Source of the DNA: Phreatobacter cathodiphilus
Lineage (GTDB): Bacteria; Pseudomonadota; Alphaproteobacteria; Rhizobiales; Phreatobacteraceae
Assembly: GCF_003008515.1 (NCBI RefSeq)
Contig: NZ_CP027668.1
Span: 1,170,001-1,234,000 of the forward strand
Length of the DNA stretch: 64,000 nucleotides
Direction of reading: 5' to 3'
Position numbers and translations under genes: made by a program. Positions 1 to 64,000 of this stretch are shown one piece after another. A model generated the notes under the pieces. The model did not search any database. It saw nothing but the letters and a program-made list of their open reading frames with translations, and had not been told where the DNA came from. Numbering within the stretch: the stretch's first letter is position 1; every line of letters starts with the position of its first letter.

Positions 1-1
1 G

Positions 2-814
2 CGCGACGAGGGGCGCAACCTCGGCCTCGGCAGCTATGCCGAGAAGATCGGCCGCGACGCCAGCGGCCGGCCGACGGTGGCCGATCCCGCGACGCGCCAG
101 GAAATCCTCGCTCTGCGCGACGACCCTTCCGTCGCCGCGCTGATGGCGGGGGCCTTCACCAACCGCAACGCCGCCGATCTGCGCGCCGCCACCGGCCGCG
201 ACCCGACCGAGGGCGAGCTCTACATGGCCCATTTCCTCGGCTCCGGCGGGGCGGCGCGGCTCATCAACTCCAACCAGACCAATCCGCAGGCCAGCGCCGC
301 GCTGCTCTTCCCCGACGCCGCCGGCGCCAACCGTCGAATCTTCTTCGACCAGGGCCGGCCGCGCACCGTCGCCGAGGTCTATCAGGTCCTCGCCTCGGGC
401 CAGTCCTCCACCGTCGCCGGCGCGCCGGCCGCGACCTCCGCCGGGCAGACGACGCTCGCCGCCGCCACCAGCGCCCAGGAGCAGGCGAGTTCGTGGTCTG
501 CCGTGCCGCGCATCAACGCCGACCCCGGCCGGCCCTTCCACTCGCTGTTCTCCGGCAATGGCGGCGGGCCGATCAATGCCTTCGTGGCCGCCACCTGGAC
601 CTCGCTCGGTCGCGATGTGGCGACCGCCTCGCGCCCCGTCAACATGGCCGCCGTCATGACCCCGGCCGCATCGGGCGGCAGCGCCGGCGGCCAGATCGGC
701 ACCGCAACCGGTTCCGCCGTCGGCGGGCCCTTCATTCCGGTCCAGGTCCAGCAGGCGCGCCGCGGCCAGCCGCTCGACCTGTCGAGCTTCCTGCGTCCGG
801 ACACGCGCCGCTGA
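2..814 (+). CDS. Transglycosylase SLT-type protein, C-terminal part (truncated by window edge)
   Basis: The reading frame is open from the left edge, so the start and presumably the catalytic lysozyme-like domain lie outside the window; 270 residues are visible. The first ~110 visible residues (SYAEKIGRDASGRP, then ADPATRQEILALRDDP and GELYMAHFLGSGGAARL) match the C-terminal half of the transglycosylase SLT domain found in alphaproteobacterial peptidoglycan hydrolases. The rest is Ala/Ser/Pro-rich linker and tail without a recognised domain. An internal GTG at 77 could be read as a start but would cut the conserved domain. Such enzymes cleave murein glycan strands in the periplasm, often for flagellar or secretion assembly; which role applies here cannot be seen. 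Confidence 0.7.
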   Translation, partial: RDEGRNLGLGSYAEKIGRDASGRPTVADPATRQEILALRDDPSVAALMAGAFTNRNAADLRAATGRDPTEGELYMAHFLGSGGAARLINSNQTNPQASAALLFPDAAGANRRIFFDQGRPRTVAEVYQVLASGQSSTVAGAPAATSAGQTTLAAATSAQEQASSWSAVPRINADPGRPFHSLFSGNGGGPINAFVAATWTSLGRDVATASRPVNMAAVMTPAASGGSAGGQIGTATGSAVGGPFIPVQVQQARRGQPLDLSSFLRPDTRR

Positions 815-835
815 GGCGGGGGCCGCAATAAAAAA

Positions 836-869
836 CGCTTAACGTCCATGGTGAACGCTTTGTTAAGCG
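836..869. promoter_or_regulatory. Inverted repeat with a CtrA-like half-site pair upstream of the DUF2336 gene
   Basis: CGCTTAAC at 836-843 is repeated in inverted form as GTTAAGCG at 862-869. Inside it lies TGAA-N7-TTAA (852-866), seven of eight positions of the alphaproteobacterial CtrA consensus TTAA-N7-TTAA. It sits about 75 bp before the DUF2336 start, in a promoter position. CtrA binding is inferred from the pattern only. Confidence 0.35.
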
Positions 870-944
870 CGCCGCCGGTAAGCTGGTCTCCGTGAGCGAA
901 AGCTCTCGTCGTTCCAGTCCTTTGCCTCGGTTCAGGCGCATCCG

Positions 945-2135
945 ATGATCGTTCGTCACTTCCTGCGTTGGATCCAGACGGCCGCTGCCGGCGACCGGGC
1001 GGATGCCACCTCGGCCCTCGCCCGCGCCTATCTCCATTCCGATCTCGCGGGTGAGGATCGGGCCGCTGCCGAGGCGGCGATGATCACGCTGATGGACGAT
1101 CCCTCGCCGCTGGTGCGGCGGGCTCTCGCCGATGCCCTCGCCACCTCCGAGGAGGCGCCGCACACGGTCGTCGTCGGCCTGCTGCAGGACCAGCCAGAGA
1201 TCGCCGCCATCATCGCCCGCCATTCGCCGCTGCTGTTCGACGCTGAACTGGTCGACCTCGTCGGCGGCGGCGATCCGCAGGTGCAATATGCCGTCTCCCG
1301 CCGCGACCACGTGCCCGCGCCGGTGGCAGCCGCCATCGCCGAGGTCGGCTGCCTCGAGGCCTGCCTCGCCGTCGTCTCCCTCGACACGGCCGACGTGCCC
1401 GCCTTCTCGATCGACCGCATCATCGAGCGCTTCGGCGAGGATCCGGACATCCGCGAGGCGCTCTTCGCCCGCGACGACCTGTCGCCCGGCGCCCGTCAGG
1501 CCTTGGTGGTCAAGCTGTCCTCGGCGCTCTCGGCCTTCGTCGCCGGCCGTGCCTGGCTGCCGGAGGACCGTGCGAAGCGCGTCGCCCGCGAGGCCTCCGA
1601 CAAGGCCACCGTCGCCATCGCCGCCGCCTGCCGCGGCGAGGGGCTGAGCCCGCTGGTGCGCCACCTGCGCCAGTCCGGCCAGCTCTCCACCGGCCTGGTC
1701 CTCCGGGCCCTGCTGTCCGGCAACGTCCGCCTGTTCGAGGAGGCGCTCGCCGAACTCGCCGGTCTGACCCTGCGCCAGGCCTCCGGCCTCGTTCACGACC
1801 GCCGCGGTGCCGGCTTCCGCGCCCTCTACGACCGGGCGGGCCTGCCCGCCTCCACCTGGCAGGCCTTCCGCGCCGCCCTCGACGCGTGGCACGAAGACGG
1901 TGGCGGCAGCCAGCGTGGCGGCCATGCCCAGTTGCGCCGCCGCATGGTCGAGCGTGTTCTCACCGCCTATGCGCCTCTCGCCGATGGCGAGCTCGACCAG
2001 CTCCTCGCCCAGCTCCGCCGCTTCGCCGCCGAGGCGGCCCGCGACGAGGCCCGCGCCTTCACCCGCGACCTCATCGCCGGCAACGAGGCGCTGGACGACG
2101 AGCAGGTGGATTTCCCCATGGTGGCCGCGGCCTGA
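945..2135 (+). CDS. DUF2336 domain-containing protein
   Basis: A 396-residue cytoplasmic protein with the DUF2336 signature. The N-terminal half is a HEAT-like alpha-helical array (MDDPSPLVRRALADAL, then DPQVQYAVSRR) and the C-terminal half is another helical region. No signal peptide or membrane segment is visible. DUF2336 proteins are common in Rhizobiales and Rhodospirillales and are often encoded near chemotaxis or cell-cycle signalling genes, but no biochemical activity is established to my knowledge. The convergent neighbours are an Hpt and a receiver protein, so a role in the same signalling circuit is plausible but inferred. The ATG start is preceded by a promoter-like TTAAC-rich region. 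Confidence 0.8.
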   Translation: MIVRHFLRWIQTAAAGDRADATSALARAYLHSDLAGEDRAAAEAAMITLMDDPSPLVRRALADALATSEEAPHTVVVGLLQDQPEIAAIIARHSPLLFDAELVDLVGGGDPQVQYAVSRRDHVPAPVAAAIAEVGCLEACLAVVSLDTADVPAFSIDRIIERFGEDPDIREALFARDDLSPGARQALVVKLSSALSAFVAGRAWLPEDRAKRVAREASDKATVAIAAACRGEGLSPLVRHLRQSGQLSTGLVLRALLSGNVRLFEEALAELAGLTLRQASGLVHDRRGAGFRALYDRAGLPASTWQAFRAALDAWHEDGGGSQRGGHAQLRRRMVERVLTAYAPLADGELDQLLAQLRRFAAEAARDEARAFTRDLIAGNEALDDEQVDFPMVAAA

Positions 2136-2165
2136 GCCCGGATGCAGGTCCGGTCCTGAAAGGCC

Positions 2166-2759
2166 TCAGGGCGCGATCGACGGCGCGCCGTTGATGGTGA
2201 CGAGCATCTGCGTCGTCGCCTCGCCCAGCCGGTCCGACAGGGTGAGAGCCAGCGGATGGTCCGTGCCCTTGGCGCTCTCGCGCACGATGGCGCGGATGGC
2301 GTCCGCGTGCTGGATCACGAGGTCGGCCGGAACCTTGTCGTCGTCGGCGATGCCGTCGAGCAGGTGGCAGAGGCTCTCCGCCACGCGGGCGGCCAGCGGA
2401 TAGCCGAAGGTCGCCGCCTCGCCCTTGATGTCGTGGGAGGCGATGTAGATGTTGGCGCGCGTGCCCGCGGTGATGCCCTCGGCGGCCACCGCGTCGCGGG
2501 CGCGGGTGAGGCGCTCGACCTCCTTCGCCATCCAGTCGTCGAACTCGGAGGAGAGGTCGGCCAGCGCGGCTTCCGCGCGCTCGATCGCCTCCATGTCGAA
2601 GCCGAACTCGTCGACCTTGATCTTGGCCTTCTTGCCGTAGCCCTTCAGGTTGCGCTTCGGGGTGACGACCTCGTGGTCGGCGAAGGCGGAGACGGAGGCT
2701 TCGTCCAGGCCGCCCTTGGAGCCGATGCGCGAGGGGCTCTTCACAGGTGTCTTCGTCAT
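2166..2759 (-). CDS. Hpt-domain phosphotransfer protein
   Basis: A 197-residue protein with a Lys-rich N-terminus (about 1-50) and a four-helix Hpt-like domain (about 60-190). The motif IASHDIKGEAATFG contains the likely phosphorylated histidine His109, in the HDxKG context typical of Hpt modules. Such proteins carry phosphoryl groups between hybrid kinases and response regulators. It lies 10 bp downstream of, and on the same strand as, a CheY-like receiver gene, so the two are probably co-transcribed and may be partners. No kinase is encoded in the window, so the upstream donor is unknown. Confidence 0.8.
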   Translation of the reverse strand: MTKTPVKSPSRIGSKGGLDEASVSAFADHEVVTPKRNLKGYGKKAKIKVDEFGFDMEAIERAEAALADLSSEFDDWMAKEVERLTRARDAVAAEGITAGTRANIYIASHDIKGEAATFGYPLAARVAESLCHLLDGIADDDKVPADLVIQHADAIRAIVRESAKGTDHPLALTLSDRLGEATTQMLVTINGAPSIAP

Positions 2760-2769
2760 GCCGCTCCCC

Positions 2770-3327
2770 TCACATCGTGCTCTTGGTCTTGTCCAGCAGC
2801 GGCTGGACCTTGATCATCTCGGCCTTCTCGCCCTTGCGGCGCTCGGGACCCACATAGCTCGAACCGTGGTTGCGGCGGCGGTCCGGGCCGAAAAAAGTTT
2901 TGGTCTTGATGAACGGTCTCGGATTGACCACCACGTTGAGGATGCGCTGGTAGAGCGCCTTGGCCGAGATCGGCTTGGCGAGGAACTCGGTGACCCCGGC
3001 GTCGCGGGATTCCAGCACGCGCTTCTTCTCCGAATGGCCGGTCAGCATGATGATCGCCACATAGGGGTTCGCATTGGCCCCGGGCTGGCGGATCATGCTG
3101 GTGAGCTCCAGCCCGTCGAAGATGGGCATGGACCAGTCGGTGATGACGATGTCGGGCATGTAGTGGGTGAAGGCCTCGAGGCCGGCCGCCCCGTCCTCCG
3201 CCTCGTAGACCTCGCGGGCGCCGAAGCCGTGCAGCAGGGTCCGGACGATCCGGCGCATGTGCGCGTTGTCGTCGATCACCAGGAATCGCAGCCGGTTGAA
3301 GTCGATGCGGATCATCGCCCGCAACAT
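2770..3327 (-). CDS. CheY-like response regulator (receiver domain plus basic tail)
   Basis: A 185-residue protein. The receiver domain spans about residues 12-130: acidic pair Asp19/Asp20, phospho-acceptor Asp64 in VITDWSMP, Thr96 in IMLTGH, and Lys118 in FLAKPIS. All key receiver residues are present. A 55-residue tail follows, rich in Arg/Lys (FGPDRRR, GPERRKGEK), with no DNA-binding domain, so output is probably through protein contact. A second in-frame ATG at 3315 would give a start four residues later; neither has a convincing Shine-Dalgarno sequence. It is the first gene of a two-gene operon with the Hpt protein. Confidence 0.85.
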   Translation of the reverse strand: MLRAMIRIDFNRLRFLVIDDNAHMRRIVRTLLHGFGAREVYEAEDGAAGLEAFTHYMPDIVITDWSMPIFDGLELTSMIRQPGANANPYVAIIMLTGHSEKKRVLESRDAGVTEFLAKPISAKALYQRILNVVVNPRPFIKTKTFFGPDRRRNHGSSYVGPERRKGEKAEMIKVQPLLDKTKSTM

Positions 3328-3340
3328 TAGCGGACGGGCG

Positions 3341-3355
3341 TTAGCGCTCCGTTAA
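3341..3355 (-). promoter_or_regulatory. CtrA-like site upstream of the receiver/Hpt operon
   Basis: TTAG-N7-TTAA on the plus strand (TTAA-N7-CTAA on the coding strand) lies 14-28 bp before the receiver start codon. It matches seven of eight positions of the CtrA consensus. A comparable site precedes the DUF2336 gene. Binding is inferred from pattern alone. Confidence 0.3.
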
Positions 3356-3374
3356 GGCTGATGACCCTTCAGGT

Positions 3375-4157
3375 TCAGGCGCCGAATTGCTCGCGCAGGA
3401 TGCGCTCGTCCAGCGAATGGCCGGGATCGTGCATGAGGATCATCGAGCGGGTGTGGTCCATGGCGACCGAGACGGTGGCGACGTCGCGCACCTCGTGGTG
3501 GTCGGCGGTGGCGCTGACCGGGCGCTTGGCCGATTCCAGCACCTCGATCGTCATCGCCACCCGGTCGGGCAGCAGCGCCCCGCGCCAGCGCCGCGGCCGG
3601 AAGGGCGAGATGGGGGTGAGGGCGAGGAGGGTCGCGTTGAGCGGCAGGATCGGCCCGTTGGCCGAAAGGTTGTAGGCGGTCGAGCCGGCAGGGGTGGCGA
3701 TCAGCACGCCGTCGGCGATGAGCTCGTCCATGCGCGGGTGCCCGTCGACGCTGATCCGCAGCTTCGCCACCTGCGAGGTCTGGCGCAGCAGCGACACCTC
3801 GTTGATGGCGAGGGCATCCTGCCGCTCGCCGTGGATGTCCACCGTCGTCATCAGCAGCGGATGGATGACCGAGCGCTCGGAGTTCCAGATGCGTTCGACG
3901 AGGGCCTCCTCGGCATATTCGTTCATCAGGAACCCGACGGAGCCGCGGTTCATTCCATAGATCGGCTTGCCGCTGGAGATGTACTTGTGCAGCGTCTGCA
4001 GCATCAGGCCGTCGCCGCCGAGAGCCACGACCACCTCCGCCTCGTCGCCCGGCACCTGGCCGTAGCGGGCGGTGAGGCGCTTCCAGGCCTCCTGTGCCTC
4101 CGGCGCCGGCGAGGCGACGAAGGCGATCTTCTTCGGGTCGGGTCGATGATCCGGCAT
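3375..4157 (-). CDS. nadK: NAD kinase
   Basis: ATP-dependent phosphorylation of NAD to NADP in the cytosol. The protein is 260 residues, the usual size for alphaproteobacterial NadK. The family hallmark GGDG is at 47-50 ([11 protein letters not shown]), followed by the NE motif in AINEVSLL and the glycine/serine-rich substrate loop [14 protein letters not shown]. The ATG at 4157 is divergent from cutA, whose start lies about 30 bp away, so both probably share a short promoter region. No anomaly is seen. Confidence 0.95.
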
Positions 4158-4185
4158 GGCGGGCGACCGATCGGAACAGGGACAA

Positions 4186-4524
4186 ATGATGACGCGGACC
4201 GAAGCGCCGGACGACGTGGTTCTGGTCTATACGACGGCGGCGAGCCTTGTCGAGGCGGAGACCATCGGCGCCGATCTGGTCGAGCGGCGGCTGGCGGCCT
4301 GCGTCAACATCCTGCCCCACATGCGCTCGCTCTACCGCTGGAATGGCGTGGTGGAGCGCGCCGACGAGGTGGTGATGATCGTCAAGACGGTGCGCCGGCT
4401 GGTCGAACCGGCGCGCCAGCGCTTTCGCGAGGCCCATTCCTACGACACCCCGGCCTTACTGGTGATCGAGGCGCCCGGCGGCGACCCCGATTACATCGCC
4501 TGGCTGAGGGCGGAGACGGCCTGA
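4186..4524 (+). CDS. cutA: Divalent-cation tolerance protein CutA
   Basis: A 112-residue CutA1-family protein. The conserved core is visible as [39 protein letters not shown] and the closing IAWL. CutA forms very stable trimers; a link to copper tolerance is known in E. coli but its biochemical role remains unclear. An ATG at 4156 exists in frame but would overlap the nadK start; I chose 4186 because it gives the usual family N-terminus and has AACAGGGAC just upstream. The gene ends 4 bp from the convergent SDR gene. Confidence 0.92.
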
Positions 4525-4528
4525 AGCC

Positions 4529-5275
4529 TCAGCCGCGGCCAACGAAGGGCATGTCGTTGGCCATCACCGTCATGGTGAGGATGTTCACGTCCAGGGGCAG
4601 GTTGGCGATGTGGACGACGGCCTCGGCCACATGGCGCACGTCCATGCGCGGCTCGACCTTCACCGAGAAATCCGCCTGCAGCACGCCGTTGGTCATGCGC
4701 TCGGTCATTTCGGTCGCGGCATTGCCGACGTCGATCTGCGAGCAGGAGATGCGGTCGGCGCGCCCGTCCAGCGAGATCGCCTTGGTGAGGCCGAGCACCG
4801 CGTGCTTGGTGGCGGTGTAAGGGGCCGAATAGGGCCGCGGCGCATAGGCGGAGATGGAGCCGTTGTTGATGATGCGACCGCCCTTGGGGTCCTGGGCGCG
4901 CATCATCGCCATAGCGGCGCGGGCGCAGAGGAAGGAGCCCGTCAGGTTGACGTCCACCACCTGCTTCCACTGGGCGACGGAGAGCTGGTCCATCGGAATG
5001 GCGGGCGCGCCCATGCCGGCATTGTTGAACAGCACGTCGAGGCGGCCGAAGCGCTCCTTCACCGTCTGGAACAGGGCGGCGACGGAGTTCTCGTCCGACA
5101 CGTCGGTCGGCACGGCGATGACCGTGGCGCCTGCGGCCATGGCCACCGTCTTCTCCAGCTCGTCCTTGCGCCGTCCGGCGACCGCCACCGCATAGCCCGC
5201 CTTGGCGAGGCCGAGGGCCGAGGCCCGGCCGATGCCCGATCCCGCGCCCGTGACGATTGCGATCCGCTGCGACAT
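4529..5275 (-). CDS. SDR-family oxidoreductase
   Basis: A classical short-chain dehydrogenase/reductase of 248 residues: cofactor motif TGAGSGIG (9-16), NNAG (84-87), catalytic Ser near 140-142, and Tyr153-x3-Lys157 in PYTATKHAV. The Rossmann fold uses NAD(P)H; the Arg-Arg pair after beta-2 (AGRRKDEL) suggests NADPH preference by analogy with the family. The substrate cannot be deduced. It is a single gene, convergent with cutA, with a GC-rich hairpin and the TonB receptor gene upstream. Confidence 0.85.
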
Positions 5276-5336
5276 GTCTTCCTCCCGGTCCGGCGGGCGC
5301 TGCGGCCCGCTCTTGAGGCCCGGAGACTGGCCGAAA

Positions 5337-5364
5337 GCCGCGCCCCTGTCGACGGGGGCGCGGC
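5337..5364 (-). terminator. GC-rich hairpin after the TonB receptor gene
   Basis: GCCGCGCCCC (5337-5346) pairs perfectly with GGGGCGCGGC (5355-5364) around an 8-nt loop, 31 bp past the receptor stop codon on the minus strand. A real T-tract is missing, so it may be a Rho-associated or weak intrinsic terminator. Confidence 0.45.
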
Positions 5365-5394
5365 AAGGCTGCGATGCGAAACGGTTGAAAAGCC

Positions 5395-7431
5395 CTATTC
5401 GCCGCCGAGCTTTACCCGCATGCCCGCGTAAACAGCGGCACCCGGCCCCTGGTAGCCGTAGACCTCCTGGTAACGCTGGCCGAAGACGTTCTCGCCGCGC
5501 ACATAGACGGTCGCGGCCTTCGTCAGGTCGTGGGAGATCTGCGCGCCCACCAGCGTATAGGCGCCGAGGCGGACATCGGTCGTGCCGAACGGCCCGAAGA
5601 AGGAATCGCGCATATTGCCGTTGTGGGCGAGGGTCAGCGTGATCTTCGTCTTGTCGTCCGGCAGGGTTGCCACCGCCGAGAGGCTCGCCGCGTGGCGCGG
5701 CCGGCGCAGCGCCTCCTTGGCGACATAGGTGAGGCCGACGAGTTCCGCCGAGCGGCTGTCCGTGTAGGTGTAGGAGCCGGTGATGGCGAGCCAGTCCGTC
5801 GGCCGTGCCGTCACCGACACCTCGACGCCCTGGCGGGTGGTCTCGAAGGGCAGGTTGATCGCAGTGCCGTTCGACTGGACGATGGCGTCCCGCACGCTGG
5901 CGCGGAAATAGGTCACGTCGGTGACGAGCCTGCCGCCGAGCCAGCGCTGCTCGATGCCGGCGTCCCAGCCGATGGAATGTTCGGGCCGGAGCGTCGGGTT
6001 GCCGGTGAAGTTGGCGAGGAATCCGAAGAGCTCGAAGAAGGTCGGATTGGTGACGCCCTTGCCGACCGAGGCGTGCAGCCGCGTGCCGGTCGACAAGGTC
6101 TGCGCGGCGGTCGCCCGCCAGGTCAGGGCATTGCGGAAGGTCGAGTTCCAGTCCTGCCGCAGCGCCGCCGACAGGGAGAGGCCGGTCGGCAGGGCGACGA
6201 GATATTCGCCGTAGAGGCCCTTCCGCTCACGGGAGCGGCCGGCGGTGGCGTAGCTGTCGTTGACATAGGGGCCGAAGAAGCCGTCGCTCTCGTAATAGTA
6301 GCGGAAATGCTCGCGGCTCGCGTCGGCGCCGCCGACGATCGTGTGGCGCGCGCCGAGGAGGCCGGGGGTCTCGAACGTATAGGCGGTGCGGTAGTCGGCG
6401 CGGGTGCGCTGGGTGCGCGACCAGAAGCCCTGCGACTCGAGGAAGCCGAAGGCCGAGACATAGCTGTCGCGGGCATTGGTGGACTGCTGCGAGGCGTCCG
6501 CCGAGAAACGGTGCGTCCAGGCGCCGTCGAGCAGCTTCAGGTTGGCGACGAAGCGGCCCTGCAGGTCGTTGGCGGTGTTGCGGCCGCTACCGTCCGAGAG
6601 GAAGCCGTAGGCCGGATCGGTCACGAATCCGGGTCCATAGGCGGTGTTCCCCGGATTGTAGAACCCGCCGCGGCTGACCATGCGGACGACACCCTCGACG
6701 TTGAACCAGTCGGTCAGGTCGGCGCCGATCTTGGCGGTGAAGGCGCCCATGTCCGAGCCGTTGGGCCGGGTGGTGCCCGGCGCCACGACGAAACCGCCGG
6801 ACCTCAGGCCCGAGACCGACAGCGAACCGTAGAACGGCCCCTGCGCGCCGCGCACCAGCGCAGAGCCCTGCACCGTGCCGAAGGAGCCGCCCTCGATCCG
6901 CGCCGAGACCTCGGGCTTGGCGAGGCCACGGCCCGACTTGGTGGTGATGGAAATGACGCCGGCTTGGGCGTTCGGCCCCCAGATGCCGGACTGCGGGCCA
7001 CGGATCACCTCGATCCGGGCGATGTTGTCGACCGGCACGTTGGCGAGGTCGGCGTCGCCGGAATTGACGTCGTTGATGGGAATGCCGTCGACGACGACCA
7101 GAACCTGGTTGGATTCGGCGCCGCGCACGCGGGTCTGCGTGAGCCCGCCGCGCCCGCCGGACTGGTTGACGGCGACACCGGGGACGAGGCGCAGCACGTC
7201 CGGCACCGAGGCGGCGCCCTGACTGGCGATGTCCTCGGCGGTGATCACCGTGACGGATGCGCCGACGCGCGGGGCCTCCAGCGGCACGTTGCTGGCGCCG
7301 AAGACGGTGATCTCCGGCAGTTCGCGTGGCGGCTGCTGGGCGAGGACGGGCGTCACGGCGAGGGCCGCCCCGGCGAGGAGGCCGGCGCGAAGACGGCGTT
7401 GGAAGGACGGGGAGGAAGATGGGAACGACAT
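5395..7431 (-). CDS. btuB: TonB-dependent outer-membrane receptor, probably for cobalamin (BtuB-like)
   Basis: A 678-residue TonB-dependent receptor. A signal peptide ([15 protein letters not shown]) is followed by a TonB-box-like segment ([10 protein letters not shown]), a plug domain with [34 protein letters not shown] and IEVIRGPQS, and a beta-barrel ending in aromatic-containing strands. Receptors of this size that lie behind a cobalamin riboswitch are usually vitamin B12 or cobinamide receptors, and such a riboswitch lies in the 5' leader here. I chose the ATG at 7431, which puts the signal peptide at the N-terminus; an upstream start at 7503 would add 24 charged residues. No btuFCD genes are adjacent. 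Confidence 0.88.
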
Positions 7432-7577
7432 GGGCGGAACTCCGCTCGGGACCACACGGGGTCGCGGAGTGTCTCGCCGGGCGAGAGCAGGAATCCGCGA
7501 CATTCGGTGTCACGGATCAAGCGGAACGAACCGCTCCCGAACGCGCCATCCCGCACGCACGGACAGTGACGTCGCGG

Positions 7578-7742
7578 CGGCCGGTCTCCTGGCTTGCGGG
7601 TCGTCGCCCGGTCCCGCCTTCCCGAGGCCTTGTCGGCCTCAGTGGCATCTGGGGAAGGGCTCGCCGCTTACAGTTGCGGGGGCAGCTGCGGCTTTGCGGA
7701 GGGCTTGTGACGCCCGCCGCGCACCGCATTCCCGTGGCCGTC
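7578..7742 (-). promoter_or_regulatory. Cobalamin riboswitch
   Basis: Read on the minus strand, the leader contains the conserved B12-box elements in order: GGGAATGCGGTGCG near 7735, GCTGCCCCCGCAACTGTAAGCGG around 7665-7687 (B12-box core GCCCCCGCAACTGT), ATGCCACTG near 7640-7650, GGGAAGGCGGG near 7615-7625, and GCAAGCCAGGAGACCGG at 7581-7597. Order and spacing fit the adenosylcobalamin riboswitch family. The aptamer ends about 150 nt before the receptor start, leaving room for an expression platform. High B12 would be expected to turn the receptor off. The remainder of the 7432-7868 gap shows no gene. Confidence 0.93.
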
Positions 7743-7831
7743 CCTGGTGAGGGCGGCCGCCGTCGCGAGGCCTCATGAATGCGCCGCGTGCGACCGCCCT
7801 GTCAAGGAACGCGCGCCGGACGGGTGTGGAA

Positions 7832-7851
7832 GCCCGCCGTCACCGGCGGGC
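7832..7851 (-). terminator. Hairpin after the MBL-fold gene (candidate terminator)
   Basis: GCCCGCCG and CGGCGGGC form a perfect 8-bp stem with a TCAC loop, 18 bp past the stop of the MBL-fold gene. No T-tract follows on the minus strand, so termination is uncertain. It separates that gene from the riboswitch transcript. Confidence 0.4.
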
Positions 7852-7868
7852 CCCTTGGTGCCCTCGGC

Positions 7869-8849
7869 TCAGATCGCCGGGGTCCACTGCGCCGGGACGA
7901 GCTGGTAGCCGTTGCCCTCCTTGGCGATGAAGCCGTTGGAGGGGAAGGGCGCGTGGTAGAAGTGCACCCGGGTCTTCTCGCTCGCCGCCATGTCGAGCAG
8001 CCTGCGGCGGGTCGCGCGCGCGGCGTCCGCGTCCATGTCGAAGATCGCCGACCAGTCGGGATTGCGCACGAAGAGGGCGGGGTGGTTGGTCACGTCCGCC
8101 ATGTAGGTCAGCTTGGCATTGCCCGAGGCGATGACGAAGACCGTATGGCCCGGCGAATGGCCGAAGGCGGCCATGGAGGTGATGCCGTTGCCGACCTCCG
8201 TGCTGGGCTCGAAGCGCTTCACGTTGGCGGCGATCGGCCCGAAGACGCGGCGCACGTTCTGGAACGCGCCGCGCATGGCCTCGGGCGCGGCGTTCATCCG
8301 CTCGTCCGACATCCAGAACGCCCATTCCGGCGCCGGCACGGAAATCTCCGCATTGGGGAAGACCGCCGTGCCGTCACGCAGCCGGATGCCGTTGATGTGA
8401 TCGCCGTGGAAGTGGCTGATGACGACCGAGTCGACCTTGGCGGGGTCGAAGCCGGCGGCCTTGAAGTTCGTCATCCAGGTGCCCGAGGTCGGCGCGCCGA
8501 CATTGCCGTTGCCGGTGTCGAGCAGGACCACCTTGCCGCCGGTCTCGACCACCAGGGTGTTGAAGGGGATCGGCACCGCATTGGTCGGCAGGAAGGCCGC
8601 GCCCAGCGCCGCCTGGACGGCCGGCAGCTCGGCATTGCGGATGAAGCCCTCGACCGGGCGGGCGAAGAAGCCGTCGTTGATGGCGGTGACGGTGATGTCG
8701 CCGACCTTGTACTTGTAGAAGCCCGGCGCCTGAGCGGCAGCGGCCGCGGCCTGGGCGAAGAGCGGCGTCGTGGCGCCGGTCAGGAAGGCGGGCGCGGCGA
8801 GCGTTGCGGCGCCCGCGGCGAGGGCGGTGCGGCGGTCGATGGTGGTCAT
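7869..8849 (-). CDS. Exported metallo-beta-lactamase-fold hydrolase
   Basis: A 326-residue protein with a Tat-type signal (DRRTALAAGAATLAAPAFL, then cleavage near AQA). The MBL fold is shown by the metal-binding motif HFHGDH (146-151), a later His in FGHSPGHT, an Asp in YMADVTNH and a C-terminal His in HFYHAPFP. It resembles periplasmic MBL-fold proteins annotated in Alphaproteobacteria as N-acyl homoserine lactonase- or AttM/AiiB-like, or simply unknown; the substrate cannot be read from the sequence. It is monocistronic as far as seen. A perfect inverted repeat lies about 90 bp upstream. Confidence 0.85.
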   Translation of the reverse strand: MTTIDRRTALAAGAATLAAPAFLTGATTPLFAQAAAAAAQAPGFYKYKVGDITVTAINDGFFARPVEGFIRNAELPAVQAALGAAFLPTNAVPIPFNTLVVETGGKVVLLDTGNGNVGAPTSGTWMTNFKAAGFDPAKVDSVVISHFHGDHINGIRLRDGTAVFPNAEISVPAPEWAFWMSDERMNAAPEAMRGAFQNVRRVFGPIAANVKRFEPSTEVGNGITSMAAFGHSPGHTVFVIASGNAKLTYMADVTNHPALFVRNPDWSAIFDMDADAARATRRRLLDMAASEKTRVHFYHAPFPSNGFIAKEGNGYQLVPAQWTPAI

Positions 8850-8939
8850 GGGGTTCCTCCGGCAGCAGGACGCACGCGGCCATGGCAGCCGCCACGCGCA
8901 GGCGATTACATTGCCGGAATCCGGCCCCCGTCCAGCCTT

Positions 8940-8955
8940 GTCACATGAATGTGAC
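8940..8955. promoter_or_regulatory. Perfect palindrome GTCACAT-GA-ATGTGAC
   Basis: Two 7-bp arms separated by 2 bp lie between the stop of the DUF2778 gene (8970) and the MBL-fold gene start (8849). The tight spacer makes a stem-loop unlikely and suggests a dimeric repressor or activator site for the MBL-fold gene. The regulator is unknown. Confidence 0.4.
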
Positions 8956-8969
8956 CGCTGGTCGCAGGC

Positions 8970-10214
8970 TCAGCGCTGGGACACCTGGAGATTGGCCCGC
9001 GCCACCGCCGCGACCGCCTCGGACCGCGTGCGCACGACGATCAGCCGGCGGATCTCGCCGCGCAGGAAAGCCTGCAGGAAGCGGTTGTAGTCCTTGATCG
9101 AGATGCAGCCGTTGGAATCGCCGTTCGGCCCCAGCAGGTAGGTATGGGCGAGGAGGCCGGCGCGGCCGTGGATCGCCTGGGATCCGCCCACGGGATTGAG
9201 GCGGATGGCGCGCACGCCGTGGAACAGCGCCTCGCGCTCGGTGAGGTCATAGGTGTGGGGCGGGGTGGGCCCGCGCATGCGCACATGGGCGTAGCGCGGA
9301 TCGTTGCGCATCTCGCCGAGGCCGGACTGGGCCTCGAGACGCTCGCCGTTGGGCAGGTACACCATGCGCGAGCCGATGTCGTAGATGGCGAGGCCAATCG
9401 GGGGCTTGGGCGCCGCCATGCCGGGAAAGCTCAGGCCGAGGCTGCCGCCGAAGCCGCCGCCCGTCCCGGCGCTGCTGTCCACCGCGCCGCCGCTGGACGG
9501 GGCATAGGCGAGCTGCGGTCCGTCGGCCTCGCGGCGCTGGCCGAAGATGCGCTCGAAGAAGTTGCGCCCGTCGGGCTGGGTGGCAGGTGCCGCGGCCTGA
9601 GTCTCGCCGGCGGGGCGGCGCGACGCGACGCGCGGCGTCTCGGGGGTCGCCGGGGCGGAAGCTTGCGCGGGGCGGCGCAGCGGCAGCGGCGCGACCATGG
9701 TGGTGTCGGGCCCGTCGGTCTCCGCCTCGGCCTGGGTCCCGGGCCTCATGGGCGGCAGCGGCGCCGGCTGGACCAGGCTGCTGACCTCGGGAAGTCCGGC
9801 TTCGCGACCGGGCAGGCTGGCGAGGGCGAGGACGTTCGGACGGGCCGCAGGGGCGGGGGCGGCCTCCGGCAAGGCACGTGCGACGGCGACAGGCGCGGCC
9901 GGCTGCCAGTGGGCGCCGAGCGGCCGGCTCTCGGCGAGCGTCGCAGGCCGCTGTCCCAGCGAGAGCGCCGGGTCGAGCAGCGGGGCGAAGGAGCCGAGGG
10001 CTGCGAAGGCGGGCTTGGGGTCGGCGAGCGAGCCGGTTTCCACCGCGGTGATGGCGGCGAGCGCCACGGCGCCCTTGTCGCCGCGCAGCGAATAGGTCGC
10101 GAGGCCTGCGAGCCCGGCGGAGACGGCGAGGACGGTCAGCCAGGGAAAACGGGGCCCGTCCTGCCGGGCAGGGCGGGCAGGCTTGCCGGAACGGCCGCGG
10201 GTCAGGTCACGCAT
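8970..10214 (-). CDS. Periplasmic DUF2778 (Tlde1-type L,D-transpeptidase-like) protein
   Basis: A 414-residue protein: basic N-terminus, one transmembrane helix near residues 22-42 (FPWLTVLAVSAGLAGLATY), a long Pro/Ala-rich linker, and a C-terminal DUF2778 domain of about 140 residues. That domain has HGRAG (His349) and SNGCIS (Cys370), the His/Cys pair of L,D-transpeptidase-like enzymes; the Salmonella T6SS effector Tlde1 belongs to this family. Here the membrane anchor, linker and lack of a T6SS or immunity gene point to a housekeeping peptidoglycan role in the periplasm. I chose the ATG at 10214; a GTG at 10241 would add nine residues. A perfect 10-bp hairpin lies in the leader. Confidence 0.82.
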   Translation of the reverse strand: MRDLTRGRSGKPARPARQDGPRFPWLTVLAVSAGLAGLATYSLRGDKGAVALAAITAVETGSLADPKPAFAALGSFAPLLDPALSLGQRPATLAESRPLGAHWQPAAPVAVARALPEAAPAPAARPNVLALASLPGREAGLPEVSSLVQPAPLPPMRPGTQAEAETDGPDTTMVAPLPLRRPAQASAPATPETPRVASRRPAGETQAAAPATQPDGRNFFERIFGQRREADGPQLAYAPSSGGAVDSSAGTGGGFGGSLGLSFPGMAAPKPPIGLAIYDIGSRMVYLPNGERLEAQSGLGEMRNDPRYAHVRMRGPTPPHTYDLTEREALFHGVRAIRLNPVGGSQAIHGRAGLLAHTYLLGPNGDSNGCISIKDYNRFLQAFLRGEIRRLIVVRTRSEAVAAVARANLQVSQR

Positions 10215-10535
10215 ACGCAAGAGCCTTGGAACGCCTGGCACATGGTCCCCCGAAGATGTGCCAGGGCGACCGACTCGCGCAACCCCTCAAGGAGTTCGAC
10301 GCGGGTCCGACCGACCGGACGTTGGCGACGCATGAGCCAAAGAACTTGGGCGACCATAAGGCGCCGATGGGGTTAACGCCCGGTGAAGCCGGTCGCCATG
10401 TCCGGCCGGCAAAGGCCCGCACACGCTGGTTTCCCCATTCCGCTACCGATGCCGGCGCGGCGCCTTGCGATTTGAAATCGCCGTCGCCAGCGGGTAGAAG
10501 GCGCCCATGGACAGGGCCCGAAAGAGCCGGTCCGT
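10215..10535. other. Gene-free stretch between DUF2778 gene and tRNA-Thr
   Basis: This 321-bp gap contains the 10-bp inverted repeat at 10234-10265 and presumably the promoters of the DUF2778 gene (leftwards) and of the tRNA (rightwards). I see no convincing coding sequence in it; frames that cross it also run through the tRNA. Confidence 0.5.
10234..10265 (-). promoter_or_regulatory. Leader hairpin of the DUF2778 gene
   Basis: CCTGGCACAT (10234-10243) and ATGTGCCAGG (10256-10265) are perfect inverted repeats around a 12-nt loop, ending 20 bp before the start codon. In the transcript this would fold into a stable stem immediately before the ribosome binding region. It could control translation or mRNA stability, or be an operator. 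Confidence 0.45.
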
Positions 10536-10610
10536 GCCGGCGTAGCACAGCGGTAGTGCAGCGGTTTTGTAAACCGAAGGTCGGGAGTTCGATCCTCTCC
10601 GCCGGCACCA
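10536..10610 (+). tRNA. tRNA-Thr (anticodon TGT)
   Basis: Acceptor arms GCCGGCG (10536-10542) and CGCCGGC (10600-10606) pair perfectly. D-arm GCACAGCGGTAGTGC, anticodon loop TTTGTAA with TGT at its centre, and T-arm with GTTCGAT follow. The 3' end ACCA is encoded. The 75 nt including CCA form a complete cloverleaf with one G-A mismatch at the top of the anticodon stem. It ends 7 bp from the convergent IclR gene. Confidence 0.95.
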
Positions 10611-10617
10611 GTTCCTC

Positions 10618-11391
10618 TCAGCCGCCCGCGCCGAAATGGCGTTCGATCTTCCCCCGCAGCAGCGCGGCAAAGACTTTCTCCTTCTCCACCACCTCGAAGG
10701 CCTGGCCGCCGATGCCAACGGCCATGGGCTGCGACTGGTCGGCGGTGGGCAGCAGCGTGCAGACGATTCCCGCGCCGGGCACGATGCGGCTCGCCGAGAC
10801 GGCATGGCCAAGGGCGCGGATGGCACGGACCTCCGCCATCACCGCGTCGAGGTCGACCGGAGCCGTCTCCGGCTCGCGGGCGAGGTTCACCCGCGCGATG
10901 CGCCGGGCGATCTCGGCGTCGTCCATGGCCGAGAGCAGCATCAGCCCCATGCCGGAGCCGGCGATGGGGCGGCGCGTGCCGGCGGGGATGTGAAGGCGCA
11001 TGGCCCGCGTCGCCGGAATGACCGCGATGTAGACGACATGGATGTCGCTGGCGATGCCGAGCAGGATGGTCTCGCCGGTCTCCTCGCCGAGCTCGCGCAT
11101 CAGCCGCGTGACGCGCCCGTCGGTGACGCGCCCGTCGATCCAGCGCCCGAGCATGGAAACGCGCGCCGTCGGCTGCACGCGCCGGTCGGGCAGGGCGGTG
11201 AGGTAGCCGAGGTCGATGAGGCCGTTGACCAGCATGGACGTGGAGGACTGCGGGATGCCCATCTCGCGGGCGATCTCGGTGACGCTCGCCGGCCGCTCCA
11301 GCCGGTCGAAGAGTTCGAACAGCGCCAGCACCCGCGTCGCGGATTTCACCCCGCCCGTGTCGAACGATCTGCGCGGCCTCGGCATCAACAC
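10618..11391 (-). CDS. IclR-family transcriptional regulator
   Basis: A 257-residue regulator: winged helix-turn-helix at about 14-75 (ATRVLALFELFDRL, SVTEIAREMGIPQSST) and the IclR effector-binding domain at about 85-250 (PIAGSGMGLMLLSAM, and PGAGIVCTLLP). Such proteins bind small aromatic or aliphatic acids and control adjacent catabolic genes. It is transcribed divergently from the acyl-CoA dehydrogenase operon, and the shared intergenic region carries a near-perfect dyad and a -35-like box that recur upstream of the maoC gene. The inferred regulon is therefore the acyl-CoA cluster at 11.5-17.8 kb. Confidence 0.9.
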   Translation of the reverse strand: MLMPRPRRSFDTGGVKSATRVLALFELFDRLERPASVTEIAREMGIPQSSTSMLVNGLIDLGYLTALPDRRVQPTARVSMLGRWIDGRVTDGRVTRLMRELGEETGETILLGIASDIHVVYIAVIPATRAMRLHIPAGTRRPIAGSGMGLMLLSAMDDAEIARRIARVNLAREPETAPVDLDAVMAEVRAIRALGHAVSASRIVPGAGIVCTLLPTADQSQPMAVGIGGQAFEVVEKEKVFAALLRGKIERHFGAGG

Positions 11392-11406
11392 CTCCAGTCG
11401 AACTAC

Positions 11407-11442
11407 ATCGCATATGTGATAAATAAAATCAAATTGACGAAT
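11407..11442 (+). promoter_or_regulatory. Putative IclR operator and promoter of the acyl-CoA dehydrogenase operon
   Basis: ATCGCATATGTGAT (11407-11420) is a dyad centred on CATATG with 12 of 14 symmetric positions. ATTGACGAAT (11433-11442), containing the -35-like TTGACG, follows. ATATGTGAT and ATTGACGAAT occur with the same 21-bp start-to-start spacing at 15978-16008. No clear -10 element is visible. Confidence 0.55.
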
Positions 11443-11497
11443 ATGGGGGATGCTGCCAGTTTGCCCGCAACACCAAAAAATGAGGAAACGAGAGCGG

Positions 11498-12637
11498 ATG
11501 GAACTCTGGCCGGCCTGTATCGACGCCGACTATGTCGCGGGAGTCCGCGACTTCGCGCGCCGTGAGATCAGTCCCCAGGCCGACGACATCGACCGCCGCG
11601 ACGTCTATCCCCGCGACATCCTCAAAGCCATGGCGAAGGCGGGTTACAACGCCGTCGCCCTGCCGGTGGAAGACGGGGGCGCCGGGCTCGGCTACGGGCA
11701 CGCGGCGGCGGTCTTCGAGGAGGTGTCCTATGCCAGCGCCGCCGTCGGCATCTCGCTGATCACGATTTTTCAGGCGCAGACCATCATCCGCATCTTCGGC
11801 AACGACACGCTGAAGCGGGAATGGCTGCCGCAGTTCGGGCAGGGGTTGCTGTCCTCCTACGCCCTCACCGAGGCCAACCACGGCAGCGACATCCGCAGCC
11901 TCGACACCAAGGCGGTGCGCGACGGCGAGGGCTGGGTGCTGACGGGCGAGAAATCCTTCATCACCTCAGGCTCGGCCGCCGAGTTCTTCATCATCCTCGC
12001 CGAGACGCCGGTGGGGGTCTCCACCTTCGCCGTGCCGGCCGGGCTCGACGGGCTCTCCTCCTATATCGGCACCAATTCCGCGACCTTCGGCCTGCGCAAC
12101 GGTCCGCACGTCAACCTCGTGCTCGATCGGGTGCGGCTCCCCGGCCACGCGCTCATCGGCGTCGAGGGCAAGGGCGTGCGCCAGGCGGTGGGCACGCTCA
12201 ACTATTCCCGCACGCTCGCCGGCGCCATCAGCATCGGCATCGCCCGCGCCGCCTTCGACGCGGCGCTGGCCTTCGTCGGCAAGCGCAAGGCTTTCGACCA
12301 GCGCGTCATCGAGTTCCAGGGCATCCAGTGGTACTTCGCCGAGATGCTGGCGGAGATCGAGGCGGCGCGCCTGCTGGTCTATCGCGCCGCCGAGGCGCTC
12401 GATTCCGGCGTCGACCAGGACCGCTATGCCAGCGCCGCCAAGCTCAAGGCGGCGAAGGTCGCCACCGACGTCGCCGCCCTCGCGGTTCAGGTGTGCGGTG
12501 CCTACGGCGTCATGGAGAACGCCCCCTTCGGACGTTTCCTGCGCGACGCCAAGGCCTATGAGATCGCCGGCGGCTCGGCAGAAATCCTGAAGAACACCCT
12601 CGGCAAGTATCTGACCCGGGTGCTGGCGGCGTCATGA
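11498..12637 (+). CDS. Acyl-CoA dehydrogenase
   Basis: A 379-residue FAD-dependent acyl-CoA dehydrogenase that introduces a 2,3-double bond into an acyl-CoA. Visible family signatures are SYALTEANHGSDI and EKSFITSGSAAEF in the middle domain, and YGVMENAPFGRFLRDAKAYEIAGGSAEI in two parts of the C-terminal helical domain; the residue usually acting as base lies near the AGGSAEI segment. Start ATG 11498 is preceded by GAGGAAACGAGAG; in-frame starts at 11450 and 11480 are less well placed. It overlaps the next gene by 4 bp (ATGA), so translation is coupled. Substrate chain length is unknown. Confidence 0.9.
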   Translation: MELWPACIDADYVAGVRDFARREISPQADDIDRRDVYPRDILKAMAKAGYNAVALPVEDGGAGLGYGHAAAVFEEVSYASAAVGISLITIFQAQTIIRIFGNDTLKREWLPQFGQGLLSSYALTEANHGSDIRSLDTKAVRDGEGWVLTGEKSFITSGSAAEFFIILAETPVGVSTFAVPAGLDGLSSYIGTNSATFGLRNGPHVNLVLDRVRLPGHALIGVEGKGVRQAVGTLNYSRTLAGAISIGIARAAFDAALAFVGKRKAFDQRVIEFQGIQWYFAEMLAEIEAARLLVYRAAEALDSGVDQDRYASAAKLKAAKVATDVAALAVQVCGAYGVMENAPFGRFLRDAKAYEIAGGSAEILKNTLGKYLTRVLAAS

Positions 12638-14193
12638 TCACCGACCTTCTCGCCCGCCACGCGGAGGAGCATCCCGACCGCACCTTCGTGGTGACGGATG
12701 GGGCCGAATGGTCCTTCGGCGCGGTGGACGCCGCGGCCCGCCGCTTCGGCGCCATGCTGCAGGCGCGCGGCGTCGCCCCCGGCGACCACGTGGCGCTGAT
12801 CGCCGGCAATTCCGCCGGCTTCCTCGTCGCCTGGTTCGGCATCAATCTCGCCGGCGCCGTGGCGGTCACCGTCAATATCCAGCTCGTCGGCGATGGCCTC
12901 GCCTATGTCGTTGCCCAGTCCGAGGCGAAGCTCATCGTCGCCGATCGCGCCTTCCTCTCAGGCCAGGGCGCGGTGGGGCAGGGCGCCTTCCACGGCATTC
13001 CGCTCATTGAGCTCGCGGCCGACACGGACCTCATGGCCGGCAGTGACGGCGCCGAACTCCGGCCGGTCCGCCTGCCGCCGCTCGCCCCCGCCACCATGAT
13101 GTACACCTCCGGCACGACGGGCCTGCCCAAGGGCGTCGTCAACAGCCACGCCGCCTACGAGGCCGCGGGCGCCGAGATCGTGGCGGCGCTGGGCTTCAGC
13201 CCCCAAGACCGCTGCATGGTGGTCCTGCCCCTCTTCCACGCCAACCCGCAGATGTACGCGGTCATGTCGGCGCTCCAGGTCGGCTATGCGTTGGTGCTGC
13301 GCGAGAAGTTCTCGGCCACCAGCTTCTTCGCCGATGCCCGCCGTTTCCGCGCCACCTGCTTCACCTATGTCGGCACCATCCTGTCGATCCTCGTGGCGCG
13401 TCACGACGAGGATCGCGACCACGCCCTGCGCTTCTGCACCGGCGGCGGCGCGCCCGAAAAGGTCTGGCGCGAGGTCGAGCAGCGCTTCGGCGTGAAGGTG
13501 CGCGAGCTCTATGGGATGACCGAGATCGGCGGCTTCGTCTCCCTCAACACCGAAGGTGCCACCCGCATCGGCTCCTGCGGCCGGCTCCGCCCCGACATGG
13601 ACGTGCGCATCGTCGATGCCGAGGACGAGGAGCTGCCCGCCGACGCCCAGGGGGAGATCGTCGTGCGGCCGCGGAAACCCGGCGTCATCCTCTCCGGCTA
13701 CTGGCGCCAGCCCGACAAGATGGTCGAGGCCAGCCGCAATCTCTGGTTCCACACTGGCGACCGCGGCCATATCGACGCCGACGGCTATCTGCACTTCCAC
13801 GGCCGCATCAAGGAGCTGATCCGCCGCGGCGGCGAGATGGTCTCTCCCGTCGAGGTGGAGACGGTGCTGCGCAAGATGCCGGGCGTCGCCGACTGCGCCG
13901 TGGTCGGCATCGACGACGCGGTGCTCGGCCAGGAGATCAAGGTCCTCGTCGTGCCCGATGCGGCGCCGCTCGCCCCGGCCGACGTCCTCGCCTTTCTGGA
14001 CGGCCGCGTGCCGTCCTTCATGATCCCGCGCTATGTCGAATTCGCCGCCTCGGTCCCCAAGACCGAGACCGAGAAGGTACAGCGCCACAAGATCGCCTAT
14101 GTCGATGCCCGCGTGCACGACATGGCGTCCGCCGAGAGGCGGATCCAGCCGCGTCATGGGGGCGTGGTATCGGGTACCGCAGGCGAGGGATGA
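12634..14193 (+). CDS. AMP-dependent acyl-CoA synthetase/ligase (CaiC-like)
   Basis: A 519-residue ANL-superfamily ligase that activates a carboxylic acid to its CoA thioester with ATP. The P-loop-like motif TSGTTGLPKG is at 158-167; then ELYGMTEIGG, the hinge Asp region in HTGDRGHID, the GRIKELIRRGGE motif and the catalytic Lys region in PKTETEKVQRHK are present. Closest in style to crotonobetaine/carnitine-CoA ligase and medium-chain acid ligases. Being 4-bp overlapped with an acyl-CoA dehydrogenase and followed by a solute receptor, it likely performs the first step of catabolism of an imported acid. Confidence 0.9.
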   Translation: MITDLLARHAEEHPDRTFVVTDGAEWSFGAVDAAARRFGAMLQARGVAPGDHVALIAGNSAGFLVAWFGINLAGAVAVTVNIQLVGDGLAYVVAQSEAKLIVADRAFLSGQGAVGQGAFHGIPLIELAADTDLMAGSDGAELRPVRLPPLAPATMMYTSGTTGLPKGVVNSHAAYEAAGAEIVAALGFSPQDRCMVVLPLFHANPQMYAVMSALQVGYALVLREKFSATSFFADARRFRATCFTYVGTILSILVARHDEDRDHALRFCTGGGAPEKVWREVEQRFGVKVRELYGMTEIGGFVSLNTEGATRIGSCGRLRPDMDVRIVDAEDEELPADAQGEIVVRPRKPGVILSGYWRQPDKMVEASRNLWFHTGDRGHIDADGYLHFHGRIKELIRRGGEMVSPVEVETVLRKMPGVADCAVVGIDDAVLGQEIKVLVVPDAAPLAPADVLAFLDGRVPSFMIPRYVEFAASVPKTETEKVQRHKIAYVDARVHDMASAERRIQPRHGGVVSGTAGEG

Positions 14194-14240
14194 GCCGCCC
14201 CGGCGGCGTTCCGAACCGGCCATCCAAACGGAGGAACTTC

Positions 14241-15218
14241 ATGATCGATCGTCGCACATTCGCCTTCGGCACGGCGGCCCTCGGCCTGTCGCTGGCGGCA
14301 CCCGCGGTCGCCCGCGCCCAGGCCGGCTACCCGAACCGCCCGGTCCGCATGCTGGTCGGCTTCGCCGCCGGCGGCCCGACCGACATCGTCGCCCGCCAGC
14401 TCGCCCAGTACATGGCGGAATCCTTCGGCCAGTCCATCGTCATCGAGAACCGCGGCGGCGCCAACGGCAACATCGCGGCGCAGGAAATCGCCCAGTCGCA
14501 GCCCGACGGCTACAACCTCTTCTACAACACCTCGGCCATCGCCATCAGCCCGGCGCTCTATCCCCGCCTCGGCTACGACGCCAAGGCCTTCGTGCCGATC
14601 GGGCTGACGGCCACCGTGCCGATGGTGCTCGAGGTCCATCCGCAGATGCCGGTGAACAACGTCAAGGAGTTCACCGACTACGTGAAGGCCAATGCCGACA
14701 AGCTGTCCTACGCCTCCACCGGCAACGGCTCCATCACCCATCTCGGCAGCGCGCTGCTCCTCGGCCGCATGGGCGCCAAGGTCACCCACGTGCCCTATCG
14801 CGGCAGCGCCCCGGCTCTCGTCGACCTCGCCGGCGGCCGGGTCCACTTCATGACGGACACGATCAACTCCTCGCTGCCCTTCATCCAGGACGGCCGCCTG
14901 AAGCCGCTCGCCGTCACCAGCACCAAGCGCCTCGCGGCCCTGCCCAACATTCCGACCCTCACCGAGCTCGGCCTGCAGGATCTGGAGATCGGCGCCTGGC
15001 AGGGCATCGTGGCCCCGGCCGGCACCCCGGCGGAGGTGGTGCAGAAGGTCAACGGCGCCATGATGACGGCGCTGAAGAACCGGGAATTCCTGTCGCGCCT
15101 CGAGGCCCAGCAGACGACGCCGCTCGGCAGCACGCCGGAGGACTACGGCAAGTACATCCTCGCCGAGCTCGCCCGCTGGGACAAGGTGGTGAAGGAGAAC
15201 GGCATCACCATGAACTGA
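14241..15218 (+). CDS. Bug-family (TctC-like) extracytoplasmic solute receptor
   Basis: A 325-residue periplasmic binding protein of the tripartite tricarboxylate transporter receptor family. The signal (MIDRRTFAFGTAALGLSL, ending ARAQA) has a twin-arginine look. Family motifs include YPNRPVRMLVGFAAGGPTD and RGGANGNIAAQEIAQ. Start ATG 14241 has GGAGGAA just upstream. No tctA/tctB membrane genes are nearby, so it is an orphan receptor, as is common for Bug proteins; it may serve a distant transporter or act as a sensor. Co-location with the ligase suggests a carboxylic acid ligand. Confidence 0.9.
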   Translation: MIDRRTFAFGTAALGLSLAAPAVARAQAGYPNRPVRMLVGFAAGGPTDIVARQLAQYMAESFGQSIVIENRGGANGNIAAQEIAQSQPDGYNLFYNTSAIAISPALYPRLGYDAKAFVPIGLTATVPMVLEVHPQMPVNNVKEFTDYVKANADKLSYASTGNGSITHLGSALLLGRMGAKVTHVPYRGSAPALVDLAGGRVHFMTDTINSSLPFIQDGRLKPLAVTSTKRLAALPNIPTLTELGLQDLEIGAWQGIVAPAGTPAEVVQKVNGAMMTALKNREFLSRLEAQQTTPLGSTPEDYGKYILAELARWDKVVKENGITMN

Positions 15219-15242
15219 GGTGGGAGCCGGCCGGCGGGGCCC

Positions 15243-15959
15243 TCAGCTCCGTCGGTCGCGCACCGCGCGCAGCATGGACGGCCAGAGAGCCAGCGTCTCG
15301 GTGAAGGCCTCCTCGTCGAACCGCTTCAGGCGCCGGCGGGTCAGTTCCAGCGCCACGGGCGAAAGCTTCGACAGGTCGCCGGCGAGGCGCAGGGCTTCGG
15401 CCAGCACCTCGCCGGGTTCGGCCTCGCGGTTGAACAGGCCGAGCCGCCGGCATTCGGCCGCGTCCATCATGCGGCCGGTGAGGCAGAGGTCGGTCGCCAC
15501 CGTCAGGCCGAGGGCCGAGGAGATGATCCACGGCCCCGAACTCGACGCGATGCCCGCGCGGATCTCCGGCTGGCCCATCCGCACCCCGTCATGGCCGACG
15601 CGGAAGTCGCAGAGCAGCGCCACCTGGAAAGCGGAGCCGGCGGCGACCCCGTTCAGCGCCGCGATGCTCGGTTTGGAAAGGTTCCGGAAGGCGCCGAAGA
15701 AGCGGCCCCAGGCGGCGACCCAGGCCTCGATTGCGCCGTCGGCGGGGGGCGCTTCGTCGCGGTCCTGCCCGGCGCCGAAGGCGCGCGCGCCGGCCCCCGT
15801 GACGATAACCACCCGCACCTCGGGATCGGCATCGAGGGCTTCGAGCGCCTCCACGATCTCGGCCCGCATCGCCGCATGCCAGGCGTTGAGGGCGTCCGGC
15901 CGGTCGAAGGTCAGTATGGCGGCCGGGCCCTCGCGGGTGACGGTGATGGTGGACGGCAT
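15243..15959 (-). CDS. Enoyl-CoA hydratase/isomerase family protein
   Basis: A 238-residue crotonase-fold protein that presumably hydrates or isomerises an enoyl-CoA made in this cluster. Visible are the N-terminal ILTFDRPDALNAW, the oxyanion-hole segment AFGAGQDR and the NGVAAGSAFQVALLCDF segment. In canonical hydratases two Glu residues lie after this second glycine motif; here the region reads RMGQPEIRAG with one Glu, so the exact reaction is uncertain. ATG 15959 was chosen because it gives the family-typical N-terminus; upstream in-frame starts would run into the operator region. It is divergent from the maoC/caiB pair. Confidence 0.85.
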   Translation of the reverse strand: MPSTITVTREGPAAILTFDRPDALNAWHAAMRAEIVEALEALDADPEVRVVIVTGAGARAFGAGQDRDEAPPADGAIEAWVAAWGRFFGAFRNLSKPSIAALNGVAAGSAFQVALLCDFRVGHDGVRMGQPEIRAGIASSSGPWIISSALGLTVATDLCLTGRMMDAAECRRLGLFNREAEPGEVLAEALRLAGDLSKLSPVALELTRRRLKRFDEEAFTETLALWPSMLRAVRDRRS

Positions 15960-15971
15960 GGGGACCTCAAT

Positions 15972-16008
15972 GATCATATATGTGATCAAGTTAATCGTAT
16001 TGACGAAT
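15972..16008 (+). promoter_or_regulatory. Putative IclR operator and promoter of the maoC-caiB operon
   Basis: GATCATATATGTGATC (15972-15987) is a 14-of-16 symmetric dyad. ATTGACGAAT (15999-16008) follows at the same spacing as in the copy at 11407-11442. With -35 TTGACG at 16000 a weak -10 (TAGCAC) is possible at 16023. It lies between divergent enoyl-CoA hydratase and maoC genes and could control both. Confidence 0.55.
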
Positions 16009-16056
16009 TCTGGCCTGTGAACTAGCACCGAACAAAGCTTGGAGAAAGAACGGGAG

Positions 16057-16548
16057 ATGACCATGGCGGAGACGATGCAGACGGTGGGCCTCGGCCTGCG
16101 CTGGGAGGATACCCCGGTCGGAATGAAGTTCCGCACCATCGGGCGGACGATCACCGAGGCCGACATCACCCTCTTCGTCGGCGTCACCGGCATGGTCGAG
16201 GTGCTCTTCACCAACCTCGAATATCTCGAGGAGGAATCGCTCTTCGCCGGCAAGCGCCTCTGCCCGGGCGCGCTGGTCTATTCCTTCGCCGAGGGCCTGC
16301 TGATGCAGTCGGTCGTTCAGGGCGTCGGCCTGTCGTTCCTCGGCATGGACCTCAACGTCGCGGGCCCGACCTTCGCCGGCGACACGATCCACGTCGAATG
16401 CGAGGTGGTGGAGTCCCGCGCCACGCGGAAGCCCGGACGCGGCATCGTCAAGACGGTCAACCGCGTCGTCAACCAGCGCGGCGAGACGGTGATGACCTAC
16501 AGCCCGACGCGCCTGGTCAAGGGTCGCGACTACTCGCCCAAGAGCTGA
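16057..16548 (+). CDS. MaoC-family dehydratase
   Basis: A 163-residue hot-dog-fold hydratase. The MaoC/R-hydratase pattern is seen in RTITEADITLFVGVTGM (an Asp in the ITEADI turn), CPGALVYSFAEGLL and the GDTIHVECEV strand. It probably hydrates an enoyl-CoA, complementing the crotonase-type enzyme encoded divergently. Start ATG 16057 has GGAGAAAG nine bases upstream; an ATG at 16063 and a TTG at 16039 are alternatives. The next gene, the CoA transferase, begins 14 bp downstream, so they form an operon. Confidence 0.88.
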   Translation: MTMAETMQTVGLGLRWEDTPVGMKFRTIGRTITEADITLFVGVTGMVEVLFTNLEYLEEESLFAGKRLCPGALVYSFAEGLLMQSVVQGVGLSFLGMDLNVAGPTFAGDTIHVECEVVESRATRKPGRGIVKTVNRVVNQRGETVMTYSPTRLVKGRDYSPKS

Positions 16549-16562
16549 GCGGGGGCCGCGCC

Positions 16563-17762
16563 GTGGGACCGCTGGCGGGCATCCGCATCCTCGACCTGAC
16601 CACCGTCATGATGGGCCCCTCGGCGACGCAGGTGCTCGCCGAGATGGGCGCCGACGTCGTCAAGGTCGAGGCGCCCGGCGGCGATCCCGTCCGCTACATC
16701 GGCCCCGCCCGCCACCACGGCATGGGCGCGCTCTTCCTCAACGCCAATGGCTCCAAACGCTCCATCGTCATGGACCTGAAGAGCGAGGGCGGCAGGCGGG
16801 CCCTGCTGAAGCTCTGCGAAAGCGCCGACATCCTCGCCTACAACATCCGCCCCCAGGCGATGTCCCGCCTCGGCCTCGGCTACGAGGACGTCCGCTCCGT
16901 CCGGCCGGACATCATCTATGCCGGCATGTTCGGCTACGGCCAGGACGGGCCCTATGCCGCCCGCCCGGCCTATGACGACCTGATCCAGGGCGCGGCTCTG
17001 CTGCCCTTCCTCATCGCCCGCGCCAGCGACGGCACGCCGCGCTACGTCCCTGCCGCCATCGCCGACCGCATCGTCGGTCTAGCCGCGGTCGGCGCCATCA
17101 ACGCAGCGCTCTATCACCGGGAGAAGACCGGCGAGGGCCAGCGCGTCGACGTGCCGATGTTCGAGACCATGGTGAGCCTGACGCTCGCCGACCATCTCGG
17201 CGGCCTCACCTTCGAGCCGCCGGTCGGGGAGGGGGGCTACCAGCGCCTGCTGTCGCCCGAGCGCCGGCCCTACCGCACGAAGGACGGCTACATCTGCGCC
17301 CTCGTCTACAACGACAAGCAGTGGCGGAGCTTCTACGCGGCGACCGGTCGGGCCGCGGACTATGACGCCGATCCGCGCCTCGCCTCCATCAAAACGCGCA
17401 CCGAGCATATCGACGCGCTCTATGCCGAGGTCTCCGCCGCCTTCGCCGGGCGCACCACGGCCGAATGGATGGAACTGCTCGAGAAGGCCGACATCCCCTT
17501 CGTACCGCTGCACGATTTCGAATCGATCATGCAGGACCCGCACCTGAAGGCCGTCGGTTTCATGCCGGTGGTGGAGCATCCGAGCGAGGGTGCGATCCGC
17601 AAGATCCAGCCGGCGAGCCGCTGGTCGAAGACCCAGGCCGAGCCGCACCGGCCGGCGCCCCGGCTCGGCGAGCACAGCCGCGAACTCCTGGCCGAGGCGG
17701 GCCTGGCCGCCGCCGAGATCGACGGCCTCATCGCCTCCGGCGCCGTCCAGGCGGAAGGCTGA
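16563..17762 (+). CDS. CaiB/BaiF (family III) CoA transferase
   Basis: A 399-residue family III CoA transferase. N-terminal LAGIRILDLTTVMMGP and MGADVVKVEAPGGDPVR are diagnostic, followed by NGSKRSIVMDLKSEGGR and GYGQDGPYAARPAYDDLIQ, whose Asp is at the position of the catalytic aspartate in the family. It moves CoA between acyl-CoA and a free acid without ATP. A GTG start at 16563 follows a G-rich ribosome site. Together with the CoA ligase and dehydrogenase it fits degradation of a carboxylic acid; the substrate cannot be named. Convergent with the next CoA-transferase pair. Confidence 0.92.
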   Translation: MGPLAGIRILDLTTVMMGPSATQVLAEMGADVVKVEAPGGDPVRYIGPARHHGMGALFLNANGSKRSIVMDLKSEGGRRALLKLCESADILAYNIRPQAMSRLGLGYEDVRSVRPDIIYAGMFGYGQDGPYAARPAYDDLIQGAALLPFLIARASDGTPRYVPAAIADRIVGLAAVGAINAALYHREKTGEGQRVDVPMFETMVSLTLADHLGGLTFEPPVGEGGYQRLLSPERRPYRTKDGYICALVYNDKQWRSFYAATGRAADYDADPRLASIKTRTEHIDALYAEVSAAFAGRTTAEWMELLEKADIPFVPLHDFESIMQDPHLKAVGFMPVVEHPSEGAIRKIQPASRWSKTQAEPHRPAPRLGEHSRELLAEAGLAAAEIDGLIASGAVQAEG

Positions 17763-17765
17763 AAC

Positions 17766-18536
17766 TCAGCCGGCCCGCTTAAGGTCGAGGCCGGCGATGT
17801 CGGCCGTGATCTGCCGGGCGAATTCCGGATAGGTCTCCCCGAGTTCGGTGAGAACCCGGCCGCGCAACAGGGCGAGAGTCGCGGCGTCGGGCCCGGCCGT
17901 CTCGGGCACCTCCGCCTCATGGTCGAAGGCAAAGCCCGTGGCCGCCGTGATCTCGGAGAGCGTGTGACCGGGATGGACGCTCTCCAGCCGGAAGCGCTTG
18001 GCCGCCTTGTCGAAGGAGAAGAGGCCGAGGCTCGTCAGCAGGGCATGGGGGCCGCCCGAGCGGTGGACGCCCTCGGGGCTGGTGCCGGGGGCGGAGATGA
18101 AGTCGACCTTCTCCACGAAGACCCGCGGCGTGTGCTCCTCGCGGAACAGGATGACCCGCGGCACCACGAAATAGAGATAGGACGAGCCGAAGGAGCCCGG
18201 CCAACGCACCGGCGTCTGCGGATAGTCGCCGGTGCCGACCAGGTTGATGTTGGCCTCGCCGTCGATCTGGCCACCGCCGAGGAAGAAGGCGTCGATCCGG
18301 CCCTGTCCGGCGCAGTCGAACAGCTCCGCCGAGCCGTTGGTGAAGAAGTTGTGCTCGCGCGAGCCGAGGATGGAGATGCGCACCCGTGGCTTGCCGTCGC
18401 GCTCGGCGAGCGCCCTGAGCAGCATAGCGCCCGCCGCCGGAATGGGCGAGGAGGCGCCCACCGCCACGTGGCGCACGCCCTCCAGCAGCCGCGCGATGGC
18501 GACGATCAGCCGCTCGCGCGGCAGCACGGCGCTCAC
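17766..18536 (-). CDS. Class I CoA-transferase-like subunit B (IpdB-type)
   Basis: A 256-residue beta-type subunit of the glutaconate CoA-transferase/IpdB family. Features include VAVGASSPIPAAGAMLL, FFLGGGQIDGEANINLVGTGDY and HRSGGPHALLTSLGLF. Proteins of this family act either as CoA transferases or, like IpdAB of steroid degradation, as ring-opening CoA hydrolases. The GTG start at 18536 overlaps the stop of the alpha-type gene by 4 bp, so the two subunits are translationally coupled. The reaction here is not determinable from sequence. Confidence 0.85.
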   Translation of the reverse strand: MSAVLPRERLIVAIARLLEGVRHVAVGASSPIPAAGAMLLRALAERDGKPRVRISILGSREHNFFTNGSAELFDCAGQGRIDAFFLGGGQIDGEANINLVGTGDYPQTPVRWPGSFGSSYLYFVVPRVILFREEHTPRVFVEKVDFISAPGTSPEGVHRSGGPHALLTSLGLFSFDKAAKRFRLESVHPGHTLSEITAATGFAFDHEAEVPETAGPDAATLALLRGRVLTELGETYPEFARQITADIAGLDLKRAG

Positions 18537-19351
18537 GAGACCGCCTCGAGCGCCCGGTCGGCGCCGTCGAGATAGGCGCGGAAGCCTTCCGGACTGCGCG
18601 CCTCGCGGGCATAGCGGCCGATCTCGGCCATGTCGGCGGGATATTCGCCCCAGAGGCCGATGGGGGCCGCGCCCTGCGGCACCACCGCCACCGCCTCGAC
18701 GTAGAGGGCGGGCAGCACGCCCGCCGCCATCACCTCGTCGGCCAGCAGGCTCGTCTCGACGATGCGCTCGACGGTGACGAGGGTGCGCTCGGAGGCATAG
18801 GCGAGGCTGGCGAGCTCCCGCCGCCGGCCGATCCACACATTGCCGTCCCGGTCGGCCATGGGGCAGTGGAAGATGGTCACGTCGGGCCGGATCGCGGGGA
18901 TGGCGACGATCGGGTCAGGCTCCTCCGCGAAGGGGTTCTGGATCACCCGCCAGTCGGGCCGGTTGGCGAGGAGGTCGGTGCCGATCATGCCCCGCAGCGT
19001 CGCGAAGGGAACGCCCTTCTGCGCCGCCAGGAAGCCGGCGTGGACCGCGGGGCAGGTGGCGTCCATCACCTTCACCGATCCCTCGCGCACGGCTCGGGCG
19101 AAGCAGGGCGCGCCGCCCGCCTCGCCGAGGGTCATGGCGCTGGTCTCGATGGTGGCGACGCAGCCCGCCCCGATGAGCATGTCCGGCTGCATGCCGCCGG
19201 TGGGCAGGCAGACCACGTGCAGGCCGGTGAGGCCGCGGGCGATGAGCGGCCGCGTCATCGCCATGGAGACGCCCGCATAGTCGACGGGCAGGGCGAGCTT
19301 GGCGCCGTTCGGCACCATGCGGGCGAGATCGTCCAGGCTATGGGTCTGCAT
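18533..19351 (-). CDS. Class I CoA-transferase-like subunit A (IpdA-type)
   Basis: A 272-residue alpha-type subunit: N-terminal MVPNGAKLALPVDYAGVSMA, the nucleotide-like LHVVCLPTGGMQPDMLIGAG, and PDVTIFHCPMADRDGNVWIG. It pairs with the overlapping IpdB-type gene. ATG 19351 is preceded by GGAGGAGCCACC, a good ribosome site, which decides against an upstream start at 19483. The MHS transporter gene ends 190 bp upstream behind a strong terminator, so the pair has its own promoter in that gap. Confidence 0.85.
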   Translation of the reverse strand: MQTHSLDDLARMVPNGAKLALPVDYAGVSMAMTRPLIARGLTGLHVVCLPTGGMQPDMLIGAGCVATIETSAMTLGEAGGAPCFARAVREGSVKVMDATCPAVHAGFLAAQKGVPFATLRGMIGTDLLANRPDWRVIQNPFAEEPDPIVAIPAIRPDVTIFHCPMADRDGNVWIGRRRELASLAYASERTLVTVERIVETSLLADEVMAAGVLPALYVEAVAVVPQGAAPIGLWGEYPADMAEIGRYAREARSPEGFRAYLDGADRALEAVS

Positions 19352-19480
19352 GGTGGCTCCTCCGCGGTGCGTCGGCCGTTTCGGCTCTTGCGCGCGAGTA
19401 TCGCGGGGCGGGAGAGGCGCTGGCAATCCGCCGGACGGCGGGGCTGCCCGGCGGGCGCGCATGGGAGTTTCGTGGCTCCG

Positions 19481-19517
19481 CAAAAACGCGAACGGCGCCG
19501 GAGATGTCTCCGGCGCC
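19481..19517 (-). terminator. Intrinsic terminator of the MHS transporter gene
   Basis: GGCGCCGGAGA and TCTCCGGCGCC (19494-19517) form a perfect 11-bp stem with a two-base (CA) centre. On the minus strand it is followed by GTTCGCGTTTTTGCG, giving a T-tract. It ends 25 bp past the transporter stop codon. Confidence 0.85.
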
Positions 19518-19541
19518 GCCGCTGGGATCGGGATTCGCGAC

Positions 19542-21218
19542 CTACTTGGTGTCGTAGGTGAAGATGTCGCGGTCCTTGGTCTCGGGAACGAAGAGCAGGC
19601 CGATGACGAAGGTCATGAGCGCGATCACGATCGGGTACCAGAGGCCGTAGTAGATGTCGCCCGTGGCGGCCACCATGGCGAAGGAGGTGGCCGGCAGCAG
19701 GCCGCCGAACCAGCCGTTGCCGATGTGATAGGGCAGCGACATGGCGGTGTAGCGGATGCGAGTGGGGAAGAGTTCCACCAGCGCGGCGGCGATCGGGCCG
19801 TAGACCATGGTCACGTAGATGACCAGGATCGTCAGGATGCCGATGATCCAGAGCGACCTGCCGCTGCCGAGCGCCGAGAAGAAGCCGTTGACCTTGATGA
19901 TCTCGGCATTGCCGGCGGCCGGATAGCCCGCCGCCACGGTGGCGGCGGCGAGGTTGCGGGCGAAGGCGGCGTCGATCGGGATCGCCGTGCCGTTGACCGT
20001 CAGCGTGGCGCCCGAACCGGCCGGTCCGGCCACCGTCTCGTACTTGATCGCCTGGTTGGCGAGCGCGACACGGGAGACGTCGCAGGGTGCGGTGAAGACG
20101 CGGGTGCCGACGGGATTGAAGACGTTGCCGCAGCCGGCGGGATCGGCGGTGAGCACCACCTTCACCTGCTCGTGGGCGCGGTGCAGGGCCGGGTTGGCGG
20201 CCTTGGTCAGCGACGCGAACAGCGGGAAGAAGGTCGCCGCGGCGATGAGGCAGCCGGCGAGGATGATCGGCTTGCGGCCGATCCTGTCGGACAGCGCACC
20301 GAAGACGATGAAGAAGCCGGTGCCGAGGATGAGCGACCAGGCGATCAGCACGTTGGCGGTGAACAGATCGACCTTCAGGATGCTCTGCAGGAAGAACAGC
20401 GCGTAGAACTGGCCGGTGTACCAGACCACGGCCTGGCCGGCCGTGAGGCCGAACAGGGCGAGCAGGGCGATCTTGGCGTTCTTCCACTGGCCGAAGGCTT
20501 CCGACAGCGGGGCCTTCGAATGGGTTCCCTCTTCCTTCATCTTCTTGAAGGCCGGGCTCTCGTTCATCTGGAGACGGATCCAGACCGAGATGCCGAGCAG
20601 GAACACCGAGAGCAGGAAGGGCAGACGCCAGCCCCAGGACGCGAAGGCCTCCTCGCCCAGATAGAGGCGGATGCTGAGGATGACTACCAGCGACAGGAGC
20701 AGGCCGACGGTCGCCGTCGTCTGGATCCACGACGTGTAGAAACCGCGGCGGCCGGGCGGAGCGTGCTCGGCGACATAGACGGCGGCACCGCCATACTCGC
20801 CGCCGAGGGCGAGGCCCTGCAGCATGCGCAGCACGATGAGGATCACCGGGGCGGCCCAGCCGATCGTGGCATAGGAGGGCAGCAGGCCGACCAGGAAGGT
20901 CGAGATGCCCATGATCAGGATGGTGACGAGGAAGGTGTACTTGCGGCCGACCAGGTCACCGAGCCGGCCGAACACCAGCGCGCCGAAAGGGCGGACGAGG
21001 AAGCCGGCGGCGAAGGCCAGCAGCGCGAAGATGGCGCGGGTGTTGGCGTCGAAGGGCGCGAAGAACTGCGCGCCGATCATCACGGCGAGCGAGCCGTAGA
21101 GGTAGAAATCGTACCATTCGAAAATGGTGCCGAGCGAGGAGGCGAGAATGACCTTGCGTTCTTCCTTGGTCATGGGGCGCGGGGTTGCCGGCGCCGCGAC
21201 GGCGGTTGCCATCGTCAT
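19542..21218 (-). CDS. MHS-family MFS transporter (metabolite:H+ symporter)
   Basis: A 558-residue inner-membrane permease with 12 predicted helices. MHS traits are the TIFEWYDFYLYGSLA start, the MFS loop motif FGRLGDLVGRKY, LGGEYGGAAVYVAEHAPPGRRGFY in two parts, and DRIGRKPIILAG in the second half. Relatives (ShiA, ProP, KgtP) import organic acids or betaines with protons. Unusual is a hydrophilic insert of about 110 residues around 350-460, with two Cys (AGCGNVF and APCDVS), between helices of the second half. ATG 21218 follows AAGGAAGGAACG. It probably feeds the adjacent CoA-based catabolism. Confidence 0.88.
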   Translation of the reverse strand: MTMATAVAAPATPRPMTKEERKVILASSLGTIFEWYDFYLYGSLAVMIGAQFFAPFDANTRAIFALLAFAAGFLVRPFGALVFGRLGDLVGRKYTFLVTILIMGISTFLVGLLPSYATIGWAAPVILIVLRMLQGLALGGEYGGAAVYVAEHAPPGRRGFYTSWIQTTATVGLLLSLVVILSIRLYLGEEAFASWGWRLPFLLSVFLLGISVWIRLQMNESPAFKKMKEEGTHSKAPLSEAFGQWKNAKIALLALFGLTAGQAVVWYTGQFYALFFLQSILKVDLFTANVLIAWSLILGTGFFIVFGALSDRIGRKPIILAGCLIAAATFFPLFASLTKAANPALHRAHEQVKVVLTADPAGCGNVFNPVGTRVFTAPCDVSRVALANQAIKYETVAGPAGSGATLTVNGTAIPIDAAFARNLAAATVAAGYPAAGNAEIIKVNGFFSALGSGRSLWIIGILTILVIYVTMVYGPIAAALVELFPTRIRYTAMSLPYHIGNGWFGGLLPATSFAMVAATGDIYYGLWYPIVIALMTFVIGLLFVPETKDRDIFTYDTK

Positions 21219-21613
21219 GGGACGTTCCTTCCTTGGGAGGTGAGCACGTGTGCGGGGGAGGCCGCTTCGTAGCTTCGTTTCTTTGGATCGGAGTGCCGAG
21301 GGTGCGACACAGGCGCACAGGGCTAGGACGGCCCGGACGCGCTGTCGCTTGGACATTGGTCGATGAAACTTTGGTCGATCGGCACTTCGGCCTAGGCCGG
21401 CTGAGGCCCCGGCGCGCGAAGACGCCGAAAAGTGGCGATCCTGTGCCGATTTTCCGGCGTCGACATGGTTAGTCGAAAGTTGAAGCGACGAAAGATGTAA
21501 GCACTACTACTCTGATGGCAGCGGCGGGACTCAGGCTCGCACGCCAATCGACCGGGCCAACCCGGCCCCAAGCGCCCGTTAGAGGCGTGAAGAAGATCAG
21601 GGAGGATGATTGG
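21219..21613. other. Divergent promoter region with tandem direct repeat
   Basis: This 395-bp gap separates the MHS transporter (leftwards) from the SSS operon (rightwards). TTGGTCGAT occurs twice in direct orientation at 21356-21364 and 21371-21379, a 15-bp period, which may bind a regulator of one or both transporters. I see no supported gene here. Confidence 0.4.
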
Positions 21614-21868
21614 ATGCCTGAACAACACGATTCCTACTGGGCCAAGACCAGTTCCCTCATGTACGTCATGCTGGGGCTGTGGTTCTTCTTCAGCTTTGCG
21701 GTCCACATGTTCGTGGTTCCGCTCAACAAGATCGTCATCCTGGGCTTTCCGCTCGGCTTCTACATGGCCGCGCAGGGCTCACTGATCGCCTTCGTCGCGA
21801 TGCTCTTCTGGTTTGCCAAGGCCCAGGACCGCATCGACGTCGAAGAGGGCGTGGCGGAAGAGGAATAA
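21614..21868 (+). CDS. DUF4212 small subunit of a sodium:solute symporter
   Basis: An 84-residue membrane protein with two hydrophobic helices (LMYVMLGLWFFFSFAVHMFV and ILGFPLGFYMAAQGSLIAFV) and an acidic C-terminus. This is the DUF4212 family, almost always encoded directly upstream of an SSS-type symporter related to acetate permease ActP. ATG 21614 has GGAGG at 21601. The symporter gene starts 10 bp after its stop, so both are one transcript and probably one complex in the inner membrane. Confidence 0.9.
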   Translation: MPEQHDSYWAKTSSLMYVMLGLWFFFSFAVHMFVVPLNKIVILGFPLGFYMAAQGSLIAFVAMLFWFAKAQDRIDVEEGVAEEE

Positions 21869-21878
21869 GGGGGCTGTC

Positions 21879-23864
21879 ATGGCGACTCAAGAATCCGCCG
21901 GCGGCGGCGATTTTCTCAACAATCTGGGCAGGGTCTACGGGATCTACACGGGAGGCTTCGCCGCCTTCATCGTGCTGATCGCCATCCTCGAGCAGCTCGG
22001 CGTGCCGAACCGCGTGCTCGGCTACATGTTCGTGGGCTTCACGATCCTGGTCTATGCCTTCATCGGCATCATCTCGCGCACCATGCAGGTGTCGGAATAT
22101 TACGTGGCGGGCCGACGCGTTCCGGCCTTCTACAACGGCATGGCGACGGGCGCCGACTGGATGTCGGGCGCCTCCTTCGTCGGCATGGCCGGCTCGCTCT
22201 TCCTGCTCGGCTACGACGGCCTCGCCTTCGTGCTCGGCTGGACCGGCGGCTACGTGCTGGTGGCCATCCTCGTCGCGCCGTTCCTGCGCAAGTTCGGTGC
22301 CTATACGGTGCCCGACTTCCTGGCGGCCCGCTACGAGGGCAACGGCGCCCGCCTCATGGGCGTCATCGTGCTCATGGCCTGCTCCTTCACCTACGTGGTG
22401 GCGCAGATCTTCGCGACGGGCCTGATCGCCCAGCGCTTCCTGGGCATGGACTTCGTGGTGGCCGTCTATGTCGGCCTGCTCGGCATCCTCGTCTGCTCCA
22501 TGCTCGGCGGCATGCGGGCGGTGACCTGGACCCAGGTGGCGCAGTACATCGTGCTGATCGTCGCCTACCTGATCCCCGTCGTCATCCTGTCGGCCAAGAA
22601 GTTCGGCATCCCGATCCCGCAGCTCACCTACGGCCAGGCGATCGCCCAGATCACCTCGCTGGAGCAGAGCTTCGTCGCTCAGGGCCTGGCTTCGGCCGAG
22701 GCCATGGCGGCGAGGGCGCACGTCACGCCGTTCAACAGCTACTCGCCGGCGAACTACTTCGCGCTGATCCTCTGCCTGATGGTCGGCACGGCCTCGCTGC
22801 CGCACGTTCTGATGCGCTATTTCACGACGCCCAGCGTCAAGGAAGCGCGCATCTCGGTGGCCTGGTCGCTGCTCTTCATCTTCCTGCTCTACTTCACCGC
22901 TCCGGCCTATGCGGCGTTCTCCAAGCTCGAGGTCTATTCGACCCTGATCGGCAAGAACATCGCGGACATGCCGCAGTGGGTCTACAATTGGGGTTCGCTC
23001 GGCCTCGTCACCATCTGCGGCAAGGCGGCAGCCTCGGCCGAAGCGGTGCGGGCGGCGTGCAGCGCGGTGGCCGGCCATGCCGGAATCCTGCGCCTGCAGG
23101 ACTTCGGCATCAACACCGACGTCGTGGTTCTCTCGACGCCGGAAATCGCCGGCCTGCCCTATGTGATCGCCGGCCTCGTCGCCGCCGGTGGCCTCGCCGC
23201 CGCGCTCTCGACCGCCGACGGCCTGCTGCTGGCCATCGCCAACGCCCTGTCGCACGACATCTACTACAAGATGATCGATCCGAACGCGCCCACCGCGCGC
23301 CGGCTCATCGTGTCCCGCATCTTCCTCGTCCTCGTCGCCGTGGCGGCGGCATGGACGGCGTCGCAGAGACCGGCGGACATCCTCTCGATGGTCGCATGGG
23401 CCTTCTCGATCGCGGCGGCCGGCCTCTTCCCTGCACTCGTCCTCGGTGTGTGGTGGAAGCGGACGACCAAGCAGGGTGCGATCTGGGGCATGCTCGCCGG
23501 CTTCGGCGTCTGCATGCTCTACCTGGTGGTGACGCGCTACTTCCCGGGCTTCGGCGTGAAGTTCCTGGCCATGTCGTCGCTGCTCAACCCGGTCACGGGG
23601 GCGCCCGTCGTCGATCTCAATGCGGCCATGGCGGCTCCGAACGCCATGCAGGGTTGGGTCGCCGCCTCGCACCCGCTCGCCTCCAAGGTCGGCTGGTTCA
23701 ACATCAACAACATCTCGGCGGCTCTCTTCGGTCTGCCCGTCGGGTTCCTGGTGATGTATGTCGTGTCGCTGATGACCCCGGCTCCCTCCAAGGAGATGCA
23801 GGACTTCATCGACGCCTGCCGTCGCCCGAAGGGCCAGACCCTCATGGAAGAGAAGACGGCCTGA
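21879..23864 (+). CDS. SSS-family sodium:organic-acid symporter (ActP-like)
   Basis: A 661-residue inner-membrane transporter with about 13-14 helices. Family signatures include EYYVAGRRVPAFYNGMATGA, ADWMSGASFVGMAG, PDFLAARYEGNGARLMG and AGGLAAALSTADGLLLAIANA, each recognisable in the SSS group with acetate/pyruvate permeases. The central region (residues ~240-320 and ~370-430) carries longer loops, as in other DUF4212-associated symporters. Substrate is presumably a short carboxylate; it sits beside a CoA-dependent acid catabolic region. A strong GC hairpin follows the stop. Confidence 0.9.
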   Translation: MATQESAGGGDFLNNLGRVYGIYTGGFAAFIVLIAILEQLGVPNRVLGYMFVGFTILVYAFIGIISRTMQVSEYYVAGRRVPAFYNGMATGADWMSGASFVGMAGSLFLLGYDGLAFVLGWTGGYVLVAILVAPFLRKFGAYTVPDFLAARYEGNGARLMGVIVLMACSFTYVVAQIFATGLIAQRFLGMDFVVAVYVGLLGILVCSMLGGMRAVTWTQVAQYIVLIVAYLIPVVILSAKKFGIPIPQLTYGQAIAQITSLEQSFVAQGLASAEAMAARAHVTPFNSYSPANYFALILCLMVGTASLPHVLMRYFTTPSVKEARISVAWSLLFIFLLYFTAPAYAAFSKLEVYSTLIGKNIADMPQWVYNWGSLGLVTICGKAAASAEAVRAACSAVAGHAGILRLQDFGINTDVVVLSTPEIAGLPYVIAGLVAAGGLAAALSTADGLLLAIANALSHDIYYKMIDPNAPTARRLIVSRIFLVLVAVAAAWTASQRPADILSMVAWAFSIAAAGLFPALVLGVWWKRTTKQGAIWGMLAGFGVCMLYLVVTRYFPGFGVKFLAMSSLLNPVTGAPVVDLNAAMAAPNAMQGWVAASHPLASKVGWFNINNISAALFGLPVGFLVMYVVSLMTPAPSKEMQDFIDACRRPKGQTLMEEKTA

Positions 23865-23893
23865 CGGCGCTCTTCGCTTCATCACGATGTCAC

Positions 23894-23921
23894 CGGGCGG
23901 GGGCTTCAACTCCCCCGCCCG
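23894..23921 (+). terminator. GC-rich hairpin after the SSS symporter gene
   Basis: CGGGCGGGGG and CCCCCGCCCG pair over 10 bp around an 8-nt loop, 30 bp after the symporter stop; TTCCCG follows. The T-tract is short, so strength is uncertain. Confidence 0.6.
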
Positions 23922-23961
23922 TTCCCGTCCCCGGCGCATCCCGCGCCTGGCCTGAGGCACC

Positions 23962-24264
23962 ATGACCCCCTCTGCCGCCGACTGGCTCTACCACGGCCCC
24001 AATCTCGTGATCGCCGCGCTGCTCTACACGCTGATCGGCCGATACATCCTGTCCCTGCTGTTCAAGCCCGACAGCGACAAGGTCATCTGGCGCGTCTTCG
24101 CCCAGGTCACCGATCCCGTGCTCGGCGCCGTCAGGGCCATCACGCCCGCCGTCGTTCCCAACGGCCTCGTCATGATCGCCGCCATCTTCTGGCTGATCAT
24201 CCTGCGCATGCTGTGGCTCCTCGTCGCCGCCATGTGGGGCTTCCTGCCGCGCGTGGGGGCCTGA
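23962..24264 (+). CDS. YggT-family membrane protein
   Basis: A 100-residue inner-membrane protein with two hydrophobic helices (LVIAALLYTLIGRYILSLLF region and LVMIAAIFWLIILRMLWLLV region). The segment VTDPVLGAVRAITPAVVPNGL between them matches the YggT/Ycf19 family motif of a DP...R..P element. Family members are linked to osmotic stress or cell envelope function, without a firm biochemical role. It is separated by one base from the next small membrane gene. Confidence 0.75.
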   Translation: MTPSAADWLYHGPNLVIAALLYTLIGRYILSLLFKPDSDKVIWRVFAQVTDPVLGAVRAITPAVVPNGLVMIAAIFWLIILRMLWLLVAAMWGFLPRVGA

Positions 24265-24265
24265 C

Positions 24266-24607
24266 ATGGACGAGCGCGAAACAGCCCTCCGGCAGGACGG
24301 CTTCATCCTCGGCATCGCCACCCTCGGCCTAGTCAACGGCATGCACTTCTCGCCGCTCTATGACGGCGCCTTCGTGCTGCTGCGCCCCATCCTGGCGACG
24401 CTGTTCATCACCTCGCCGGTGGTCCAGTTCTACCTGTCGTCCCTGCTACTGGCGGTCGGATCGGTGCTTCTCGCCGGCATTCCGGCCGCCGTCTTCGAAC
24501 GCATGACGGGGCGCACCACGAGCGACGCCACCTCGCTGACCATCTGGCTCGCCGGCACCGGTCTTCTGGCGCTGCCGGCCTTCGGGCGGCTCCTCGGAGC
24601 CTTCTGA
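24266..24607 (+). CDS. Small membrane protein of unknown function
   Basis: A 113-residue protein with about three hydrophobic stretches (ILATLFITSPVVQFYLSSLLLA, LLAGIPAAVFE, and IWLAGTGLLALPAFG). I do not recognise the family. It starts 2 bp after the YggT stop codon, so it is probably co-transcribed and co-translated with it. Confidence 0.65.
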   Translation: MDERETALRQDGFILGIATLGLVNGMHFSPLYDGAFVLLRPILATLFITSPVVQFYLSSLLLAVGSVLLAGIPAAVFERMTGRTTSDATSLTIWLAGTGLLALPAFGRLLGAF

Positions 24608-24709
24608 GCGGCGCGTTCAACAGCGCGTGAGCCGTGGCTGCCTGCGCTCGCATGTCGCACCCGGCATGGTTTAGGCTCCGGGCTTCGTCGTCCTCGTCGC
24701 CGGGTGTCC

Positions 24710-25081
24710 ATGTCGCCAGAGATCAGGCGTGCCGCCATCGTTTCCACCTCCCGCGGTTGCGGGTTCGCCGCCCTCGCCATCGTCACTGCGATGATCGGCT
24801 TCGCCTCCGAGCCGGCTCTCGCTCTCAGGATCGGCGGCGTCGCCTTCCTGCTCGCGGCCGCCATTCTCATCCTCAAGGCCTGGCGCGCGCCGCGCATGCC
24901 GTTCCGCTCCACCGAGGTCTGGCTGCTGCTGGACGACGCCGACAGGCCGAGCCCCGGCTTCGCCCAGACGGCCATATCGGGCGCGCGGGTCGAGGCCTTC
25001 TACCGCTTCGCCCATATGGCGGCGACCATCGCCGCGGTGCTGCTCACCGGGGCCTTGCTCGCCGGGCTCATGGTCGACTGA
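24710..25081 (+). CDS. Small membrane protein of unknown function
   Basis: A 123-residue protein with two N-terminal helices (GCGFAALAIVTAMIGFA and IGGVAFLLAAAILIL) and one at the C-terminus (AATIAAVLLTGALLAGLMV). Between the helices is a soluble stretch with STEVWLLLDDADRPSP. I do not recognise the family. A GTG at 24704 two codons earlier is an alternative start. No operon partner is evident. Confidence 0.6.
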   Translation: MSPEIRRAAIVSTSRGCGFAALAIVTAMIGFASEPALALRIGGVAFLLAAAILILKAWRAPRMPFRSTEVWLLLDDADRPSPGFAQTAISGARVEAFYRFAHMAATIAAVLLTGALLAGLMVD

Positions 25082-25205
25082 AACCCCGCCGCCGTTCACC
25101 ACGCTTGCAGACAAGGGGCCGGCACGGGGGCCGGAGCCTTCCGCGGCCTCGCGCGCGGCGCTAGTCTCAGGGTTGGGGAAGGCGCCTGAACGCGAGAGGT
25201 CCGCG

Positions 25206-25652
25206 ATGCGCGGTTGGTCATCCATGCCGGCTCTGCTGGCGCTGCCGATCCTCGCCGCCCTCGGTGGCACGGCCGGCGCCCAGACCCGCAGCGTCGCCAT
25301 CGTCGAGGAGCGGGGCAGGGGCGGCGAGATCGTCACGCGCCACCTCTATCACTGCGCGGGCTGTGCCGTGCGCCGGACCCGCGCCGGTGTCTGGCGCGAA
25401 CGCCCGCCCGTCGTCGACTATCGCCAGGCACTGCCCATCTACCAGCCGCCGATCTACACGCACCCGCCGCACGTCATGCCGCTGCGGCCGGTCGGCCCGG
25501 GCTCGGCAGCCTATCCGGTGACGGGCGCTCCGGCGCGGCCCGCCATGGCGCCGCGCCAGCCCTATTACCCGAGCGGCTCCGAGGCGCGGGTCATCACCCT
25601 CGACGGCCCGGCCGCGGGGGCGCCACGCCGGCGGCCGCCGGGCCGGCCCTGA
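25206..25652 (+). CDS. Small secreted protein of unknown function
   Basis: A 148-residue protein with a clear signal peptide (MPALLALPILAALGGTAGAQ). The mature part has a two-Cys motif (YHCAGCAVRRTRAG) and a long Pro/Arg-rich low-complexity region (YQPPIYTHPPHVMPLRPVG, PAAGAPRRRPPG). I do not recognise a domain. It ends against the convergent rlmB gene with no gap. Confidence 0.65.
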   Translation: MRGWSSMPALLALPILAALGGTAGAQTRSVAIVEERGRGGEIVTRHLYHCAGCAVRRTRAGVWRERPPVVDYRQALPIYQPPIYTHPPHVMPLRPVGPGSAAYPVTGAPARPAMAPRQPYYPSGSEARVITLDGPAAGAPRRRPPGRP

Positions 25653-26486
25653 TCAGCGGCGCAGGCCGAGCCGCGTCGTCACCGCGTAGAGCGCCAGGGC
25701 GGCGGCATTGGAGACGTTGAGGCTCTTGATGGCGCCGGGCATGTCGATGCGCGCCAGCGTATCGCAGGTATCGCGGGTGAGCTGGCGCAGGCCCTTGCCC
25801 TCGGCGCCGAGCACCAGCGCCACTGGCTCGCGCAGCGTCACCGCGTCGAGATCCGTCTCGCCCTCGCTGTCGAGGCCGATCACCTGGAAGCCGCGGTCCT
25901 TGAGCTCCGTCATGGCGCGCGACAGGTTCTGCACGGTGACGAAGGGAACATGCTCGAGGCCGCCCGAGGCGCTCTTGGCGAGCACCCCGGTCGCCTCCGG
26001 CGAATGCCGGTTGGTGGTGACGATGGCCTTCACGCCGAAGGCGGCGGCCGAACGAACGATGGCGCCGACATTGTGCGGATCGGTGATCTGGTCGAGCAGC
26101 AGCAGCACGCCCTCGGCCGGCATGGTGTCGAGATGGGGCGGGTCGAGCGCATCCGCTTCGGCGAAGAGACCCTGGTGCACCGCGTCCGGCGTCGCGGCGA
26201 GGCGGCGGTCGATGTCGCGCACCGGCACGATGGTGGCCTGGTGGGCGATGCCCTCCTCGTCGAGCCGCTTGGCGCCGTTCTCGGTGGCGAGCAGCAGGCG
26301 AATCCGCCGGTCCTTGTTGCGCAGCGCCTCGGACACGGTGTGCCAGCCGTAGAGCAGCACGGTCCCGGTGGCGAATTCCGGTGCCGGCTCGCGCAGCACG
26401 CGGCCGCCGCGGCCCTTGAACGGTTTGCCGGGCTTGGAGAAGGGGCGGAAGGGCTTTTTCGGGCCCTTGGGAGGCGGTGTGGTCAT
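25653..26486 (-). CDS. rlmB: 23S rRNA 2'-O-methyltransferase RlmB (SpoU/TrmH family)
   Basis: A 277-residue SPOUT methyltransferase. After a basic Pro/Lys-rich N-terminus comes a substrate-binding domain (GWHTVSEALRN) and the SpoU domain with LLLDQITDPHNVGAIVRSAAAFG (motif 1, shown in part), VALVLGAEGKGLRQL (motif 2) and SLNVSNAAALALYA (motif 3). RlmB methylates G2251 in the peptidyl-transferase region of 23S rRNA; TrmH of the same fold acts on tRNA, but this form fits RlmB better. ATG 26486 gives the usual length. Confidence 0.9.
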   Translation of the reverse strand: MTTPPPKGPKKPFRPFSKPGKPFKGRGGRVLREPAPEFATGTVLLYGWHTVSEALRNKDRRIRLLLATENGAKRLDEEGIAHQATIVPVRDIDRRLAATPDAVHQGLFAEADALDPPHLDTMPAEGVLLLLDQITDPHNVGAIVRSAAAFGVKAIVTTNRHSPEATGVLAKSASGGLEHVPFVTVQNLSRAMTELKDRGFQVIGLDSEGETDLDAVTLREPVALVLGAEGKGLRQLTRDTCDTLARIDMPGAIKSLNVSNAAALALYAVTTRLGLRR

Positions 26487-26619
26487 GGGTCCTCTTCCCA
26501 CGCGCCGCCCGGCTTCGCAATGGGCCACGCCACGATGAAGCTTTGCCGGTTGACAGGGAGGGGGGGCGTCCCTATCAAGCCCGCCACGCCCTGCGGCCAC
26601 GGCCGCACGGGACTGGGAC

Positions 26620-26704
26620 GGGGGAATGTCCCGAGCGGCAAAGGGGGCGGACTGTAAATCCGCTGGCTACGCCTTCGTAGGTTCGAGTCCTACTTCCCCC
26701 ACCA
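26620..26704 (+). tRNA. tRNA-Tyr (anticodon GTA)
   Basis: The acceptor stem GGGGGAA (26620-26626) pairs with TTCCCCC (26694-26700). The D-arm is followed by CGGACTGTAAATCCG with anticodon GTA, a long type II variable arm (CTGGCTACGCCTTCGTAG region) and the T-arm with GTTCGAGTCC. ACCA is encoded at 26701-26704. Length 85 nt including CCA fits bacterial tRNA-Tyr. Confidence 0.95.
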
Positions 26705-26763
26705 TCCCACCCCCGGCGTTTCATACGAGAGTCGAAGTCGTCGTCGCTCCCGCGGCCGGCCCC

Positions 26764-29133
26764 TCAGGACGACGGGCCCGACGGGATGACGATGGTCCGT
26801 GCCTCGGCGAGGCCGATCCCCGCGGCGCGGAAGGCGGTGAGGATGGCGCGGTAGAGGTCGGAGCGCACCCGGTCGAGATTCGACACCCGGTCGCAGAGGA
26901 CCGACAGATCGAAATCGATGCCGACCTCGCTGACGCGCACGATGGACACCGAGGGCGCCGAGGTCTTCAGCACGTTGGCGTGCTCCTCGCCGGCGCGGCG
27001 GAGAATGTCGAAGACGCTGTCGAGGTCGCTGTCGCGGGCGACCGAGAGCCGCACCGTCGCCCGGTGCGTGGCATCCACCAGCGAGCGGTTCTTCACGATC
27101 GACGACACGATGTCCGAGTTCGGCACGATGACCGTCGAGTTCTCGCCGAGCGTCAGTTCGGTGGCGCGCACGCTGATCTTGGTGACCTTGCCCTCCTCGC
27201 CCTTGACCACGATGGTGTCGCCGACGCGGATCGGCCGTTCGGCGAGCACGATCAGCCCGGCGACGAAATTCTGCACCACCTGCTGCAGGCCGAAGCCGAT
27301 GCCGACCGACAGGGCGCCGGCGACGAGCGCGACGTTCTGCAACTGCACGCCGGCCACCGCGAGCGCCACCGTCATGGCGACGAGGAAGCCCGCATAGCCC
27401 GCGACCGTCGTGACGGAATGGCGCACGCCGTCGTTGAGGCCGGTGCGGGGCAGGAGCTGTCCGTCGAGCCAGGAGACGAAGAGCCGCGTCACCAGGAGCC
27501 CGGCGCTGAACAGGATGACGGCGATGCCGGCGGCGCCGAGCCAGCCGCGTACCTCGCCGAAGCGGACGCCGAAGAACACGTCCTCGAACGGGTTGAGATT
27601 GCCGAATTCCAGTCCCCAGGGGCTGAACAGGACGAGGATGGTGAAGAGCACCGTCGCCACCCGCAGCATGCCGCCGATCACCGTGCCGGCGAGGTCGACG
27701 GTCGCCGGCCGTACGCCGAAGGCCGAGGAGAGCGTGGCATTGGCTTTCGCGCCGGGCGCCACGGCATCGTAGAAGACCGTGTCGATGGCGACGTAGATCA
27801 GCACGGCGAGGCAGAGGATGATGGCGGTCGCCAGCGTCCGCCCGACCACGAAGCCCGAGAGGGCGATGAATCCCATCAGCAGCGAGCCGATGATGACCAG
27901 GGCGAGGACCCAGAAGAACGGCCGCATCAGGTGGAGCGGCAGGGCGATGAGACCCGACACCGGCGGATCGGCGAAGCGCGGCTTGTAGCGCAGCAGCAAT
28001 GCCGCGCCCGTCACCGTCACCCAGAGCGACACCAGCGCCGTGACCGCGACGGTGACCGACAGGTGGGTCTCCGCCAGTTGGACCACGCCGAGCATGACCA
28101 GTCCGACGAGATAGGTGGCCAGCACCACGTCGAGGAACAGGACCGAGCGGCCGGCGGTCCCGTCGTCGGTCTTCAGCACGCGGTACGCCGCGTGCCGCGG
28201 CGAGAACACGGCGTGGGTGGCGCCGGTGGCGAGGCCATAGACGAGGACGGCCCCGGCGAGCCCGAGCAGGAAGGTCTGGATGTCCTCCGGCCCGACGTCG
28301 AAGCGGGCGACGGCGATCCAGATGAGCAGGCTCACCGCCAGATAGGGCAGGGCGCGCATGGCCAGGACGAGGTAGGCGAGGGCGACGATGCGCGCCTTGC
28401 TGGGGGCCTCCTCGCCCCCGGCGATGGCGCTGGCCCGAAACCGCTCGAAGCGCCGCCTCGCCCAGGTGAGCAGCCCCGCGGTCACCAGCGAGAGACCGGC
28501 GAGGCCGCCGATGACCGGCCAGGCGTCGCCGCGCGACATGCCGCGGGACAGTTCCTCCGCCTTGAAGCCGAGCCGCGCCCTGAGGTTGGGCAGGCTGATC
28601 TCGACGAGCTGGCGCCAGAACCGCGGATAGAGGATGGAGTTCTGGTGCGCGAAGATGCGCGAAGTGAAGAGTTCGCGCCGCGCCTCGTTGATCTCGCCCC
28701 ATATCTGCTCCGCCTGGACGAGCAGGGCCCGCGTCGCCCTGAGGTGCCGCTCGATCTCGCCGACCGTGTCCTGCTTCTGTCGCCGGGACGCGGCGACGTC
28801 GGCCGCTTCGGCCGGTGCGCCCGCGGCCGGCGCCGGCCCGAGTTCGCTGAGCTGGGCGTTCTCGGCCGTCAGGCGCTGCTGCAGGGCGCCGACGATCTCG
28901 CGCAACGTGTCGCGCACCGGTTCGATCTTCTCGCGCAGGTCCAGAAGGCCGGCGAAATTCTCCGCCTGCGCCTCCTGATCGCGCTCGACCTCCGCGATGA
29001 TGCGGCGGGCCTCGGCGACCTTCTGGCTCTCCTCCACCGTGATGGTTTCGGCCCGCAGCGCGAGCGGCGCGGCCGCAGCCAGGGCGAGGGCCAGCGTCAG
29101 GAACAGCGGCAAGAGGCGGCGCACGGGTGACAC
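26764..29133 (-). CDS. DUF3772-containing mechanosensitive ion channel (MscS superfamily)
   Basis: A 789-residue inner-membrane channel. After a signal peptide (LFLTLALALAAAAPLALRA) come about 170 residues of periplasmic coiled-coil/DUF3772 region, then about ten hydrophobic helices. The MscS core near residues 590-690 shows the pore-lining helix (VGIGFGLQQVVQNFVAG) and beta domain (GDTIVVKGEEGKVTKI, VIVPNSDIVSS). It ends with the mixed alpha/beta C-terminal domain. It protects against osmotic downshock by analogy. The GTG at 29133 is the likely start, with alternatives within a few codons. Convergent with tRNA-Tyr. Confidence 0.9.
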   Translation of the reverse strand: MSPVRRLLPLFLTLALALAAAAPLALRAETITVEESQKVAEARRIIAEVERDQEAQAENFAGLLDLREKIEPVRDTLREIVGALQQRLTAENAQLSELGPAPAAGAPAEAADVAASRRQKQDTVGEIERHLRATRALLVQAEQIWGEINEARRELFTSRIFAHQNSILYPRFWRQLVEISLPNLRARLGFKAEELSRGMSRGDAWPVIGGLAGLSLVTAGLLTWARRRFERFRASAIAGGEEAPSKARIVALAYLVLAMRALPYLAVSLLIWIAVARFDVGPEDIQTFLLGLAGAVLVYGLATGATHAVFSPRHAAYRVLKTDDGTAGRSVLFLDVVLATYLVGLVMLGVVQLAETHLSVTVAVTALVSLWVTVTGAALLLRYKPRFADPPVSGLIALPLHLMRPFFWVLALVIIGSLLMGFIALSGFVVGRTLATAIILCLAVLIYVAIDTVFYDAVAPGAKANATLSSAFGVRPATVDLAGTVIGGMLRVATVLFTILVLFSPWGLEFGNLNPFEDVFFGVRFGEVRGWLGAAGIAVILFSAGLLVTRLFVSWLDGQLLPRTGLNDGVRHSVTTVAGYAGFLVAMTVALAVAGVQLQNVALVAGALSVGIGFGLQQVVQNFVAGLIVLAERPIRVGDTIVVKGEEGKVTKISVRATELTLGENSTVIVPNSDIVSSIVKNRSLVDATHRATVRLSVARDSDLDSVFDILRRAGEEHANVLKTSAPSVSIVRVSEVGIDFDLSVLCDRVSNLDRVRSDLYRAILTAFRAAGIGLAEARTIVIPSGPSS

Positions 29134-29220
29134 TCCGGGAAAGGTGGCGAGGCACCGCTAGCCGACCGCCTGCCGGATGACAACCCGCACTCGAACCGGC
29201 GGGCCGCCGCCCGCCGCGCG

Positions 29221-29988
29221 TCAGATGCCCGTGCCGTCCACCAGCGTCTCGCCGACGATGTGCTGGCGGATGCCGGCGACCAGGTCCGGAACCTGGGACT
29301 GGCTTCGCCGGCGTGGCCGCGGTGCGTCGACGATGGTGTCCGCGACCACCCGCCCGGGGCTGCCGGCCAGCACCACCACCCGGTCGGCGAGATAGGTCGC
29401 CTCCTCGATGTCGTGGGTGACGAAGAGCACGGTCTTGCCGGTGAGCTGCCAGATGCGGACGAGTTCGTCCTGCAGCCCCTCGCGGGTGATGGCGTCGAGC
29501 GCCGAGAAGGGCTCGTCCATCAGCAGCACTTCCGGCTCCACGGCGAGGGCGCGGGCGAGGGAGACGCGCTGGCGCTGCCCGCCGGAGAGCTGGTGCGGCC
29601 AGCGCTCTGCGAGGTGCGCGAGGCCGACGATCTCCAGCGCGGCGCCGGCCTTGTGGCGGCGTTCCGTGCGGCTGAGGCCGCCGCCCTCGAGGCCGAAGGC
29701 GACGTTGTCGATCACCGTCCGCCAGGGCAGCAGGCGCGAGTCCTGGAAGACGAGCGCGAGCGGCTGGCGCTGGCCCGGCCGCGGCGTGATCCGCACGGAG
29801 CCGGAACTCGCCGTGGCGAGCCCGATCAGCACGCGCAGGAGCGTCGACTTGCCGACGCCCGACGAGCCGACGATGGCGATGAAGGCACCGCGCGGCACGG
29901 CCAGGTCCAGGCCGCGCAGAACCTCGTTGCGCTGGCCGTCGCGCGCGAAGGTGAGGCCCAGATCCTCGATGTCGATCACGCTTTCCAT
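29221..29988 (-). CDS. ABC importer ATPase (SsuB/TauB-type)
   Basis: A 255-residue ATPase: Walker A GSSGVGKST, Q-loop in LVFQDSRLLPW, signature LSGGQRQRVSLARAL, Walker B VLLMDEPFSALD and H-loop VTHDIEEA. The DSRLLPW segment is typical for nitrate/sulfonate/taurine-type importers. ATG 29988 overlaps the permease stop by 13 bp; a GTG at 30000 would add four residues. Third gene of a binding protein-permease-ATPase operon. Substrate not certain. Confidence 0.92.
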   Translation of the reverse strand: MESVIDIEDLGLTFARDGQRNEVLRGLDLAVPRGAFIAIVGSSGVGKSTLLRVLIGLATASSGSVRITPRPGQRQPLALVFQDSRLLPWRTVIDNVAFGLEGGGLSRTERRHKAGAALEIVGLAHLAERWPHQLSGGQRQRVSLARALAVEPEVLLMDEPFSALDAITREGLQDELVRIWQLTGKTVLFVTHDIEEATYLADRVVVLAGSPGRVVADTIVDAPRPRRRSQSQVPDLVAGIRQHIVGETLVDGTGI

Positions 29989-30785
29989 CTGAGCACCCAC
30001 CCCTGAACCGCCACGAAGACTGTGTCGAGAATCCCGTAGAGCGCCGCCATGGTCAGCATGTAGACGACGACGAGTTCGGTCGCGAGCAGGCTGGAGGCCT
30101 GGATCATCCTCTGCCCGAGGCCCGGCACGCCGAAGATCTCGGCCGCCACCACCGCCATCCAGGCCTGGCCGAGGGCCGTGCGCAGGCCGACCAGGATGCC
30201 CGGCATGGCCGCCGGCAACAGGATCTTGGTGAGCCGCTCCCGGGCCGAGCGGAAGCCGAAGGCCTCGGCCACCTCGACGAGGTCGCGGTCGACGCCGCGG
30301 ATGGCGCCGTGGGCGGCGAAGAACACGATCCAGAACACGCCGATGGCGATGATGAACACCGCCGCAGCCGGACTCACCCCGAACCAGATGATGGCGAAGG
30401 GCACCCAGGCGAGGCCGGGGATCGGGCGCAGCACCCGCACCACCCAGGAGCTCATGTCCTCGGCGAGCCGCGACATGCCCGTGGCGACGCCGGCGATGAG
30501 GCCGAGCACCGCGCCGGTCACGAGGCCGATCGTGTAGTGGCCGAGGCTCGCGCCGACCGCGGCGCTCCAGGCGCCCGACTGGAGCTCCGCCCAGAAGGCG
30601 GCCGGGATGACGCTCGGCGCCGGCAGCAGCATGGGATTGAACAGGCCGAGCCGCGGCAGCGCCTCCCAGACGAGAACGAAAAGGGCGAGGCCCGCCGCGG
30701 CGAGGCCGGTGCGCCTCAGTCCGTCCAGCGCGGGTCGGGCAGGCACGGCTGTCGGCGGTGCGACGGAAAGGGTGGTATCGGTCAT
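29976..30785 (-). CDS. ABC importer permease (SsuC/TauC-type)
   Basis: A 269-residue inner-membrane permease with six hydrophobic helices and the EAA-like cytoplasmic loop VEVAEAFGFRSARERLTKILLPAAMPGILVG, which contacts the ATPase (shown here only by its start and end: VEVAEAFG ... AAMPGILVG). The N-terminal 25 residues are cytosolic. It belongs to the BPD_transp_1 family with taurine, sulfonate and nitrate importers. It overlaps the ATPase gene by 13 bp and starts 22 bp after the binding-protein stop. Confidence 0.9.
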   Translation of the reverse strand: MTDTTLSVAPPTAVPARPALDGLRRTGLAAAGLALFVLVWEALPRLGLFNPMLLPAPSVIPAAFWAELQSGAWSAAVGASLGHYTIGLVTGAVLGLIAGVATGMSRLAEDMSSWVVRVLRPIPGLAWVPFAIIWFGVSPAAAVFIIAIGVFWIVFFAAHGAIRGVDRDLVEVAEAFGFRSARERLTKILLPAAMPGILVGLRTALGQAWMAVVAAEIFGVPGLGQRMIQASSLLATELVVVYMLTMAALYGILDTVFVAVQGWVLRWKA

Positions 30786-30807
30786 GGCGTCGGTCCCGTC
30801 CGCGGCC

Positions 30808-31830
30808 TCAACTGGCCGCCGGCGCCCGCTCGAAGAAGCGGGTCTCGAACAGCCCGTCGAGCGACACGGATTCGCGCAGCGAGCCGAGCTTCACCTGGTA
30901 GTCCTGCATGGCGGCCGTCGGCGCGATGATGGCGCGCGGATCGATGCTGAACTTGCTCGCCGGCGACTTCAGAGCCGCCCGGATGATGGCGGGATCGACG
31001 ATGCCCTTGGCGAGGTTGGCGGCGACGTCCGGTGCCGCCTTGTCGGGGTCCTGCGTCAGCAGCCGCCCCGCCTTCACGAGGCCGTTGACGAGCCCCTGCA
31101 CCCGCTCCTCGTTGCGGGCGAGGAAGGCGCCGGAGATCGCGACCACCGACCCCGGCTGACCCGGGAACAGCTCGTCGCCGACGGCGATCAGCTTGATGGC
31201 CGGGTTGCGCTTCTGCACGATGGTCAGCGCCGGCTCGCGGATCGTGGCGCCCTCGACGGCGTCGGCGAGGATGGCCTGCTGGGTCGCGTCGATGCCCATG
31301 GCGACGATCTCGACATCGGCCCGGTCGGCCTTGATCTGCTCCCAGAGCCAGTACTGCAGCGTGGTGTTGGGCACGGAACCCGGCGGCTGGGTGGCGAGCC
31401 GCGCCGGCTTGCCGGTCTGGGCGCGATAGGCGCGGAAGGCCTCGGCATGGGAGGTGCCGGGCTTGAAGAAGGCGGCGAGGCGCGGCGTCGCCACGAAGAC
31501 GTTCTCGCCGGTGGCGGTACTGGCCACCACCTTGACGTCCACCCCGCGCGACCGGGCGACGCCGAGCGGCGCGACCCCGGCGACGTAGATGTCGATCGTT
31601 CCCGAGGCCAGCGCCTGGATCATGTTGGGGCCGGATTCAAAGGTGGTGATGGCGAGGTCGAGGCCGGCTTCGCGGGCCCAGCCTTGCCGGTCGACGACGA
31701 AGAGTGGTGCGGCACCGACGATCGGGATGACGCCGACCCGGGCCCTGGCGCTCTGGGCGCGGGCGGAGGTGAACGCGGGGGCGGCGAGCGCGGCGCCGAG
31801 CACGGTGCGGCGGGTCAGGGGGAAGGACAT
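30808..31830 (-). CDS. ABC importer solute-binding protein (NMT1/SsuA-like)
   Basis: A 340-residue periplasmic protein with a twin-arginine-like signal (LTRRTVLGAALAAPAFTSARA). The mature part shows the NMT1/TauA pattern: APLFVVDRQGWAREAGLDL, LASGTIDIYVAGVAPLGVAR and a later LADAVEGATIREPAL. Family ligands are sulfonates, nitrate, taurine or thiamine precursors; this one has no clear diagnostic residue. First gene of the operon; the upstream gap of 160 bp is AT-rich and holds the terminator of the preceding ligase gene, so its promoter is near 31850. Confidence 0.88.
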   Translation of the reverse strand: MSFPLTRRTVLGAALAAPAFTSARAQSARARVGVIPIVGAAPLFVVDRQGWAREAGLDLAITTFESGPNMIQALASGTIDIYVAGVAPLGVARSRGVDVKVVASTATGENVFVATPRLAAFFKPGTSHAEAFRAYRAQTGKPARLATQPPGSVPNTTLQYWLWEQIKADRADVEIVAMGIDATQQAILADAVEGATIREPALTIVQKRNPAIKLIAVGDELFPGQPGSVVAISGAFLARNEERVQGLVNGLVKAGRLLTQDPDKAAPDVAANLAKGIVDPAIIRAALKSPASKFSIDPRAIIAPTAAMQDYQVKLGSLRESVSLDGLFETRFFERAPAAS

Positions 31831-31902
31831 GGCACGACCTGTTTCGGACGGAAAACGAGGTCGGAGGAATAAGAAAATTCTCTCTAAGCGGCAATTGGCG
31901 CG

Positions 31903-31940
31903 GGAAAATAAAAGAAAAAGTCTCCAGTGTGACTTGGAGA
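31903..31940 (-). terminator. Intrinsic terminator of the Liv/ligase operon
   Basis: On the minus strand TCTCCA-N8-TGGAGA (31940-31921) is followed by CTTTTTCTTTTATTTT (31920-31905), a strong U-tract. It lies 53 bp after the stop of the CoA ligase, the last gene of the importer operon, and before the next importer's promoter. Confidence 0.85.
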
Positions 31941-31992
31941 GGAGAAGAATTGTCGCGGCAGGCTGGATGCGGCGGGGCCGATGTTCCCCGCC

Positions 31993-33639
31993 TCAGCGGG
32001 GAGCCGGCGCCCCCAGTCCGTCGCGCAGCACGCGCTTCATCACCTTGCCGTTGGCGTTGCGCGGCAACGGCTCGCTCTGGATCGTCAGCGTCTCCGGCAC
32101 CTTGTAGTCGGAGAGCCGCGCGGCGCACCAGGCGTGCAGGGTTTCCGGCGCCGGGTCGCTCGCGTCCGTGACGACGAAGGCATGCACCCGCTCGCCGAGC
32201 ACGGGGCAAGGCACCGCCACGACGGCACATTCGACGACCCCCGGGCAGGCGATGAGGATCGTCTCCACCTCCGCGGTGAAGATCTTGTAGCCGCCGCGGT
32301 TGATCATGTCCTTCTTGCGGTCGAGGACCTGGACGAATCCCTCGGCGTCGATGCTGCCGATGTCGCCGGAATGCCAGAAGCCGGCGGTGAAGCCGGTTCG
32401 CGTCGCCTCCGGATTGTTCCAGTAGCCCCGGACGACGTGCGGCCCGCGGATCCAGATCTCGCCCACCTCGCCGCGCGGCACCTCTCGGCCCGCATCGTCG
32501 ACGACGATGATGTCGACGCCCGGCGCGGCGATGCCGACGCTGTGGCCGTGGGTCGGCGTGAAGCGCGGCGGCATGATCGTGGTCGGGGAGGTGGTCTCCG
32601 TCGCCCCATAGGCGTTCATCAGCTTCAGGCCGGGGCAGCGCTCGGCGAGCTTCTCGATCGTTGGGGTCGGCATGGGCGCGCCGCCATAGCCGCCGATGCG
32701 CCAGGCGGAGAGGTCGTGGGCGGCGAAATCGGGCTGCAGCAGGCAGAGATTGTACATGGCCGGCACCAGCACCGACATGGTCATCCGCTCGCGGGACGCC
32801 AGCACGAGGAAATCGGCGGCCTTGAAGGCGGGCATGATGACGAGGGTCGCCGCCGCCCTGACGGTGCAGGTGACGTTGGCGATGAGCCCGGTGACATGGC
32901 TGAGCGGCACGGCGGCGAGCGAGCGGTCGGCCGACGTCAGCGCCATGCAGTGCTCGTAGACCAGCGAGGAATGGACGATGCCGAGATGGGTGAGCATCGC
33001 CCCCTTCGGCCGTCCGGTCGTGCCCGACGTGTAGAGGATGACGGCCGTGTCCTCCTCCGCCACCGGCGCCACGGCCGGCGTCGGAGCGCCCGCATGGCGC
33101 ACCAGCACCGTCTCGAGGGTTTCGGCGCCCGCGGCCGTCCCTCCCACGGTGATGCGGCGGGACAGCCCTGGCGCCTCGGCCGCCGGCGGCAGGCGGTCGG
33201 CGAGGTCGGCCTCGTGGATCAGCAGGCCCGCGCCGCAATCGCCGAGGACATGGGCGATCTCCGGCCCCTGCAACCTCAGGCCCATCGGCACGGCGATGGC
33301 GCCGAGGCGGGCGAGGGCGAAGAGGACGGTGACGAATTCGGTGCGGTTGCCGATGAGCATGGCGACGCGGTCGCCGGCGGTGACGCCTTCGGCCGCGAGC
33401 GCCGCGGACAGCCGCTCCACCGCGGCGGCGAGGTCGGCATAGGTCAGCCTGGCGTCTCCGCAGACCACGGCCTCGCCGCCGGGCCGGCGGGCCGCCGCCT
33501 CCGCGAGGAGCGCGTAGAGGCTTTCCGGGCGGTCCGGGAAACAGGCGACGACCCGGTCGCCGAAATGCGCCTCGAGGCGGAGTTGCGGGCCGTCTTCGCC
33601 GATCCAGCTCGGCGCGGCGGAGGAGGTGTCAGACGGCAT
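31993..33639 (-). CDS. Acyl-CoA ligase (AMP-binding), last gene of the Liv importer operon
   Basis: A 548-residue ANL ligase: ILYTSGTTGRPKGAML, NAYGATETTSPT, WHSGDIGSIDAEGFV, the RKKDMINRGGYKIF hinge and PRNANGKVMKR with the C-terminal catalytic Lys. It makes an acyl-CoA from a carboxylic acid, ATP and CoA. Its start overlaps the LivF-type ATPase gene by 11 bp, so it is produced together with the importer. That suggests import and immediate activation of one acid, for example an aromatic or branched acid; this is inference. Confidence 0.9.
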   Translation of the reverse strand: MPSDTSSAAPSWIGEDGPQLRLEAHFGDRVVACFPDRPESLYALLAEAAARRPGGEAVVCGDARLTYADLAAAVERLSAALAAEGVTAGDRVAMLIGNRTEFVTVLFALARLGAIAVPMGLRLQGPEIAHVLGDCGAGLLIHEADLADRLPPAAEAPGLSRRITVGGTAAGAETLETVLVRHAGAPTPAVAPVAEEDTAVILYTSGTTGRPKGAMLTHLGIVHSSLVYEHCMALTSADRSLAAVPLSHVTGLIANVTCTVRAAATLVIMPAFKAADFLVLASRERMTMSVLVPAMYNLCLLQPDFAAHDLSAWRIGGYGGAPMPTPTIEKLAERCPGLKLMNAYGATETTSPTTIMPPRFTPTHGHSVGIAAPGVDIIVVDDAGREVPRGEVGEIWIRGPHVVRGYWNNPEATRTGFTAGFWHSGDIGSIDAEGFVQVLDRKKDMINRGGYKIFTAEVETILIACPGVVECAVVAVPCPVLGERVHAFVVTDASDPAPETLHAWCAARLSDYKVPETLTIQSEPLPRNANGKVMKRVLRDGLGAPAPR

Positions 33640-34300
33640 GGGAGGCGGCCACGTTGGCGCCCCGCTCGATCACATATTGCCGGTCGAACAGGGACTGGGA
33701 ATGGTTGAGGTCGGACTGCGAGATGAGCACCGAGAGCTCGGTGCCCTTCAGGCCGGAAATGACCTCGGAGAGACGGTGCGACAGAGCGGGGGCGACGCCC
33801 TCGAAGGGCTCGTCGAGCAGGAGCAGCCGCGTGCCGACCGCCATCGCACGGCACAGCGCCACCAGCTTCTGCTGGCCGCCGGAGAGGAGCAGGGCCTTGC
33901 GGTCCTTCATCGCCTCGACCTCCGGCAGCATGCCGTACACGAAGGCGAGGCGTTCCTCCGCCTTCAGGGTCTTCGACACCCAGACCGGCAGCAGGATGTT
34001 CTCCTCCACGGTGAGTTCCGGCACGAGCTGGCGGTCCTCGGGCATGTAGCCGATGCCGAGCGGCGCCCGGCCGTGCCGCGGCACGCCCGCGAGGTCCTGG
34101 CCGGCAAAGGCGATGCGCCCCTCGACCAGCGGCAGGTGGCCCATGATGGTGCGCATCAGCGTCGTCTTGCCGGCACCGTTGCGCCCGACGATGCCGATCA
34201 TCGCCCCCTGCGGCACGGCGATGGAAAAGCCGCGCAGGGCCTGCATCGACTGGATGGAGACGGCGAGCCCGGTCGCCTCGAGCAGGTTCGGGGCCGTCAT
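33629..34300 (-). CDS. livF: LivF-type ABC ATPase
   Basis: A 223-residue branched-chain amino-acid type ATPase: Walker A GRNGAGKTT, Q-loop region GYMPEDRQL, signature LLSGGQQKLVALCRAM, Walker B LLLLDEPFEGVAP, and SDLN instead of a His switch. LivF works with LivG as a heterodimer. The gene overlaps livG by 4 bp at its start and the ligase by 11 bp at its end. The presence of the ligase makes an organic acid substrate more likely than leucine. Confidence 0.88.
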   Translation of the reverse strand: MTAPNLLEATGLAVSIQSMQALRGFSIAVPQGAMIGIVGRNGAGKTTLMRTIMGHLPLVEGRIAFAGQDLAGVPRHGRAPLGIGYMPEDRQLVPELTVEENILLPVWVSKTLKAEERLAFVYGMLPEVEAMKDRKALLLSGGQQKLVALCRAMAVGTRLLLLDEPFEGVAPALSHRLSEVISGLKGTELSVLISQSDLNHSQSLFDRQYVIERGANVAASHAV

Positions 34301-35058
34301 GCCGCGCCTCCGCTGACGTAGCGCTTCACTTCGCCGTCGCTGAGCACGTGGTCCGGCGTGCCGTCGGAGATGACGCGGCCGGAATAGAAGGCGATGACCC
34401 GGTCGGCATAGCCGCGCACGATGTCCATGTCGTGCTCCACGAAGACGATGGTGGAAGCCTGGCCCGAGACCGCCTCCATGACCCGGTCCATGGCCGGGAA
34501 CTTCTCCTCGGCGCTGACACCCGAGGTCGGCTCGTCGAGCAGGAGCAGCCGCGGCCGGCGTGCCAGCGCCATGGCGATGTCGAGGAGCTTGCGCATGCCG
34601 CCGGGCATCTCGCTCACCGGCCTGTCGGCCATGGCGAGAAGGCCGAAGCGGTCGAGGAGCTCGCGCGCCCGCGCGTCGCGCCCGCCCGCCGCCGGATCCG
34701 ACCAGAACGACAACCCGCGCGGCTCGGCGGCGGCGATGGCCACCAGCATGTTCTCCTCCGCCGTCAGCTCGATGCAGAGCTGCGGAATCTGGAACGAGCG
34801 GCAGATGCCCTTGCGGGCGATGGCGCGGGGCGCGAGACCGGTGATCGCCTCGCCGTCCAGCTCGATCGCGCCGGAATCGGGCTTCAGATAGCCCGTCACC
34901 ATGTTGACGAAGGTGGTCTTGCCGGCGCCGTTCGAGCCGATCAGGCAGAGCTTCTGCCCCGCCGGCACCTCGATGGTGACGTCAGAGGCGGCGACGACGG
35001 CGCCGAAGCTCTTGGCGAGGCCGCGGGCCGAGAGGACCGGGCGGGTCTCGGAGGTCAT
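34297..35058 (-). CDS. livG: LivG-type ABC ATPase with degenerate signature motif
   Basis: A 253-residue ATPase: Walker A GSNGAGKTT, Q-loop in SFQIPQL, Walker B LLLLDEPTSGV and H-loop VFVEHDMD. The C-loop reads MPGGMRKLLDIAMAL in place of the usual LSxGQxR..E-type signature of LivG, so the family's Ser/Gln contacts are altered. It may still function as one of two sites with livF. ATG 35058 overlaps the permease stop by 4 bp. Confidence 0.85.
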   Translation of the reverse strand: MTSETRPVLSARGLAKSFGAVVAASDVTIEVPAGQKLCLIGSNGAGKTTFVNMVTGYLKPDSGAIELDGEAITGLAPRAIARKGICRSFQIPQLCIELTAEENMLVAIAAAEPRGLSFWSDPAAGGRDARARELLDRFGLLAMADRPVSEMPGGMRKLLDIAMALARRPRLLLLDEPTSGVSAEEKFPAMDRVMEAVSGQASTIVFVEHDMDIVRGYADRVIAFYSGRVISDGTPDHVLSDGEVKRYVSGGAA

Positions 35059-36017
35059 GCCTGCGTCTCCCCGCCGGTCGCCGGCGCCTTGCGCCGGCCC
35101 GCCCACAGCGAGCCGATGCCGGCGGGCAGGAACAGGATGATGGCGAGCAGGAACAGGCCGAGCGCCATCTGCCAGGTGTTGGGGAAGTAGAGGTTCGAGA
35201 ACGACCGCACGAGTTCCAGCGCCAGCGAGGCGATGAACACGGCGGTGACGCTCTGCGAGCCCGCGAGGATGGCGACGAAGACGAACTCGCCCGACTGGGT
35301 CCAGTAGGCGAAGGTCGGCTCGATATGGCCGAGGGCGACGATGGTGAGTGCCCCGCCGAGCCCGCCGAGGGCCGCCGCGATGGTGAAGTTGATGGCCATG
35401 ACCGCCTGGACCGAGGTGCCGAGATATTCGACCCGCAGGCCGTTGCCGTGGATGGCGCGGGTCATCAGGCCGCGCGCCGAGCGGGTGTGGAGCGCCACCG
35501 CCGTGGCGGCGAGCCCGGTGAGCAGGATGGCGAGGGCGTAGAGCGCATAGTCGCCGCCGGCGCCCTCCAGCCGGACGCCGAACAGCGTACCGCGCGGGAT
35601 GTTGAACCCGTCGGAGCCGCCCACCGCCGGCGATTTGATCAGCACGCCGTAGGCGACCATCGAGAGGGCGAGGGTCAGCATGCCGAAGAAGATGCCGGTG
35701 TAGCGGGCGAGGAGGGGACCGACGGCCGCGCCGACCAGCGCGGCGGCCGCCGTGCCGATGAGGATGAGGACGATCACGTCGGTGATGCCGAGCTGGGTGA
35801 AGGCGAGGGCGGCTGCATAGCCACCGATGGCGAAGACCAGGCCCTGGCCGAAGGAGACGAGGCCGCCGCGCATGATGACGAGGATGCCGACCGAGACGAT
35901 GCCGTGCGAGGCGGCGAGGGTGACGAGGAACAGCAGCCAGCGGGGCAGGGCGAGGCCGATCAGCAGCAGGGCCGCCATGATGCCGGCGGCGCCGAGGACG
36001 AGGGCGAGGCGGGACAT
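35055..36017 (-). CDS. livM: LivM-type ABC permease
   Basis: A 320-residue permease with about ten hydrophobic helices, starting MSRLALVLGAAGIMAALLLI. Family traits are GILVIMRGGLVSFGQGLVFAIGG (shown as GGLVSFGQG) near the N-terminus, TRSARGLMTRAIHGNGLRVEYLG-like loop (RAIHGNGLRVEYLG) and LLAIILFLPAGIGSLW near the end. Its start codon overlaps the livH stop by one base. It forms the channel with LivH in the inner membrane. Confidence 0.88.
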   Translation of the reverse strand: MSRLALVLGAAGIMAALLLIGLALPRWLLFLVTLAASHGIVSVGILVIMRGGLVSFGQGLVFAIGGYAAALAFTQLGITDVIVLILIGTAAAALVGAAVGPLLARYTGIFFGMLTLALSMVAYGVLIKSPAVGGSDGFNIPRGTLFGVRLEGAGGDYALYALAILLTGLAATAVALHTRSARGLMTRAIHGNGLRVEYLGTSVQAVMAINFTIAAALGGLGGALTIVALGHIEPTFAYWTQSGEFVFVAILAGSQSVTAVFIASLALELVRSFSNLYFPNTWQMALGLFLLAIILFLPAGIGSLWAGRRKAPATGGETQA

Positions 36018-36913
36018 CAGATCTTCCTCGCCGCGGCGCGCTGGAACAGGCCCTCGGGGCGGAAGATGAGCACCGCCGCCATGACCAGATAGATGGAGAA
36101 GAGCTCGGCTTCCGGCAGGAGATGCACTGCCGCGGCGCGGGCGAGCCCGACGATGACGGCGCCGATGGCCGCCCCCTCGATGGAGCCGAGGCCGCCGATG
36201 ATGATGACCGCGAAGGAGACGATGATCACCGAGACGGAGATGCCCGGCTGGACCGAGATCATCGGCGCGGTGAAGGCACCGCCGAGCGCGGCGAGGAAGA
36301 CGCCGAGGGTGAAGGCGACCATGTGGACCTTGTCGACGTTGACCCCCATCGAGGCGCTCATCTCGCGTGAGAAGATCACCGCCAGCACCACCTTGCCGGA
36401 GCGCGTGCGGTTCAGCGCGAACCACACCGCGATGCCGCAGGCGATGGCGAGGCCGATGAGGGCGAAGTCGTAGCCGACATAGAAGAGCGAGGCGAAGGCG
36501 ACGTTGCCGAAGAGCTGGTAGGGCTCGGAGACGTAGTAGGGATTGACGCCCCAGATCAGCTTTAACGCGTCCTCGAGGATCAGGAAGAGGGCGTAGGTGA
36601 CGAGCAGCAGCACCACCTCGTCGCGGGCATAGAACAGCCTGAGGAGATAGCGCTCCATCAGCGGCCCCATGACCAGCGCCACGCCGACGGCCGCCAGCAG
36701 CATGGCGACGAGGGCGAAATGGCCCCCGAGCCCCCAGGAGGCGAAGAGGGTGACGAGGCTCGCCGCCACATAGGCGCCGACCGCGTAGAGACTGCCATGG
36801 GCGATGTTGAGGATCTTCAGGACCCCGAAGACCAGCGTCAGCCCGAGGGCGACGACGAACAGCCAGGAGGCATAGATCAGGCCGTCCATGAGGATGGTGA
36901 GGGCGAGCTGCAC
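36017..36913 (-). CDS. livH: LivH-type ABC permease
   Basis: A 298-residue permease with about eight hydrophobic helices. The N-terminus (ILMDGLIYASWLFVVALGLTLVFGV in part: GLIYASWLFVVALGLTLVFG) and the NIAHGSLYAVGAYVA motif mark LivH. A cytoplasmic loop has FSREMSASMGVNVDKVH and a late GGLGSIEGAAIGAVIVG segment. It follows the substrate-binding gene by 67 bp and precedes livM with a one-base overlap. Confidence 0.88.
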   Translation of the reverse strand: MQLALTILMDGLIYASWLFVVALGLTLVFGVLKILNIAHGSLYAVGAYVAASLVTLFASWGLGGHFALVAMLLAAVGVALVMGPLMERYLLRLFYARDEVVLLLVTYALFLILEDALKLIWGVNPYYVSEPYQLFGNVAFASLFYVGYDFALIGLAIACGIAVWFALNRTRSGKVVLAVIFSREMSASMGVNVDKVHMVAFTLGVFLAALGGAFTAPMISVQPGISVSVIIVSFAVIIIGGLGSIEGAAIGAVIVGLARAAAVHLLPEAELFSIYLVMAAVLIFRPEGLFQRAAARKI

Positions 36914-36980
36914 GGGGGTCTCCGCAGGGCGTCGGGCGAAGCCGCGGCCCCATCGGGACCGCGGCCTCGGACTGGCTGCC

Positions 36981-38327
36981 TCAATTGGCGGGCGTGTCGC
37001 ACTTGGCGCCGGGGAAGCCGGCCTTGATCCAGTCGAGCGAACGCATGTTGGCCGGCGGATTGACGCATTCGGCGGCGAAGCGCTGGATGTCCTCGATCAC
37101 CACCTGGCGGCGGGCGGCATCCCAGCGAGTGCGGCCGATCGCCATGCTTTGGATCGCCTGGTGGCCGTTGCCGAGCTTCATCTGGATCAGGCCGCCCGGG
37201 CTCTGCCATTCGCTGCCGCGCATCGCGTCGGCGAGCTGTTCCGGCGTCGGCTTCTTGCCGCCGTTCGCCGCCATGGCCTTCTCCACCGCCGTCTTCAGGC
37301 CGAGCAGGGCCTGGGTGATGCGATAGGCGGCCTGGACCGGATAGACGCCGCCGCGCGCCTGGCTGTAGCCGTCGAAGAACCAGCGGTTCAGCGGCGTATC
37401 GGGCGACATCAGGCCATAGGCACCGCGGGCGCCGATGATCGTGCCGTTGGGCATCCGCTCACCCAGCGGCTGCAGCACGTGGTCGGCGGCGCTGAGGACG
37501 AGCTGCGAGCGCTGGAACACCCCGCGCGGGGCGCCCTGCAGGATGAAGGCCTGGAGGTCACCGCCCCAGAGCGAGGAGTAGATGACGTTGGAATTGGCCC
37601 GCGCCAGCGCCGAGATCTCGGTGCCGTACTGGCCGGCGCCGAACTTCGGCAGCAGGTCGGCGTTCATCGTCGCCTGCGGATAGAGCTGCTGCATGGCGGC
37701 GATGAAGTCGCCGCGCGAGTCCTGGCCCCAGGCATAGTCCTGGTTGATCAGGCTGAAGCTGCCGGCATTGATGTTGCGGGCGCGCATGTAGCGGGCGAGC
37801 GCCACGTTGTCCTGAGTGGCGTGGGCCGCGGTACGGAAGACGTAGCGGTAGCTCGAATCCTCGAAAATGCGCGGCGTGCCGCAGTCGAAGAGGATGAGGA
37901 ACTTCTTCAGCTCCTCCGCCACCGGGGCGACGGCGAGGCAGTCGCCGGAGCCGATATAGCCGACGACGGCGTCGACGTTCTCGCGCTGGTAGAGGTTGCG
38001 CAGCTCCTGGACCTGCTTGGTGGCGCCGCCGTTCTCGTCGACGATGACCGGCTCGATGCGCATGCCGCCGAAGCCGACCTGATTGTAAGGCGCCGGCGCG
38101 GCGCCCTTGTTGAGCTGCTCGATGAGGAATTCGGCGCCGTGGCGCGCCGGCACGCCGAAGCTCTCGGCGGCGGGGCCCGACAGGAAGGTGACGATGCCGA
38201 CCCGGAAGGTCTCCTGCGCCCGGCTCTCCGGGGCGGCGACGAGGCCGACGGTCAGGGCCGCCGCGGCGGCCAGCATGCGCCCGGCGAGACGGCGCAGGCC
38301 GATGGAAGGCATGGGGTTTGGCGACAT
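36981..38327 (-). CDS. LivJ-type periplasmic substrate-binding protein
   Basis: A 448-residue binding protein with a signal peptide (RMLAAAAALTVGLVAAPESRAQ). The type I fold of Peripl_BP_6 is seen in FRVGIVTFLSGPAAESFG, VVGYIGSGDCLAVAPVAEEL and the second-lobe SLINQDYAWGQDSRGDF. ATG 38327 follows GGGAGCAG. It is the first gene of the importer-ligase operon; a CCGACTTTGTCGG palindrome about 106 bp upstream is also present next to the GntR gene. Ligand unknown; an acid later activated by the operon's ligase is likely. Confidence 0.88.
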   Translation of the reverse strand: MSPNPMPSIGLRRLAGRMLAAAAALTVGLVAAPESRAQETFRVGIVTFLSGPAAESFGVPARHGAEFLIEQLNKGAAPAPYNQVGFGGMRIEPVIVDENGGATKQVQELRNLYQRENVDAVVGYIGSGDCLAVAPVAEELKKFLILFDCGTPRIFEDSSYRYVFRTAAHATQDNVALARYMRARNINAGSFSLINQDYAWGQDSRGDFIAAMQQLYPQATMNADLLPKFGAGQYGTEISALARANSNVIYSSLWGGDLQAFILQGAPRGVFQRSQLVLSAADHVLQPLGERMPNGTIIGARGAYGLMSPDTPLNRWFFDGYSQARGGVYPVQAAYRITQALLGLKTAVEKAMAANGGKKPTPEQLADAMRGSEWQSPGGLIQMKLGNGHQAIQSMAIGRTRWDAARRQVVIEDIQRFAAECVNPPANMRSLDWIKAGFPGAKCDTPAN

Positions 38328-38432
38328 GGATCTGCTCCCTGGGTCCGCCGGCGGCGGTGACGGTTTCCTCGAATGGGCGCGGCCTTGAAGGCCGTCTTGG
38401 GTGCCGGCGCCGCTGGCGCGGCGGTTTGGCGA

Positions 38433-38445
38433 CCGACTTTGTCGG
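38433..38445 (-). promoter_or_regulatory. Putative GntR operator upstream of the Liv operon
   Basis: CCGAC-TTT-GTCGG is a perfect palindrome with 5-bp arms. Its reverse complement, CCGACAAAGTCGG, also occurs exactly at 39333-39345 next to the start of the GntR gene. Confidence 0.6.
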
Positions 38446-38550
38446 ACAATCGAACACTGGCCGCCAATGGGTTCCGAGGTCAAGCCTCGCACGGCCAGGA
38501 AGGGCCTCGCGCCGCATCCGTCGAAGGAGAGAGTGGCGGGCGGTCGTGCC

Positions 38551-39318
38551 TCAGCGATAGGCGCCGGGCAGGGCGAGATGGGTCGCGAAGGTCCGTTCGA
38601 TCGGGTCGTCCAGGGACTTTCCGGCGATCTCGAAGCCGCGCCGCCAGTCGGCGATGTGGCGTCGCATCCAGTCGCGCGCCGTCGCGGGGTCGTGGGAGCG
38701 GCAGGCCTCGATCAGGTGGCGGTGCGCCTCGAGATTGCGCGGCCCGGCCGTGTCCACCTGGTCCATGATCATCTTCAGGGTGGGGGTGAACAGCAGGCCC
38801 ACCGGCTCACGCGCCAGTTCCAGCACGCGGTTCTTCGACACCCGGGCGAGGAGGGCGTGGAAGTCGCTGTCGGCCTCGCAGAAGGCCTGGTGGTCGGTAA
38901 TCCCCGCCATGCGGGCGAGATTGTCCTCGAGCGCGGCGATGTCTTCCGGCGTCGCCCGCGCCGCCGCCGCCTCGGCCGTGGCCGCCTCCAGCGTCATCGC
39001 CGCCTCCCAGACCTCGCGGAACGTGACCTGGTGCAGCACCAGCGCCCGGCTGACGCGCGTCGCCAGCCGGTTGTAGCGCGGCAGGCTGACATAGAGCCGG
39101 CGGCTCTGGTCGCGGCGGATGAGGCCGCCCTGTTCCAGCAGGCGGATGCCCTCGCGCACGGTCGAGCGGTTGACGCCGAACTGGCGCACCAGGTCGGCTT
39201 CGGTGCCGATCCGGTCGCCCGGTTGCAGCTTGCCGCCGAGAATGTCGTTCTCGATCGCCTCGGCCACCCGCTGGTAGGTCGGTGTCGGCGCCAGTCGCTC
39301 GAAACGGTTGGGTTCCAT
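38551..39318 (-). CDS. GntR-family (FadR/FCD) transcriptional regulator
   Basis: A 255-residue regulator: winged HTH at about 10-78 (TYQRVAEAIENDILGG, TEADLVRQFGVNRSTVREGI) and an all-helical FCD ligand domain at about 95-230. The HTH recognition helix is VNRSTVREGIRLLE. ATG 39318 was chosen because the family N-terminus begins here; longer frames upstream lack homology. The palindrome at 39332-39346 lies 14 bp before its start, consistent with autoregulation, and the same core precedes the Liv operon. Confidence 0.9.
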   Translation of the reverse strand: MEPNRFERLAPTPTYQRVAEAIENDILGGKLQPGDRIGTEADLVRQFGVNRSTVREGIRLLEQGGLIRRDQSRRLYVSLPRYNRLATRVSRALVLHQVTFREVWEAAMTLEAATAEAAAARATPEDIAALEDNLARMAGITDHQAFCEADSDFHALLARVSKNRVLELAREPVGLLFTPTLKMIMDQVDTAGPRNLEAHRHLIEACRSHDPATARDWMRRHIADWRRGFEIAGKSLDDPIERTFATHLALPGAYR

Positions 39319-39331
39319 GCCTGTCGGTTTA

Positions 39332-39346
39332 TCCGACAAAGTCGGA
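39332..39346 (-). promoter_or_regulatory. Putative GntR autoregulatory operator
   Basis: TCCGAC-AAA-GTCGGA, a perfect 6-bp-arm palindrome, lies just before the GntR start codon. The inner 13 bp are identical to the site at 38433-38445 read on the other strand. Confidence 0.65.
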
Positions 39347-39423
39347 TTTGTCAGCGTGGCCGCGACCCGGCGGGAACATGACACCGTCTGCCTCGTTGTG
39401 CGGGTGCGAAGAGGGCGGTCTCC

Positions 39424-40221
39424 ATGAAAATCACCGTAGCGACCCGGCTGGTCTATGCCTGCCGGCCCGGCACCCATGTCACAGCCGTCGTCCAGGCGGC
39501 ACGCTCCCACGACCAGCGCGTTCTGGGCGAACGGCTGACCCTCGGCGCGGGCACGCGCCTCGCCGAGGAGGCCGACGCCGAGGGCATCCGCTGGCTGCGC
39601 GGGGAGGTGCCCGAACGGTTCGAACTCGGCTACGAGGCCGAGGTCGACAACGGCGCGCGGTTGCTGCTGCCGGCCGAGGGGCGCCAGTGGCACCGCACCG
39701 AACTGCCGCTGGCCGTGCTGCCCTTCCTCCTGCCCAGCCGCTTCTGCCCCTCCGACCTCTTCGTCCGTTTCGCCTGCCGGGAGTTCGGCGGCATCGAGGA
39801 CGGCGTCGGCCGGGTCATGGCGATCGCGGACTGGATCGCCGCCCACGTCGACTACGTCTCGGGCGTCAGCACCCCGGAGAGCGACGCCGCCCACACCTTC
39901 ACGCTGCGCGCGGGTGTCTGCCGCGACTTCACCCATCTCGGCATCACGATGTGCCGGGCCCTCGGCATCCCCGCCCGTGCCGTGAGCTGCTACGCCGCCG
40001 CACTCGCACCGCCCGACTTCCACGCGGTGATGGAGGTCTTCCTCGACGGCGCCTGGTGGATCGTCGACCTGACGCGGCTCGCCCCCGTCGAGGGCATGGT
40101 GCGCATCTGCCACGGCCGCGACGCCGCCGACATCGCCTTCCTGACCACGGACCAGGCCTGCGAGCTGGTGGAGCAGACGGTGACGGCCACGGCGCCGGAC
40201 CGAGCGTCAACCAATCCGTAA
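39424..40221 (+). CDS. Transglutaminase-like protein
   Basis: A 265-residue cytosolic protein with an N-terminal beta domain (about 1-105) and a transglutaminase-like core. The triad is visible: Cys166 in RAGVCRDFTHLG, His200 in PPDFHAVMEVF and Asp215 in WWIVDLTRLAP. Such bacterial proteins are usually cysteine proteases or amidases rather than cross-linkers. The start at 39424 has GGCGGTCTCC upstream, a weak ribosome site. It is followed by a sterol-desaturase-type gene on the same strand. Confidence 0.88.
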   Translation: MKITVATRLVYACRPGTHVTAVVQAARSHDQRVLGERLTLGAGTRLAEEADAEGIRWLRGEVPERFELGYEAEVDNGARLLLPAEGRQWHRTELPLAVLPFLLPSRFCPSDLFVRFACREFGGIEDGVGRVMAIADWIAAHVDYVSGVSTPESDAAHTFTLRAGVCRDFTHLGITMCRALGIPARAVSCYAAALAPPDFHAVMEVFLDGAWWIVDLTRLAPVEGMVRICHGRDAADIAFLTTDQACELVEQTVTATAPDRASTNP

Positions 40222-40274
40222 GCACGGCGCGCTTACATGGCGGGGGGCGCTTCGACCGCGCCGCGGAGCCCGTC

Positions 40275-41147
40275 ATGCTCGCCGAATCCGGCGCGACGCT
40301 CGTCGCCATCTACCGCGCGCATCTGTTTAGCCCCGCCAATCTGGCGGTGCTGAGTTTCGTCGTCGCCTTCACCCTGCTGGCCGTCGCCATCGGCTGGCGC
40401 AGCCGCGTGCTCTCGCCGCTCGCGCTGCGCAATTCAGCCGCCTCGCTGGCCACGCTGGCGGTCAACATCCTCATGGCGCCGGTCGTCTACGTGGTCGCCG
40501 GTCTCGCCGGCGCCGGCTATGGCCGCCTCGGCATCCCCTCCATCCCGGAGAGCGCCTGGGACGGCGTGCCCTGGCTGGTGATGGCGGTGGTCGGCGTCCT
40601 CGGCAAGGACTTCGCCGACTACTGGTCGCACCGCGCCCTCCACACGCCGCTCGGCTGGCCGGTTCATGCGGTCCATCATTCCGATACCCATGTGAACGGC
40701 TTCACCGCCTTCCGCATCCACTTGCTGGAGGTGGTGACGATGAAGGTCTTCTACATTGCGCTGCTCACCTGGCTGGGCATTCCCGCCGGCGCCATCGTCG
40801 CCGCCTATGTGGTCGCCTCGCTCCACACCGCCTATGTCCATCTCGAGCTGGATATCGACCACGGTCCGCTGAACTGGCTGGTCGCGTCGCCGCGCTTCCA
40901 CCGCTGGCACCATGCCGACGTCCCCGAGGCCTACGGCAAGAATCTCGCGAACATGATCCCCATCTGGGACCTGATGTTCGGCACCTATCACCGCCACGAC
41001 AGATGCGACGCACCCATGGGCGCCCTTCGTGAGGGCGTGCCGGACACCGACGCCGCGAAACTGGTCACGCTACCCTTCACGCTGTGGTGGCGGCAGGGCA
41101 AGGCGGCGCTCGCCCGCCGGTGGCCGAGGCGCGGACCGGCGGCCTGA
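40275..41147 (+). CDS. Sterol desaturase/fatty acid hydroxylase-family protein
   Basis: A 290-residue integral membrane di-iron enzyme. The histidine clusters are HRALH (119-123), HHSDTH (134-139) and HRWHH (209-213), which bind the iron pair. Four or more hydrophobic helices surround them. Relatives hydroxylate or desaturate lipids such as fatty acids, carotenoids or hopanoids with oxygen; the target here is unknown. ATG 40275 is chosen for its hydrophobic N-terminus. It is convergent with the MerR gene 4 bp away. Confidence 0.88.
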   Translation: MLAESGATLVAIYRAHLFSPANLAVLSFVVAFTLLAVAIGWRSRVLSPLALRNSAASLATLAVNILMAPVVYVVAGLAGAGYGRLGIPSIPESAWDGVPWLVMAVVGVLGKDFADYWSHRALHTPLGWPVHAVHHSDTHVNGFTAFRIHLLEVVTMKVFYIALLTWLGIPAGAIVAAYVVASLHTAYVHLELDIDHGPLNWLVASPRFHRWHHADVPEAYGKNLANMIPIWDLMFGTYHRHDRCDAPMGALREGVPDTDAAKLVTLPFTLWWRQGKAALARRWPRRGPAA

Positions 41148-41151
41148 CGCC

Positions 41152-41574
41152 TCAATGCGCCGAGTCGGCGCAGAGGCCGTGATCGGCGAGCACCTCGATG
41201 ACCCGGCATTCGCCGATGGCCCCGTGCGGGCCTTGATCGACCATGCGGGCGATTTCCGCCCGCAGGGCCGACAGCCGGCTGATGCGGTCGTCGATCGTGG
41301 CGAGGTGGCGCCGAGCGATGGCGTCGGCATCGGCGCAAGGCCGTTCCGGCTCTCCGGCAAGTGCGATGAGCTGGCGGATTTCCTCGATCTCGAATCCGAG
41401 ATTGCGGGCATGGCGGATGAAGCCGAGGCGCTTCAGATCCTCCCCGCCATAGCTGCGTCGCCCTGCCTCCGTCCGCGGCACCGGCGGCATCAGGCCGATC
41501 TGCTCGTAGTAGCGGATGGTCGGCACCTTGACCCCCGTCTGCTTCGACAGGGCGCCGATGGTCAGGTCGCGCAT
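41152..41574 (-). CDS. MerR-family metal-responsive regulator
   Basis: A 140-residue MerR protein: HTH at about 1-70 (TIGALSKQTGVKVPTIRYYEQIGLM in part: TIGALSKQTGVKVPT), a dimerisation coiled coil, and a Cys-containing metal region: a Cys in ERPCADADAI, one in GECRVIEV and one in HGLCADSAH. That pattern fits CadR/PbrR/ZntR-type sensors of soft or divalent metals. It is divergent from a CDF cation exporter, and the intervening promoter has the expected MerR dyad. Confidence 0.9.
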   Translation of the reverse strand: MRDLTIGALSKQTGVKVPTIRYYEQIGLMPPVPRTEAGRRSYGGEDLKRLGFIRHARNLGFEIEEIRQLIALAGEPERPCADADAIARRHLATIDDRISRLSALRAEIARMVDQGPHGAIGECRVIEVLADHGLCADSAH

Positions 41575-41587
41575 GGCTGTCCTCCGC

Positions 41588-41618
41588 TTGATCCTCTAGT
41601 GACTAGAGGAATTAGGGG
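41588..41618 (+). promoter_or_regulatory. MerR-type promoter/operator of the CDF exporter gene
   Basis: TTGATC at 41588 resembles a -35. Overlapping it, CCTCTAG-TGA-CTAGAGG (41593-41609) is a perfect 7-bp-arm dyad located in the spacer, as in MerR-regulated promoters with a long 19-bp spacer. A -10 at about 41613 is poorly conserved (TAGGGG). MerR proteins bend this DNA to activate transcription when metal is bound. Confidence 0.7.
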
Positions 41619-41650
41619 CTGAGGCGACAGGATCCAAGCAGGAAAGCCCC

Positions 41651-42340
41651 ATGTCCGCACCCGCCCCTTCGCCCGCCGGTTTCGACGGCACCGACCCGCG
41701 CTACCGCGCCATTCTGTGGATTGTCATCGCCATCAACGGCGTCATGTTCGCCGTCGAGACCTTCGCCGGCCATCTCGCGGGCTCGCAAGCCCTCAAGGCC
41801 GACGCGCTGGATTTCCTGGGCGATACCCTCACCTACGGCCTGTCGCTCGCCGTCATCGGCCGGCCGCTGCGGGTCCGCTCCGCTGCGGCGCTCGCCAAGG
41901 GCGCCAGTCTCCTGGTCATGGGCCTGTGGGTGTTCGGCTCGACCCTCTGGCAGGTGCTGGTGCTCGGCCTGCCGCGCGCCGAGTTCATGGGGATCGTCGG
42001 CTTCCTGGCGCTCGCCGCCAATCTCGCCAGCGTGCTGCTCCTCGCCCGCTACAAGGACGGCGACGCCAACGTCCGGTCGGTGTGGCTCTGCTCGCGCAAC
42101 GACGCCATCGGCAATGTCGTCGTCATGGTGGCGGCCGGTCTGGTCTGGTGGCTCGCGAGCCCCTGGCCGGACCTCGTGGTCGCCTTCGTCATGGCGGCGC
42201 TATTCCTCCATTCGGCGACGCTGATCCTCGGCCAGGCCTGGGGCGAATGGCGCAGCGGCGTCGACCGCGGCGCGCTGATGGGCCACGGCCACGATCACGG
42301 CGGCGACGATCATCACGACCATGCCGGTCACCGCCACTGA
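41651..42340 (+). CDS. CDF-type cation efflux transporter
   Basis: A 229-residue inner-membrane transporter with six hydrophobic helices. Metal-site residues appear as ALDFLGD in helix 2 and CSRNDAIGN in helix 5, the D/H/N-containing motifs of cation diffusion facilitators. The C-terminus is His-rich (HGHDHGGDDHHDHAGHRH). No C-terminal cytoplasmic ferredoxin-like domain is visible, so it is a short CDF. Controlled by the divergent MerR protein, it likely exports Zn, Co or Cd. Confidence 0.88.
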   Translation: MSAPAPSPAGFDGTDPRYRAILWIVIAINGVMFAVETFAGHLAGSQALKADALDFLGDTLTYGLSLAVIGRPLRVRSAAALAKGASLLVMGLWVFGSTLWQVLVLGLPRAEFMGIVGFLALAANLASVLLLARYKDGDANVRSVWLCSRNDAIGNVVVMVAAGLVWWLASPWPDLVVAFVMAALFLHSATLILGQAWGEWRSGVDRGALMGHGHDHGGDDHHDHAGHRH

Positions 42341-42420
42341 CCGTTCGGCCGATGTTCATCCGGCGGCCATCGTCGCGACATCTTGGTGGCCATGATGGCG
42401 GGGCTCACAGGGAGGCTCCC

Positions 42421-42876
42421 ATGCGCACCCGTCACGCTCTCGCCGTCCTCGCCGTCCTCGCCGTCACCGCCACGCCGCTCTTCGCCCAGTCGCCGGGGAC
42501 CGTGCCCTCGGCGGTCGGCGCCGAGACCGGCCGCTTCGTCCTGCGCGACTATCCGGACGGCGTGCTCCGGATGGACACCCGCACGGGCGCCGTCTCCTAT
42601 TGCACCCGCGCCGACGGCGCCGTCACCTGCCGGCTCGCCGCCGACGACCGGACGGCGCTGGCCCAGGAGATCGAGCGGCTCAAGGCGGAGAACGAGGCGC
42701 TGAGGCGCGGCGGCGTACAAGCCGCCCGTCCGGCCCAGCCGGGGGGCGAGGGGATGACGCTGCCGAGCGACGCGGAAGTCGACCGGGCGCTGAGCCTCGC
42801 CGAGCGCATCTGGCGGCGGCTGCGCTCCATGATCCGCGAGAGCGAGGACAATCCGCTGCCCGAGCGGCGGCTCTGA
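42421..42876 (+). CDS. Secreted protein of unknown function with C-terminal coiled coil
   Basis: A 151-residue protein with a signal peptide (HALAVLAVLAVTATPLFAQ). The mature part has a Cys pair (SYCTRADGAVTCRLAA) and a coiled-coil stretch (LAQEIERLKAENEALRRG), then a Pro/Glu-rich tail. I do not recognise a family with certainty. It is convergent with map without a gap. Confidence 0.65.
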   Translation: MRTRHALAVLAVLAVTATPLFAQSPGTVPSAVGAETGRFVLRDYPDGVLRMDTRTGAVSYCTRADGAVTCRLAADDRTALAQEIERLKAENEALRRGGVQAARPAQPGGEGMTLPSDAEVDRALSLAERIWRRLRSMIRESEDNPLPERRL

Positions 42877-43710
42877 TCAGGCGGCGCGGCCGACCGGCGG
42901 CTTGTCCAGACCCTTCGGCGACAGCGTGAACACCTCGACGCCGTCGCGCGTCACGCCCACCGTATGTTCGAACTGGGCGGAGAGCGAACGGTCGCGCGTC
43001 ACCGCGGTCCAGCCGTCGGAGAGCACCTTCACGTGCGGACGGCCAAGGTTCACCATGGGCTCGATGGTGAAGATCATGCCGGGCTTCAGGAGGCTGCCCT
43101 CGCCGGGCTTACCGAGGTGGACGATGTTCGGCTCGTCGTGGAACAGCTTGCCGACGCCGTGGCCGCAGAAGTCCCGCACAACGCTCATGTGCTGCGGCTC
43201 GACATAGCTCTGGATGGCGTGGCCGATGTCGCCGACCGTGTTGCCCGGCCTCACCGCGGCGACGCCGCGCAGCAGGGATTCGTAGGTCACGTCGATCAGC
43301 CGCTCGGCCCGGCGGGGAATGTCGCCCACCGCATACATCCGGGAGGCGTCGCCGTGCCAGCCGTCGAGGATGAAGGTCACGTCGATGTTGACGATGTCGC
43401 CGTCGCGGAACGGCTTGTCGTTCGGCATGCCGTGGCACACCACGTGGTTCAGCGACGTGCAGCAGGAAAACTCATAGCCGCGATAGGCGAGGGTGGCCGG
43501 ATAGGCCCCGTTGTCCATGCCGAACTCGAAGACGAGGCGATCGATGTGCTCGGTCGGAACGCCTTCCTTCACCTCCTCCACGAGCATGTCGAGGCATTCG
43601 GCGACGAGGCGGCCGGCCTTGCGCATGCCGACGAAGGCTTCCTCGCCATAGAGTTTGATCTGGCCGTTCTTGCGCATCTGCGCCGAACCGGCCTCGACAT
43701 AGGTGACCAC
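42877..43710 (-). CDS. map: Type I methionine aminopeptidase
   Basis: A 277-residue cytosolic metalloprotease that removes the initiator Met. Metal ligands are in the conserved segments NIDVTFILDGWHGD, GHGVGKLFHD, TIEPM and QFEHTVGV; CHGMP has the substrate His. The start is a GTG at 43710 giving MVTYVEAGS, close to related alphaproteobacterial proteins; an ATG at 43677 is possible. No upstream ribosome site is strong. Essential housekeeping gene. Confidence 0.92.
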   Translation of the reverse strand: MVTYVEAGSAQMRKNGQIKLYGEEAFVGMRKAGRLVAECLDMLVEEVKEGVPTEHIDRLVFEFGMDNGAYPATLAYRGYEFSCCTSLNHVVCHGMPNDKPFRDGDIVNIDVTFILDGWHGDASRMYAVGDIPRRAERLIDVTYESLLRGVAAVRPGNTVGDIGHAIQSYVEPQHMSVVRDFCGHGVGKLFHDEPNIVHLGKPGEGSLLKPGMIFTIEPMVNLGRPHVKVLSDGWTAVTRDRSLSAQFEHTVGVTRDGVEVFTLSPKGLDKPPVGRAA

Positions 43711-43786
43711 TGGCACGTTCCCGGAGTTTGGTCCGAGATAGGGAATTTGCGTCGGCGGGGCAAGTCCGGCGCCGCCGACGGGGCTC

Positions 43787-44362
43787 TCAGCGCCGGGCGA
43801 TCGGCTCACCGATCATCCAGACCTCGCTCTCGAAGATCCGGCCGCCGCCGGGCTCCTCGTCGTCGGGGTCCTCCTGGCGCTCGTGATAGCCGCGCTCCGT
43901 CCAGCCCTCGGGAAGGACGAGGTCGAGATCGCGCACGATGCTGCGGTGGCGCCGGTCCAGGGGCGTCCAGGTCTGGTAGCGGTGGGCGCGGCGTTCGAAG
44001 CGTTTCCCATAGGCGGGATCGAGGAACACGCCGACCTCGGCCATGAACAGGTTGGGCCACCGGGTCAGGATATAGATCTTCTCCCTGGCGCGGTTCACCG
44101 GGCGGGCTGCGGCGAGATGGGCTGCGGCATGGATCATGGCCTGCAGGACCCGACGCTGGTTGTCAGGACGGGCGCTGGGCGGGTCGACGAGCCGCTGGTC
44201 GACGGGCGGGTGCCAGTGGTCGCAGGGTCTGTACTGGTCGCCTGGCGGCGGAAAGAAGCCGGCAAACCCGGCCGCCCAGTTGTCGACCGCCTTGAGGTGT
44301 TTCCCGGCGTTGCGGACCGGTCGTGTCTTGCCGAGGGCGAGGCGGGGAACGGGCGTGGTCAT
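43787..44362 (-). CDS. Hypothetical protein, DUF3916-like
   Basis: A 191-residue soluble protein with WNLFMAE-like aromatic core (RWPNLFMAEVGVFLDPAYG), PPGDQYRPCDHWHPPVDQRL and WTPLDRRHRSIVRDLDL. It loosely resembles what I recall of the DUF3916 family; that assignment is tentative and has no known function. The gene starts 26 bp from a strong hairpin behind the upstream dehydrogenase gene. Confidence 0.55.
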   Translation of the reverse strand: MTTPVPRLALGKTRPVRNAGKHLKAVDNWAAGFAGFFPPPGDQYRPCDHWHPPVDQRLVDPPSARPDNQRRVLQAMIHAAAHLAAARPVNRAREKIYILTRWPNLFMAEVGVFLDPAYGKRFERRAHRYQTWTPLDRRHRSIVRDLDLVLPEGWTERGYHERQEDPDDEEPGGGRIFESEVWMIGEPIARR

Positions 44363-44387
44363 AGCGAAGAACGGGCAGGTAGGACAA

Positions 44388-44415
44388 GGGAGCCCGCGCG
44401 GAGGTGCGGGCTCCC
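44388..44415 (-). terminator. Hairpin terminator after the 3-hydroxyisobutyrate dehydrogenase-like gene
   Basis: GGGAGCCCGC and GCGGGCTCCC pair perfectly over 10 bp around 8 nt, just past the stop at 44428 on the minus strand; TTGTCCT follows. It also lies in the leader of the next minus-strand gene. Confidence 0.65.
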
Positions 44416-44427
44416 TTCGTCGCTCCG

Positions 44428-45327
44428 TCACTCCACAAGGTTCACGCCGTTCCAGCGAGCCACCTCGTCGGAGAGCATCGGGACATATTTGCCGCCGTTC
44501 CCCTGGGCTTCCGCCATGGCGAAATAGTTCTTCACGGCATTGCCCATCGGATTTGCGATGCCGGAGGCCTGCGCCATCGAGGCGCAGTAGCGCATGTCCT
44601 TGTGGGCATTGGCGAGCGTGAATTTGTGAGCGTTCTCATCGCGTTCGATGACGTACTTAAAGAAGGTCTGGTAGAAGCCGCAATCCATCCGCCCGCCCGA
44701 GAGCACGGCGTTCATCGCCTTCGGCGCCACGCCGTTGGCCTTGGCGACCGCCAGCGCTTCGGCATAGAGCGCCGCATAGCCCATCGACACGAAGTTGTTG
44801 ACGATCTTCATCGTGTGGCCGGCCCCCGTCGGGCCGACATGGACGATGCGGCCGGCGAAACAGGCGATGACGTCGTGGACGCGGGCGAGATCGGCCTCGG
44901 CGCCGCCGGTCATCACGTCGAGCTTTCCCTCCCAGGCTTCCTTCGGCGTGCGCGACAGCGGCGCGTCGAGGAAGGTGATGCCGAGCGGGGCGAGCTCCTC
45001 CGCCAGGCGCCGGGTAAGGGTCGGTTCGGAGGTCGAGCAGTCGACGATGATCAGCCCCTTGCGGGCTCCCGCGCGCAGCCCGTCGGAGCCGTTCACCACC
45101 GCTTCCACCTGCGTCGAACCCGTGACGCAGATGAACACCACGTCGCTCGCTTCGGCGACGGCGCGGATGCTCTTCGCCTCCACGGCGCCGCGCTTCACCA
45201 GGTCCTCAACCGGCTCGCGGTTGCGGTTGGCGACGACGGTGAGGGGATAGCCCTTCTCGACGATGTTCTTCGCCATGCCGTGGCCCATCAGGCCGACGCC
45301 GACGAAACCGATCCGTGCCTTGGTCAT
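44428..45327 (-). CDS. 3-hydroxyisobutyrate dehydrogenase-family NAD(P)-dependent oxidoreductase
   Basis: A 299-residue beta-hydroxyacid dehydrogenase. Cofactor motif GFVGVGLMGHGMAKN lies at the N-terminus; the substrate loop FLDAPLSRTPKEAWEG and the catalytic Lys in GAGHTMKIVNNF are present. Family substrates include 3-hydroxyisobutyrate, tartronate semialdehyde and related acids. Divergent from a LacI regulator, 134 bp away, which probably controls it. ATG 45327 gives the usual N-terminus. Confidence 0.9.
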   Translation of the reverse strand: MTKARIGFVGVGLMGHGMAKNIVEKGYPLTVVANRNREPVEDLVKRGAVEAKSIRAVAEASDVVFICVTGSTQVEAVVNGSDGLRAGARKGLIIVDCSTSEPTLTRRLAEELAPLGITFLDAPLSRTPKEAWEGKLDVMTGGAEADLARVHDVIACFAGRIVHVGPTGAGHTMKIVNNFVSMGYAALYAEALAVAKANGVAPKAMNAVLSGGRMDCGFYQTFFKYVIERDENAHKFTLANAHKDMRYCASMAQASGIANPMGNAVKNYFAMAEAQGNGGKYVPMLSDEVARWNGVNLVE

Positions 45328-45412
45328 GTGATCCTCCCGATCATGTTTGTTTGGTGGGGAGCCTATCCTCACTCCACCGGACGGACGAGAGGTAAAACGA
45401 TTGAATTGTGCT

Positions 45413-45425
45413 TTCAAAAGTTGAA
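45413..45425. promoter_or_regulatory. Candidate LacI operator between dehydrogenase and LacI genes
   Basis: TTCAA-AAG-TTGAA is a palindrome in an AT-rich divergent region. TTGAATT also occurs twice as a direct repeat around it. It could be the LacI-family operator, but typical central CG is missing, so this is tentative. Confidence 0.35.
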
Positions 45426-45461
45426 TTAGATATTTAGTCTCGGGTTTTGAGGGGGCCTAAG

Positions 45462-46505
45462 ATGAACGACATGATGGGCGAGCCGGCGCGTCCCGGACGG
45501 GTGACGCTGCAGCAGATCGCCGAGCGCCTCGGCGTGTCGACGGCCACCGTCTCGCTGGCCCTGCGGGCGAGCCCCCTGGTGGCGGAGGCGACGCGGCAGA
45601 AGGTCCAGGATCTCGCCCGCGACCTTGGCTATGTCTACAACCGCTCGGCCGCCAGCCTGCGCACCGCCCGCACCAACATGATCGCGGTGGGCGTGAACGA
45701 CGTCGTGAACCCCTATTTCGGCGAGATTCTCGCGGCGATCGAGGAAACGCTGGCGGGCTCCGGCCACACCGTCCTCCTCGGCACCTATTCCGACGATCCG
45801 GCCAAGCAGGACAGGGTTCTGGCGACGCTCAAGGAATACCGCCCCGACGGCATGATCCTCTGCCCCGCCAACGGCTCGACGGGAGAGGCCCTCGCCATGA
45901 TCGCCTCCGCCGGCATTCCCGTGGTCCAGATCACCCGCGAGATCGAGGGCATCGGCCTCGACGTCGTCGCCTCCGACGACGGCGTCGCCACCCGTCTCGC
46001 TCTCGACCATCTCCACGAGCTCGGCCATCGCCGCATCGCAGTGGTCGGCGGCAACGACACCATGTCGACCGGCCGCAACCGCCGAATCACCTACCGGGCC
46101 TGGCTTGCCGAGAAGGGGCTGCCGCTGGATCCCGCGCTGCTGGTGACCGGGCTCGGCACGCGCGACACCGGCTTTGCCGGCATCCAGGCGCTGCTCGACC
46201 TCGCCGAGCCGCCGACCGCCGCCGTCTGCATGAACGACCTCATCGCATTCGGCGTCATGATGGGCCTGCGTCAGCGCGGGCGGGAGGCGGGGCGCGACTT
46301 TTCGGTGGTCGGCGCCGACGACGTGCGCGAGGCCGCCATGTGGGCGCCGGGGCTGACGACCGTCTCCACCCACCCGAGCGAGCAGGGGCGGCGGGCCTGC
46401 GAACGTGTGCTGGTTCGCACGGTCAACCCGGCCCTGCCGGCGGCGCGCATCATTCTTCCGCCGACCCTCGTCGTGCGGGGGAGCACGGGGCCGGCACAGC
46501 GGTAG
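45462..46505 (+). CDS. LacI-family transcriptional regulator
   Basis: A 347-residue regulator: HTH and hinge at about 15-65 (VTLQQIAERLGVSTATVSLA) and a type I periplasmic-binding-like ligand domain from about 75 (VGVNDVVNPYFGEIL, RPDGMILCPANGS, DDGVATRLALDHLHELGH). It usually represses adjacent catabolic genes and is released by a small ligand. ATG 45462 has GAGGGGG upstream. It is divergent from the 3-hydroxyisobutyrate dehydrogenase-like gene. Confidence 0.92.
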   Translation: MNDMMGEPARPGRVTLQQIAERLGVSTATVSLALRASPLVAEATRQKVQDLARDLGYVYNRSAASLRTARTNMIAVGVNDVVNPYFGEILAAIEETLAGSGHTVLLGTYSDDPAKQDRVLATLKEYRPDGMILCPANGSTGEALAMIASAGIPVVQITREIEGIGLDVVASDDGVATRLALDHLHELGHRRIAVVGGNDTMSTGRNRRITYRAWLAEKGLPLDPALLVTGLGTRDTGFAGIQALLDLAEPPTAAVCMNDLIAFGVMMGLRQRGREAGRDFSVVGADDVREAAMWAPGLTTVSTHPSEQGRRACERVLVRTVNPALPAARIILPPTLVVRGSTGPAQR

Positions 46506-46535
46506 GACGGGCGCCGGGCGGGCGCCCGCCCGTCC
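46505..46535. terminator. GC-rich inverted repeat between lacI-type and azoreductase genes
   Basis: GGACGGGCG and CGCCCGTCC (46505-46513 and 46527-46535) pair perfectly around a GC-rich loop, between two convergent genes. No T-tract is present on either side, so the terminator call is tentative. Confidence 0.45.
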
Positions 46536-46552
46536 CCTCAAGGTCAGGCGGA

Positions 46553-47179
46553 TCAGAAGGCCTTCGCCAGCGCCTCGGCTTTGACCTTCGCCTCAGCGAG
46601 GGACGCCTCGGCCGAATCCGGCATGCCGGTATTGATCACCTGCAGGGAATGGATGGTCTCGAAGCCGAAGAACTTCAGCATCCACTCCACATAGGGCTTC
46701 TGGAAGTCGATGGCCTCGGCGCCGGAACCCGGGCCATAGGCGCCCATCGAGGCGGTGACGACGAGGGCCGGCTTGCCCTTCACCAGGCCGAAATAGCCCT
46801 GGTCCGGCGACCAGCCGAAGGTCTGGCCGGGCTGGGCGATGACGTCGATATAGTGCTTGAGCACATAGGGAACGGAGAAGTTCCACATCGGCGTCGCGAT
46901 GACGATCTTGTCGGCGGCCTTGAAGTGGTCGGCGGCGGCCACGATCTTTCCCCAGGCCTGCGCCTGTTCGGCGGTGAAGTCCTTGCCGCCCATCACGGCG
47001 TATTTGGCGTCCAGGGTTGCGCCATCGAAGGCGGGCAGGTCGGCGGCCCAGAGGTCGAGGGTCTCCACCGTATCGCCGGGATGGGCGGCCTGGTAGGCGT
47101 CGAGGAAGGCCTGAGCGGCCTGGGTCGAATAGGAGCGGCCCTTGCGCGGGCTCGCTTCGATGAACAGCACTTTGGCCAT
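46553..47179 (-). CDS. azoR: FMN-dependent NADH:quinone/azo oxidoreductase
   Basis: A 208-residue flavodoxin-fold enzyme. The FMN site is shown by EASPRKGRSYST and PMWNFSVPYVLKHYID, with ASMGAYG later. AzoR uses NADH to reduce azo dyes and quinones, probably protecting from quinone stress. ATG 47179 gives the family N-terminus. Divergent from a LysR regulator 142 bp away, which likely controls it. Confidence 0.92.
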   Translation of the reverse strand: MAKVLFIEASPRKGRSYSTQAAQAFLDAYQAAHPGDTVETLDLWAADLPAFDGATLDAKYAVMGGKDFTAEQAQAWGKIVAAADHFKAADKIVIATPMWNFSVPYVLKHYIDVIAQPGQTFGWSPDQGYFGLVKGKPALVVTASMGAYGPGSGAEAIDFQKPYVEWMLKFFGFETIHSLQVINTGMPDSAEASLAEAKVKAEALAKAF

Positions 47180-47283
47180 GGGGGAGGTCCTTGCGTGAGG
47201 GACGAAAACCGGGGAGCAGCCTTGCTCGAAGCCCCATATGCGCCGTCGCTTCCCGCAAATAAATAAACGATAATGCCATGAGA

Positions 47284-47303
47284 TGCTTGCGCGGACGCAA
47301 GCA
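47284..47303. promoter_or_regulatory. Perfect inverted repeat just before the LysR start
   Basis: TGCTTGCG-CGGA-CGCAAGCA is an 8-bp perfect dyad ending 18 bp before the LysR start codon. It may be the LysR autoregulatory site or a leader hairpin; in LysR divergons the regulator binds between the genes. Confidence 0.45.
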
Positions 47304-47321
47304 GCCGGAGCCTTGACAGAC

Positions 47322-48227
47322 ATGACGCAGCCGCTGGTCTCCTGGGACGACTACCGCACCGTCCTCGCCGTCTCCTCGGCGCGCTCGCTGGCGGGCGCCG
47401 CCGAACTCCTCGCCGTCAACCAGTCCACCGTCTTCCGCCGTCTCGGCGCCATGGAGGAGCGTCTCGGCGCGCGGCTCTTCGAACGCAGCCGCACCGGCTA
47501 TTCCCTCACCGCCGCCGGCGAGGGCATGGTCAAGCTCGCCGAGCGCATGTCCGAGGACATCATCGAGTTCGAGCGGCGCCTGACGGGGCAGGACCTGCGG
47601 CCCCAGGGCGAGGTGCGGGTGACGACCAACGACACGCTCGTCGTCCACCTGCTCACCCCGATCTTCGCCTCGTTCCGCAAGGCCTATCCGGAGATCACTC
47701 TGGACGTGGTGGTGGGCAACCAGTCGCTGAACCTGTCGAAGCGCGACGCCGACGTCGCGATCCGCGCGACGGCCGATCCGCCGGAGACGCTGGTCGGTCG
47801 CCGGCTCGCGGAAATCCCCTGGGCCATCTACGCGGCCGACAGCATGGGCCTCGCCGAACTCGATCCGGTCGACTACCGCTCCCACGCCTGGATCGGCCTC
47901 GGCGACAACCTCGCCGCGCTGAAGCCGAGCCGCTGGCTCGTCCAGCACGTCGGGGAGGACCGGATCGGCTGGCGCATCAATACCGTGCTCGGCCTCGCCG
48001 AAGCGGTGGCCGAGGGCGCCGGCATCGGCCTCCTGCCGTGCTTCATCGCGCGAACCTTCCCCAACCTGGTGCCGCTGTCGGGTCCCATCGCCGAGATTCC
48101 CGGCTCGCTGTGGATCCTCACCCATCCGGACCTGCGCTCCACGGCGCGCGTCAGGGTCTTCATGGACCATGTCGGCAGCGAGGTCGCCAGGCGGCGCAGC
48201 CAGATCGAGGGCGTCGCGCAGGGCTGA
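47322..48227 (+). CDS. LysR-family transcriptional regulator
   Basis: A 301-residue LTTR: winged HTH at about 5-65 (YRTVLAVSSARSLAGAAELL, NQSTVFRRLGAMEERLG) and a substrate-binding domain from about 90 (LRPQGEVRVTTNDTLVVHLL). It is transcribed divergently from azoR and most likely controls it in response to a quinone or related compound. ATG 47322 was chosen over an upstream frame because it gives the usual HTH position. Confidence 0.92.
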   Translation: MTQPLVSWDDYRTVLAVSSARSLAGAAELLAVNQSTVFRRLGAMEERLGARLFERSRTGYSLTAAGEGMVKLAERMSEDIIEFERRLTGQDLRPQGEVRVTTNDTLVVHLLTPIFASFRKAYPEITLDVVVGNQSLNLSKRDADVAIRATADPPETLVGRRLAEIPWAIYAADSMGLAELDPVDYRSHAWIGLGDNLAALKPSRWLVQHVGEDRIGWRINTVLGLAEAVAEGAGIGLLPCFIARTFPNLVPLSGPIAEIPGSLWILTHPDLRSTARVRVFMDHVGSEVARRRSQIEGVAQG

Positions 48228-48234
48228 ACGGCCG

Positions 48235-49431
48235 TCAGGCCTCCAGCACCTCGGTCAGGATCGAGGCAACGATGGCGCGCGTGGCGTCGGCCCGGCCGAG
48301 CGAGGCCGCGCGTCCCGCCATGGCGGCGAGGTCGTCGCGCCCTTCGGTCACCAGCCGTGCCGCCTTAGCCGCCAGCGCGGCGACGTCGGGTTCGAACAGC
48401 CCGGCGCCGGCATCCACCACGTGGTCGACATTGGCCGCTTCCTGGCCGGGGATGAAGCCGTAGAGGATCATCGGCAGGCCGCGGATGCTGGCTTCGGCGA
48501 TGGTGCCCGGTCCGGCCTTGGTGACGAGCAGGTCGCAGGCCCCCATCAGGTCGCTCATCCGGTCGACATAGCCGAGCGTCGTCACCGGCACCGCCCAGGC
48601 CTCCGCCGCGAGCTGCGCCTTGAGCCTCACATTGCTGGCGCAGACCACCACGATCTGTGCGGCCGGTCCGCCGGGGCTCGCCGTGGCCAGGGCGGCCACC
48701 ATCCGCGACACGATGGCCTCGATCGGGCCGATTCCGCCGCCGCCTCCCATGACGAGGATGGCCGGGAGCTCCGGATCGAGCCCGAAGGCGGCGCGCGTGT
48801 CGCGGCGCGCCGCAGCGGCACAGGCGAAATCGGCGCGGACGGGCAAGCCGTGGGCGTGCAGGCGCCGGCGCGGCAGGCCGCGCGACACGGCGAGCTCCAC
48901 AGCGCGTTCGGTCGGCAGGTAGACCGCGGCGTTGCGCGGGTGGAGCCAGAGCGGGTGGATGCCGCCGAGATCGGTCACCACCGTGACGAAGGGGGTGCGC
49001 GGCGCCACCCGCTCCAGCACCGGGATGACGAGGTGGTTCACCAGCGGATGGACCGAGATGACGAGGTCGGGCTGCTCGCCGCGCAGCAGGGCCTCGATGC
49101 GGCTCTGCGACAGGCGCCGCACGATCGCCGCCGAGGACCGGCCGACCGGCGCGATCGCCGTCAGCCGCCACATGGCGTGCCAGAGGCGCGGCGTGCGGTT
49201 CACCACCGAATCGTAGGTCGCCGGCATGCGCGAGAAGGGAAAGGCGACGTGGTCGGTGAGGAGGTCGACGATGGTGACCCGGCAGCCCGGCCGCTGGGCG
49301 TGGAGTTCGGCCTCCAGCGCCCGCGCACTGGCGATGTGGCCACCGCCGGTGCGGCTCATCAGGATGAGCACGTGGGGCGGGTGGTGCGCCGGGCCGTCGG
49401 CGTCGGTGTGGCGGGCAGGGGCGTCGGTCAC
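48235..49431 (-). CDS. MGDG synthase-type glycosyltransferase (GT28)
   Basis: A 398-residue glycosyltransferase: N-terminal ILILMSRTGGGHIASARALEAEL shown in part (LMSRTGGGHIASA) marks the MGDG-synthase N-domain, and ILVMGGGGGIGPIEAI plus DLLVTKAGPGTIAEASIRGL are the GT28 nucleotide-sugar site. It is expected to transfer a sugar to a lipid, such as diacylglycerol, at the membrane. The GTG at 49431 is one candidate start; an ATG at 49515 is another, so the N-terminus is uncertain. Convergent with the LysR gene. Confidence 0.8.
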   Translation of the reverse strand: MTDAPARHTDADGPAHHPPHVLILMSRTGGGHIASARALEAELHAQRPGCRVTIVDLLTDHVAFPFSRMPATYDSVVNRTPRLWHAMWRLTAIAPVGRSSAAIVRRLSQSRIEALLRGEQPDLVISVHPLVNHLVIPVLERVAPRTPFVTVVTDLGGIHPLWLHPRNAAVYLPTERAVELAVSRGLPRRRLHAHGLPVRADFACAAAARRDTRAAFGLDPELPAILVMGGGGGIGPIEAIVSRMVAALATASPGGPAAQIVVVCASNVRLKAQLAAEAWAVPVTTLGYVDRMSDLMGACDLLVTKAGPGTIAEASIRGLPMILYGFIPGQEAANVDHVVDAGAGLFEPDVAALAAKAARLVTEGRDDLAAMAGRAASLGRADATRAIVASILTEVLEA

Positions 49432-49607
49432 GCGAAAGTCTCCGCCCGCGTGTCTAGCGGCAGTCCGGCAGGAAGGCGAGGGCGCCCCATGGCGGTCCTT
49501 CGCCGCGCCATCCATCACGCCGCTTGATCGCGCGCGCCACAAGGGCTCACTTGCGGCAAGGCCGCAGCCTCCCGCATAAGGCGATGGTGACCGCGAGGAG
49601 ACCGCCG

Positions 49608-50582
49608 ATGCCCGTTCTGCCCACCGCCGCCGACGTCGCCGACGCCGCCCGCCTCATCGCCGGCGTGGCGCGGCGCACCCCGCTCCTCACCTCGCACGAG
49701 CTCGATGCCGTCACCGGCGGCCGCGTCTTCCTCAAGGCCGAGCCGTTCCAGCGCACCGGCTCCTTCAAGTTCCGCGGCGCCTACAACCGTCTCGCCCGCA
49801 TCCCCGAGGACCGCAAGGCGGTCGGCGTCGTCGCCATGTCCTCCGGCAATCACGCCCAGGGCGTCGCCACCGCCGCGCAGCTTCTCGGCATCCGCGCCAC
49901 CATCCTCATGCCGAAGGATTCGCCCGCCCTGAAGCGCGAGCGCACCGCCGCGGCCGGCGCCGAGGTCGTGCTCTTCGATCGGGCCAAGGACGACCGCGAG
50001 GCCATGGCCCGCGACATCGCCGCCTCGCGCGGCGCCATCGTCGTGCCGCCCTACGACGACTTCCACATCATGGCGGGGCAGGGCACGGTCGGCCGCGAGA
50101 TCATGGAAGACCTCGGCGCGGCGAGCCTCTCACCCGACACGGTGCTCGTCTGCTGCTCCGGCGGCGGCCTCCTCGCCGGCATCGCCCTGGCGGTGAGCGA
50201 GAAGGCGCCTCAGGCGAAGATCTATTCCGTCGAGCCCGAGGGCTTCGACGACCATGCCCGGTCCTTCTCCGGCGGTGAGCGCGTGGCCAACGAGCGCCGC
50301 ACCGGCTCGCTCTGCGACGGTCTCCTCGCCGCCATGCCGGGCGAGCTCACCTTCGCCGTCAACAAGCCGCTGGTCGCCGGCGGCCTCGTCGTGTCCGAGG
50401 ACGAGGTGAGGAGCGCCGTCGCCTTCGCCTTCCGCGAGCTGAAGCTGGTGATCGAGCCCTCGGGCGCTGTGCCGCTGGCGGCGCTGCTCGCCGGCCGCAT
50501 CGACGTGAAGGGCCAGGTGGTCGCCGCGGTGGTCTCCGGCGGCAACGTCGATCCGGCGCTCTTCGCCGAACTCATCGCCTGA
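49608..50582 (+). CDS. PLP-dependent threonine ammonia-lyase/serine-threonine dehydratase
   Basis: A 324-residue fold-type II PLP enzyme. Lys54 in GSFKFRGAYN binds PLP; SSGNHAQGVA and CCSGGGLLAGIAL bind substrate and the phosphate. There is no ACT domain, so it is of the catabolic type, or could be a serine racemase or related enzyme. ATG 49608 follows GAGGAG. It is convergent with the CheZ-like gene, 19 bp apart. Confidence 0.88.
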   Translation: MPVLPTAADVADAARLIAGVARRTPLLTSHELDAVTGGRVFLKAEPFQRTGSFKFRGAYNRLARIPEDRKAVGVVAMSSGNHAQGVATAAQLLGIRATILMPKDSPALKRERTAAAGAEVVLFDRAKDDREAMARDIAASRGAIVVPPYDDFHIMAGQGTVGREIMEDLGAASLSPDTVLVCCSGGGLLAGIALAVSEKAPQAKIYSVEPEGFDDHARSFSGGERVANERRTGSLCDGLLAAMPGELTFAVNKPLVAGGLVVSEDEVRSAVAFAFRELKLVIEPSGAVPLAALLAGRIDVKGQVVAAVVSGGNVDPALFAELIA

Positions 50583-50601
50583 GGGAGGCGGGGCGGGCGC
50601 C

Positions 50602-51597
50602 TCAGCTCGTCAGCGCCACCTTTTCCACGAAGCTGAGCTTCTCGATGTCCTCGATGCGCGGCAGGCCGGGGACGAGCGGTGCCTCCGCCTCGCGCGGGGC
50701 ACGCGGCGTCTCGGCCAGCGGCATCTCCGAGGTGGAGAGCGCCGCCGCCGCCGTGGCGCGGGCGGTCGCCGGCACGTCCTCTTCTGCTGCGGCCGGGGGC
50801 GGAGCGGGCTCGCGCACCACCGGAGCGGCCGGAGCCGGCGCGGCCGGCTGCGGCGCCGCATCGGCGAAGAGCCCGTCGTCCAGCATCATGTCGACGTCGG
50901 ACTGGATGAGGCCCTCGCCGGGCTTGGCCGGCCCGTTCAGCAGCGAGGCCTCCTCCGAGACCGGGCGCGGGGCCGGACCTGCGGGGGCGCGGCCCTCGCC
51001 CCAGATCGCCATCATCGAATCGATCCGGTCCTCGAGGAAGCGCAGCACGCCGATCACCTTGCGGGTGCGCTGTCCGGTGATGTCCTGGAACGAGCAGGCC
51101 GTGTAGATGTCGGTCGTCTTGGTGTCGATGAGGTCGCAGACCTCGCCCTCGGCCCCCATCTCGCGCAGCGTCCAGGCGATCTCCTGGATGGTCTCCGCGG
51201 CGCCGAGAATGTCGCCGGTCGCGGTGGCGGTCGCCTGCACGATGGCGTCGAGCTCGACGGAGGCGTCCTCGAAATGGCCGGTGCCGGCATCGACGCCCTC
51301 GGGCTTGATCGCCGCGATTTCCGCCTTGGTGCGGGCGATGGCGTGGGCCATCTCGCGGATCTCCATGCGGACCCGGTCGACGTCCGGCGCCGAACGGGGC
51401 ACAGCCACCGCGCTCTCCAGCTTGCCGATGGCGTCGAGCACCGCGACGGTATCGGAATGGCGGTTGCGCTTGGCATATTCCGCCAGGAACCAGCGCCCGC
51501 GGGCCGTTTCCATGACCGCCTGCTCGATGGCCTCGTAATCGGCCTCGGCGAGGGACACGGGCGCCAGCCGTGACGGGGGCGTGATGTCGTCTGTCAT
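50602..51597 (-). CDS. CheZ-like protein phosphatase
   Basis: A 331-residue cytoplasmic protein. The helical CheZ-type core (about 70-200) has CSFQDITGQRTRKVIGVLRF with the catalytic pair Asp172 and Gln176; in E. coli CheZ this Asp/Gln pair dephosphorylates CheY-P. A Pro/Ala-rich linker (about 210-300) leads to an amphipathic C-terminal helix (IEDIEKLSFVEKVAL), as in CheZ for CheY binding. Chemotaxis operons are not in this window, so its partner, maybe the receiver at 3 kb, is unknown. Confidence 0.85.
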   Translation of the reverse strand: MTDDITPPSRLAPVSLAEADYEAIEQAVMETARGRWFLAEYAKRNRHSDTVAVLDAIGKLESAVAVPRSAPDVDRVRMEIREMAHAIARTKAEIAAIKPEGVDAGTGHFEDASVELDAIVQATATATGDILGAAETIQEIAWTLREMGAEGEVCDLIDTKTTDIYTACSFQDITGQRTRKVIGVLRFLEDRIDSMMAIWGEGRAPAGPAPRPVSEEASLLNGPAKPGEGLIQSDVDMMLDDGLFADAAPQPAAPAPAAPVVREPAPPPAAAEEDVPATARATAAAALSTSEMPLAETPRAPREAEAPLVPGLPRIEDIEKLSFVEKVALTS

Positions 51598-51673
51598 CCG
51601 TCGGTCCGCTCTCGCAGGATGGATCGTCCCGGTCTAGAACGGAACGAGGAAACGATTCTCTGATGAAATCTTA

Positions 51674-52876
51674 ATGGTCCGTGACCTTTCCGCAAAATCG
51701 GACGATTCCAAGCGATTTGCGTCACGGCTGGCGCTGTTTTACGCAGCGCTGTTCATCGGCTTCGGACTTCATCAACCCTTCTTTCCCGTCTGGCTGAAGG
51801 CCAAGGGTCTCGCCGACGGCCAGATCGGCATGGTGCTGGCGGGCGGCCAGCTCATCCGTCTGATCGCCACGCCGGTGGTGACCTATCTCGCCGACAAGGC
51901 GGGCATCCTCTCCTACGCCATCGTCATCTGCTGTTTCGCCACCGCCGTCGCCTTCATCGGCGTCGGGCTCGCCGACAGCTTCGTCATGATCCTCGTCGGC
52001 GTCGTCATCACGGGCCTCGTCTGGAGCCCGCTCGTGCCGCTGGTCGACGCCTATGGCCTCGCCGGCGTCGCCAAGCGCACCCTCGACTACGGCCGCATTC
52101 GGGTCTGGGGCTCGGTGGCCTTCATGGCGGCCAACATCGCCGGCGGCATCATCCTCACCCTGATCGCCCCCCAATGGATCGTCTGGATGATCTGGGCGAG
52201 CATGATTCCCCTCGTCGTGGCATCCGTCATGCTGGTCCACGATCGCCGCGACCGGTCCGTCGCGCCCTCGGGCCCGGGCTTCTTCAACCAGCGTTTCGTG
52301 CTCATCATGATCGCTGCCGCCCTGCTGCAGGCGAGCCACGCGGTCTATTACGGCTTCGCCTCCATCCACTGGAAGGCGCTCGGTTATTCCGGCTTCACCG
52401 TCGGCATGCTCTGGGCCGTCGCCGTCCTCGCCGAGATCGCCATGTTCTGGCTGGCGACGCGCTTCACCCGCGACTGGCGCCCCACCACCTTCCTGCTGAT
52501 TGGCGGCGCCGGGGGCCTCCTGCGCTGGGTGCTGATGGCCCTCGACCCGCCGCTGTGGATCAACGCACCGCTGCAGATCCTGCACGCGGCCGGTTTCGGC
52601 CTCGTCCACCTCGGCACCATGTCCTATCTCGCCGCACGCCTTCCCGCCCACCAGCGCGCGAGCGGGCAGGGGACCGTCTCGGTCGCCATCGGCGGAGCCA
52701 TGGCGCTGGCGACCCTCATCGCCGGCTATCTCTATGCCCGGGTCGGTGCCTCGGCCTATCTCGCCATGGGCTCGCTCTGCGCCGCCGGGCTCCTCGTCAC
52801 CGCGGTGGCGAGGGCCATGCCGGTGCCGCGCCCGGCGGTTCCGGCTCAGCCCCAGAGCGAGGGCGTCGGCGGATAG
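51674..52876 (+). CDS. MFS transporter (MFS_1-like / HcaT-type)
   Basis: A 400-residue inner-membrane transporter with 12 hydrophobic helices. Traits of the small 3-phenylpropionate/nucleoside-like MFS branch are LALFYAALFIGFGLHQPFFPVWL in part (FIGFGLHQPFFPVWL), GRIRVWGSVAFMAANI and a late LPAHQRASGQGTVSVAIGGA. Substrate is unknown. Its end overlaps the convergent dgcA gene by 31 bp. ATG 51674 has GATGAAATC upstream, a poor ribosome site. Confidence 0.82.
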   Translation: MVRDLSAKSDDSKRFASRLALFYAALFIGFGLHQPFFPVWLKAKGLADGQIGMVLAGGQLIRLIATPVVTYLADKAGILSYAIVICCFATAVAFIGVGLADSFVMILVGVVITGLVWSPLVPLVDAYGLAGVAKRTLDYGRIRVWGSVAFMAANIAGGIILTLIAPQWIVWMIWASMIPLVVASVMLVHDRRDRSVAPSGPGFFNQRFVLIMIAAALLQASHAVYYGFASIHWKALGYSGFTVGMLWAVAVLAEIAMFWLATRFTRDWRPTTFLLIGGAGGLLRWVLMALDPPLWINAPLQILHAAGFGLVHLGTMSYLAARLPAHQRASGQGTVSVAIGGAMALATLIAGYLYARVGASAYLAMGSLCAAGLLVTAVARAMPVPRPAVPAQPQSEGVGG

Positions 52877-53829
52877 ACGGTGGCGCCCTCGTAGCGCAGG
52901 CCTTCCGGCCGGTCCTCGCGCAGGAGGAGCGGGCCGTCGAGATCGACGAGAAACGCCCTCTGCGCGATCAGGGTGGCCGGCGCCATGGACAGCGAGGTGC
53001 CGAGCATGCACCCCGTCATGATCTTGAGACCCAGCTTCTCCGCCTCGGCGACCAGCAGGAAGGCCTCGGTGAGGCCGCCGGTCTTGTCGAGCTTGACGTT
53101 GATGGCGTCGTACTTGCCGGCGAGCTTGGCCAGCGACGGACGGTCGTGGACGCTCTCGTCGGCGCAGATCGGAATCGGACGGCGGACGTGCCGCAGCGCC
53201 TCGTCGTCGGAGGCGGGCAGGGGCTGTTCCACCAGCGCGATGCGGAAGCGTTCGCAGACCGCGAGGTTCGCTTCCAGATTGGCCGGGGTCCACCCCTCGT
53301 TGGCGTCGATGACGAGGGTCGCATCCGGCACGGCGGCGCGGATGGCCGCGAGCCGGTCGGCGTCGCCCTCGCCGCCGAGCTTGATCTTGAGGTGCGGGCG
53401 GCCGCACCGCGCCGCCTGCTCGGCCATCTCCTCCGGCGAGGAGAGCGAGATCGTATAGACCGTCGTCAGCGGCTTCGGCGTCGGCATGCCAGCGAGGTCC
53501 CAGGCGCGCTTGCCGGCGAGCTTGGCCTCGAGGTCCCACAGCGCGCAGTCCACCGCATTGCGCGCCGCGCCCGGCTTCATCGCGGTGAGCAGGCCCTGCC
53601 GGTCGAGGCCGTTGTCGAGCGCGTCGACCATGGCCTCGATGTCGGCGGCGACCCCGTCCACCGATTCGCCGTAGCGCGGATAGGGGACGCATTCCGCCCG
53701 GCCGATGGCCGAGCCCTCGCGGATTTCGCACACGACCACCACCGCCTCGGTGCGCGAGCCGCGCGAGATGGTGAAGGTGCCGGCGATCGGCCAGCGCTCG
53801 GTGCGGACGGTCAGTTCACGGGAGGCCAT
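52846..53829 (-). CDS. dgcA: N-acetyl-D-glutamate racemase DgcA (enolase superfamily)
   Basis: A 327-residue member of the dipeptide epimerase-type enolase superfamily. Catalytic and metal residues: Lys148-x-Lys150 in LKIKLGG, Asp175 in IDANEG, Glu201 in VEQPLP, Asp224 in CADESV and Lys249 in VKLDKTGG. Beside a DUF1611 gene this combination is known as the D-glutamate catabolic pair DgcN/DgcA, where DgcA racemises the N-acetylated product. ATG 53829 starts 13 bp after dgcN's stop. The C-terminal end overlaps the convergent MFS gene. Confidence 0.85.
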   Translation of the reverse strand: MASRELTVRTERWPIAGTFTISRGSRTEAVVVVCEIREGSAIGRAECVPYPRYGESVDGVAADIEAMVDALDNGLDRQGLLTAMKPGAARNAVDCALWDLEAKLAGKRAWDLAGMPTPKPLTTVYTISLSSPEEMAEQAARCGRPHLKIKLGGEGDADRLAAIRAAVPDATLVIDANEGWTPANLEANLAVCERFRIALVEQPLPASDDEALRHVRRPIPICADESVHDRPSLAKLAGKYDAINVKLDKTGGLTEAFLLVAEAEKLGLKIMTGCMLGTSLSMAPATLIAQRAFLVDLDGPLLLREDRPEGLRYEGATVYPPTPSLWG

Positions 53830-53842
53830 GATGCGGGAAGCC

Positions 53843-54901
53843 TCAGTTCGCCCGGCGGGCGGAGGTCTTGGCCTTCTTCGGCCGCGGCTCCGGCTCGCCG
53901 TAGAGCTCGGCGAGCGCGTCCACCAGGGGCTCGACGCCGAAGCGCACCGGGTCGGTGGCCGGCAGCTCGTATTCGCGCGACAGGCGGTCAAGATAGGTGA
54001 AGGCCTGGTCCTCCGAGAGGTGCTCGGTGTTGATCGACAGGCCCGTGCAGATGATGGCCGGGTTGGTGAGGCGCCCGAGGGCGACCGTCTGCTCGATCAC
54101 ATCGTCGATGGAGGGGAGCGGCGTCTGCACGCCGCGCATGGTGCGCCGGGTCGGCTCGTGGCAGACGATGAAGGCGTCCGGCTGGGCGCCGTGCAACAGG
54201 CCCAGCGTCACGCCGGCGAAAGAGGGATGGAAGAGCGAGCCCTGGCCCTCGACCACGTCCCAGTGCAGCGGGTCGGCGGCGGGGGTGAGCCACTCGGCCG
54301 CACCGGCGATGAAGTCGGCCACCACCGCGTCGACGGCGACGCCGCGGCCGGAGATGAAGATGCCGGTCTGGCCGGTGGCGCGGAAATCGGCGTCGAAGCC
54401 GCGCTCCCGCATGCCCTTCTCCATGGCCAGCGCCGTGTACTTCTTGCCGACGGAGCAGTCGGTGCCGACCATCAGCAGCCGCTTGCCCGAGCGCAGGCCG
54501 CCCTTGCCGGTGGCGAAGGTCTGGGTCGGATGGCGCACGTCGTGAAGCTGGCGGCCGTGCTTCTTGGCGGCGGCGGCGATCTTCGGGATGTCCGAGAGCT
54601 TCGCGTGCAGGCCGGTGGCGATGTCCATGCCCGCCTCGATCGCCTCGACGATGCTGGCGATCCAGTGGTCGGGCAGCACGCCGCCGGCATTGACCACGCC
54701 CACCACCAGGGTCTTGGCGCCGGCCTTGGCGCCCTGGGTGATCGACAGGTCGTCCAGACCCGTATCGGCCTTGCAGCCTTCCAGCCGCACCTGGCCGACG
54801 CACCAGTCGCGGCGCCAGTCGACGATGCCCTGCGCCGTCTTGGCGGCGAGCTGGTCGTGGACGTCCCCGAGGAAGAGGAGATAGGGCTTGGCGAGTTCCA
54901 T
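53843..54901 (-). CDS. dgcN: D-glutamate N-acetyltransferase DgcN (DUF1611)
   Basis: A 352-residue DUF1611 protein with an N-terminal Rossmann-like domain (about 1-130) and a P-loop-type domain with GTDCSVGKKYT (146-156), TGQTGIFISG and VEGQGSLFHP. In the DgcN/DgcA system it acetylates D-glutamate. It is the first gene of the pair; the next upstream gene is the divergent Mla operon 127 bp away. No D-amino acid transporter is adjacent. Confidence 0.83.
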   Translation of the reverse strand: MELAKPYLLFLGDVHDQLAAKTAQGIVDWRRDWCVGQVRLEGCKADTGLDDLSITQGAKAGAKTLVVGVVNAGGVLPDHWIASIVEAIEAGMDIATGLHAKLSDIPKIAAAAKKHGRQLHDVRHPTQTFATGKGGLRSGKRLLMVGTDCSVGKKYTALAMEKGMRERGFDADFRATGQTGIFISGRGVAVDAVVADFIAGAAEWLTPAADPLHWDVVEGQGSLFHPSFAGVTLGLLHGAQPDAFIVCHEPTRRTMRGVQTPLPSIDDVIEQTVALGRLTNPAIICTGLSINTEHLSEDQAFTYLDRLSREYELPATDPVRFGVEPLVDALAELYGEPEPRPKKAKTSARRAN

Positions 54902-55028
54902 GAGACGGCCTGCAGCGGAGAATGAGAGGGGCGGCGACCTCGACGGCGCCGGACGGCTCCTTTATGGAGAGACCGAGCGCGCGTGCCAAGCCGGACCGGC
55001 GCATGCGACTTAATCGAAATTCGCGGCC

Positions 55029-56183
55029 GTGAGTGGGAAGCGCCTCGTGCCTGAAGCCCAACTGGCGAGCAGAGTGGACGGCAGCCGCCTGACGGTGGCG
55101 CTGGCCGGCATGTGGACGGCGGAGACGGCCGGCGACATGGAGCCGAAGGTCGCCGGCCTCATCGCCGAGGGCGGCTCGCCGCAGTCCGTCCTTCTCGACT
55201 TCTCCCGCGTCCAGCGCCTCGACACGCTCGGCGGCACGCTGGTGCGCGGCATCGAAATGGCTTTCGGCGCCCGCGGCATTCCGGTGGAGCGGACGGGCCT
55301 GTCCAAGGCGGCCGCCACCATCTACGGCGAGATATCCGAAGGGCTGTCTGAGGCCGCGCCGGTTCCGGCGAAGCAGAAGCCGGCCGTGATCCAGGCGCTC
55401 GACAAGGTCGGCGAGCAGATGGTGGAGGCCGGCCGCGACGTCGTGGCGCTCGTGTCCTTCTTCGGCGAGGTGGTCGCCGCCGCGGGCTCGCTCTTCACCG
55501 GCGTCGGTCGCTTCCGTCTGGCCGCCGTGGTGACCCAGCTCGACCGGGTCGCCTTCCGCGCCGTGCCCATCATGGCGCTGATCACCTTCCTCATCGGCGG
55601 GATCATCGCCCAGCAGGGCATCTTCTTCTTCCGCGACTTCGGCGCCGACACCTATGTGGTCGATCTCGTGTCGATTCTGACTCTTCGCGAGATCGGCGTC
55701 CTCATCGTCTCGATCATGGTGGCGGGGCGCACCGGCTCGGCCTTCACCGCCGAGATCGGCTCGATGAAGATGCGCGAGGAGATCGACGCGCTGAAGGTCA
55801 TGGGTCTCAATCCCGTCGAGGTCCTGGTCCTGCCGCGGCTCATCGCGCTCGTCCTCGGCCTGCCTCTGCTGACCTTCATCGGCAACATCTCCGCCATCAT
55901 GGGCGGCGCCATGGTGGCGCAGTTCTACGGGCAGATCCCCCTCGACATCTTCTTCACCCGCATGCAGGAGGAGGTCTCCCAGCGCCATATCTGGGTGGGG
56001 CTCTTCAAGGCCCCCTTCATGGCGCTGATCATCGGCCTCGTCGCCTGCATCGAGGGCATGCGGGTCAAGGGCTCGGCGGAGAGCCTCGGCCAGCAAACTA
56101 CCGCCTCCGTGGTCAAGGCGATCTTCCTGGTCATCGTTCTGGACGGCCTGTTCGCCATCCTGTTCGCCAGCCTCGGCTACTGA
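55029..56183 (+). CDS. mlaE: MlaE-family lipid ABC permease with N-terminal STAS domain
   Basis: A 384-residue permease. Residues about 15-100 are a STAS domain (LLDFSRVQRLDTLGGTLVRG) fused to the MlaE core (about 130-384) with AVPIMALITFLIGGIIAQQG and AGRTGSAFTAEIGSMKM-type loop (AEIGSMKMREEIDALKVMG). In E. coli the STAS protein MlaB is separate; the fusion is common in Alphaproteobacteria. The GTG at 55029 is the start. First gene of a four-gene operon for inter-membrane phospholipid transport. Confidence 0.92.
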   Translation: MSGKRLVPEAQLASRVDGSRLTVALAGMWTAETAGDMEPKVAGLIAEGGSPQSVLLDFSRVQRLDTLGGTLVRGIEMAFGARGIPVERTGLSKAAATIYGEISEGLSEAAPVPAKQKPAVIQALDKVGEQMVEAGRDVVALVSFFGEVVAAAGSLFTGVGRFRLAAVVTQLDRVAFRAVPIMALITFLIGGIIAQQGIFFFRDFGADTYVVDLVSILTLREIGVLIVSIMVAGRTGSAFTAEIGSMKMREEIDALKVMGLNPVEVLVLPRLIALVLGLPLLTFIGNISAIMGGAMVAQFYGQIPLDIFFTRMQEEVSQRHIWVGLFKAPFMALIIGLVACIEGMRVKGSAESLGQQTTASVVKAIFLVIVLDGLFAILFASLGY

Positions 56184-56197
56184 GGGAAGGATCGTCC

Positions 56198-56977
56198 GTG
56201 GGAGATTACGAGACCGGTGACGTCATCATCTCCGTCCGCGACGTCGCCATCGGCTTCGGCGAGCGGATGATCATCGACGGCCTCGACCTCGACGTCCGGG
56301 CGGGCGAAGTCCTCGGCGTGGTCGGCGGCTCGGGAACGGGCAAGTCCGTGCTCACCCGCTGCATCATCGGCCTCGTGCCGAAGCGCCGCGGCACGATCAG
56401 CGTCTTCGACCAGGACCTCGACGGCCTGACGCGTGCCGAACACAAGGCCATCGAGCGGCGCTGGGGCGTGCTGTTCCAGCACGGCGCGCTGTTCTCCTCG
56501 CTGACCGTGAAGCAGAACATCCAGGTGCCGCTGCGCGAATATCTCAAGCTCTCCGAGCCGCTGATGGACGAGATCGCCCGGCTCAAGATCGCCATGGTGG
56601 GCCTCAAGCCGGACGCGGCCGACAAGTTCCCCTCCGAACTCTCCGGCGGCATGATCAAGCGCGCCGCGCTCGCCCGCGCGCTCGCCCTCGATCCCGAGAT
56701 CGTCTTCCTCGACGAGCCGACCTCCGGCCTCGATCCCATCGGCGCCGAGGAATTCGACACGCTCATCAGGACGTTACGCGACACCCTGGGGCTGACCGTG
56801 TATATGGTGACCCACGACCTCGATAGCCTGGCGCGAATCTGCGATCGCATCGCGGCTCTTGCGGAGGGCAAGGTCATCGCCACGGGAACGATGGAGGACA
56901 TGGTTCGCCATCCCCATCCGTGGCTGAAGCAGTATTTCGGCGGCGAACGCGCCCGTGCCGCCCGGGTCAAGGCGTGA
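56198..56977 (+). CDS. mlaF: MlaF-type ABC ATPase
   Basis: A 259-residue ATPase: Walker A GGSGTGKS, Q-loop LFQHGALF, signature LSGGMIKRAALARAL, Walker B IVFLDEPTSGLDP and H-loop VTHDLDS. The LSGGM variant is usual for MlaF. It powers the MlaE permease. Starts with GTG 14 bp after mlaE and ends 20 bp before the MCE gene. Confidence 0.92.
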   Translation: MGDYETGDVIISVRDVAIGFGERMIIDGLDLDVRAGEVLGVVGGSGTGKSVLTRCIIGLVPKRRGTISVFDQDLDGLTRAEHKAIERRWGVLFQHGALFSSLTVKQNIQVPLREYLKLSEPLMDEIARLKIAMVGLKPDAADKFPSELSGGMIKRAALARALALDPEIVFLDEPTSGLDPIGAEEFDTLIRTLRDTLGLTVYMVTHDLDSLARICDRIAALAEGKVIATGTMEDMVRHPHPWLKQYFGGERARAARVKA

Positions 56978-56996
56978 AGGACGTGAGCTGACGCGC

Positions 56997-58334
56997 ATGG
57001 AGACCAAGGCGAACACCACCCTGATCGGCCTGTTCACTCTGGGGGTGCTGGCGGCGTTCGGCCTGTTCCTGTGGTGGTTCCTGCGCGTCGGGGACAGCAG
57101 CAACCGCGAGGATTTCCGCGTCGTCTTCACCGGTCCTGTGAGTGGCCTGCGCACCGGCTCGGCGGTCTATTTCAACGGCATCCGCAAGGGCGAGGTGAAG
57201 CGGATCGACATCGACCCGAGCGATCCGCGCAAGGTCGTCGCGATCATCGGTCTGCAGCCGGGAACGCCCATCTCCACCGCGACCCGCGCCAACCTGAACG
57301 TGCAGCTCCTGTCGGGAATCGCCTCCCTCGGCCTGGTCAACGGACCGGACCCCGCCCAGCCGCTGCAGCGCACGGCCGGCGCGCCGCCGCCCCAGATCGG
57401 CCCGGACGTGCCCGGCGGCTCGGACATCATGTCCGGCGCCCAGCAGACCATGAACACCCTGAACGGCCTGGTGAACCGCCTCGATGCGGTGATTGCCGAG
57501 GGTCAGGGATCCTTCCAGCAGAGCCTGCGCAACGTCGAGAAGTTCACAGCCGCGCTCGGCGACAATTCCGACGGAGTTCGCGAGTTTCTGGGCCAGACCG
57601 GCGAGGCGGCCAAGCAGATCGCGGCGCTCGCCCAGCGGCTCGACCGCGTCACGACCCAGATCGAGGGCATGATGGAGGGCGCCCAGCCCGGCCGCATCAC
57701 CTCCATCCTGCGCAACATCGACGAGTTGACCGGTGGCCTCAACGCGCAGCGCGACAACTTCGCCGATCTGCTGCGCGACGCACGCACGGCCGCGAGCTCG
57801 CTGACCCAGACGCTCGGCACCGTCAACGAGGTGGCGGCGAGCTTCGACGTGCGCGCGCTGAACCGCACGCTTGCCGGCGCCGACCGCGTCATTCAGTCGC
57901 TCGACAGCGAGCGTATCGGCCGGGCCATGGCCAATATCGACCGCTTCACCCAGGCGCTCGGCGACAACTCGGCCAACGTCGACCTCCTGCTGAAGAACGC
58001 CGGCGAGGTCTCGGGCAAGCTCAACGCCATGGCTGACCGAATCGACGGCCTGCTGAAGAGCTTCACCGGCGATGGAACGAACAACATGTTCGCCGAGTTC
58101 ACTGCAACGGCGAGGTCGGTCCGCACGCTCGCCGAGCGGCTCGATACCCGCACGGCGCAGCTCACGACGTCCATCTCCGGCTTCACGGATCGGACGATCC
58201 GCGATATTCAATCCCTGTCGACCGATGGTCGGCGGACGCTGACGGAACTCGAACGGACCCTGCGCTCGCTGGAGCGCAACCCCCAGAGGTTCATTTTCGG
58301 CGGCTCGGGCGTGCCCGAATACAATCGCCGCTAG
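56997..58334 (+). CDS. mlaD: MCE-domain lipid-binding protein (MlaD-like)
   Basis: A 445-residue inner-membrane-anchored periplasmic protein: one helix at about 10-30 (LIGLFTLGVLAAFGLFLWWF), the MCE domain at about 38-115 (DFRVVFTGPVSGLRTGSAVYFNG in part: SGLRTGSAVYFNGIRKGEV), then a long helical/coiled-coil region (about 150-430). MCE proteins form hexameric tunnels for phospholipids. ATG 56997 starts 20 bp after mlaF. Longer than E. coli MlaD (about 183 aa), as typical for alphaproteobacterial versions. Confidence 0.92.
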   Translation: METKANTTLIGLFTLGVLAAFGLFLWWFLRVGDSSNREDFRVVFTGPVSGLRTGSAVYFNGIRKGEVKRIDIDPSDPRKVVAIIGLQPGTPISTATRANLNVQLLSGIASLGLVNGPDPAQPLQRTAGAPPPQIGPDVPGGSDIMSGAQQTMNTLNGLVNRLDAVIAEGQGSFQQSLRNVEKFTAALGDNSDGVREFLGQTGEAAKQIAALAQRLDRVTTQIEGMMEGAQPGRITSILRNIDELTGGLNAQRDNFADLLRDARTAASSLTQTLGTVNEVAASFDVRALNRTLAGADRVIQSLDSERIGRAMANIDRFTQALGDNSANVDLLLKNAGEVSGKLNAMADRIDGLLKSFTGDGTNNMFAEFTATARSVRTLAERLDTRTAQLTTSISGFTDRTIRDIQSLSTDGRRTLTELERTLRSLERNPQRFIFGGSGVPEYNRR

Positions 58335-58370
58335 GGCGAAACTGAAGGTTCGGGCGTGCAGCACACCACG

Positions 58371-58982
58371 ATGGCCGACAAGAGATCGAAGCGGGCAGGG
58401 CGCCGCGGCAGCGTTGCGCTGGCGGCGCTGATGACGCTGGCGCTCGCCGGATGCTCGTCCTCCAACGTGCCGCGCGGTTTCGACATCATCGCGCCGACGA
58501 CCTTTCCCGCCCGCGCCGGCGCCGTCCGCGGCCAGCTTCTGGTCGTCGAGCCCAAGGCCATCGCCAGTCTCGACACCGAGCGCATCGCGGTGCGCGGCCC
58601 CGGCGGGGCCTATTCCTACCTGACCGACGGCGCCTGGGCCGACCGCCTGCCCAAGCTGCTGCAGGCCCGCCTCATCCAGTCCTTCGAGAATGCCAACCGG
58701 CTGCGCTCCGTCGGCCGTCCCGGCGACCGCCTGGCGTCAGACTGGCAGCTCCTGGCCGAGATCCGCTCCTTCGAGGTCGTGGCCTCCGGCGCCACGGAGG
58801 TGGTCGTCGAACTGTCGGTGAAGATCGTCAACGACCGCTCCGGCCGCATCCTGGCCGGCCGGGTCTTCTCCGCCCGTGCCCCGGCCGGCGGCACCGACGC
58901 GGTGAACGTCTCCACCGCCTTCAACGGCGCCGTGCAGAGCGTCATGCGCGAGATCGTGCTCTGGTCGACCGGCCAGGTCTGA
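58371..58982 (+). CDS. ABC-type transport auxiliary lipoprotein
   Basis: A 203-residue lipoprotein; lipobox LAGC near residue 28 (ALMTLALAGCSSSN). The mature part matches the ABC-type transport auxiliary lipoprotein family (PqiC-like) with YLTDGAWADRLPKLLQARLI and SWDWQLLAEIRSF-like segment (SDWQLLAEIRSFEV). It sits at the outer membrane or periplasm and is the last gene of the mla operon. No mlaC gene is present, so it probably replaces or complements the soluble carrier. Confidence 0.88.
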   Translation: MADKRSKRAGRRGSVALAALMTLALAGCSSSNVPRGFDIIAPTTFPARAGAVRGQLLVVEPKAIASLDTERIAVRGPGGAYSYLTDGAWADRLPKLLQARLIQSFENANRLRSVGRPGDRLASDWQLLAEIRSFEVVASGATEVVVELSVKIVNDRSGRILAGRVFSARAPAGGTDAVNVSTAFNGAVQSVMREIVLWSTGQV

Positions 58983-59013
58983 CCGCGCTCCTCAGTCCTC
59001 CTCACTCAGACGA

Positions 59014-59042
59014 AAAAAGGGCGCCTCGCGGGCGCCCTTTTC
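59014..59042. terminator. Bidirectional intrinsic terminator
   Basis: AAAAAAGGGCGCC (59014-59026) and GGCGCCCTTTT (59032-59042) form a 7-bp G+C stem flanked by A and T runs, usable on both strands. It lies between the auxiliary lipoprotein gene and the convergent giant gene. Confidence 0.85.
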
Positions 59043-59067
59043 GCATTCAGGCCCGAGGCCGGCCGCT

Positions 59068-62000
59068 TCAGTCGAAGCGGCCGCTCGCATGGGCGAGCAG
59101 GGTGAACACCTTGCCCGTCTCCGAGGTCAGGTAGGACTTCGCCAGCGACCCGTCCCGGTCGTTGCGGTCGACATCGGCCAGGAGCCGCTGGAACTCGTCG
59201 ACATAGCGGTCGACGGTCGCCCGGAAGTCGGCGTCGCGGCGGTAGCGGCGGCGCAGTTCGTCGAAGGTCTGCTGGCCCTGGGTCGTGTAGAGCCGGCGCG
59301 AGAAGACGTTCCTCTCGCCGCGGCGCCAGCGGTCCCACAAGTCCGCCACCGCCTCGTGGTCGACCATCCGCGCGATGTCCGAGGACAGGGCGTCGAGATT
59401 GTCGAGGGCCGCAGCCGGGGCGGGAGTCCGACGCTGGGCCGGCCGCAGCGGCTGGTCCGCCTGCTCCTCGGTGGAGGCGCGGGCGAGGAGGTCCGACAGC
59501 CAGCCGCCGGCACGGTCGGCCGCCTTCGGCGCCTCGGCGCGGGGAGGGGCCTCGCGGCGCGGCTCGGCGGCACGGGGCTCGGGCGTCCGCGGCTCGGCGA
59601 TGCGGGCCTTGGGCGCCTCGCGCACCGGCTCCGACCGCTCTTCGGGCCGCTGCAGCTCGGCGACCGCACCGCGCAGCGGCAGCGGGGCCTCCTCGCGGAC
59701 CGTCCGGCGGCTCGCCGGGGCGGGCTCGCTCACGTCGAAGGCGCGGCCGGACTTGGCGACGATGTCGTTGAGTTCGGCCAGGGCCTTGATCTGGTCGGCG
59801 ACGACGCGGCGCATGGCGGCGGCGTTCTCCTGGGTCTCCTTCGGAATCTCGATCATGCCGCGCGACAGCTGGTCCCGCGTCTCCGCCAGTTCCCGCTGGA
59901 TCTCGCTGCTCATCGCCTTCATGCCCGAAGTGAGGGTCTCGAAGCGCTCGGCGGCCTCGCGGAACAGGGCGTGCATCTCGTGCGTCGCCTGCTCGTAGGC
60001 CGAGCGCATGGCGTGGGTGGTGCGCTCGCGCTCCTTGCCGGTGGCGAGGCGCAGCGTCTCCGCCTGCTCGCCGATGGCCTGGGTCGTCTGGTTGGTCGAT
60101 TCGACCAGCACGCGGCCGATCTCGCGGGCGCGGTTCTCGGCGAGGCCGAGATTGTCGTCGAGCAGCCCGGTGAAGCTCTTCACCAGATTGTCCATGTCCT
60201 CGGTCTTGGATGCGAGGTGGTGGACCAGCGCCTCGATGACCTCGCGACGGGCGTCGAAGGAGGCGTCGAGACGCTGCTGCATCTCCTCCACCTGCTCCGC
60301 CGCCGCCCCGAGGAGCCGCGCCTGCGCGTCGAACCTCTCGGTGAGCGAGGAGACGTCGCGCAGCACGGCGCCGGCCACATTGGTGAGCTGGCCGATCTGG
60401 CCGTTGAGCATCCGCGTCGAGGTCTCGGCGGCGGTGGACGCCGTCTCGGCCGAGGAGGCGAACTGGCTGATGCGCTCGGCGAGCTGGTCGTTGATCGCCG
60501 CCAGCGACTGCTCGGTCTGGGACGCGACCTCGCGGATCGAGCCGTTGGTCTCGCCCAGGCGGGCGAGGATCGAGGCGATCTCGCCGCGAAGCTGGTCGTT
60601 GGTCGTGGTGAGCGCGACCACCGATTCGCGGGTGTCGGTCTCGATCTGGTTGCGCAGCAGCTCCGAGCTTTCCGACAGGATGCGGGCGGCCTGCTCGCTG
60701 GAGTCGGAGATGCCGCGGGTGACGTCGATGCCGGTCTGCGACAGGACGCGGGTGATCTCCGCGCCCTTCTGGCCAATGACCTCGGCGATCGCGCCGCCGC
60801 GGTTCTCCAGCGCGCGCACCACGATGTCGCCGACACGGCTGACCTCGTTGGTGATCTGCATGCCGTTGTCGCCGAGGCGGTTGACGAGGTTGTTGCCGCG
60901 GTCGTCGAGCAGCGAGGCGAGCTCGGCGGAACGGGCGCCGAGCACCGCGTTGATCTCGTTCACCCGGGTCGACAGGCCCTGGGTGATGTCGGTCGAGATG
61001 ACGGAGAGCGTGCGCTCCACGTCGTCGGCATTGGCGCGCAGGGTCTGGGTGACCGCCTCGACCTTCTCGGTGAGGGTCTCGGCAATGTGCGAGCCACGGG
61101 CGTCGAGCGTCTGGGAGACGAGTTCGAGCCGGCCGACCACCACCTCTTCGAAGCGCGCGACGCGGGTGTCGAGCGTCTCCGCCACTTCCAGGGCGCGGCC
61201 GCCGAGGGTGCGGTTGATCTCCTCGGCCTTGTCCGACAGCGTCGCGGTGATGAGGTCGGACTTGGAGGTGAGGGTGTAGGTTACCTCGTCCGACTTCTCG
61301 CTGAGGAGGCGGGTGATCTCGTCCGACTTGGAGGTCAGCGTGTAGGTCACCTCGATCGACTTGTCGGAGAGGAGGCGGGTGATCTCGTCGGACTTGGCCG
61401 CCAGCGCATAGGCGACCTCCTCCGACTTGTCGGTGAGCAGGCGGGTGATTTCGCCGGACTTGGAGGCGAGCGTATAGGTCACGTCCGCCGACTTGTCGGA
61501 GAGGATGCGGGTGATGTCCTCGGACCGCGCCGCGAGATTCTGGGCGATGTCCTCGGAGGTCGTGGCGAGATTGCGCGCCATCTCCTCGGAGCGGGTCGCC
61601 AGGTTCTGGGCGATGTCCTCGGAGGTGGTGGCGAGGTTGCGCGCCATTTCCTCCGACCGGGTCGTCAGGTTGAAGACGATCTGGTCCGACTTGTCGTTGA
61701 GCAGGCGGGCGAGGTCGTCCGACTTCGAGGTGAGGCTCGAGGCGATCTCGTCGGACTTGGACGTCAGGTTCGACGCGATCTCGTAGGAGCGCGTCGCCAG
61801 GTTGTTGGCGATCTCGTCCGACTTGGAGGTCAGCGTCTGGGTGATCTCGTCCGACTTCGAGGTGAGGTTGTAGGTGATCTCGGCCGACTTGTTCTCCAGC
61901 GCCTCGGTCACCGCCTTGCCGCCCTCGCCGAGCACCTTGGCGAGTTCGAGCGTGCGGTTGGCCAGCGTCTCGTTGAAGGCTTGGGCGCGGGTGTCGAGCG

Positions 62001-64000
62001 CCTGGTCGATGCGCGCCAGGCGCCCGTCCAGGGCCTCGGTGATCTCGCCGGACTGGCGGGCGACGCGCTCGGCGAACTCACGGGCATCGCCGGCAATCCG
62101 GTCGGCGAGAGCCGTGCCCTTGCCCGAGATGGTCTCGTCGAGGGCCGAGATGTGGCCGGTGAGCTTGTGGTCGAGCAGGGCGGTGTGATTGGCGACCTGC
62201 TCGGTCAGCAGAGAGGCGTGGGCGCCGACGCGGCTCTCGAAGTCGCCGGTCAGGCGGCCCACCGCATCCTCGAGGTTGATGGCGTGGCGGCTGACCGAAT
62301 CCTCCAGCATCGTGGCGTAATGCGCGACCCGGCCCTCGAACGAGGAGGTGTGGCGCAGGATCGCCTCGTCGAGGCCGGTGGCGTGCTGCGACACGCGGCC
62401 CTCGAACTCGGCGGCATGGCGGCCGATCGCCTCTTCGAGCGCGCCGGCGTAGTGGCTGACGCGGCCCTCGAACTGGGCGGTGTGGCGGCCCATGGTTTCG
62501 TCGATGGCGGCGGCGTAGTGGCCGACGCGGCCCTCGAACTGGGTGGTGTGGCGGCCCATCGTCTCGTCGAGGGTCGACACGTAGTGGCCGACGCGGACCT
62601 CGAACTGCGAGGTGTTGCGGACGATGACGTCCTCGAGGTTCGCCGCGTGCTGGCCGATCCGGGTGTCGAAGCCGGAGGTGTAGCGGATGAACGCGTCTTC
62701 GAGGTTGGCGGCCTGGGCCCCCATGCGCGTCTCGAAGCCGCTGGTGTAGCGGGCATAGGCCTCCTCGAGGCTCGCGGCCTGCTCGCCCATGCGCGTATCG
62801 AAGCCGCTGGTATAGCGGTTGAAGGCATCCTCGAGCCCGGTCGCGTGGGCGGCGACGCGCGTCTCGAAGCTGCTGGTATAGCGGCTGATGGAGTCCTCGA
62901 GGCTGGCGGCATGGGCCGCGACGCGGCTCTCGAAGCCGGACGTGTGGCGATTGATGGCGTCGTCGAGCGCCACCACGTTCTGGGCGATGCGGGTGACGAC
63001 GGCCTCGCCCTGGGCGGTGGCGGTCTCGGTGATCTCGCCGGCCACGCGCTGCAACTGGCTGGTGACCTCCTCGCCGCGGAGGGCGAGGGCGTTGGTCACC
63101 TGGGCGCCGATGTCGCCGATGCGCTGGGTGAGGTCCGTGCCCTGGGTCGCGAAGGTCGAGAGCACGTCGGTGCCGGCGAGCTCGATCTCCTCGCGCAGGT
63201 TGGCGGTCCGCTCCGAAATGGCGGTGGTGACGGTCTCGCTGGCGCGGTGCAGCGCGAGTTGCACGTCCTGCGCCTTCTCGGTGAGGCTCTCGACCACCTG
63301 GATGCCGACGTCGCCGATGGCGTTCTTGGCTTCCGCGGTGCGCTGGGTGATCGCCTCGGCGATGAGCTGGCCGGTGACGGCCAGGCGCTTGTCGAGCTCG
63401 TCGCCGTGGGTGGTGACGGTCTGGTGCAGCTTGTCGCCGGTCTCGGCGATGCGGTCGGCGAGGGCGCCGCCGCGCACGGTGATGGTCTCGGCGACGTAGC
63501 TGCCGGTGGAGTCGAGCTTGCTGACCACCTCGGAGCCGCGCTCGGTGAGCTCGCCCACCAGGCGCTCGCCGGTGTCGCGCAGGCGCGTGGTGACCTCGTT
63601 GCCGCGCAGCGACAGCTCGGAGACGAAGGCTTCGCCCGTTTCGCGCAGGGTGGTGGTGACCTCGCCGCCCCGCGTCGCCAACTCGTAGACCAGCGTCTCG
63701 GCCGTCGATTTGAGCACGGCGTTGACCTCGCCGCCGCGGGTGGAGAGTTCGTAGACCAGGCTCTCGCCGGTATCCTTCAGGCGGCTCGTGACCTCGTTGC
63801 CGCGCAGCGACAGTTCGGAGACGAAGGCTTCGCCCGTCTCGCGCAGCGTGGTGGTGACCTCGCCGCCGCGGGTGGAGAGCTCGCCCACCAGGGTGAGGCC
63901 GGTGTCGCGGATCGTCGAGGCGACGTAATCCCCGCGGGTGGAGAGCTCGCCGATGAGGTTCTCGCCGGTGTCGCGCAGCGTCGAGGCGACATAGTCGCCG
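59068..64000 (-). CDS. Growth pole ring protein (GPR/RgsE-like), apolipoprotein-repeat giant; 5' part outside window
   Basis: At least 1643 residues; the frame is open to the right edge, so the N-terminus is missing. Nearly the whole visible protein is repetitive amphipathic helix with 11- and 22-residue periodicity (blocks at 63487-64000, 62290-62949 and 61168-61893), followed by a coiled coil, a Pro/Ala-rich linker and a conserved C-terminal domain (ALSSDIARMVDHEAVADLW ... TSETGKVFTLLAHASGR). This layout matches the growth pole ring protein of Agrobacterium and RgsE of Sinorhizobium, which organise unipolar growth. The symbol is left out because the assignment rests on memory. Confidence 0.85.
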   Translation of the reverse strand, partial: GDYVASTLRDTGENLIGELSTRGDYVASTIRDTGLTLVGELSTRGGEVTTTLRETGEAFVSELSLRGNEVTSRLKDTGESLVYELSTRGGEVNAVLKSTAETLVYELATRGGEVTTTLRETGEAFVSELSLRGNEVTTRLRDTGERLVGELTERGSEVVSKLDSTGSYVAETITVRGGALADRIAETGDKLHQTVTTHGDELDKRLAVTGQLIAEAITQRTAEAKNAIGDVGIQVVESLTEKAQDVQLALHRASETVTTAISERTANLREEIELAGTDVLSTFATQGTDLTQRIGDIGAQVTNALALRGEEVTSQLQRVAGEITETATAQGEAVVTRIAQNVVALDDAINRHTSGFESRVAAHAASLEDSISRYTSSFETRVAAHATGLEDAFNRYTSGFDTRMGEQAASLEEAYARYTSGFETRMGAQAANLEDAFIRYTSGFDTRIGQHAANLEDVIVRNTSQFEVRVGHYVSTLDETMGRHTTQFEGRVGHYAAAIDETMGRHTAQFEGRVSHYAGALEEAIGRHAAEFEGRVSQHATGLDEAILRHTSSFEGRVAHYATMLEDSVSRHAINLEDAVGRLTGDFESRVGAHASLLTEQVANHTALLDHKLTGHISALDETISGKGTALADRIAGDAREFAERVARQSGEITEALDGRLARIDQALDTRAQAFNETLANRTLELAKVLGEGGKAVTEALENKSAEITYNLTSKSDEITQTLTSKSDEIANNLATRSYEIASNLTSKSDEIASSLTSKSDDLARLLNDKSDQIVFNLTTRSEEMARNLATTSEDIAQNLATRSEEMARNLATTSEDIAQNLAARSEDITRILSDKSADVTYTLASKSGEITRLLTDKSEEVAYALAAKSDEITRLLSDKSIEVTYTLTSKSDEITRLLSEKSDEVTYTLTSKSDLITATLSDKAEEINRTLGGRALEVAETLDTRVARFEEVVVGRLELVSQTLDARGSHIAETLTEKVEAVTQTLRANADDVERTLSVISTDITQGLSTRVNEINAVLGARSAELASLLDDRGNNLVNRLGDNGMQITNEVSRVGDIVVRALENRGGAIAEVIGQKGAEITRVLSQTGIDVTRGISDSSEQAARILSESSELLRNQIETDTRESVVALTTTNDQLRGEIASILARLGETNGSIREVASQTEQSLAAINDQLAERISQFASSAETASTAAETSTRMLNGQIGQLTNVAGAVLRDVSSLTERFDAQARLLGAAAEQVEEMQQRLDASFDARREVIEALVHHLASKTEDMDNLVKSFTGLLDDNLGLAENRAREIGRVLVESTNQTTQAIGEQAETLRLATGKERERTTHAMRSAYEQATHEMHALFREAAERFETLTSGMKAMSSEIQRELAETRDQLSRGMIEIPKETQENAAAMRRVVADQIKALAELNDIVAKSGRAFDVSEPAPASRRTVREEAPLPLRGAVAELQRPEERSEPVREAPKARIAEPRTPEPRAAEPRREAPPRAEAPKAADRAGGWLSDLLARASTEEQADQPLRPAQRRTPAPAAALDNLDALSSDIARMVDHEAVADLWDRWRRGERNVFSRRLYTTQGQQTFDELRRRYRRDADFRATVDRYVDEFQRLLADVDRNDRDGSLAKSYLTSETGKVFTLLAHASGRFD
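61168..61893 (-). repeat. 22 tandem 11-residue repeats in the GPR-like protein
   Basis: The protein reads SKSDEITQTLT, SKSDEIANNLA, TRSYEIASNLT and so on: 22 consecutive 33-bp (11-residue) units with consensus x(K/R)S(D/E)E(I/V)xxxL(T/A/S). The exact fit of 22 units between 61893 and 61168 was checked by codon position. Hendecads of this type form amphipathic helices or coiled coils. Near-identical units (TRSEEMARNLA, TTSEDIAQNLA twice) suggest recent duplication. Confidence 0.85.
62290..62949 (-). repeat. Ten tandem 22-residue repeats in the GPR-like protein
   Basis: Ten 66-bp units of form RxTSxFExRVxxxAxxLEDxxx run from 62949 to 62290, e.g. RHTAQFEGRVSHYAGALEEA and RYTSGFDTRIGQHAANLEDV (first 20 residues of each). 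They resemble apolipoprotein 22-mers. A degenerate copy follows. Confidence 0.85.
63487..64000 (-). repeat. 22-residue repeats at the visible N-terminal part of the GPR-like protein
   Basis: Units of form ELSxRGxEVxxxLRxTGExx (20 of 22 residues shown as pattern) recur every 66 bp from the right edge to 63487. One pair of units (63882 downward) recurs almost identically 198 bp later, so this is a segmental duplication inside the gene. Confidence 0.8.

Follow-up and report, generated by a model that had tools for sequence, protein, structure and literature searches.

Two intergenic regions of Phreatobacter cathodiphilus carry the same short block of sequence. What binds there, and which genes might it place under common control? 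We studied the block in a window of 64,000 nucleotides (positions 1,170,001 to 1,234,000 of contig NZ_CP027668.1; coordinates below are those of the window), in the whole genome and in related genomes. The first-pass annotation had reported one pair of repeats, 21 bp apart and in a single orientation, at two promoters. Exact matches confirm this: ATATGTGAT-N12-ATTGACGAAT occurs at 11412-11442 and at 15978-16008, both on the + strand, with a start-to-start distance of 21 from ATATGTGAT to ATTGACGAAT at both places. Its gene context was also right, with iclR and the dehydrogenase gene flanking site 1 and the hydratase and maoC genes flanking site 2:

10618..11385, - strand: iclR, IclR-family regulator of 255 aa (Pfam HTH_IclR and IclR_C), the proposed binder of both sites
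11407..11442, + strand: site 1, predicted tandem operator in the gap that separates iclR from the acyl-CoA dehydrogenase operon
11498..12637, + strand: acyl-CoA dehydrogenase-fold protein, with Ser237 and Gly358 at known base positions
12634..14193, + strand: AMP-forming acyl-CoA ligase (Pfam AMP-binding)
14190..15218, + strand: TctC/Bug-type extracytoplasmic solute receptor (Pfam TctC; start perhaps 14241)
15243..15959, - strand: enoyl-CoA hydratase/isomerase-family protein, with Gln112 where one catalytic Glu would stand; transcribed away from maoC, site 2 lying between the two genes
15973..16008, + strand: site 2, predicted tandem operator between the enoyl-CoA hydratase gene and maoC-caiB
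16063..16548, + strand: MaoC-like hydratase (Pfam MaoC_dehydratas), leading the site 2 operon
16545..17762, + strand: CaiB-type (family III) CoA-transferase (Pfam CoA_transf_3)
17766-18836 and 18533-19483, - strand: two glutaconate CoA-transferase-like subunits (Pfam CoA_trans)

The block is confined to these two places. Shuffled versions of the window (n=100) contained a mean of 0.00 matches to ATATGTGAT-N12-ATTGACGAAT, compared with two in the real window. Across the whole genome (4,494,445 bases, one contig), up to three mismatches to this pattern recovered the same two sites and none other, and the wider consensus ATCNNNNATGTGATNNNNNNNATCNNATTGACG at the same tolerance again returned these alone, yielding no third site that would mark a further regulon member. 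A position weight matrix built without this genome's sites scored them at 63.4 (site 1) and 64.2 (site 2), against a top score of 0.7 elsewhere in the window. The single dyad, allowing one mismatch, occurs at five other places in the genome, each under at least one open frame longer than 150 codons, and we treated these as chance. The 36-bp cores of the two sites agree at 28 of 36 bases. Their 60-bp flanks match at 12 bases upstream and 16 downstream, about the chance level, and we therefore rejected a recent segmental duplication of the promoter as their origin.

Each site reads as two 14-bp units of the form ATC-N8-GAW set 21 bp apart, the downstream one holding a putative -35 element:

11407-11420, + strand: site 1 unit A, ATCGCATATGTGAT
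11428-11441, + strand: site 1 unit B, ATCAAATTGACGAA
11434..11439, + strand: putative -35 TTGACG of site 1, inside unit B
15973-15986, + strand: site 2 unit A, ATCATATATGTGAT
15994-16007, + strand: site 2 unit B, ATCGTATTGACGAA
16000..16005, + strand: putative -35 TTGACG of site 2, inside unit B

The near-perfect dyads described in the first-pass annotation are present, ATCGCATATGTGAT and ATCATATATGTGAT each having six of seven complementary pairs. That annotation had called the whole an operator plus a -35 block. The operator part stands; ATTGACGAAT as a mere -35 block does not, and is better read as a second operator unit. To describe the anatomy we used 18 sites from nine genomes, which are related, so that the sites are not independent. 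Mean information was 1.44 bits in unit A, 1.64 in unit B, 0.88 in the spacer, and 0.25 and 0.53 in the flanks. Symmetry at unit A (4.9 of 7 pairs) was the highest among all offsets, and when unit A was compared with the 14-mers that follow it, identity was greatest at an offset of 21 bp (7.28 of 14). All 18 sites have the second unit at 21 bp, within the 18-22 nt between centres that defines IclR tandem sites. Unit B is only weakly palindromic (2.9 of 7 pairs), which counts against the operator reading, and its conservation could in large part be explained by constraint on the -35 element.

This raises the possibility that the block is a chance or generic promoter element, a -35 box with an upstream A/T element, produced by common promoter architecture. 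TTGACG is a common -35 sequence, and the weak dyad of unit B would suit such an origin. Against it stand the two matches found where none were expected, the recovery of just these two genome-wide, and the conserved ATC and GAT outside the -35 hexamer. In one Methylobacterium genome (G426), unit B of site 1 keeps ATC...GAT after its -35 hexamer has gone (TTGACG to TGGGCG), and unit B is thus not only a -35 block. Given the genome-wide counts and the conservation, we rejected this explanation as extremely improbable.

The first-pass annotation had attributed both repeats to the neighbouring IclR protein and proposed a motif search in related genomes. Orthologues of this IclR, with 78-95% identity, are present in six other genomes of the genus. 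In all seven Phreatobacter genomes with the IclR, this one included, both sites lie at orthologous places, each with 0-2 mismatches to the consensus. The site tracks the regulator in 12 of 12 Phreatobacter genomes: at up to two mismatches, seven have both and five have neither. Three of the latter retain maoC (85-87% identity in G004 and G007, 56-57% in G001) with no IclR orthologue and no site in front of it. The motif is thus found upstream of the orthologues where the IclR is present and is missing where the regulator is absent. A point against the shared regulon is that the annotation's own pattern, with up to three mismatches, finds both sites in just three of the seven genomes and none in G009; the rest need the looser consensus. 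At three mismatches the consensus also matches once away from the locus in each of G004, G007 and G008. In G005, which has one match to the first pattern, the sole related gene found was a hydratase with 28% identity.

Outside the genus, two of 111 Methylobacterium-genus genomes contain a close IclR (55% identity). Both have site 2, identical to ATCNNNNATGYGATNNNNNNNATCNNATTGACG with 0 mismatches, between the hydratase gene and maoC. Site 1, between iclR and the dehydrogenase gene, is weaker in both (five mismatches in Methylobacterium sp. 2A). Among 11 more distant Methylobacterium IclRs (38-43% identity), nine have an ATCAC-NNN-TGTGAT dyad within 500 nt upstream of iclR, in which NNN is AGA, ACA or GGA and a degenerate second unit follows 21 bp on; the other two (L091 and L096) have no ATC-N8-GAT unit in that interval. 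Six still more distant IclR loci (L033-L038, 31-37% identity) did not match the tandem consensus at up to four mismatches. L037 has an exact ATCACATATGTGAT upstream of a ligase gene and L034 an exact ATCACGCATGTGAT at 3820; other dyads at these loci have one mismatch, for example just past the 3' end of iclR (L034:2689) or just upstream of it (L036:1921). With one mismatch allowed such single dyads are near chance, and none was taken as evidence. Across the order (397 genomes), an IclR at E 1e-50 or better was found in seven genomes, confined to the genus, and the consensus with up to three mismatches in 151. We treated the matches outside the genus, of which the best among those listed has one mismatch (G123), as background, because the pattern can be read as in-frame coding sequence (ATC, GTG, ATC, TTG ACG). 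The reversed pattern gave far fewer matches; as a control it is ill suited to this pattern, and we put no weight on it.

These distributions bear on whether a different, unlinked regulator occupies the sites, with the IclR a mere neighbour. The adjacency of iclR is by itself weak evidence. Against an unlinked regulator stand a site that follows the IclR in 12 of 12 Phreatobacter genomes and in both close-IclR Methylobacterium genomes, the like dyad upstream of nine of the 11 more distant IclRs, and a 21-bp spacing typical of the family, and we regard this reading as quite unlikely. The protein encoded next to site 1 belongs to the IclR family by both its domains (HTH_IclR, 45.0 bits against a cut-off of 22; IclR_C, 63.9 against 24). 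Uniqueness, conservation and co-occurrence with this IclR strongly support it as the binder, and both blocks are very probably its operators. The earlier attribution, made from family habit, has thereby gained strong comparative support.

How might the regulator bind? Tandem palindromes with centres 18-22 nt apart are described for 94 IclR orthologous groups (Suvorova and Gelfand 2021, PMC8222616). As in the tandem operators of that text, the paired units here lie 21 nt apart, which suits a tetramer with its dimers on one face. Every unit would be occupied by one IclR dimer, and the paired units by two dimers joined into a tetramer; the 21 bp between unit centres correspond to two helical turns. 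Unlike the palindromes in that text, the second unit here is weak and overlaps the putative -35. By eye, the unit, near ATCACA-N2-TGTGAT, fully fits neither the group 1 nor the group 2 consensus published there, sharing with the latter (TGRAACAN1-2TGTTYCA) only the inner ACA-N2-TGT.

The rightward promoter has its putative -35 (TTGACG) within unit B, so that an IclR bound to this unit would govern how RNA polymerase reaches the dehydrogenase-ligase-TctC operon at site 1 and maoC-caiB at site 2. The start codon of iclR lies 22 nt from the beginning of site 1, and that of the leftward hydratase gene 14 nt from the beginning of site 2; the same binding should therefore act on these two genes as well. 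The pathway itself would supply the effector, either a small acid or a CoA ester. The glutaconate CoA-transferase-like genes are perhaps outside the regulon because they lack an operator of their own: the best matrix scores were -10.8 in the gap to the adjacent MFS gene and -3.4 upstream of that gene. This pair adjoins caiB in four of six other Phreatobacter loci (G010, G006, G002 and G009), is not beside it in G008, and meets a contig end in G003.

We lean towards repression relieved by the effector as the mode of action. The same operators and IclR could instead serve an activator or dual regulator, in which a tetramer with bound effector, placed upstream of the -35 and in contact with it, would bring RNA polymerase to weak -10 boxes and at the same time repress iclR; we consider this a serious though less probable alternative. 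The weak -10 boxes speak for it. At site 1 the hexamer 17 bp past the -35 (11457-11462) is CAGTTT, a poor -10, and a promoter consensus scan of 11380-11510 found none. At site 2 the corresponding hexamer is TAGCAC (16023-16028), identical in seven of seven Phreatobacter genomes, and the scan of 15950-16075 found no promoter on the + strand and one on the - strand (16021-15994). On the other hand, a near-consensus -35 lies wholly within unit B, so a bound protein would compete with sigma. Moreover, 14 of 14 Phreatobacter sites retain TTGACG, whereas a poor -35 box is frequent at activator-dependent promoters.

A known system shows why repression is not to be assumed. BhcR of Paracoccus denitrificans responds to glyoxylate and regulates the beta-hydroxyaspartate cycle (PMC11323563). 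Like the present regulator it is IclR-type, alphaproteobacterial and divergent from a catabolic cluster, with a potential palindrome upstream of the -35. In this layout BhcR is an activator, for which a dual role is proposed in the same paper. The regulator described here is not BhcR by profile (75.6 bits of the 350 required for the equivalog), and the genes controlled differ. All five matches to named NCBIfam IclR models (BhcR, KdgR, IclR, AllR and PcaR/PcaU/PobR) fall far under their cut-offs, the best being PcaR/PcaU/PobR (TIGR02431; 78.4 bits, cut-off 284.75). Members of that subfamily are acid-responsive catabolic regulators. Their motifs follow the pattern GTNCG-N5-6-CGNAC, in some cases with an additional third box (PMC8222616), and no such motif is seen at our sites.

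What the regulon does is a harder question. The first-pass annotation had assembled the genes into a route of acid uptake, activation and beta-oxidation-like degradation. The residues make this doubtful. The dehydrogenase homologue has Gly358 and Ser237 in place of Glu at the MCAD-type and IVD-type base positions (positions as given in PMC12369846), and both residues are invariant in six of six aligned orthologues, unlike a canonical acyl-CoA dehydrogenase. Enoyl-CoA hydratases of the crotonase type use two catalytic Glu. Here one of the two is kept: Glu132 of GQPE is retained, and Gln112 takes the place of the Glu found in the GGGCELA motif of EchA8, in six of six aligned orthologues. The gene content weakens the proposed route further. 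In G002 and G009 the regulon persists although the fetched region has no dehydrogenase, ligase or hydratase gene; there site 1 separates iclR from tctC, and site 2 precedes maoC. No TctC receptor gene lies in the two Methylobacterium clusters within the 18-19 kb read. IclR, MaoC and CaiB are present in all nine site-bearing genomes read; the remaining genes come and go.

The gene families did not point to a substrate: among the NCBIfam matches listed (the best 25 of 107 for the ligase and 25 of 71 for the hydratase), none reaches its cut-off. The itaconate operon ripABC comprises a family III CoA-transferase, a MaoC-like hydratase and a lyase. As in ripABC, a CaiB-type transferase and a MaoC-like hydratase adjoin here; unlike it, the locus misses the RipB cut-off (50.5 of 340 bits) and has no lyase among the nine proteins scanned. 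A limited literature search found no description of an IclR regulon joining CaiB, MaoC, tripartite tricarboxylate and acyl-CoA dehydrogenase genes. It is conceivable, if speculative, that the regulon runs an undescribed acyl-CoA route under one dedicated IclR, with the twin operators as its switch. The dehydrogenase-fold enzyme, lacking both catalytic Glu, would then catalyse a reaction different from alpha,beta-dehydrogenation, such as a step resembling that of a desulfinase or a decarboxylase, partnered by the ligase, the Gln-type crotonase, the MaoC hydratase and the CaiB transferase.

What began as repeats spotted by eye is now a specific and conserved regulon that lends itself to testing, with one regulator, two predicted operators of 36 bp and two operons. 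The type of switch is well known, and the locus adds one more group to the IclR tandem operators; the enzymes and their substrate are not well known. Gene losses in relatives show which parts of the regulon belong together, and with no base in the dehydrogenase homologue, the identity of the substrate is of greater interest than it would be for ordinary beta-oxidation. The operator could be used as a reporter for screening inducing acids.

The motif ATATGTGAT-N12-ATTGACGAAT occurs without mismatch at 11412-11442 and 15978-16008, both on the + strand, within two putative tandem operators that we call site 1 and site 2. Shuffles of the window gave an expected count of 0.00, and at up to 3 mismatches these two were the sole matches in the whole 4,494,445-base genome; a genome-wide search with the wider consensus ATCNNNNATGTGATNNNNNNNATCNNATTGACG likewise returned only sites 1 and 2. 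These matches bear out the first-pass annotation's claim of a block repeated at two promoters. The 36-bp cores share 28 identical bases as against 12 and 16 in the 60-bp flanks, so the likeness of the two promoters is limited to the site. With a position weight matrix built from 12 distinct sites, this genome's own left out, site 1 scored 63.4 and site 2 64.2, and the top score elsewhere in the window was 0.7. Neither the gap upstream of the CoA-transferase genes nor that upstream of the MFS gene contained a site (best scores only -10.8 and -3.4). The features of the region are as follows.

8970-10241, -, Tlde1-domain protein (PF10908, C-terminal), left of the tRNA gene
10536-10610, +, tRNA-Thr (TGT)
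10618-11385, -, iclR
11407-11442, +, site 1
11498-12637, +, acyl-CoA dehydrogenase homologue, right of site 1
12634-14193, +, AMP-ligase
14190-15218, +, TctC receptor
15243-15959, -, hydratase homologue (crotonase family), left of site 2
15973-16008, +, site 2
16063-16548, +, maoC, right of site 2
16545-17762, +, caiB
17766-19483, -, two glutaconate-CoA-transferase-like subunits
19542-21356, -, MFS metabolite/H+ symporter-like gene

Both the HTH and the effector domain were found in the IclR regulator, whose closest named relatives are encoded by four MAGs assigned to Phreatobacter (78-90% identity) and by a fifth MAG whose name goes no further than Rhizobiales (95%). The tRNA-Thr gene lies 7 bases from the 3' end of iclR; islands often join at tRNA 3' ends.

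In a family sample of 12 genomes, all from one genus, an IclR orthologue (E 1e-40 or better) was present in seven, P. cathodiphilus included. For each of the other six we retrieved the region, mapped its genes and searched for the motif upstream of orthologues. Both sites were present at orthologous places in 7/7 IclR-bearing genomes, with 0-2 mismatches to the consensus; the narrower first-pass pattern, at up to 3 mismatches, recovered both sites in three, one in another three and none in G009. At site 2, a 17-bp spacer separates TTGACG from a downstream TAGCAC in all seven. The region lacks the dehydrogenase, ligase and hydratase in G002 and G009, where site 1 lies between iclR and tctC and site 2 between tctC and maoC. 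Homologues of maoC (same threshold) occur in 10 of the 12 genomes, namely the seven with IclR, G004 and G007 (85-87% identity) and G001 (56-57%). At that threshold the last three have no IclR orthologue, and none has the site upstream of maoC: over the whole of the 18.0-19.5 kb fetched, the closest matches in G004 and G007 had 6 mismatches, and G001 had no match at up to 6. The site therefore tracks the regulator, not maoC. Genome-wide, all five genomes without IclR gave zero matches at up to 2 mismatches. G001 carries a related but different cluster without the motif (2452-14237 of its fetched locus L085), with IclR (27%), CaiB (43%), MaoC (56%), an ACAD (36%) and three TctC-like genes.

In the genus to which Methylobacterium sp. 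2A belongs, the IclR alignment had matches (threshold E 1e-50) in 13 of 111 genomes, two of them close (about 55%: sp. 2A itself and G426) and 11 more distant (38-43%). In the two close cases iclR is divergent from dehydrogenase-ligase and the hydratase from maoC-caiB; neither tctC nor a glutaconate-type transferase was found within the 18-19 kb read. All nine genomes with the sites (seven Phreatobacter, two Methylobacterium) share iclR, maoC and caiB, the last cut by a contig end in G003. Site 2 reads ATCATATATGCGATTAATAAAATCGCATTGACGAT or ATCACGTATGCGATGAATAAAATCGCATTGACGAT in these two Methylobacterium genomes, with 0 mismatches to a consensus allowing Y. Site 1 is weaker, with 2 mismatches in G426 and 5 to the original consensus in sp. 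2A, where the dehydrogenase and ligase behind it are split over several frames (L032:6279-8896) and maoC and caiB each match in one piece. Joint decay of these genes and site 1 would fit this pattern; the split frames are possibly a draft-assembly error.

Each site contains two 14-bp units of the form ATC-N8-GAW, A and B, the latter including the putative -35 TTGACG. Our alignment held 18 sites from 9 genomes, several identical or closely related, so its figures should be read as a description of conservation, not as a test. Mean information was 1.44 bits in unit A, 1.64 in unit B, 0.88 in the 7-bp spacer, and 0.25 and 0.53 in the flanks. No other 14-mer of the region matched the symmetry of unit A (4.9 of 7 pairs, against 0.9 to 3.2 for the rest), and the symmetry of unit B was weak (2.9 of 7). 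Compared with 14-mers 10-32 bases downstream, unit A showed an identity peak at 21 (7.28 of 14, the runner-up reaching 5.28). Each site is thus a pair of related units spaced by two helical turns. At G426 site 1 (ATCAAATGGGCGAT) the -35 hexamer is lost and the outer letters of unit B are kept. Of the 11 distant IclR loci, nine have an ATCAC-NNN-TGTGAT dyad (N3 = AGA, ACA or GGA) no more than 500 nt upstream of iclR; 21 bp further on comes a degenerate unit, which lacks TTGACG and has CGAT as its last letters in 9/9. Near-identity among four of these loci (L087-L090) lowers the number of independent cases. L091 and L096 have no such dyad within that distance. The absence of the hexamer, both from G426 site 1 and from these distant second units, argues for unit B as a separate putative operator unit that in Phreatobacter also incorporates the putative -35. 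Thus the two repeated blocks of the first-pass annotation stand, but its reading of the second as a -35 element alone gives way to a second putative operator unit.

The uptake, activation and beta-oxidation-like route also proposed there appears doubtful from the enzyme sequences. In alignments with solved relatives, the dehydrogenase homologue shows Gly358 where the YEGT motif has its Glu, and Ser237 where an isovaleryl-CoA dehydrogenase has the Glu of LDYER; both residues are invariant in 6/6 orthologues aligned, G426 among them. In a study of isovaleryl-CoA dehydrogenase, these two positions are given as alternatives for the catalytic base, occupied by E401 in MCAD and by E286 in IVD (PMC12369846, excerpt). 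On its own, Gly at the YEGT position would be no surprise, as Gly or Ala is found there in the long-chain and isovaleryl types (PMC11659651, excerpt); what stands out is the lack of Glu at both known base positions. The catalytic base may lie elsewhere in the protein. Where EchA8 has the Glu of GGGCELA, the hydratase homologue has Gln112, and it keeps Glu132 (6/6 aligned); the Gln also occurs in the solved relative 4kd6. Together, the dehydrogenase without either Glu and the hydratase with Gln112 weaken the beta-oxidation picture.

That the neighbouring IclR binds both sites is, as a prediction, strongly supported, because the sites follow the regulator across genomes and are absent where maoC occurs without this IclR. 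For 94 IclR orthologous groups, PMC8222616 reports motifs built of tandem palindromes whose centres lie 18-22 nt from each other (21 here), a spacing that it relates to tetramers whose dimers share one face. Activation or dual control instead of repression is a serious, if somewhat improbable, alternative: BhcR, a divergent IclR-type regulator of another alphaproteobacterium, is an activator (PMC11323563, excerpt), and a consensus promoter scan found none on the + strand at either site. Repression of both rightward operons is favoured because unit B, the downstream one, spans the putative -35. The closeness of the sites to both start codons suggests that the leftward iclR and hydratase genes would be affected as well.
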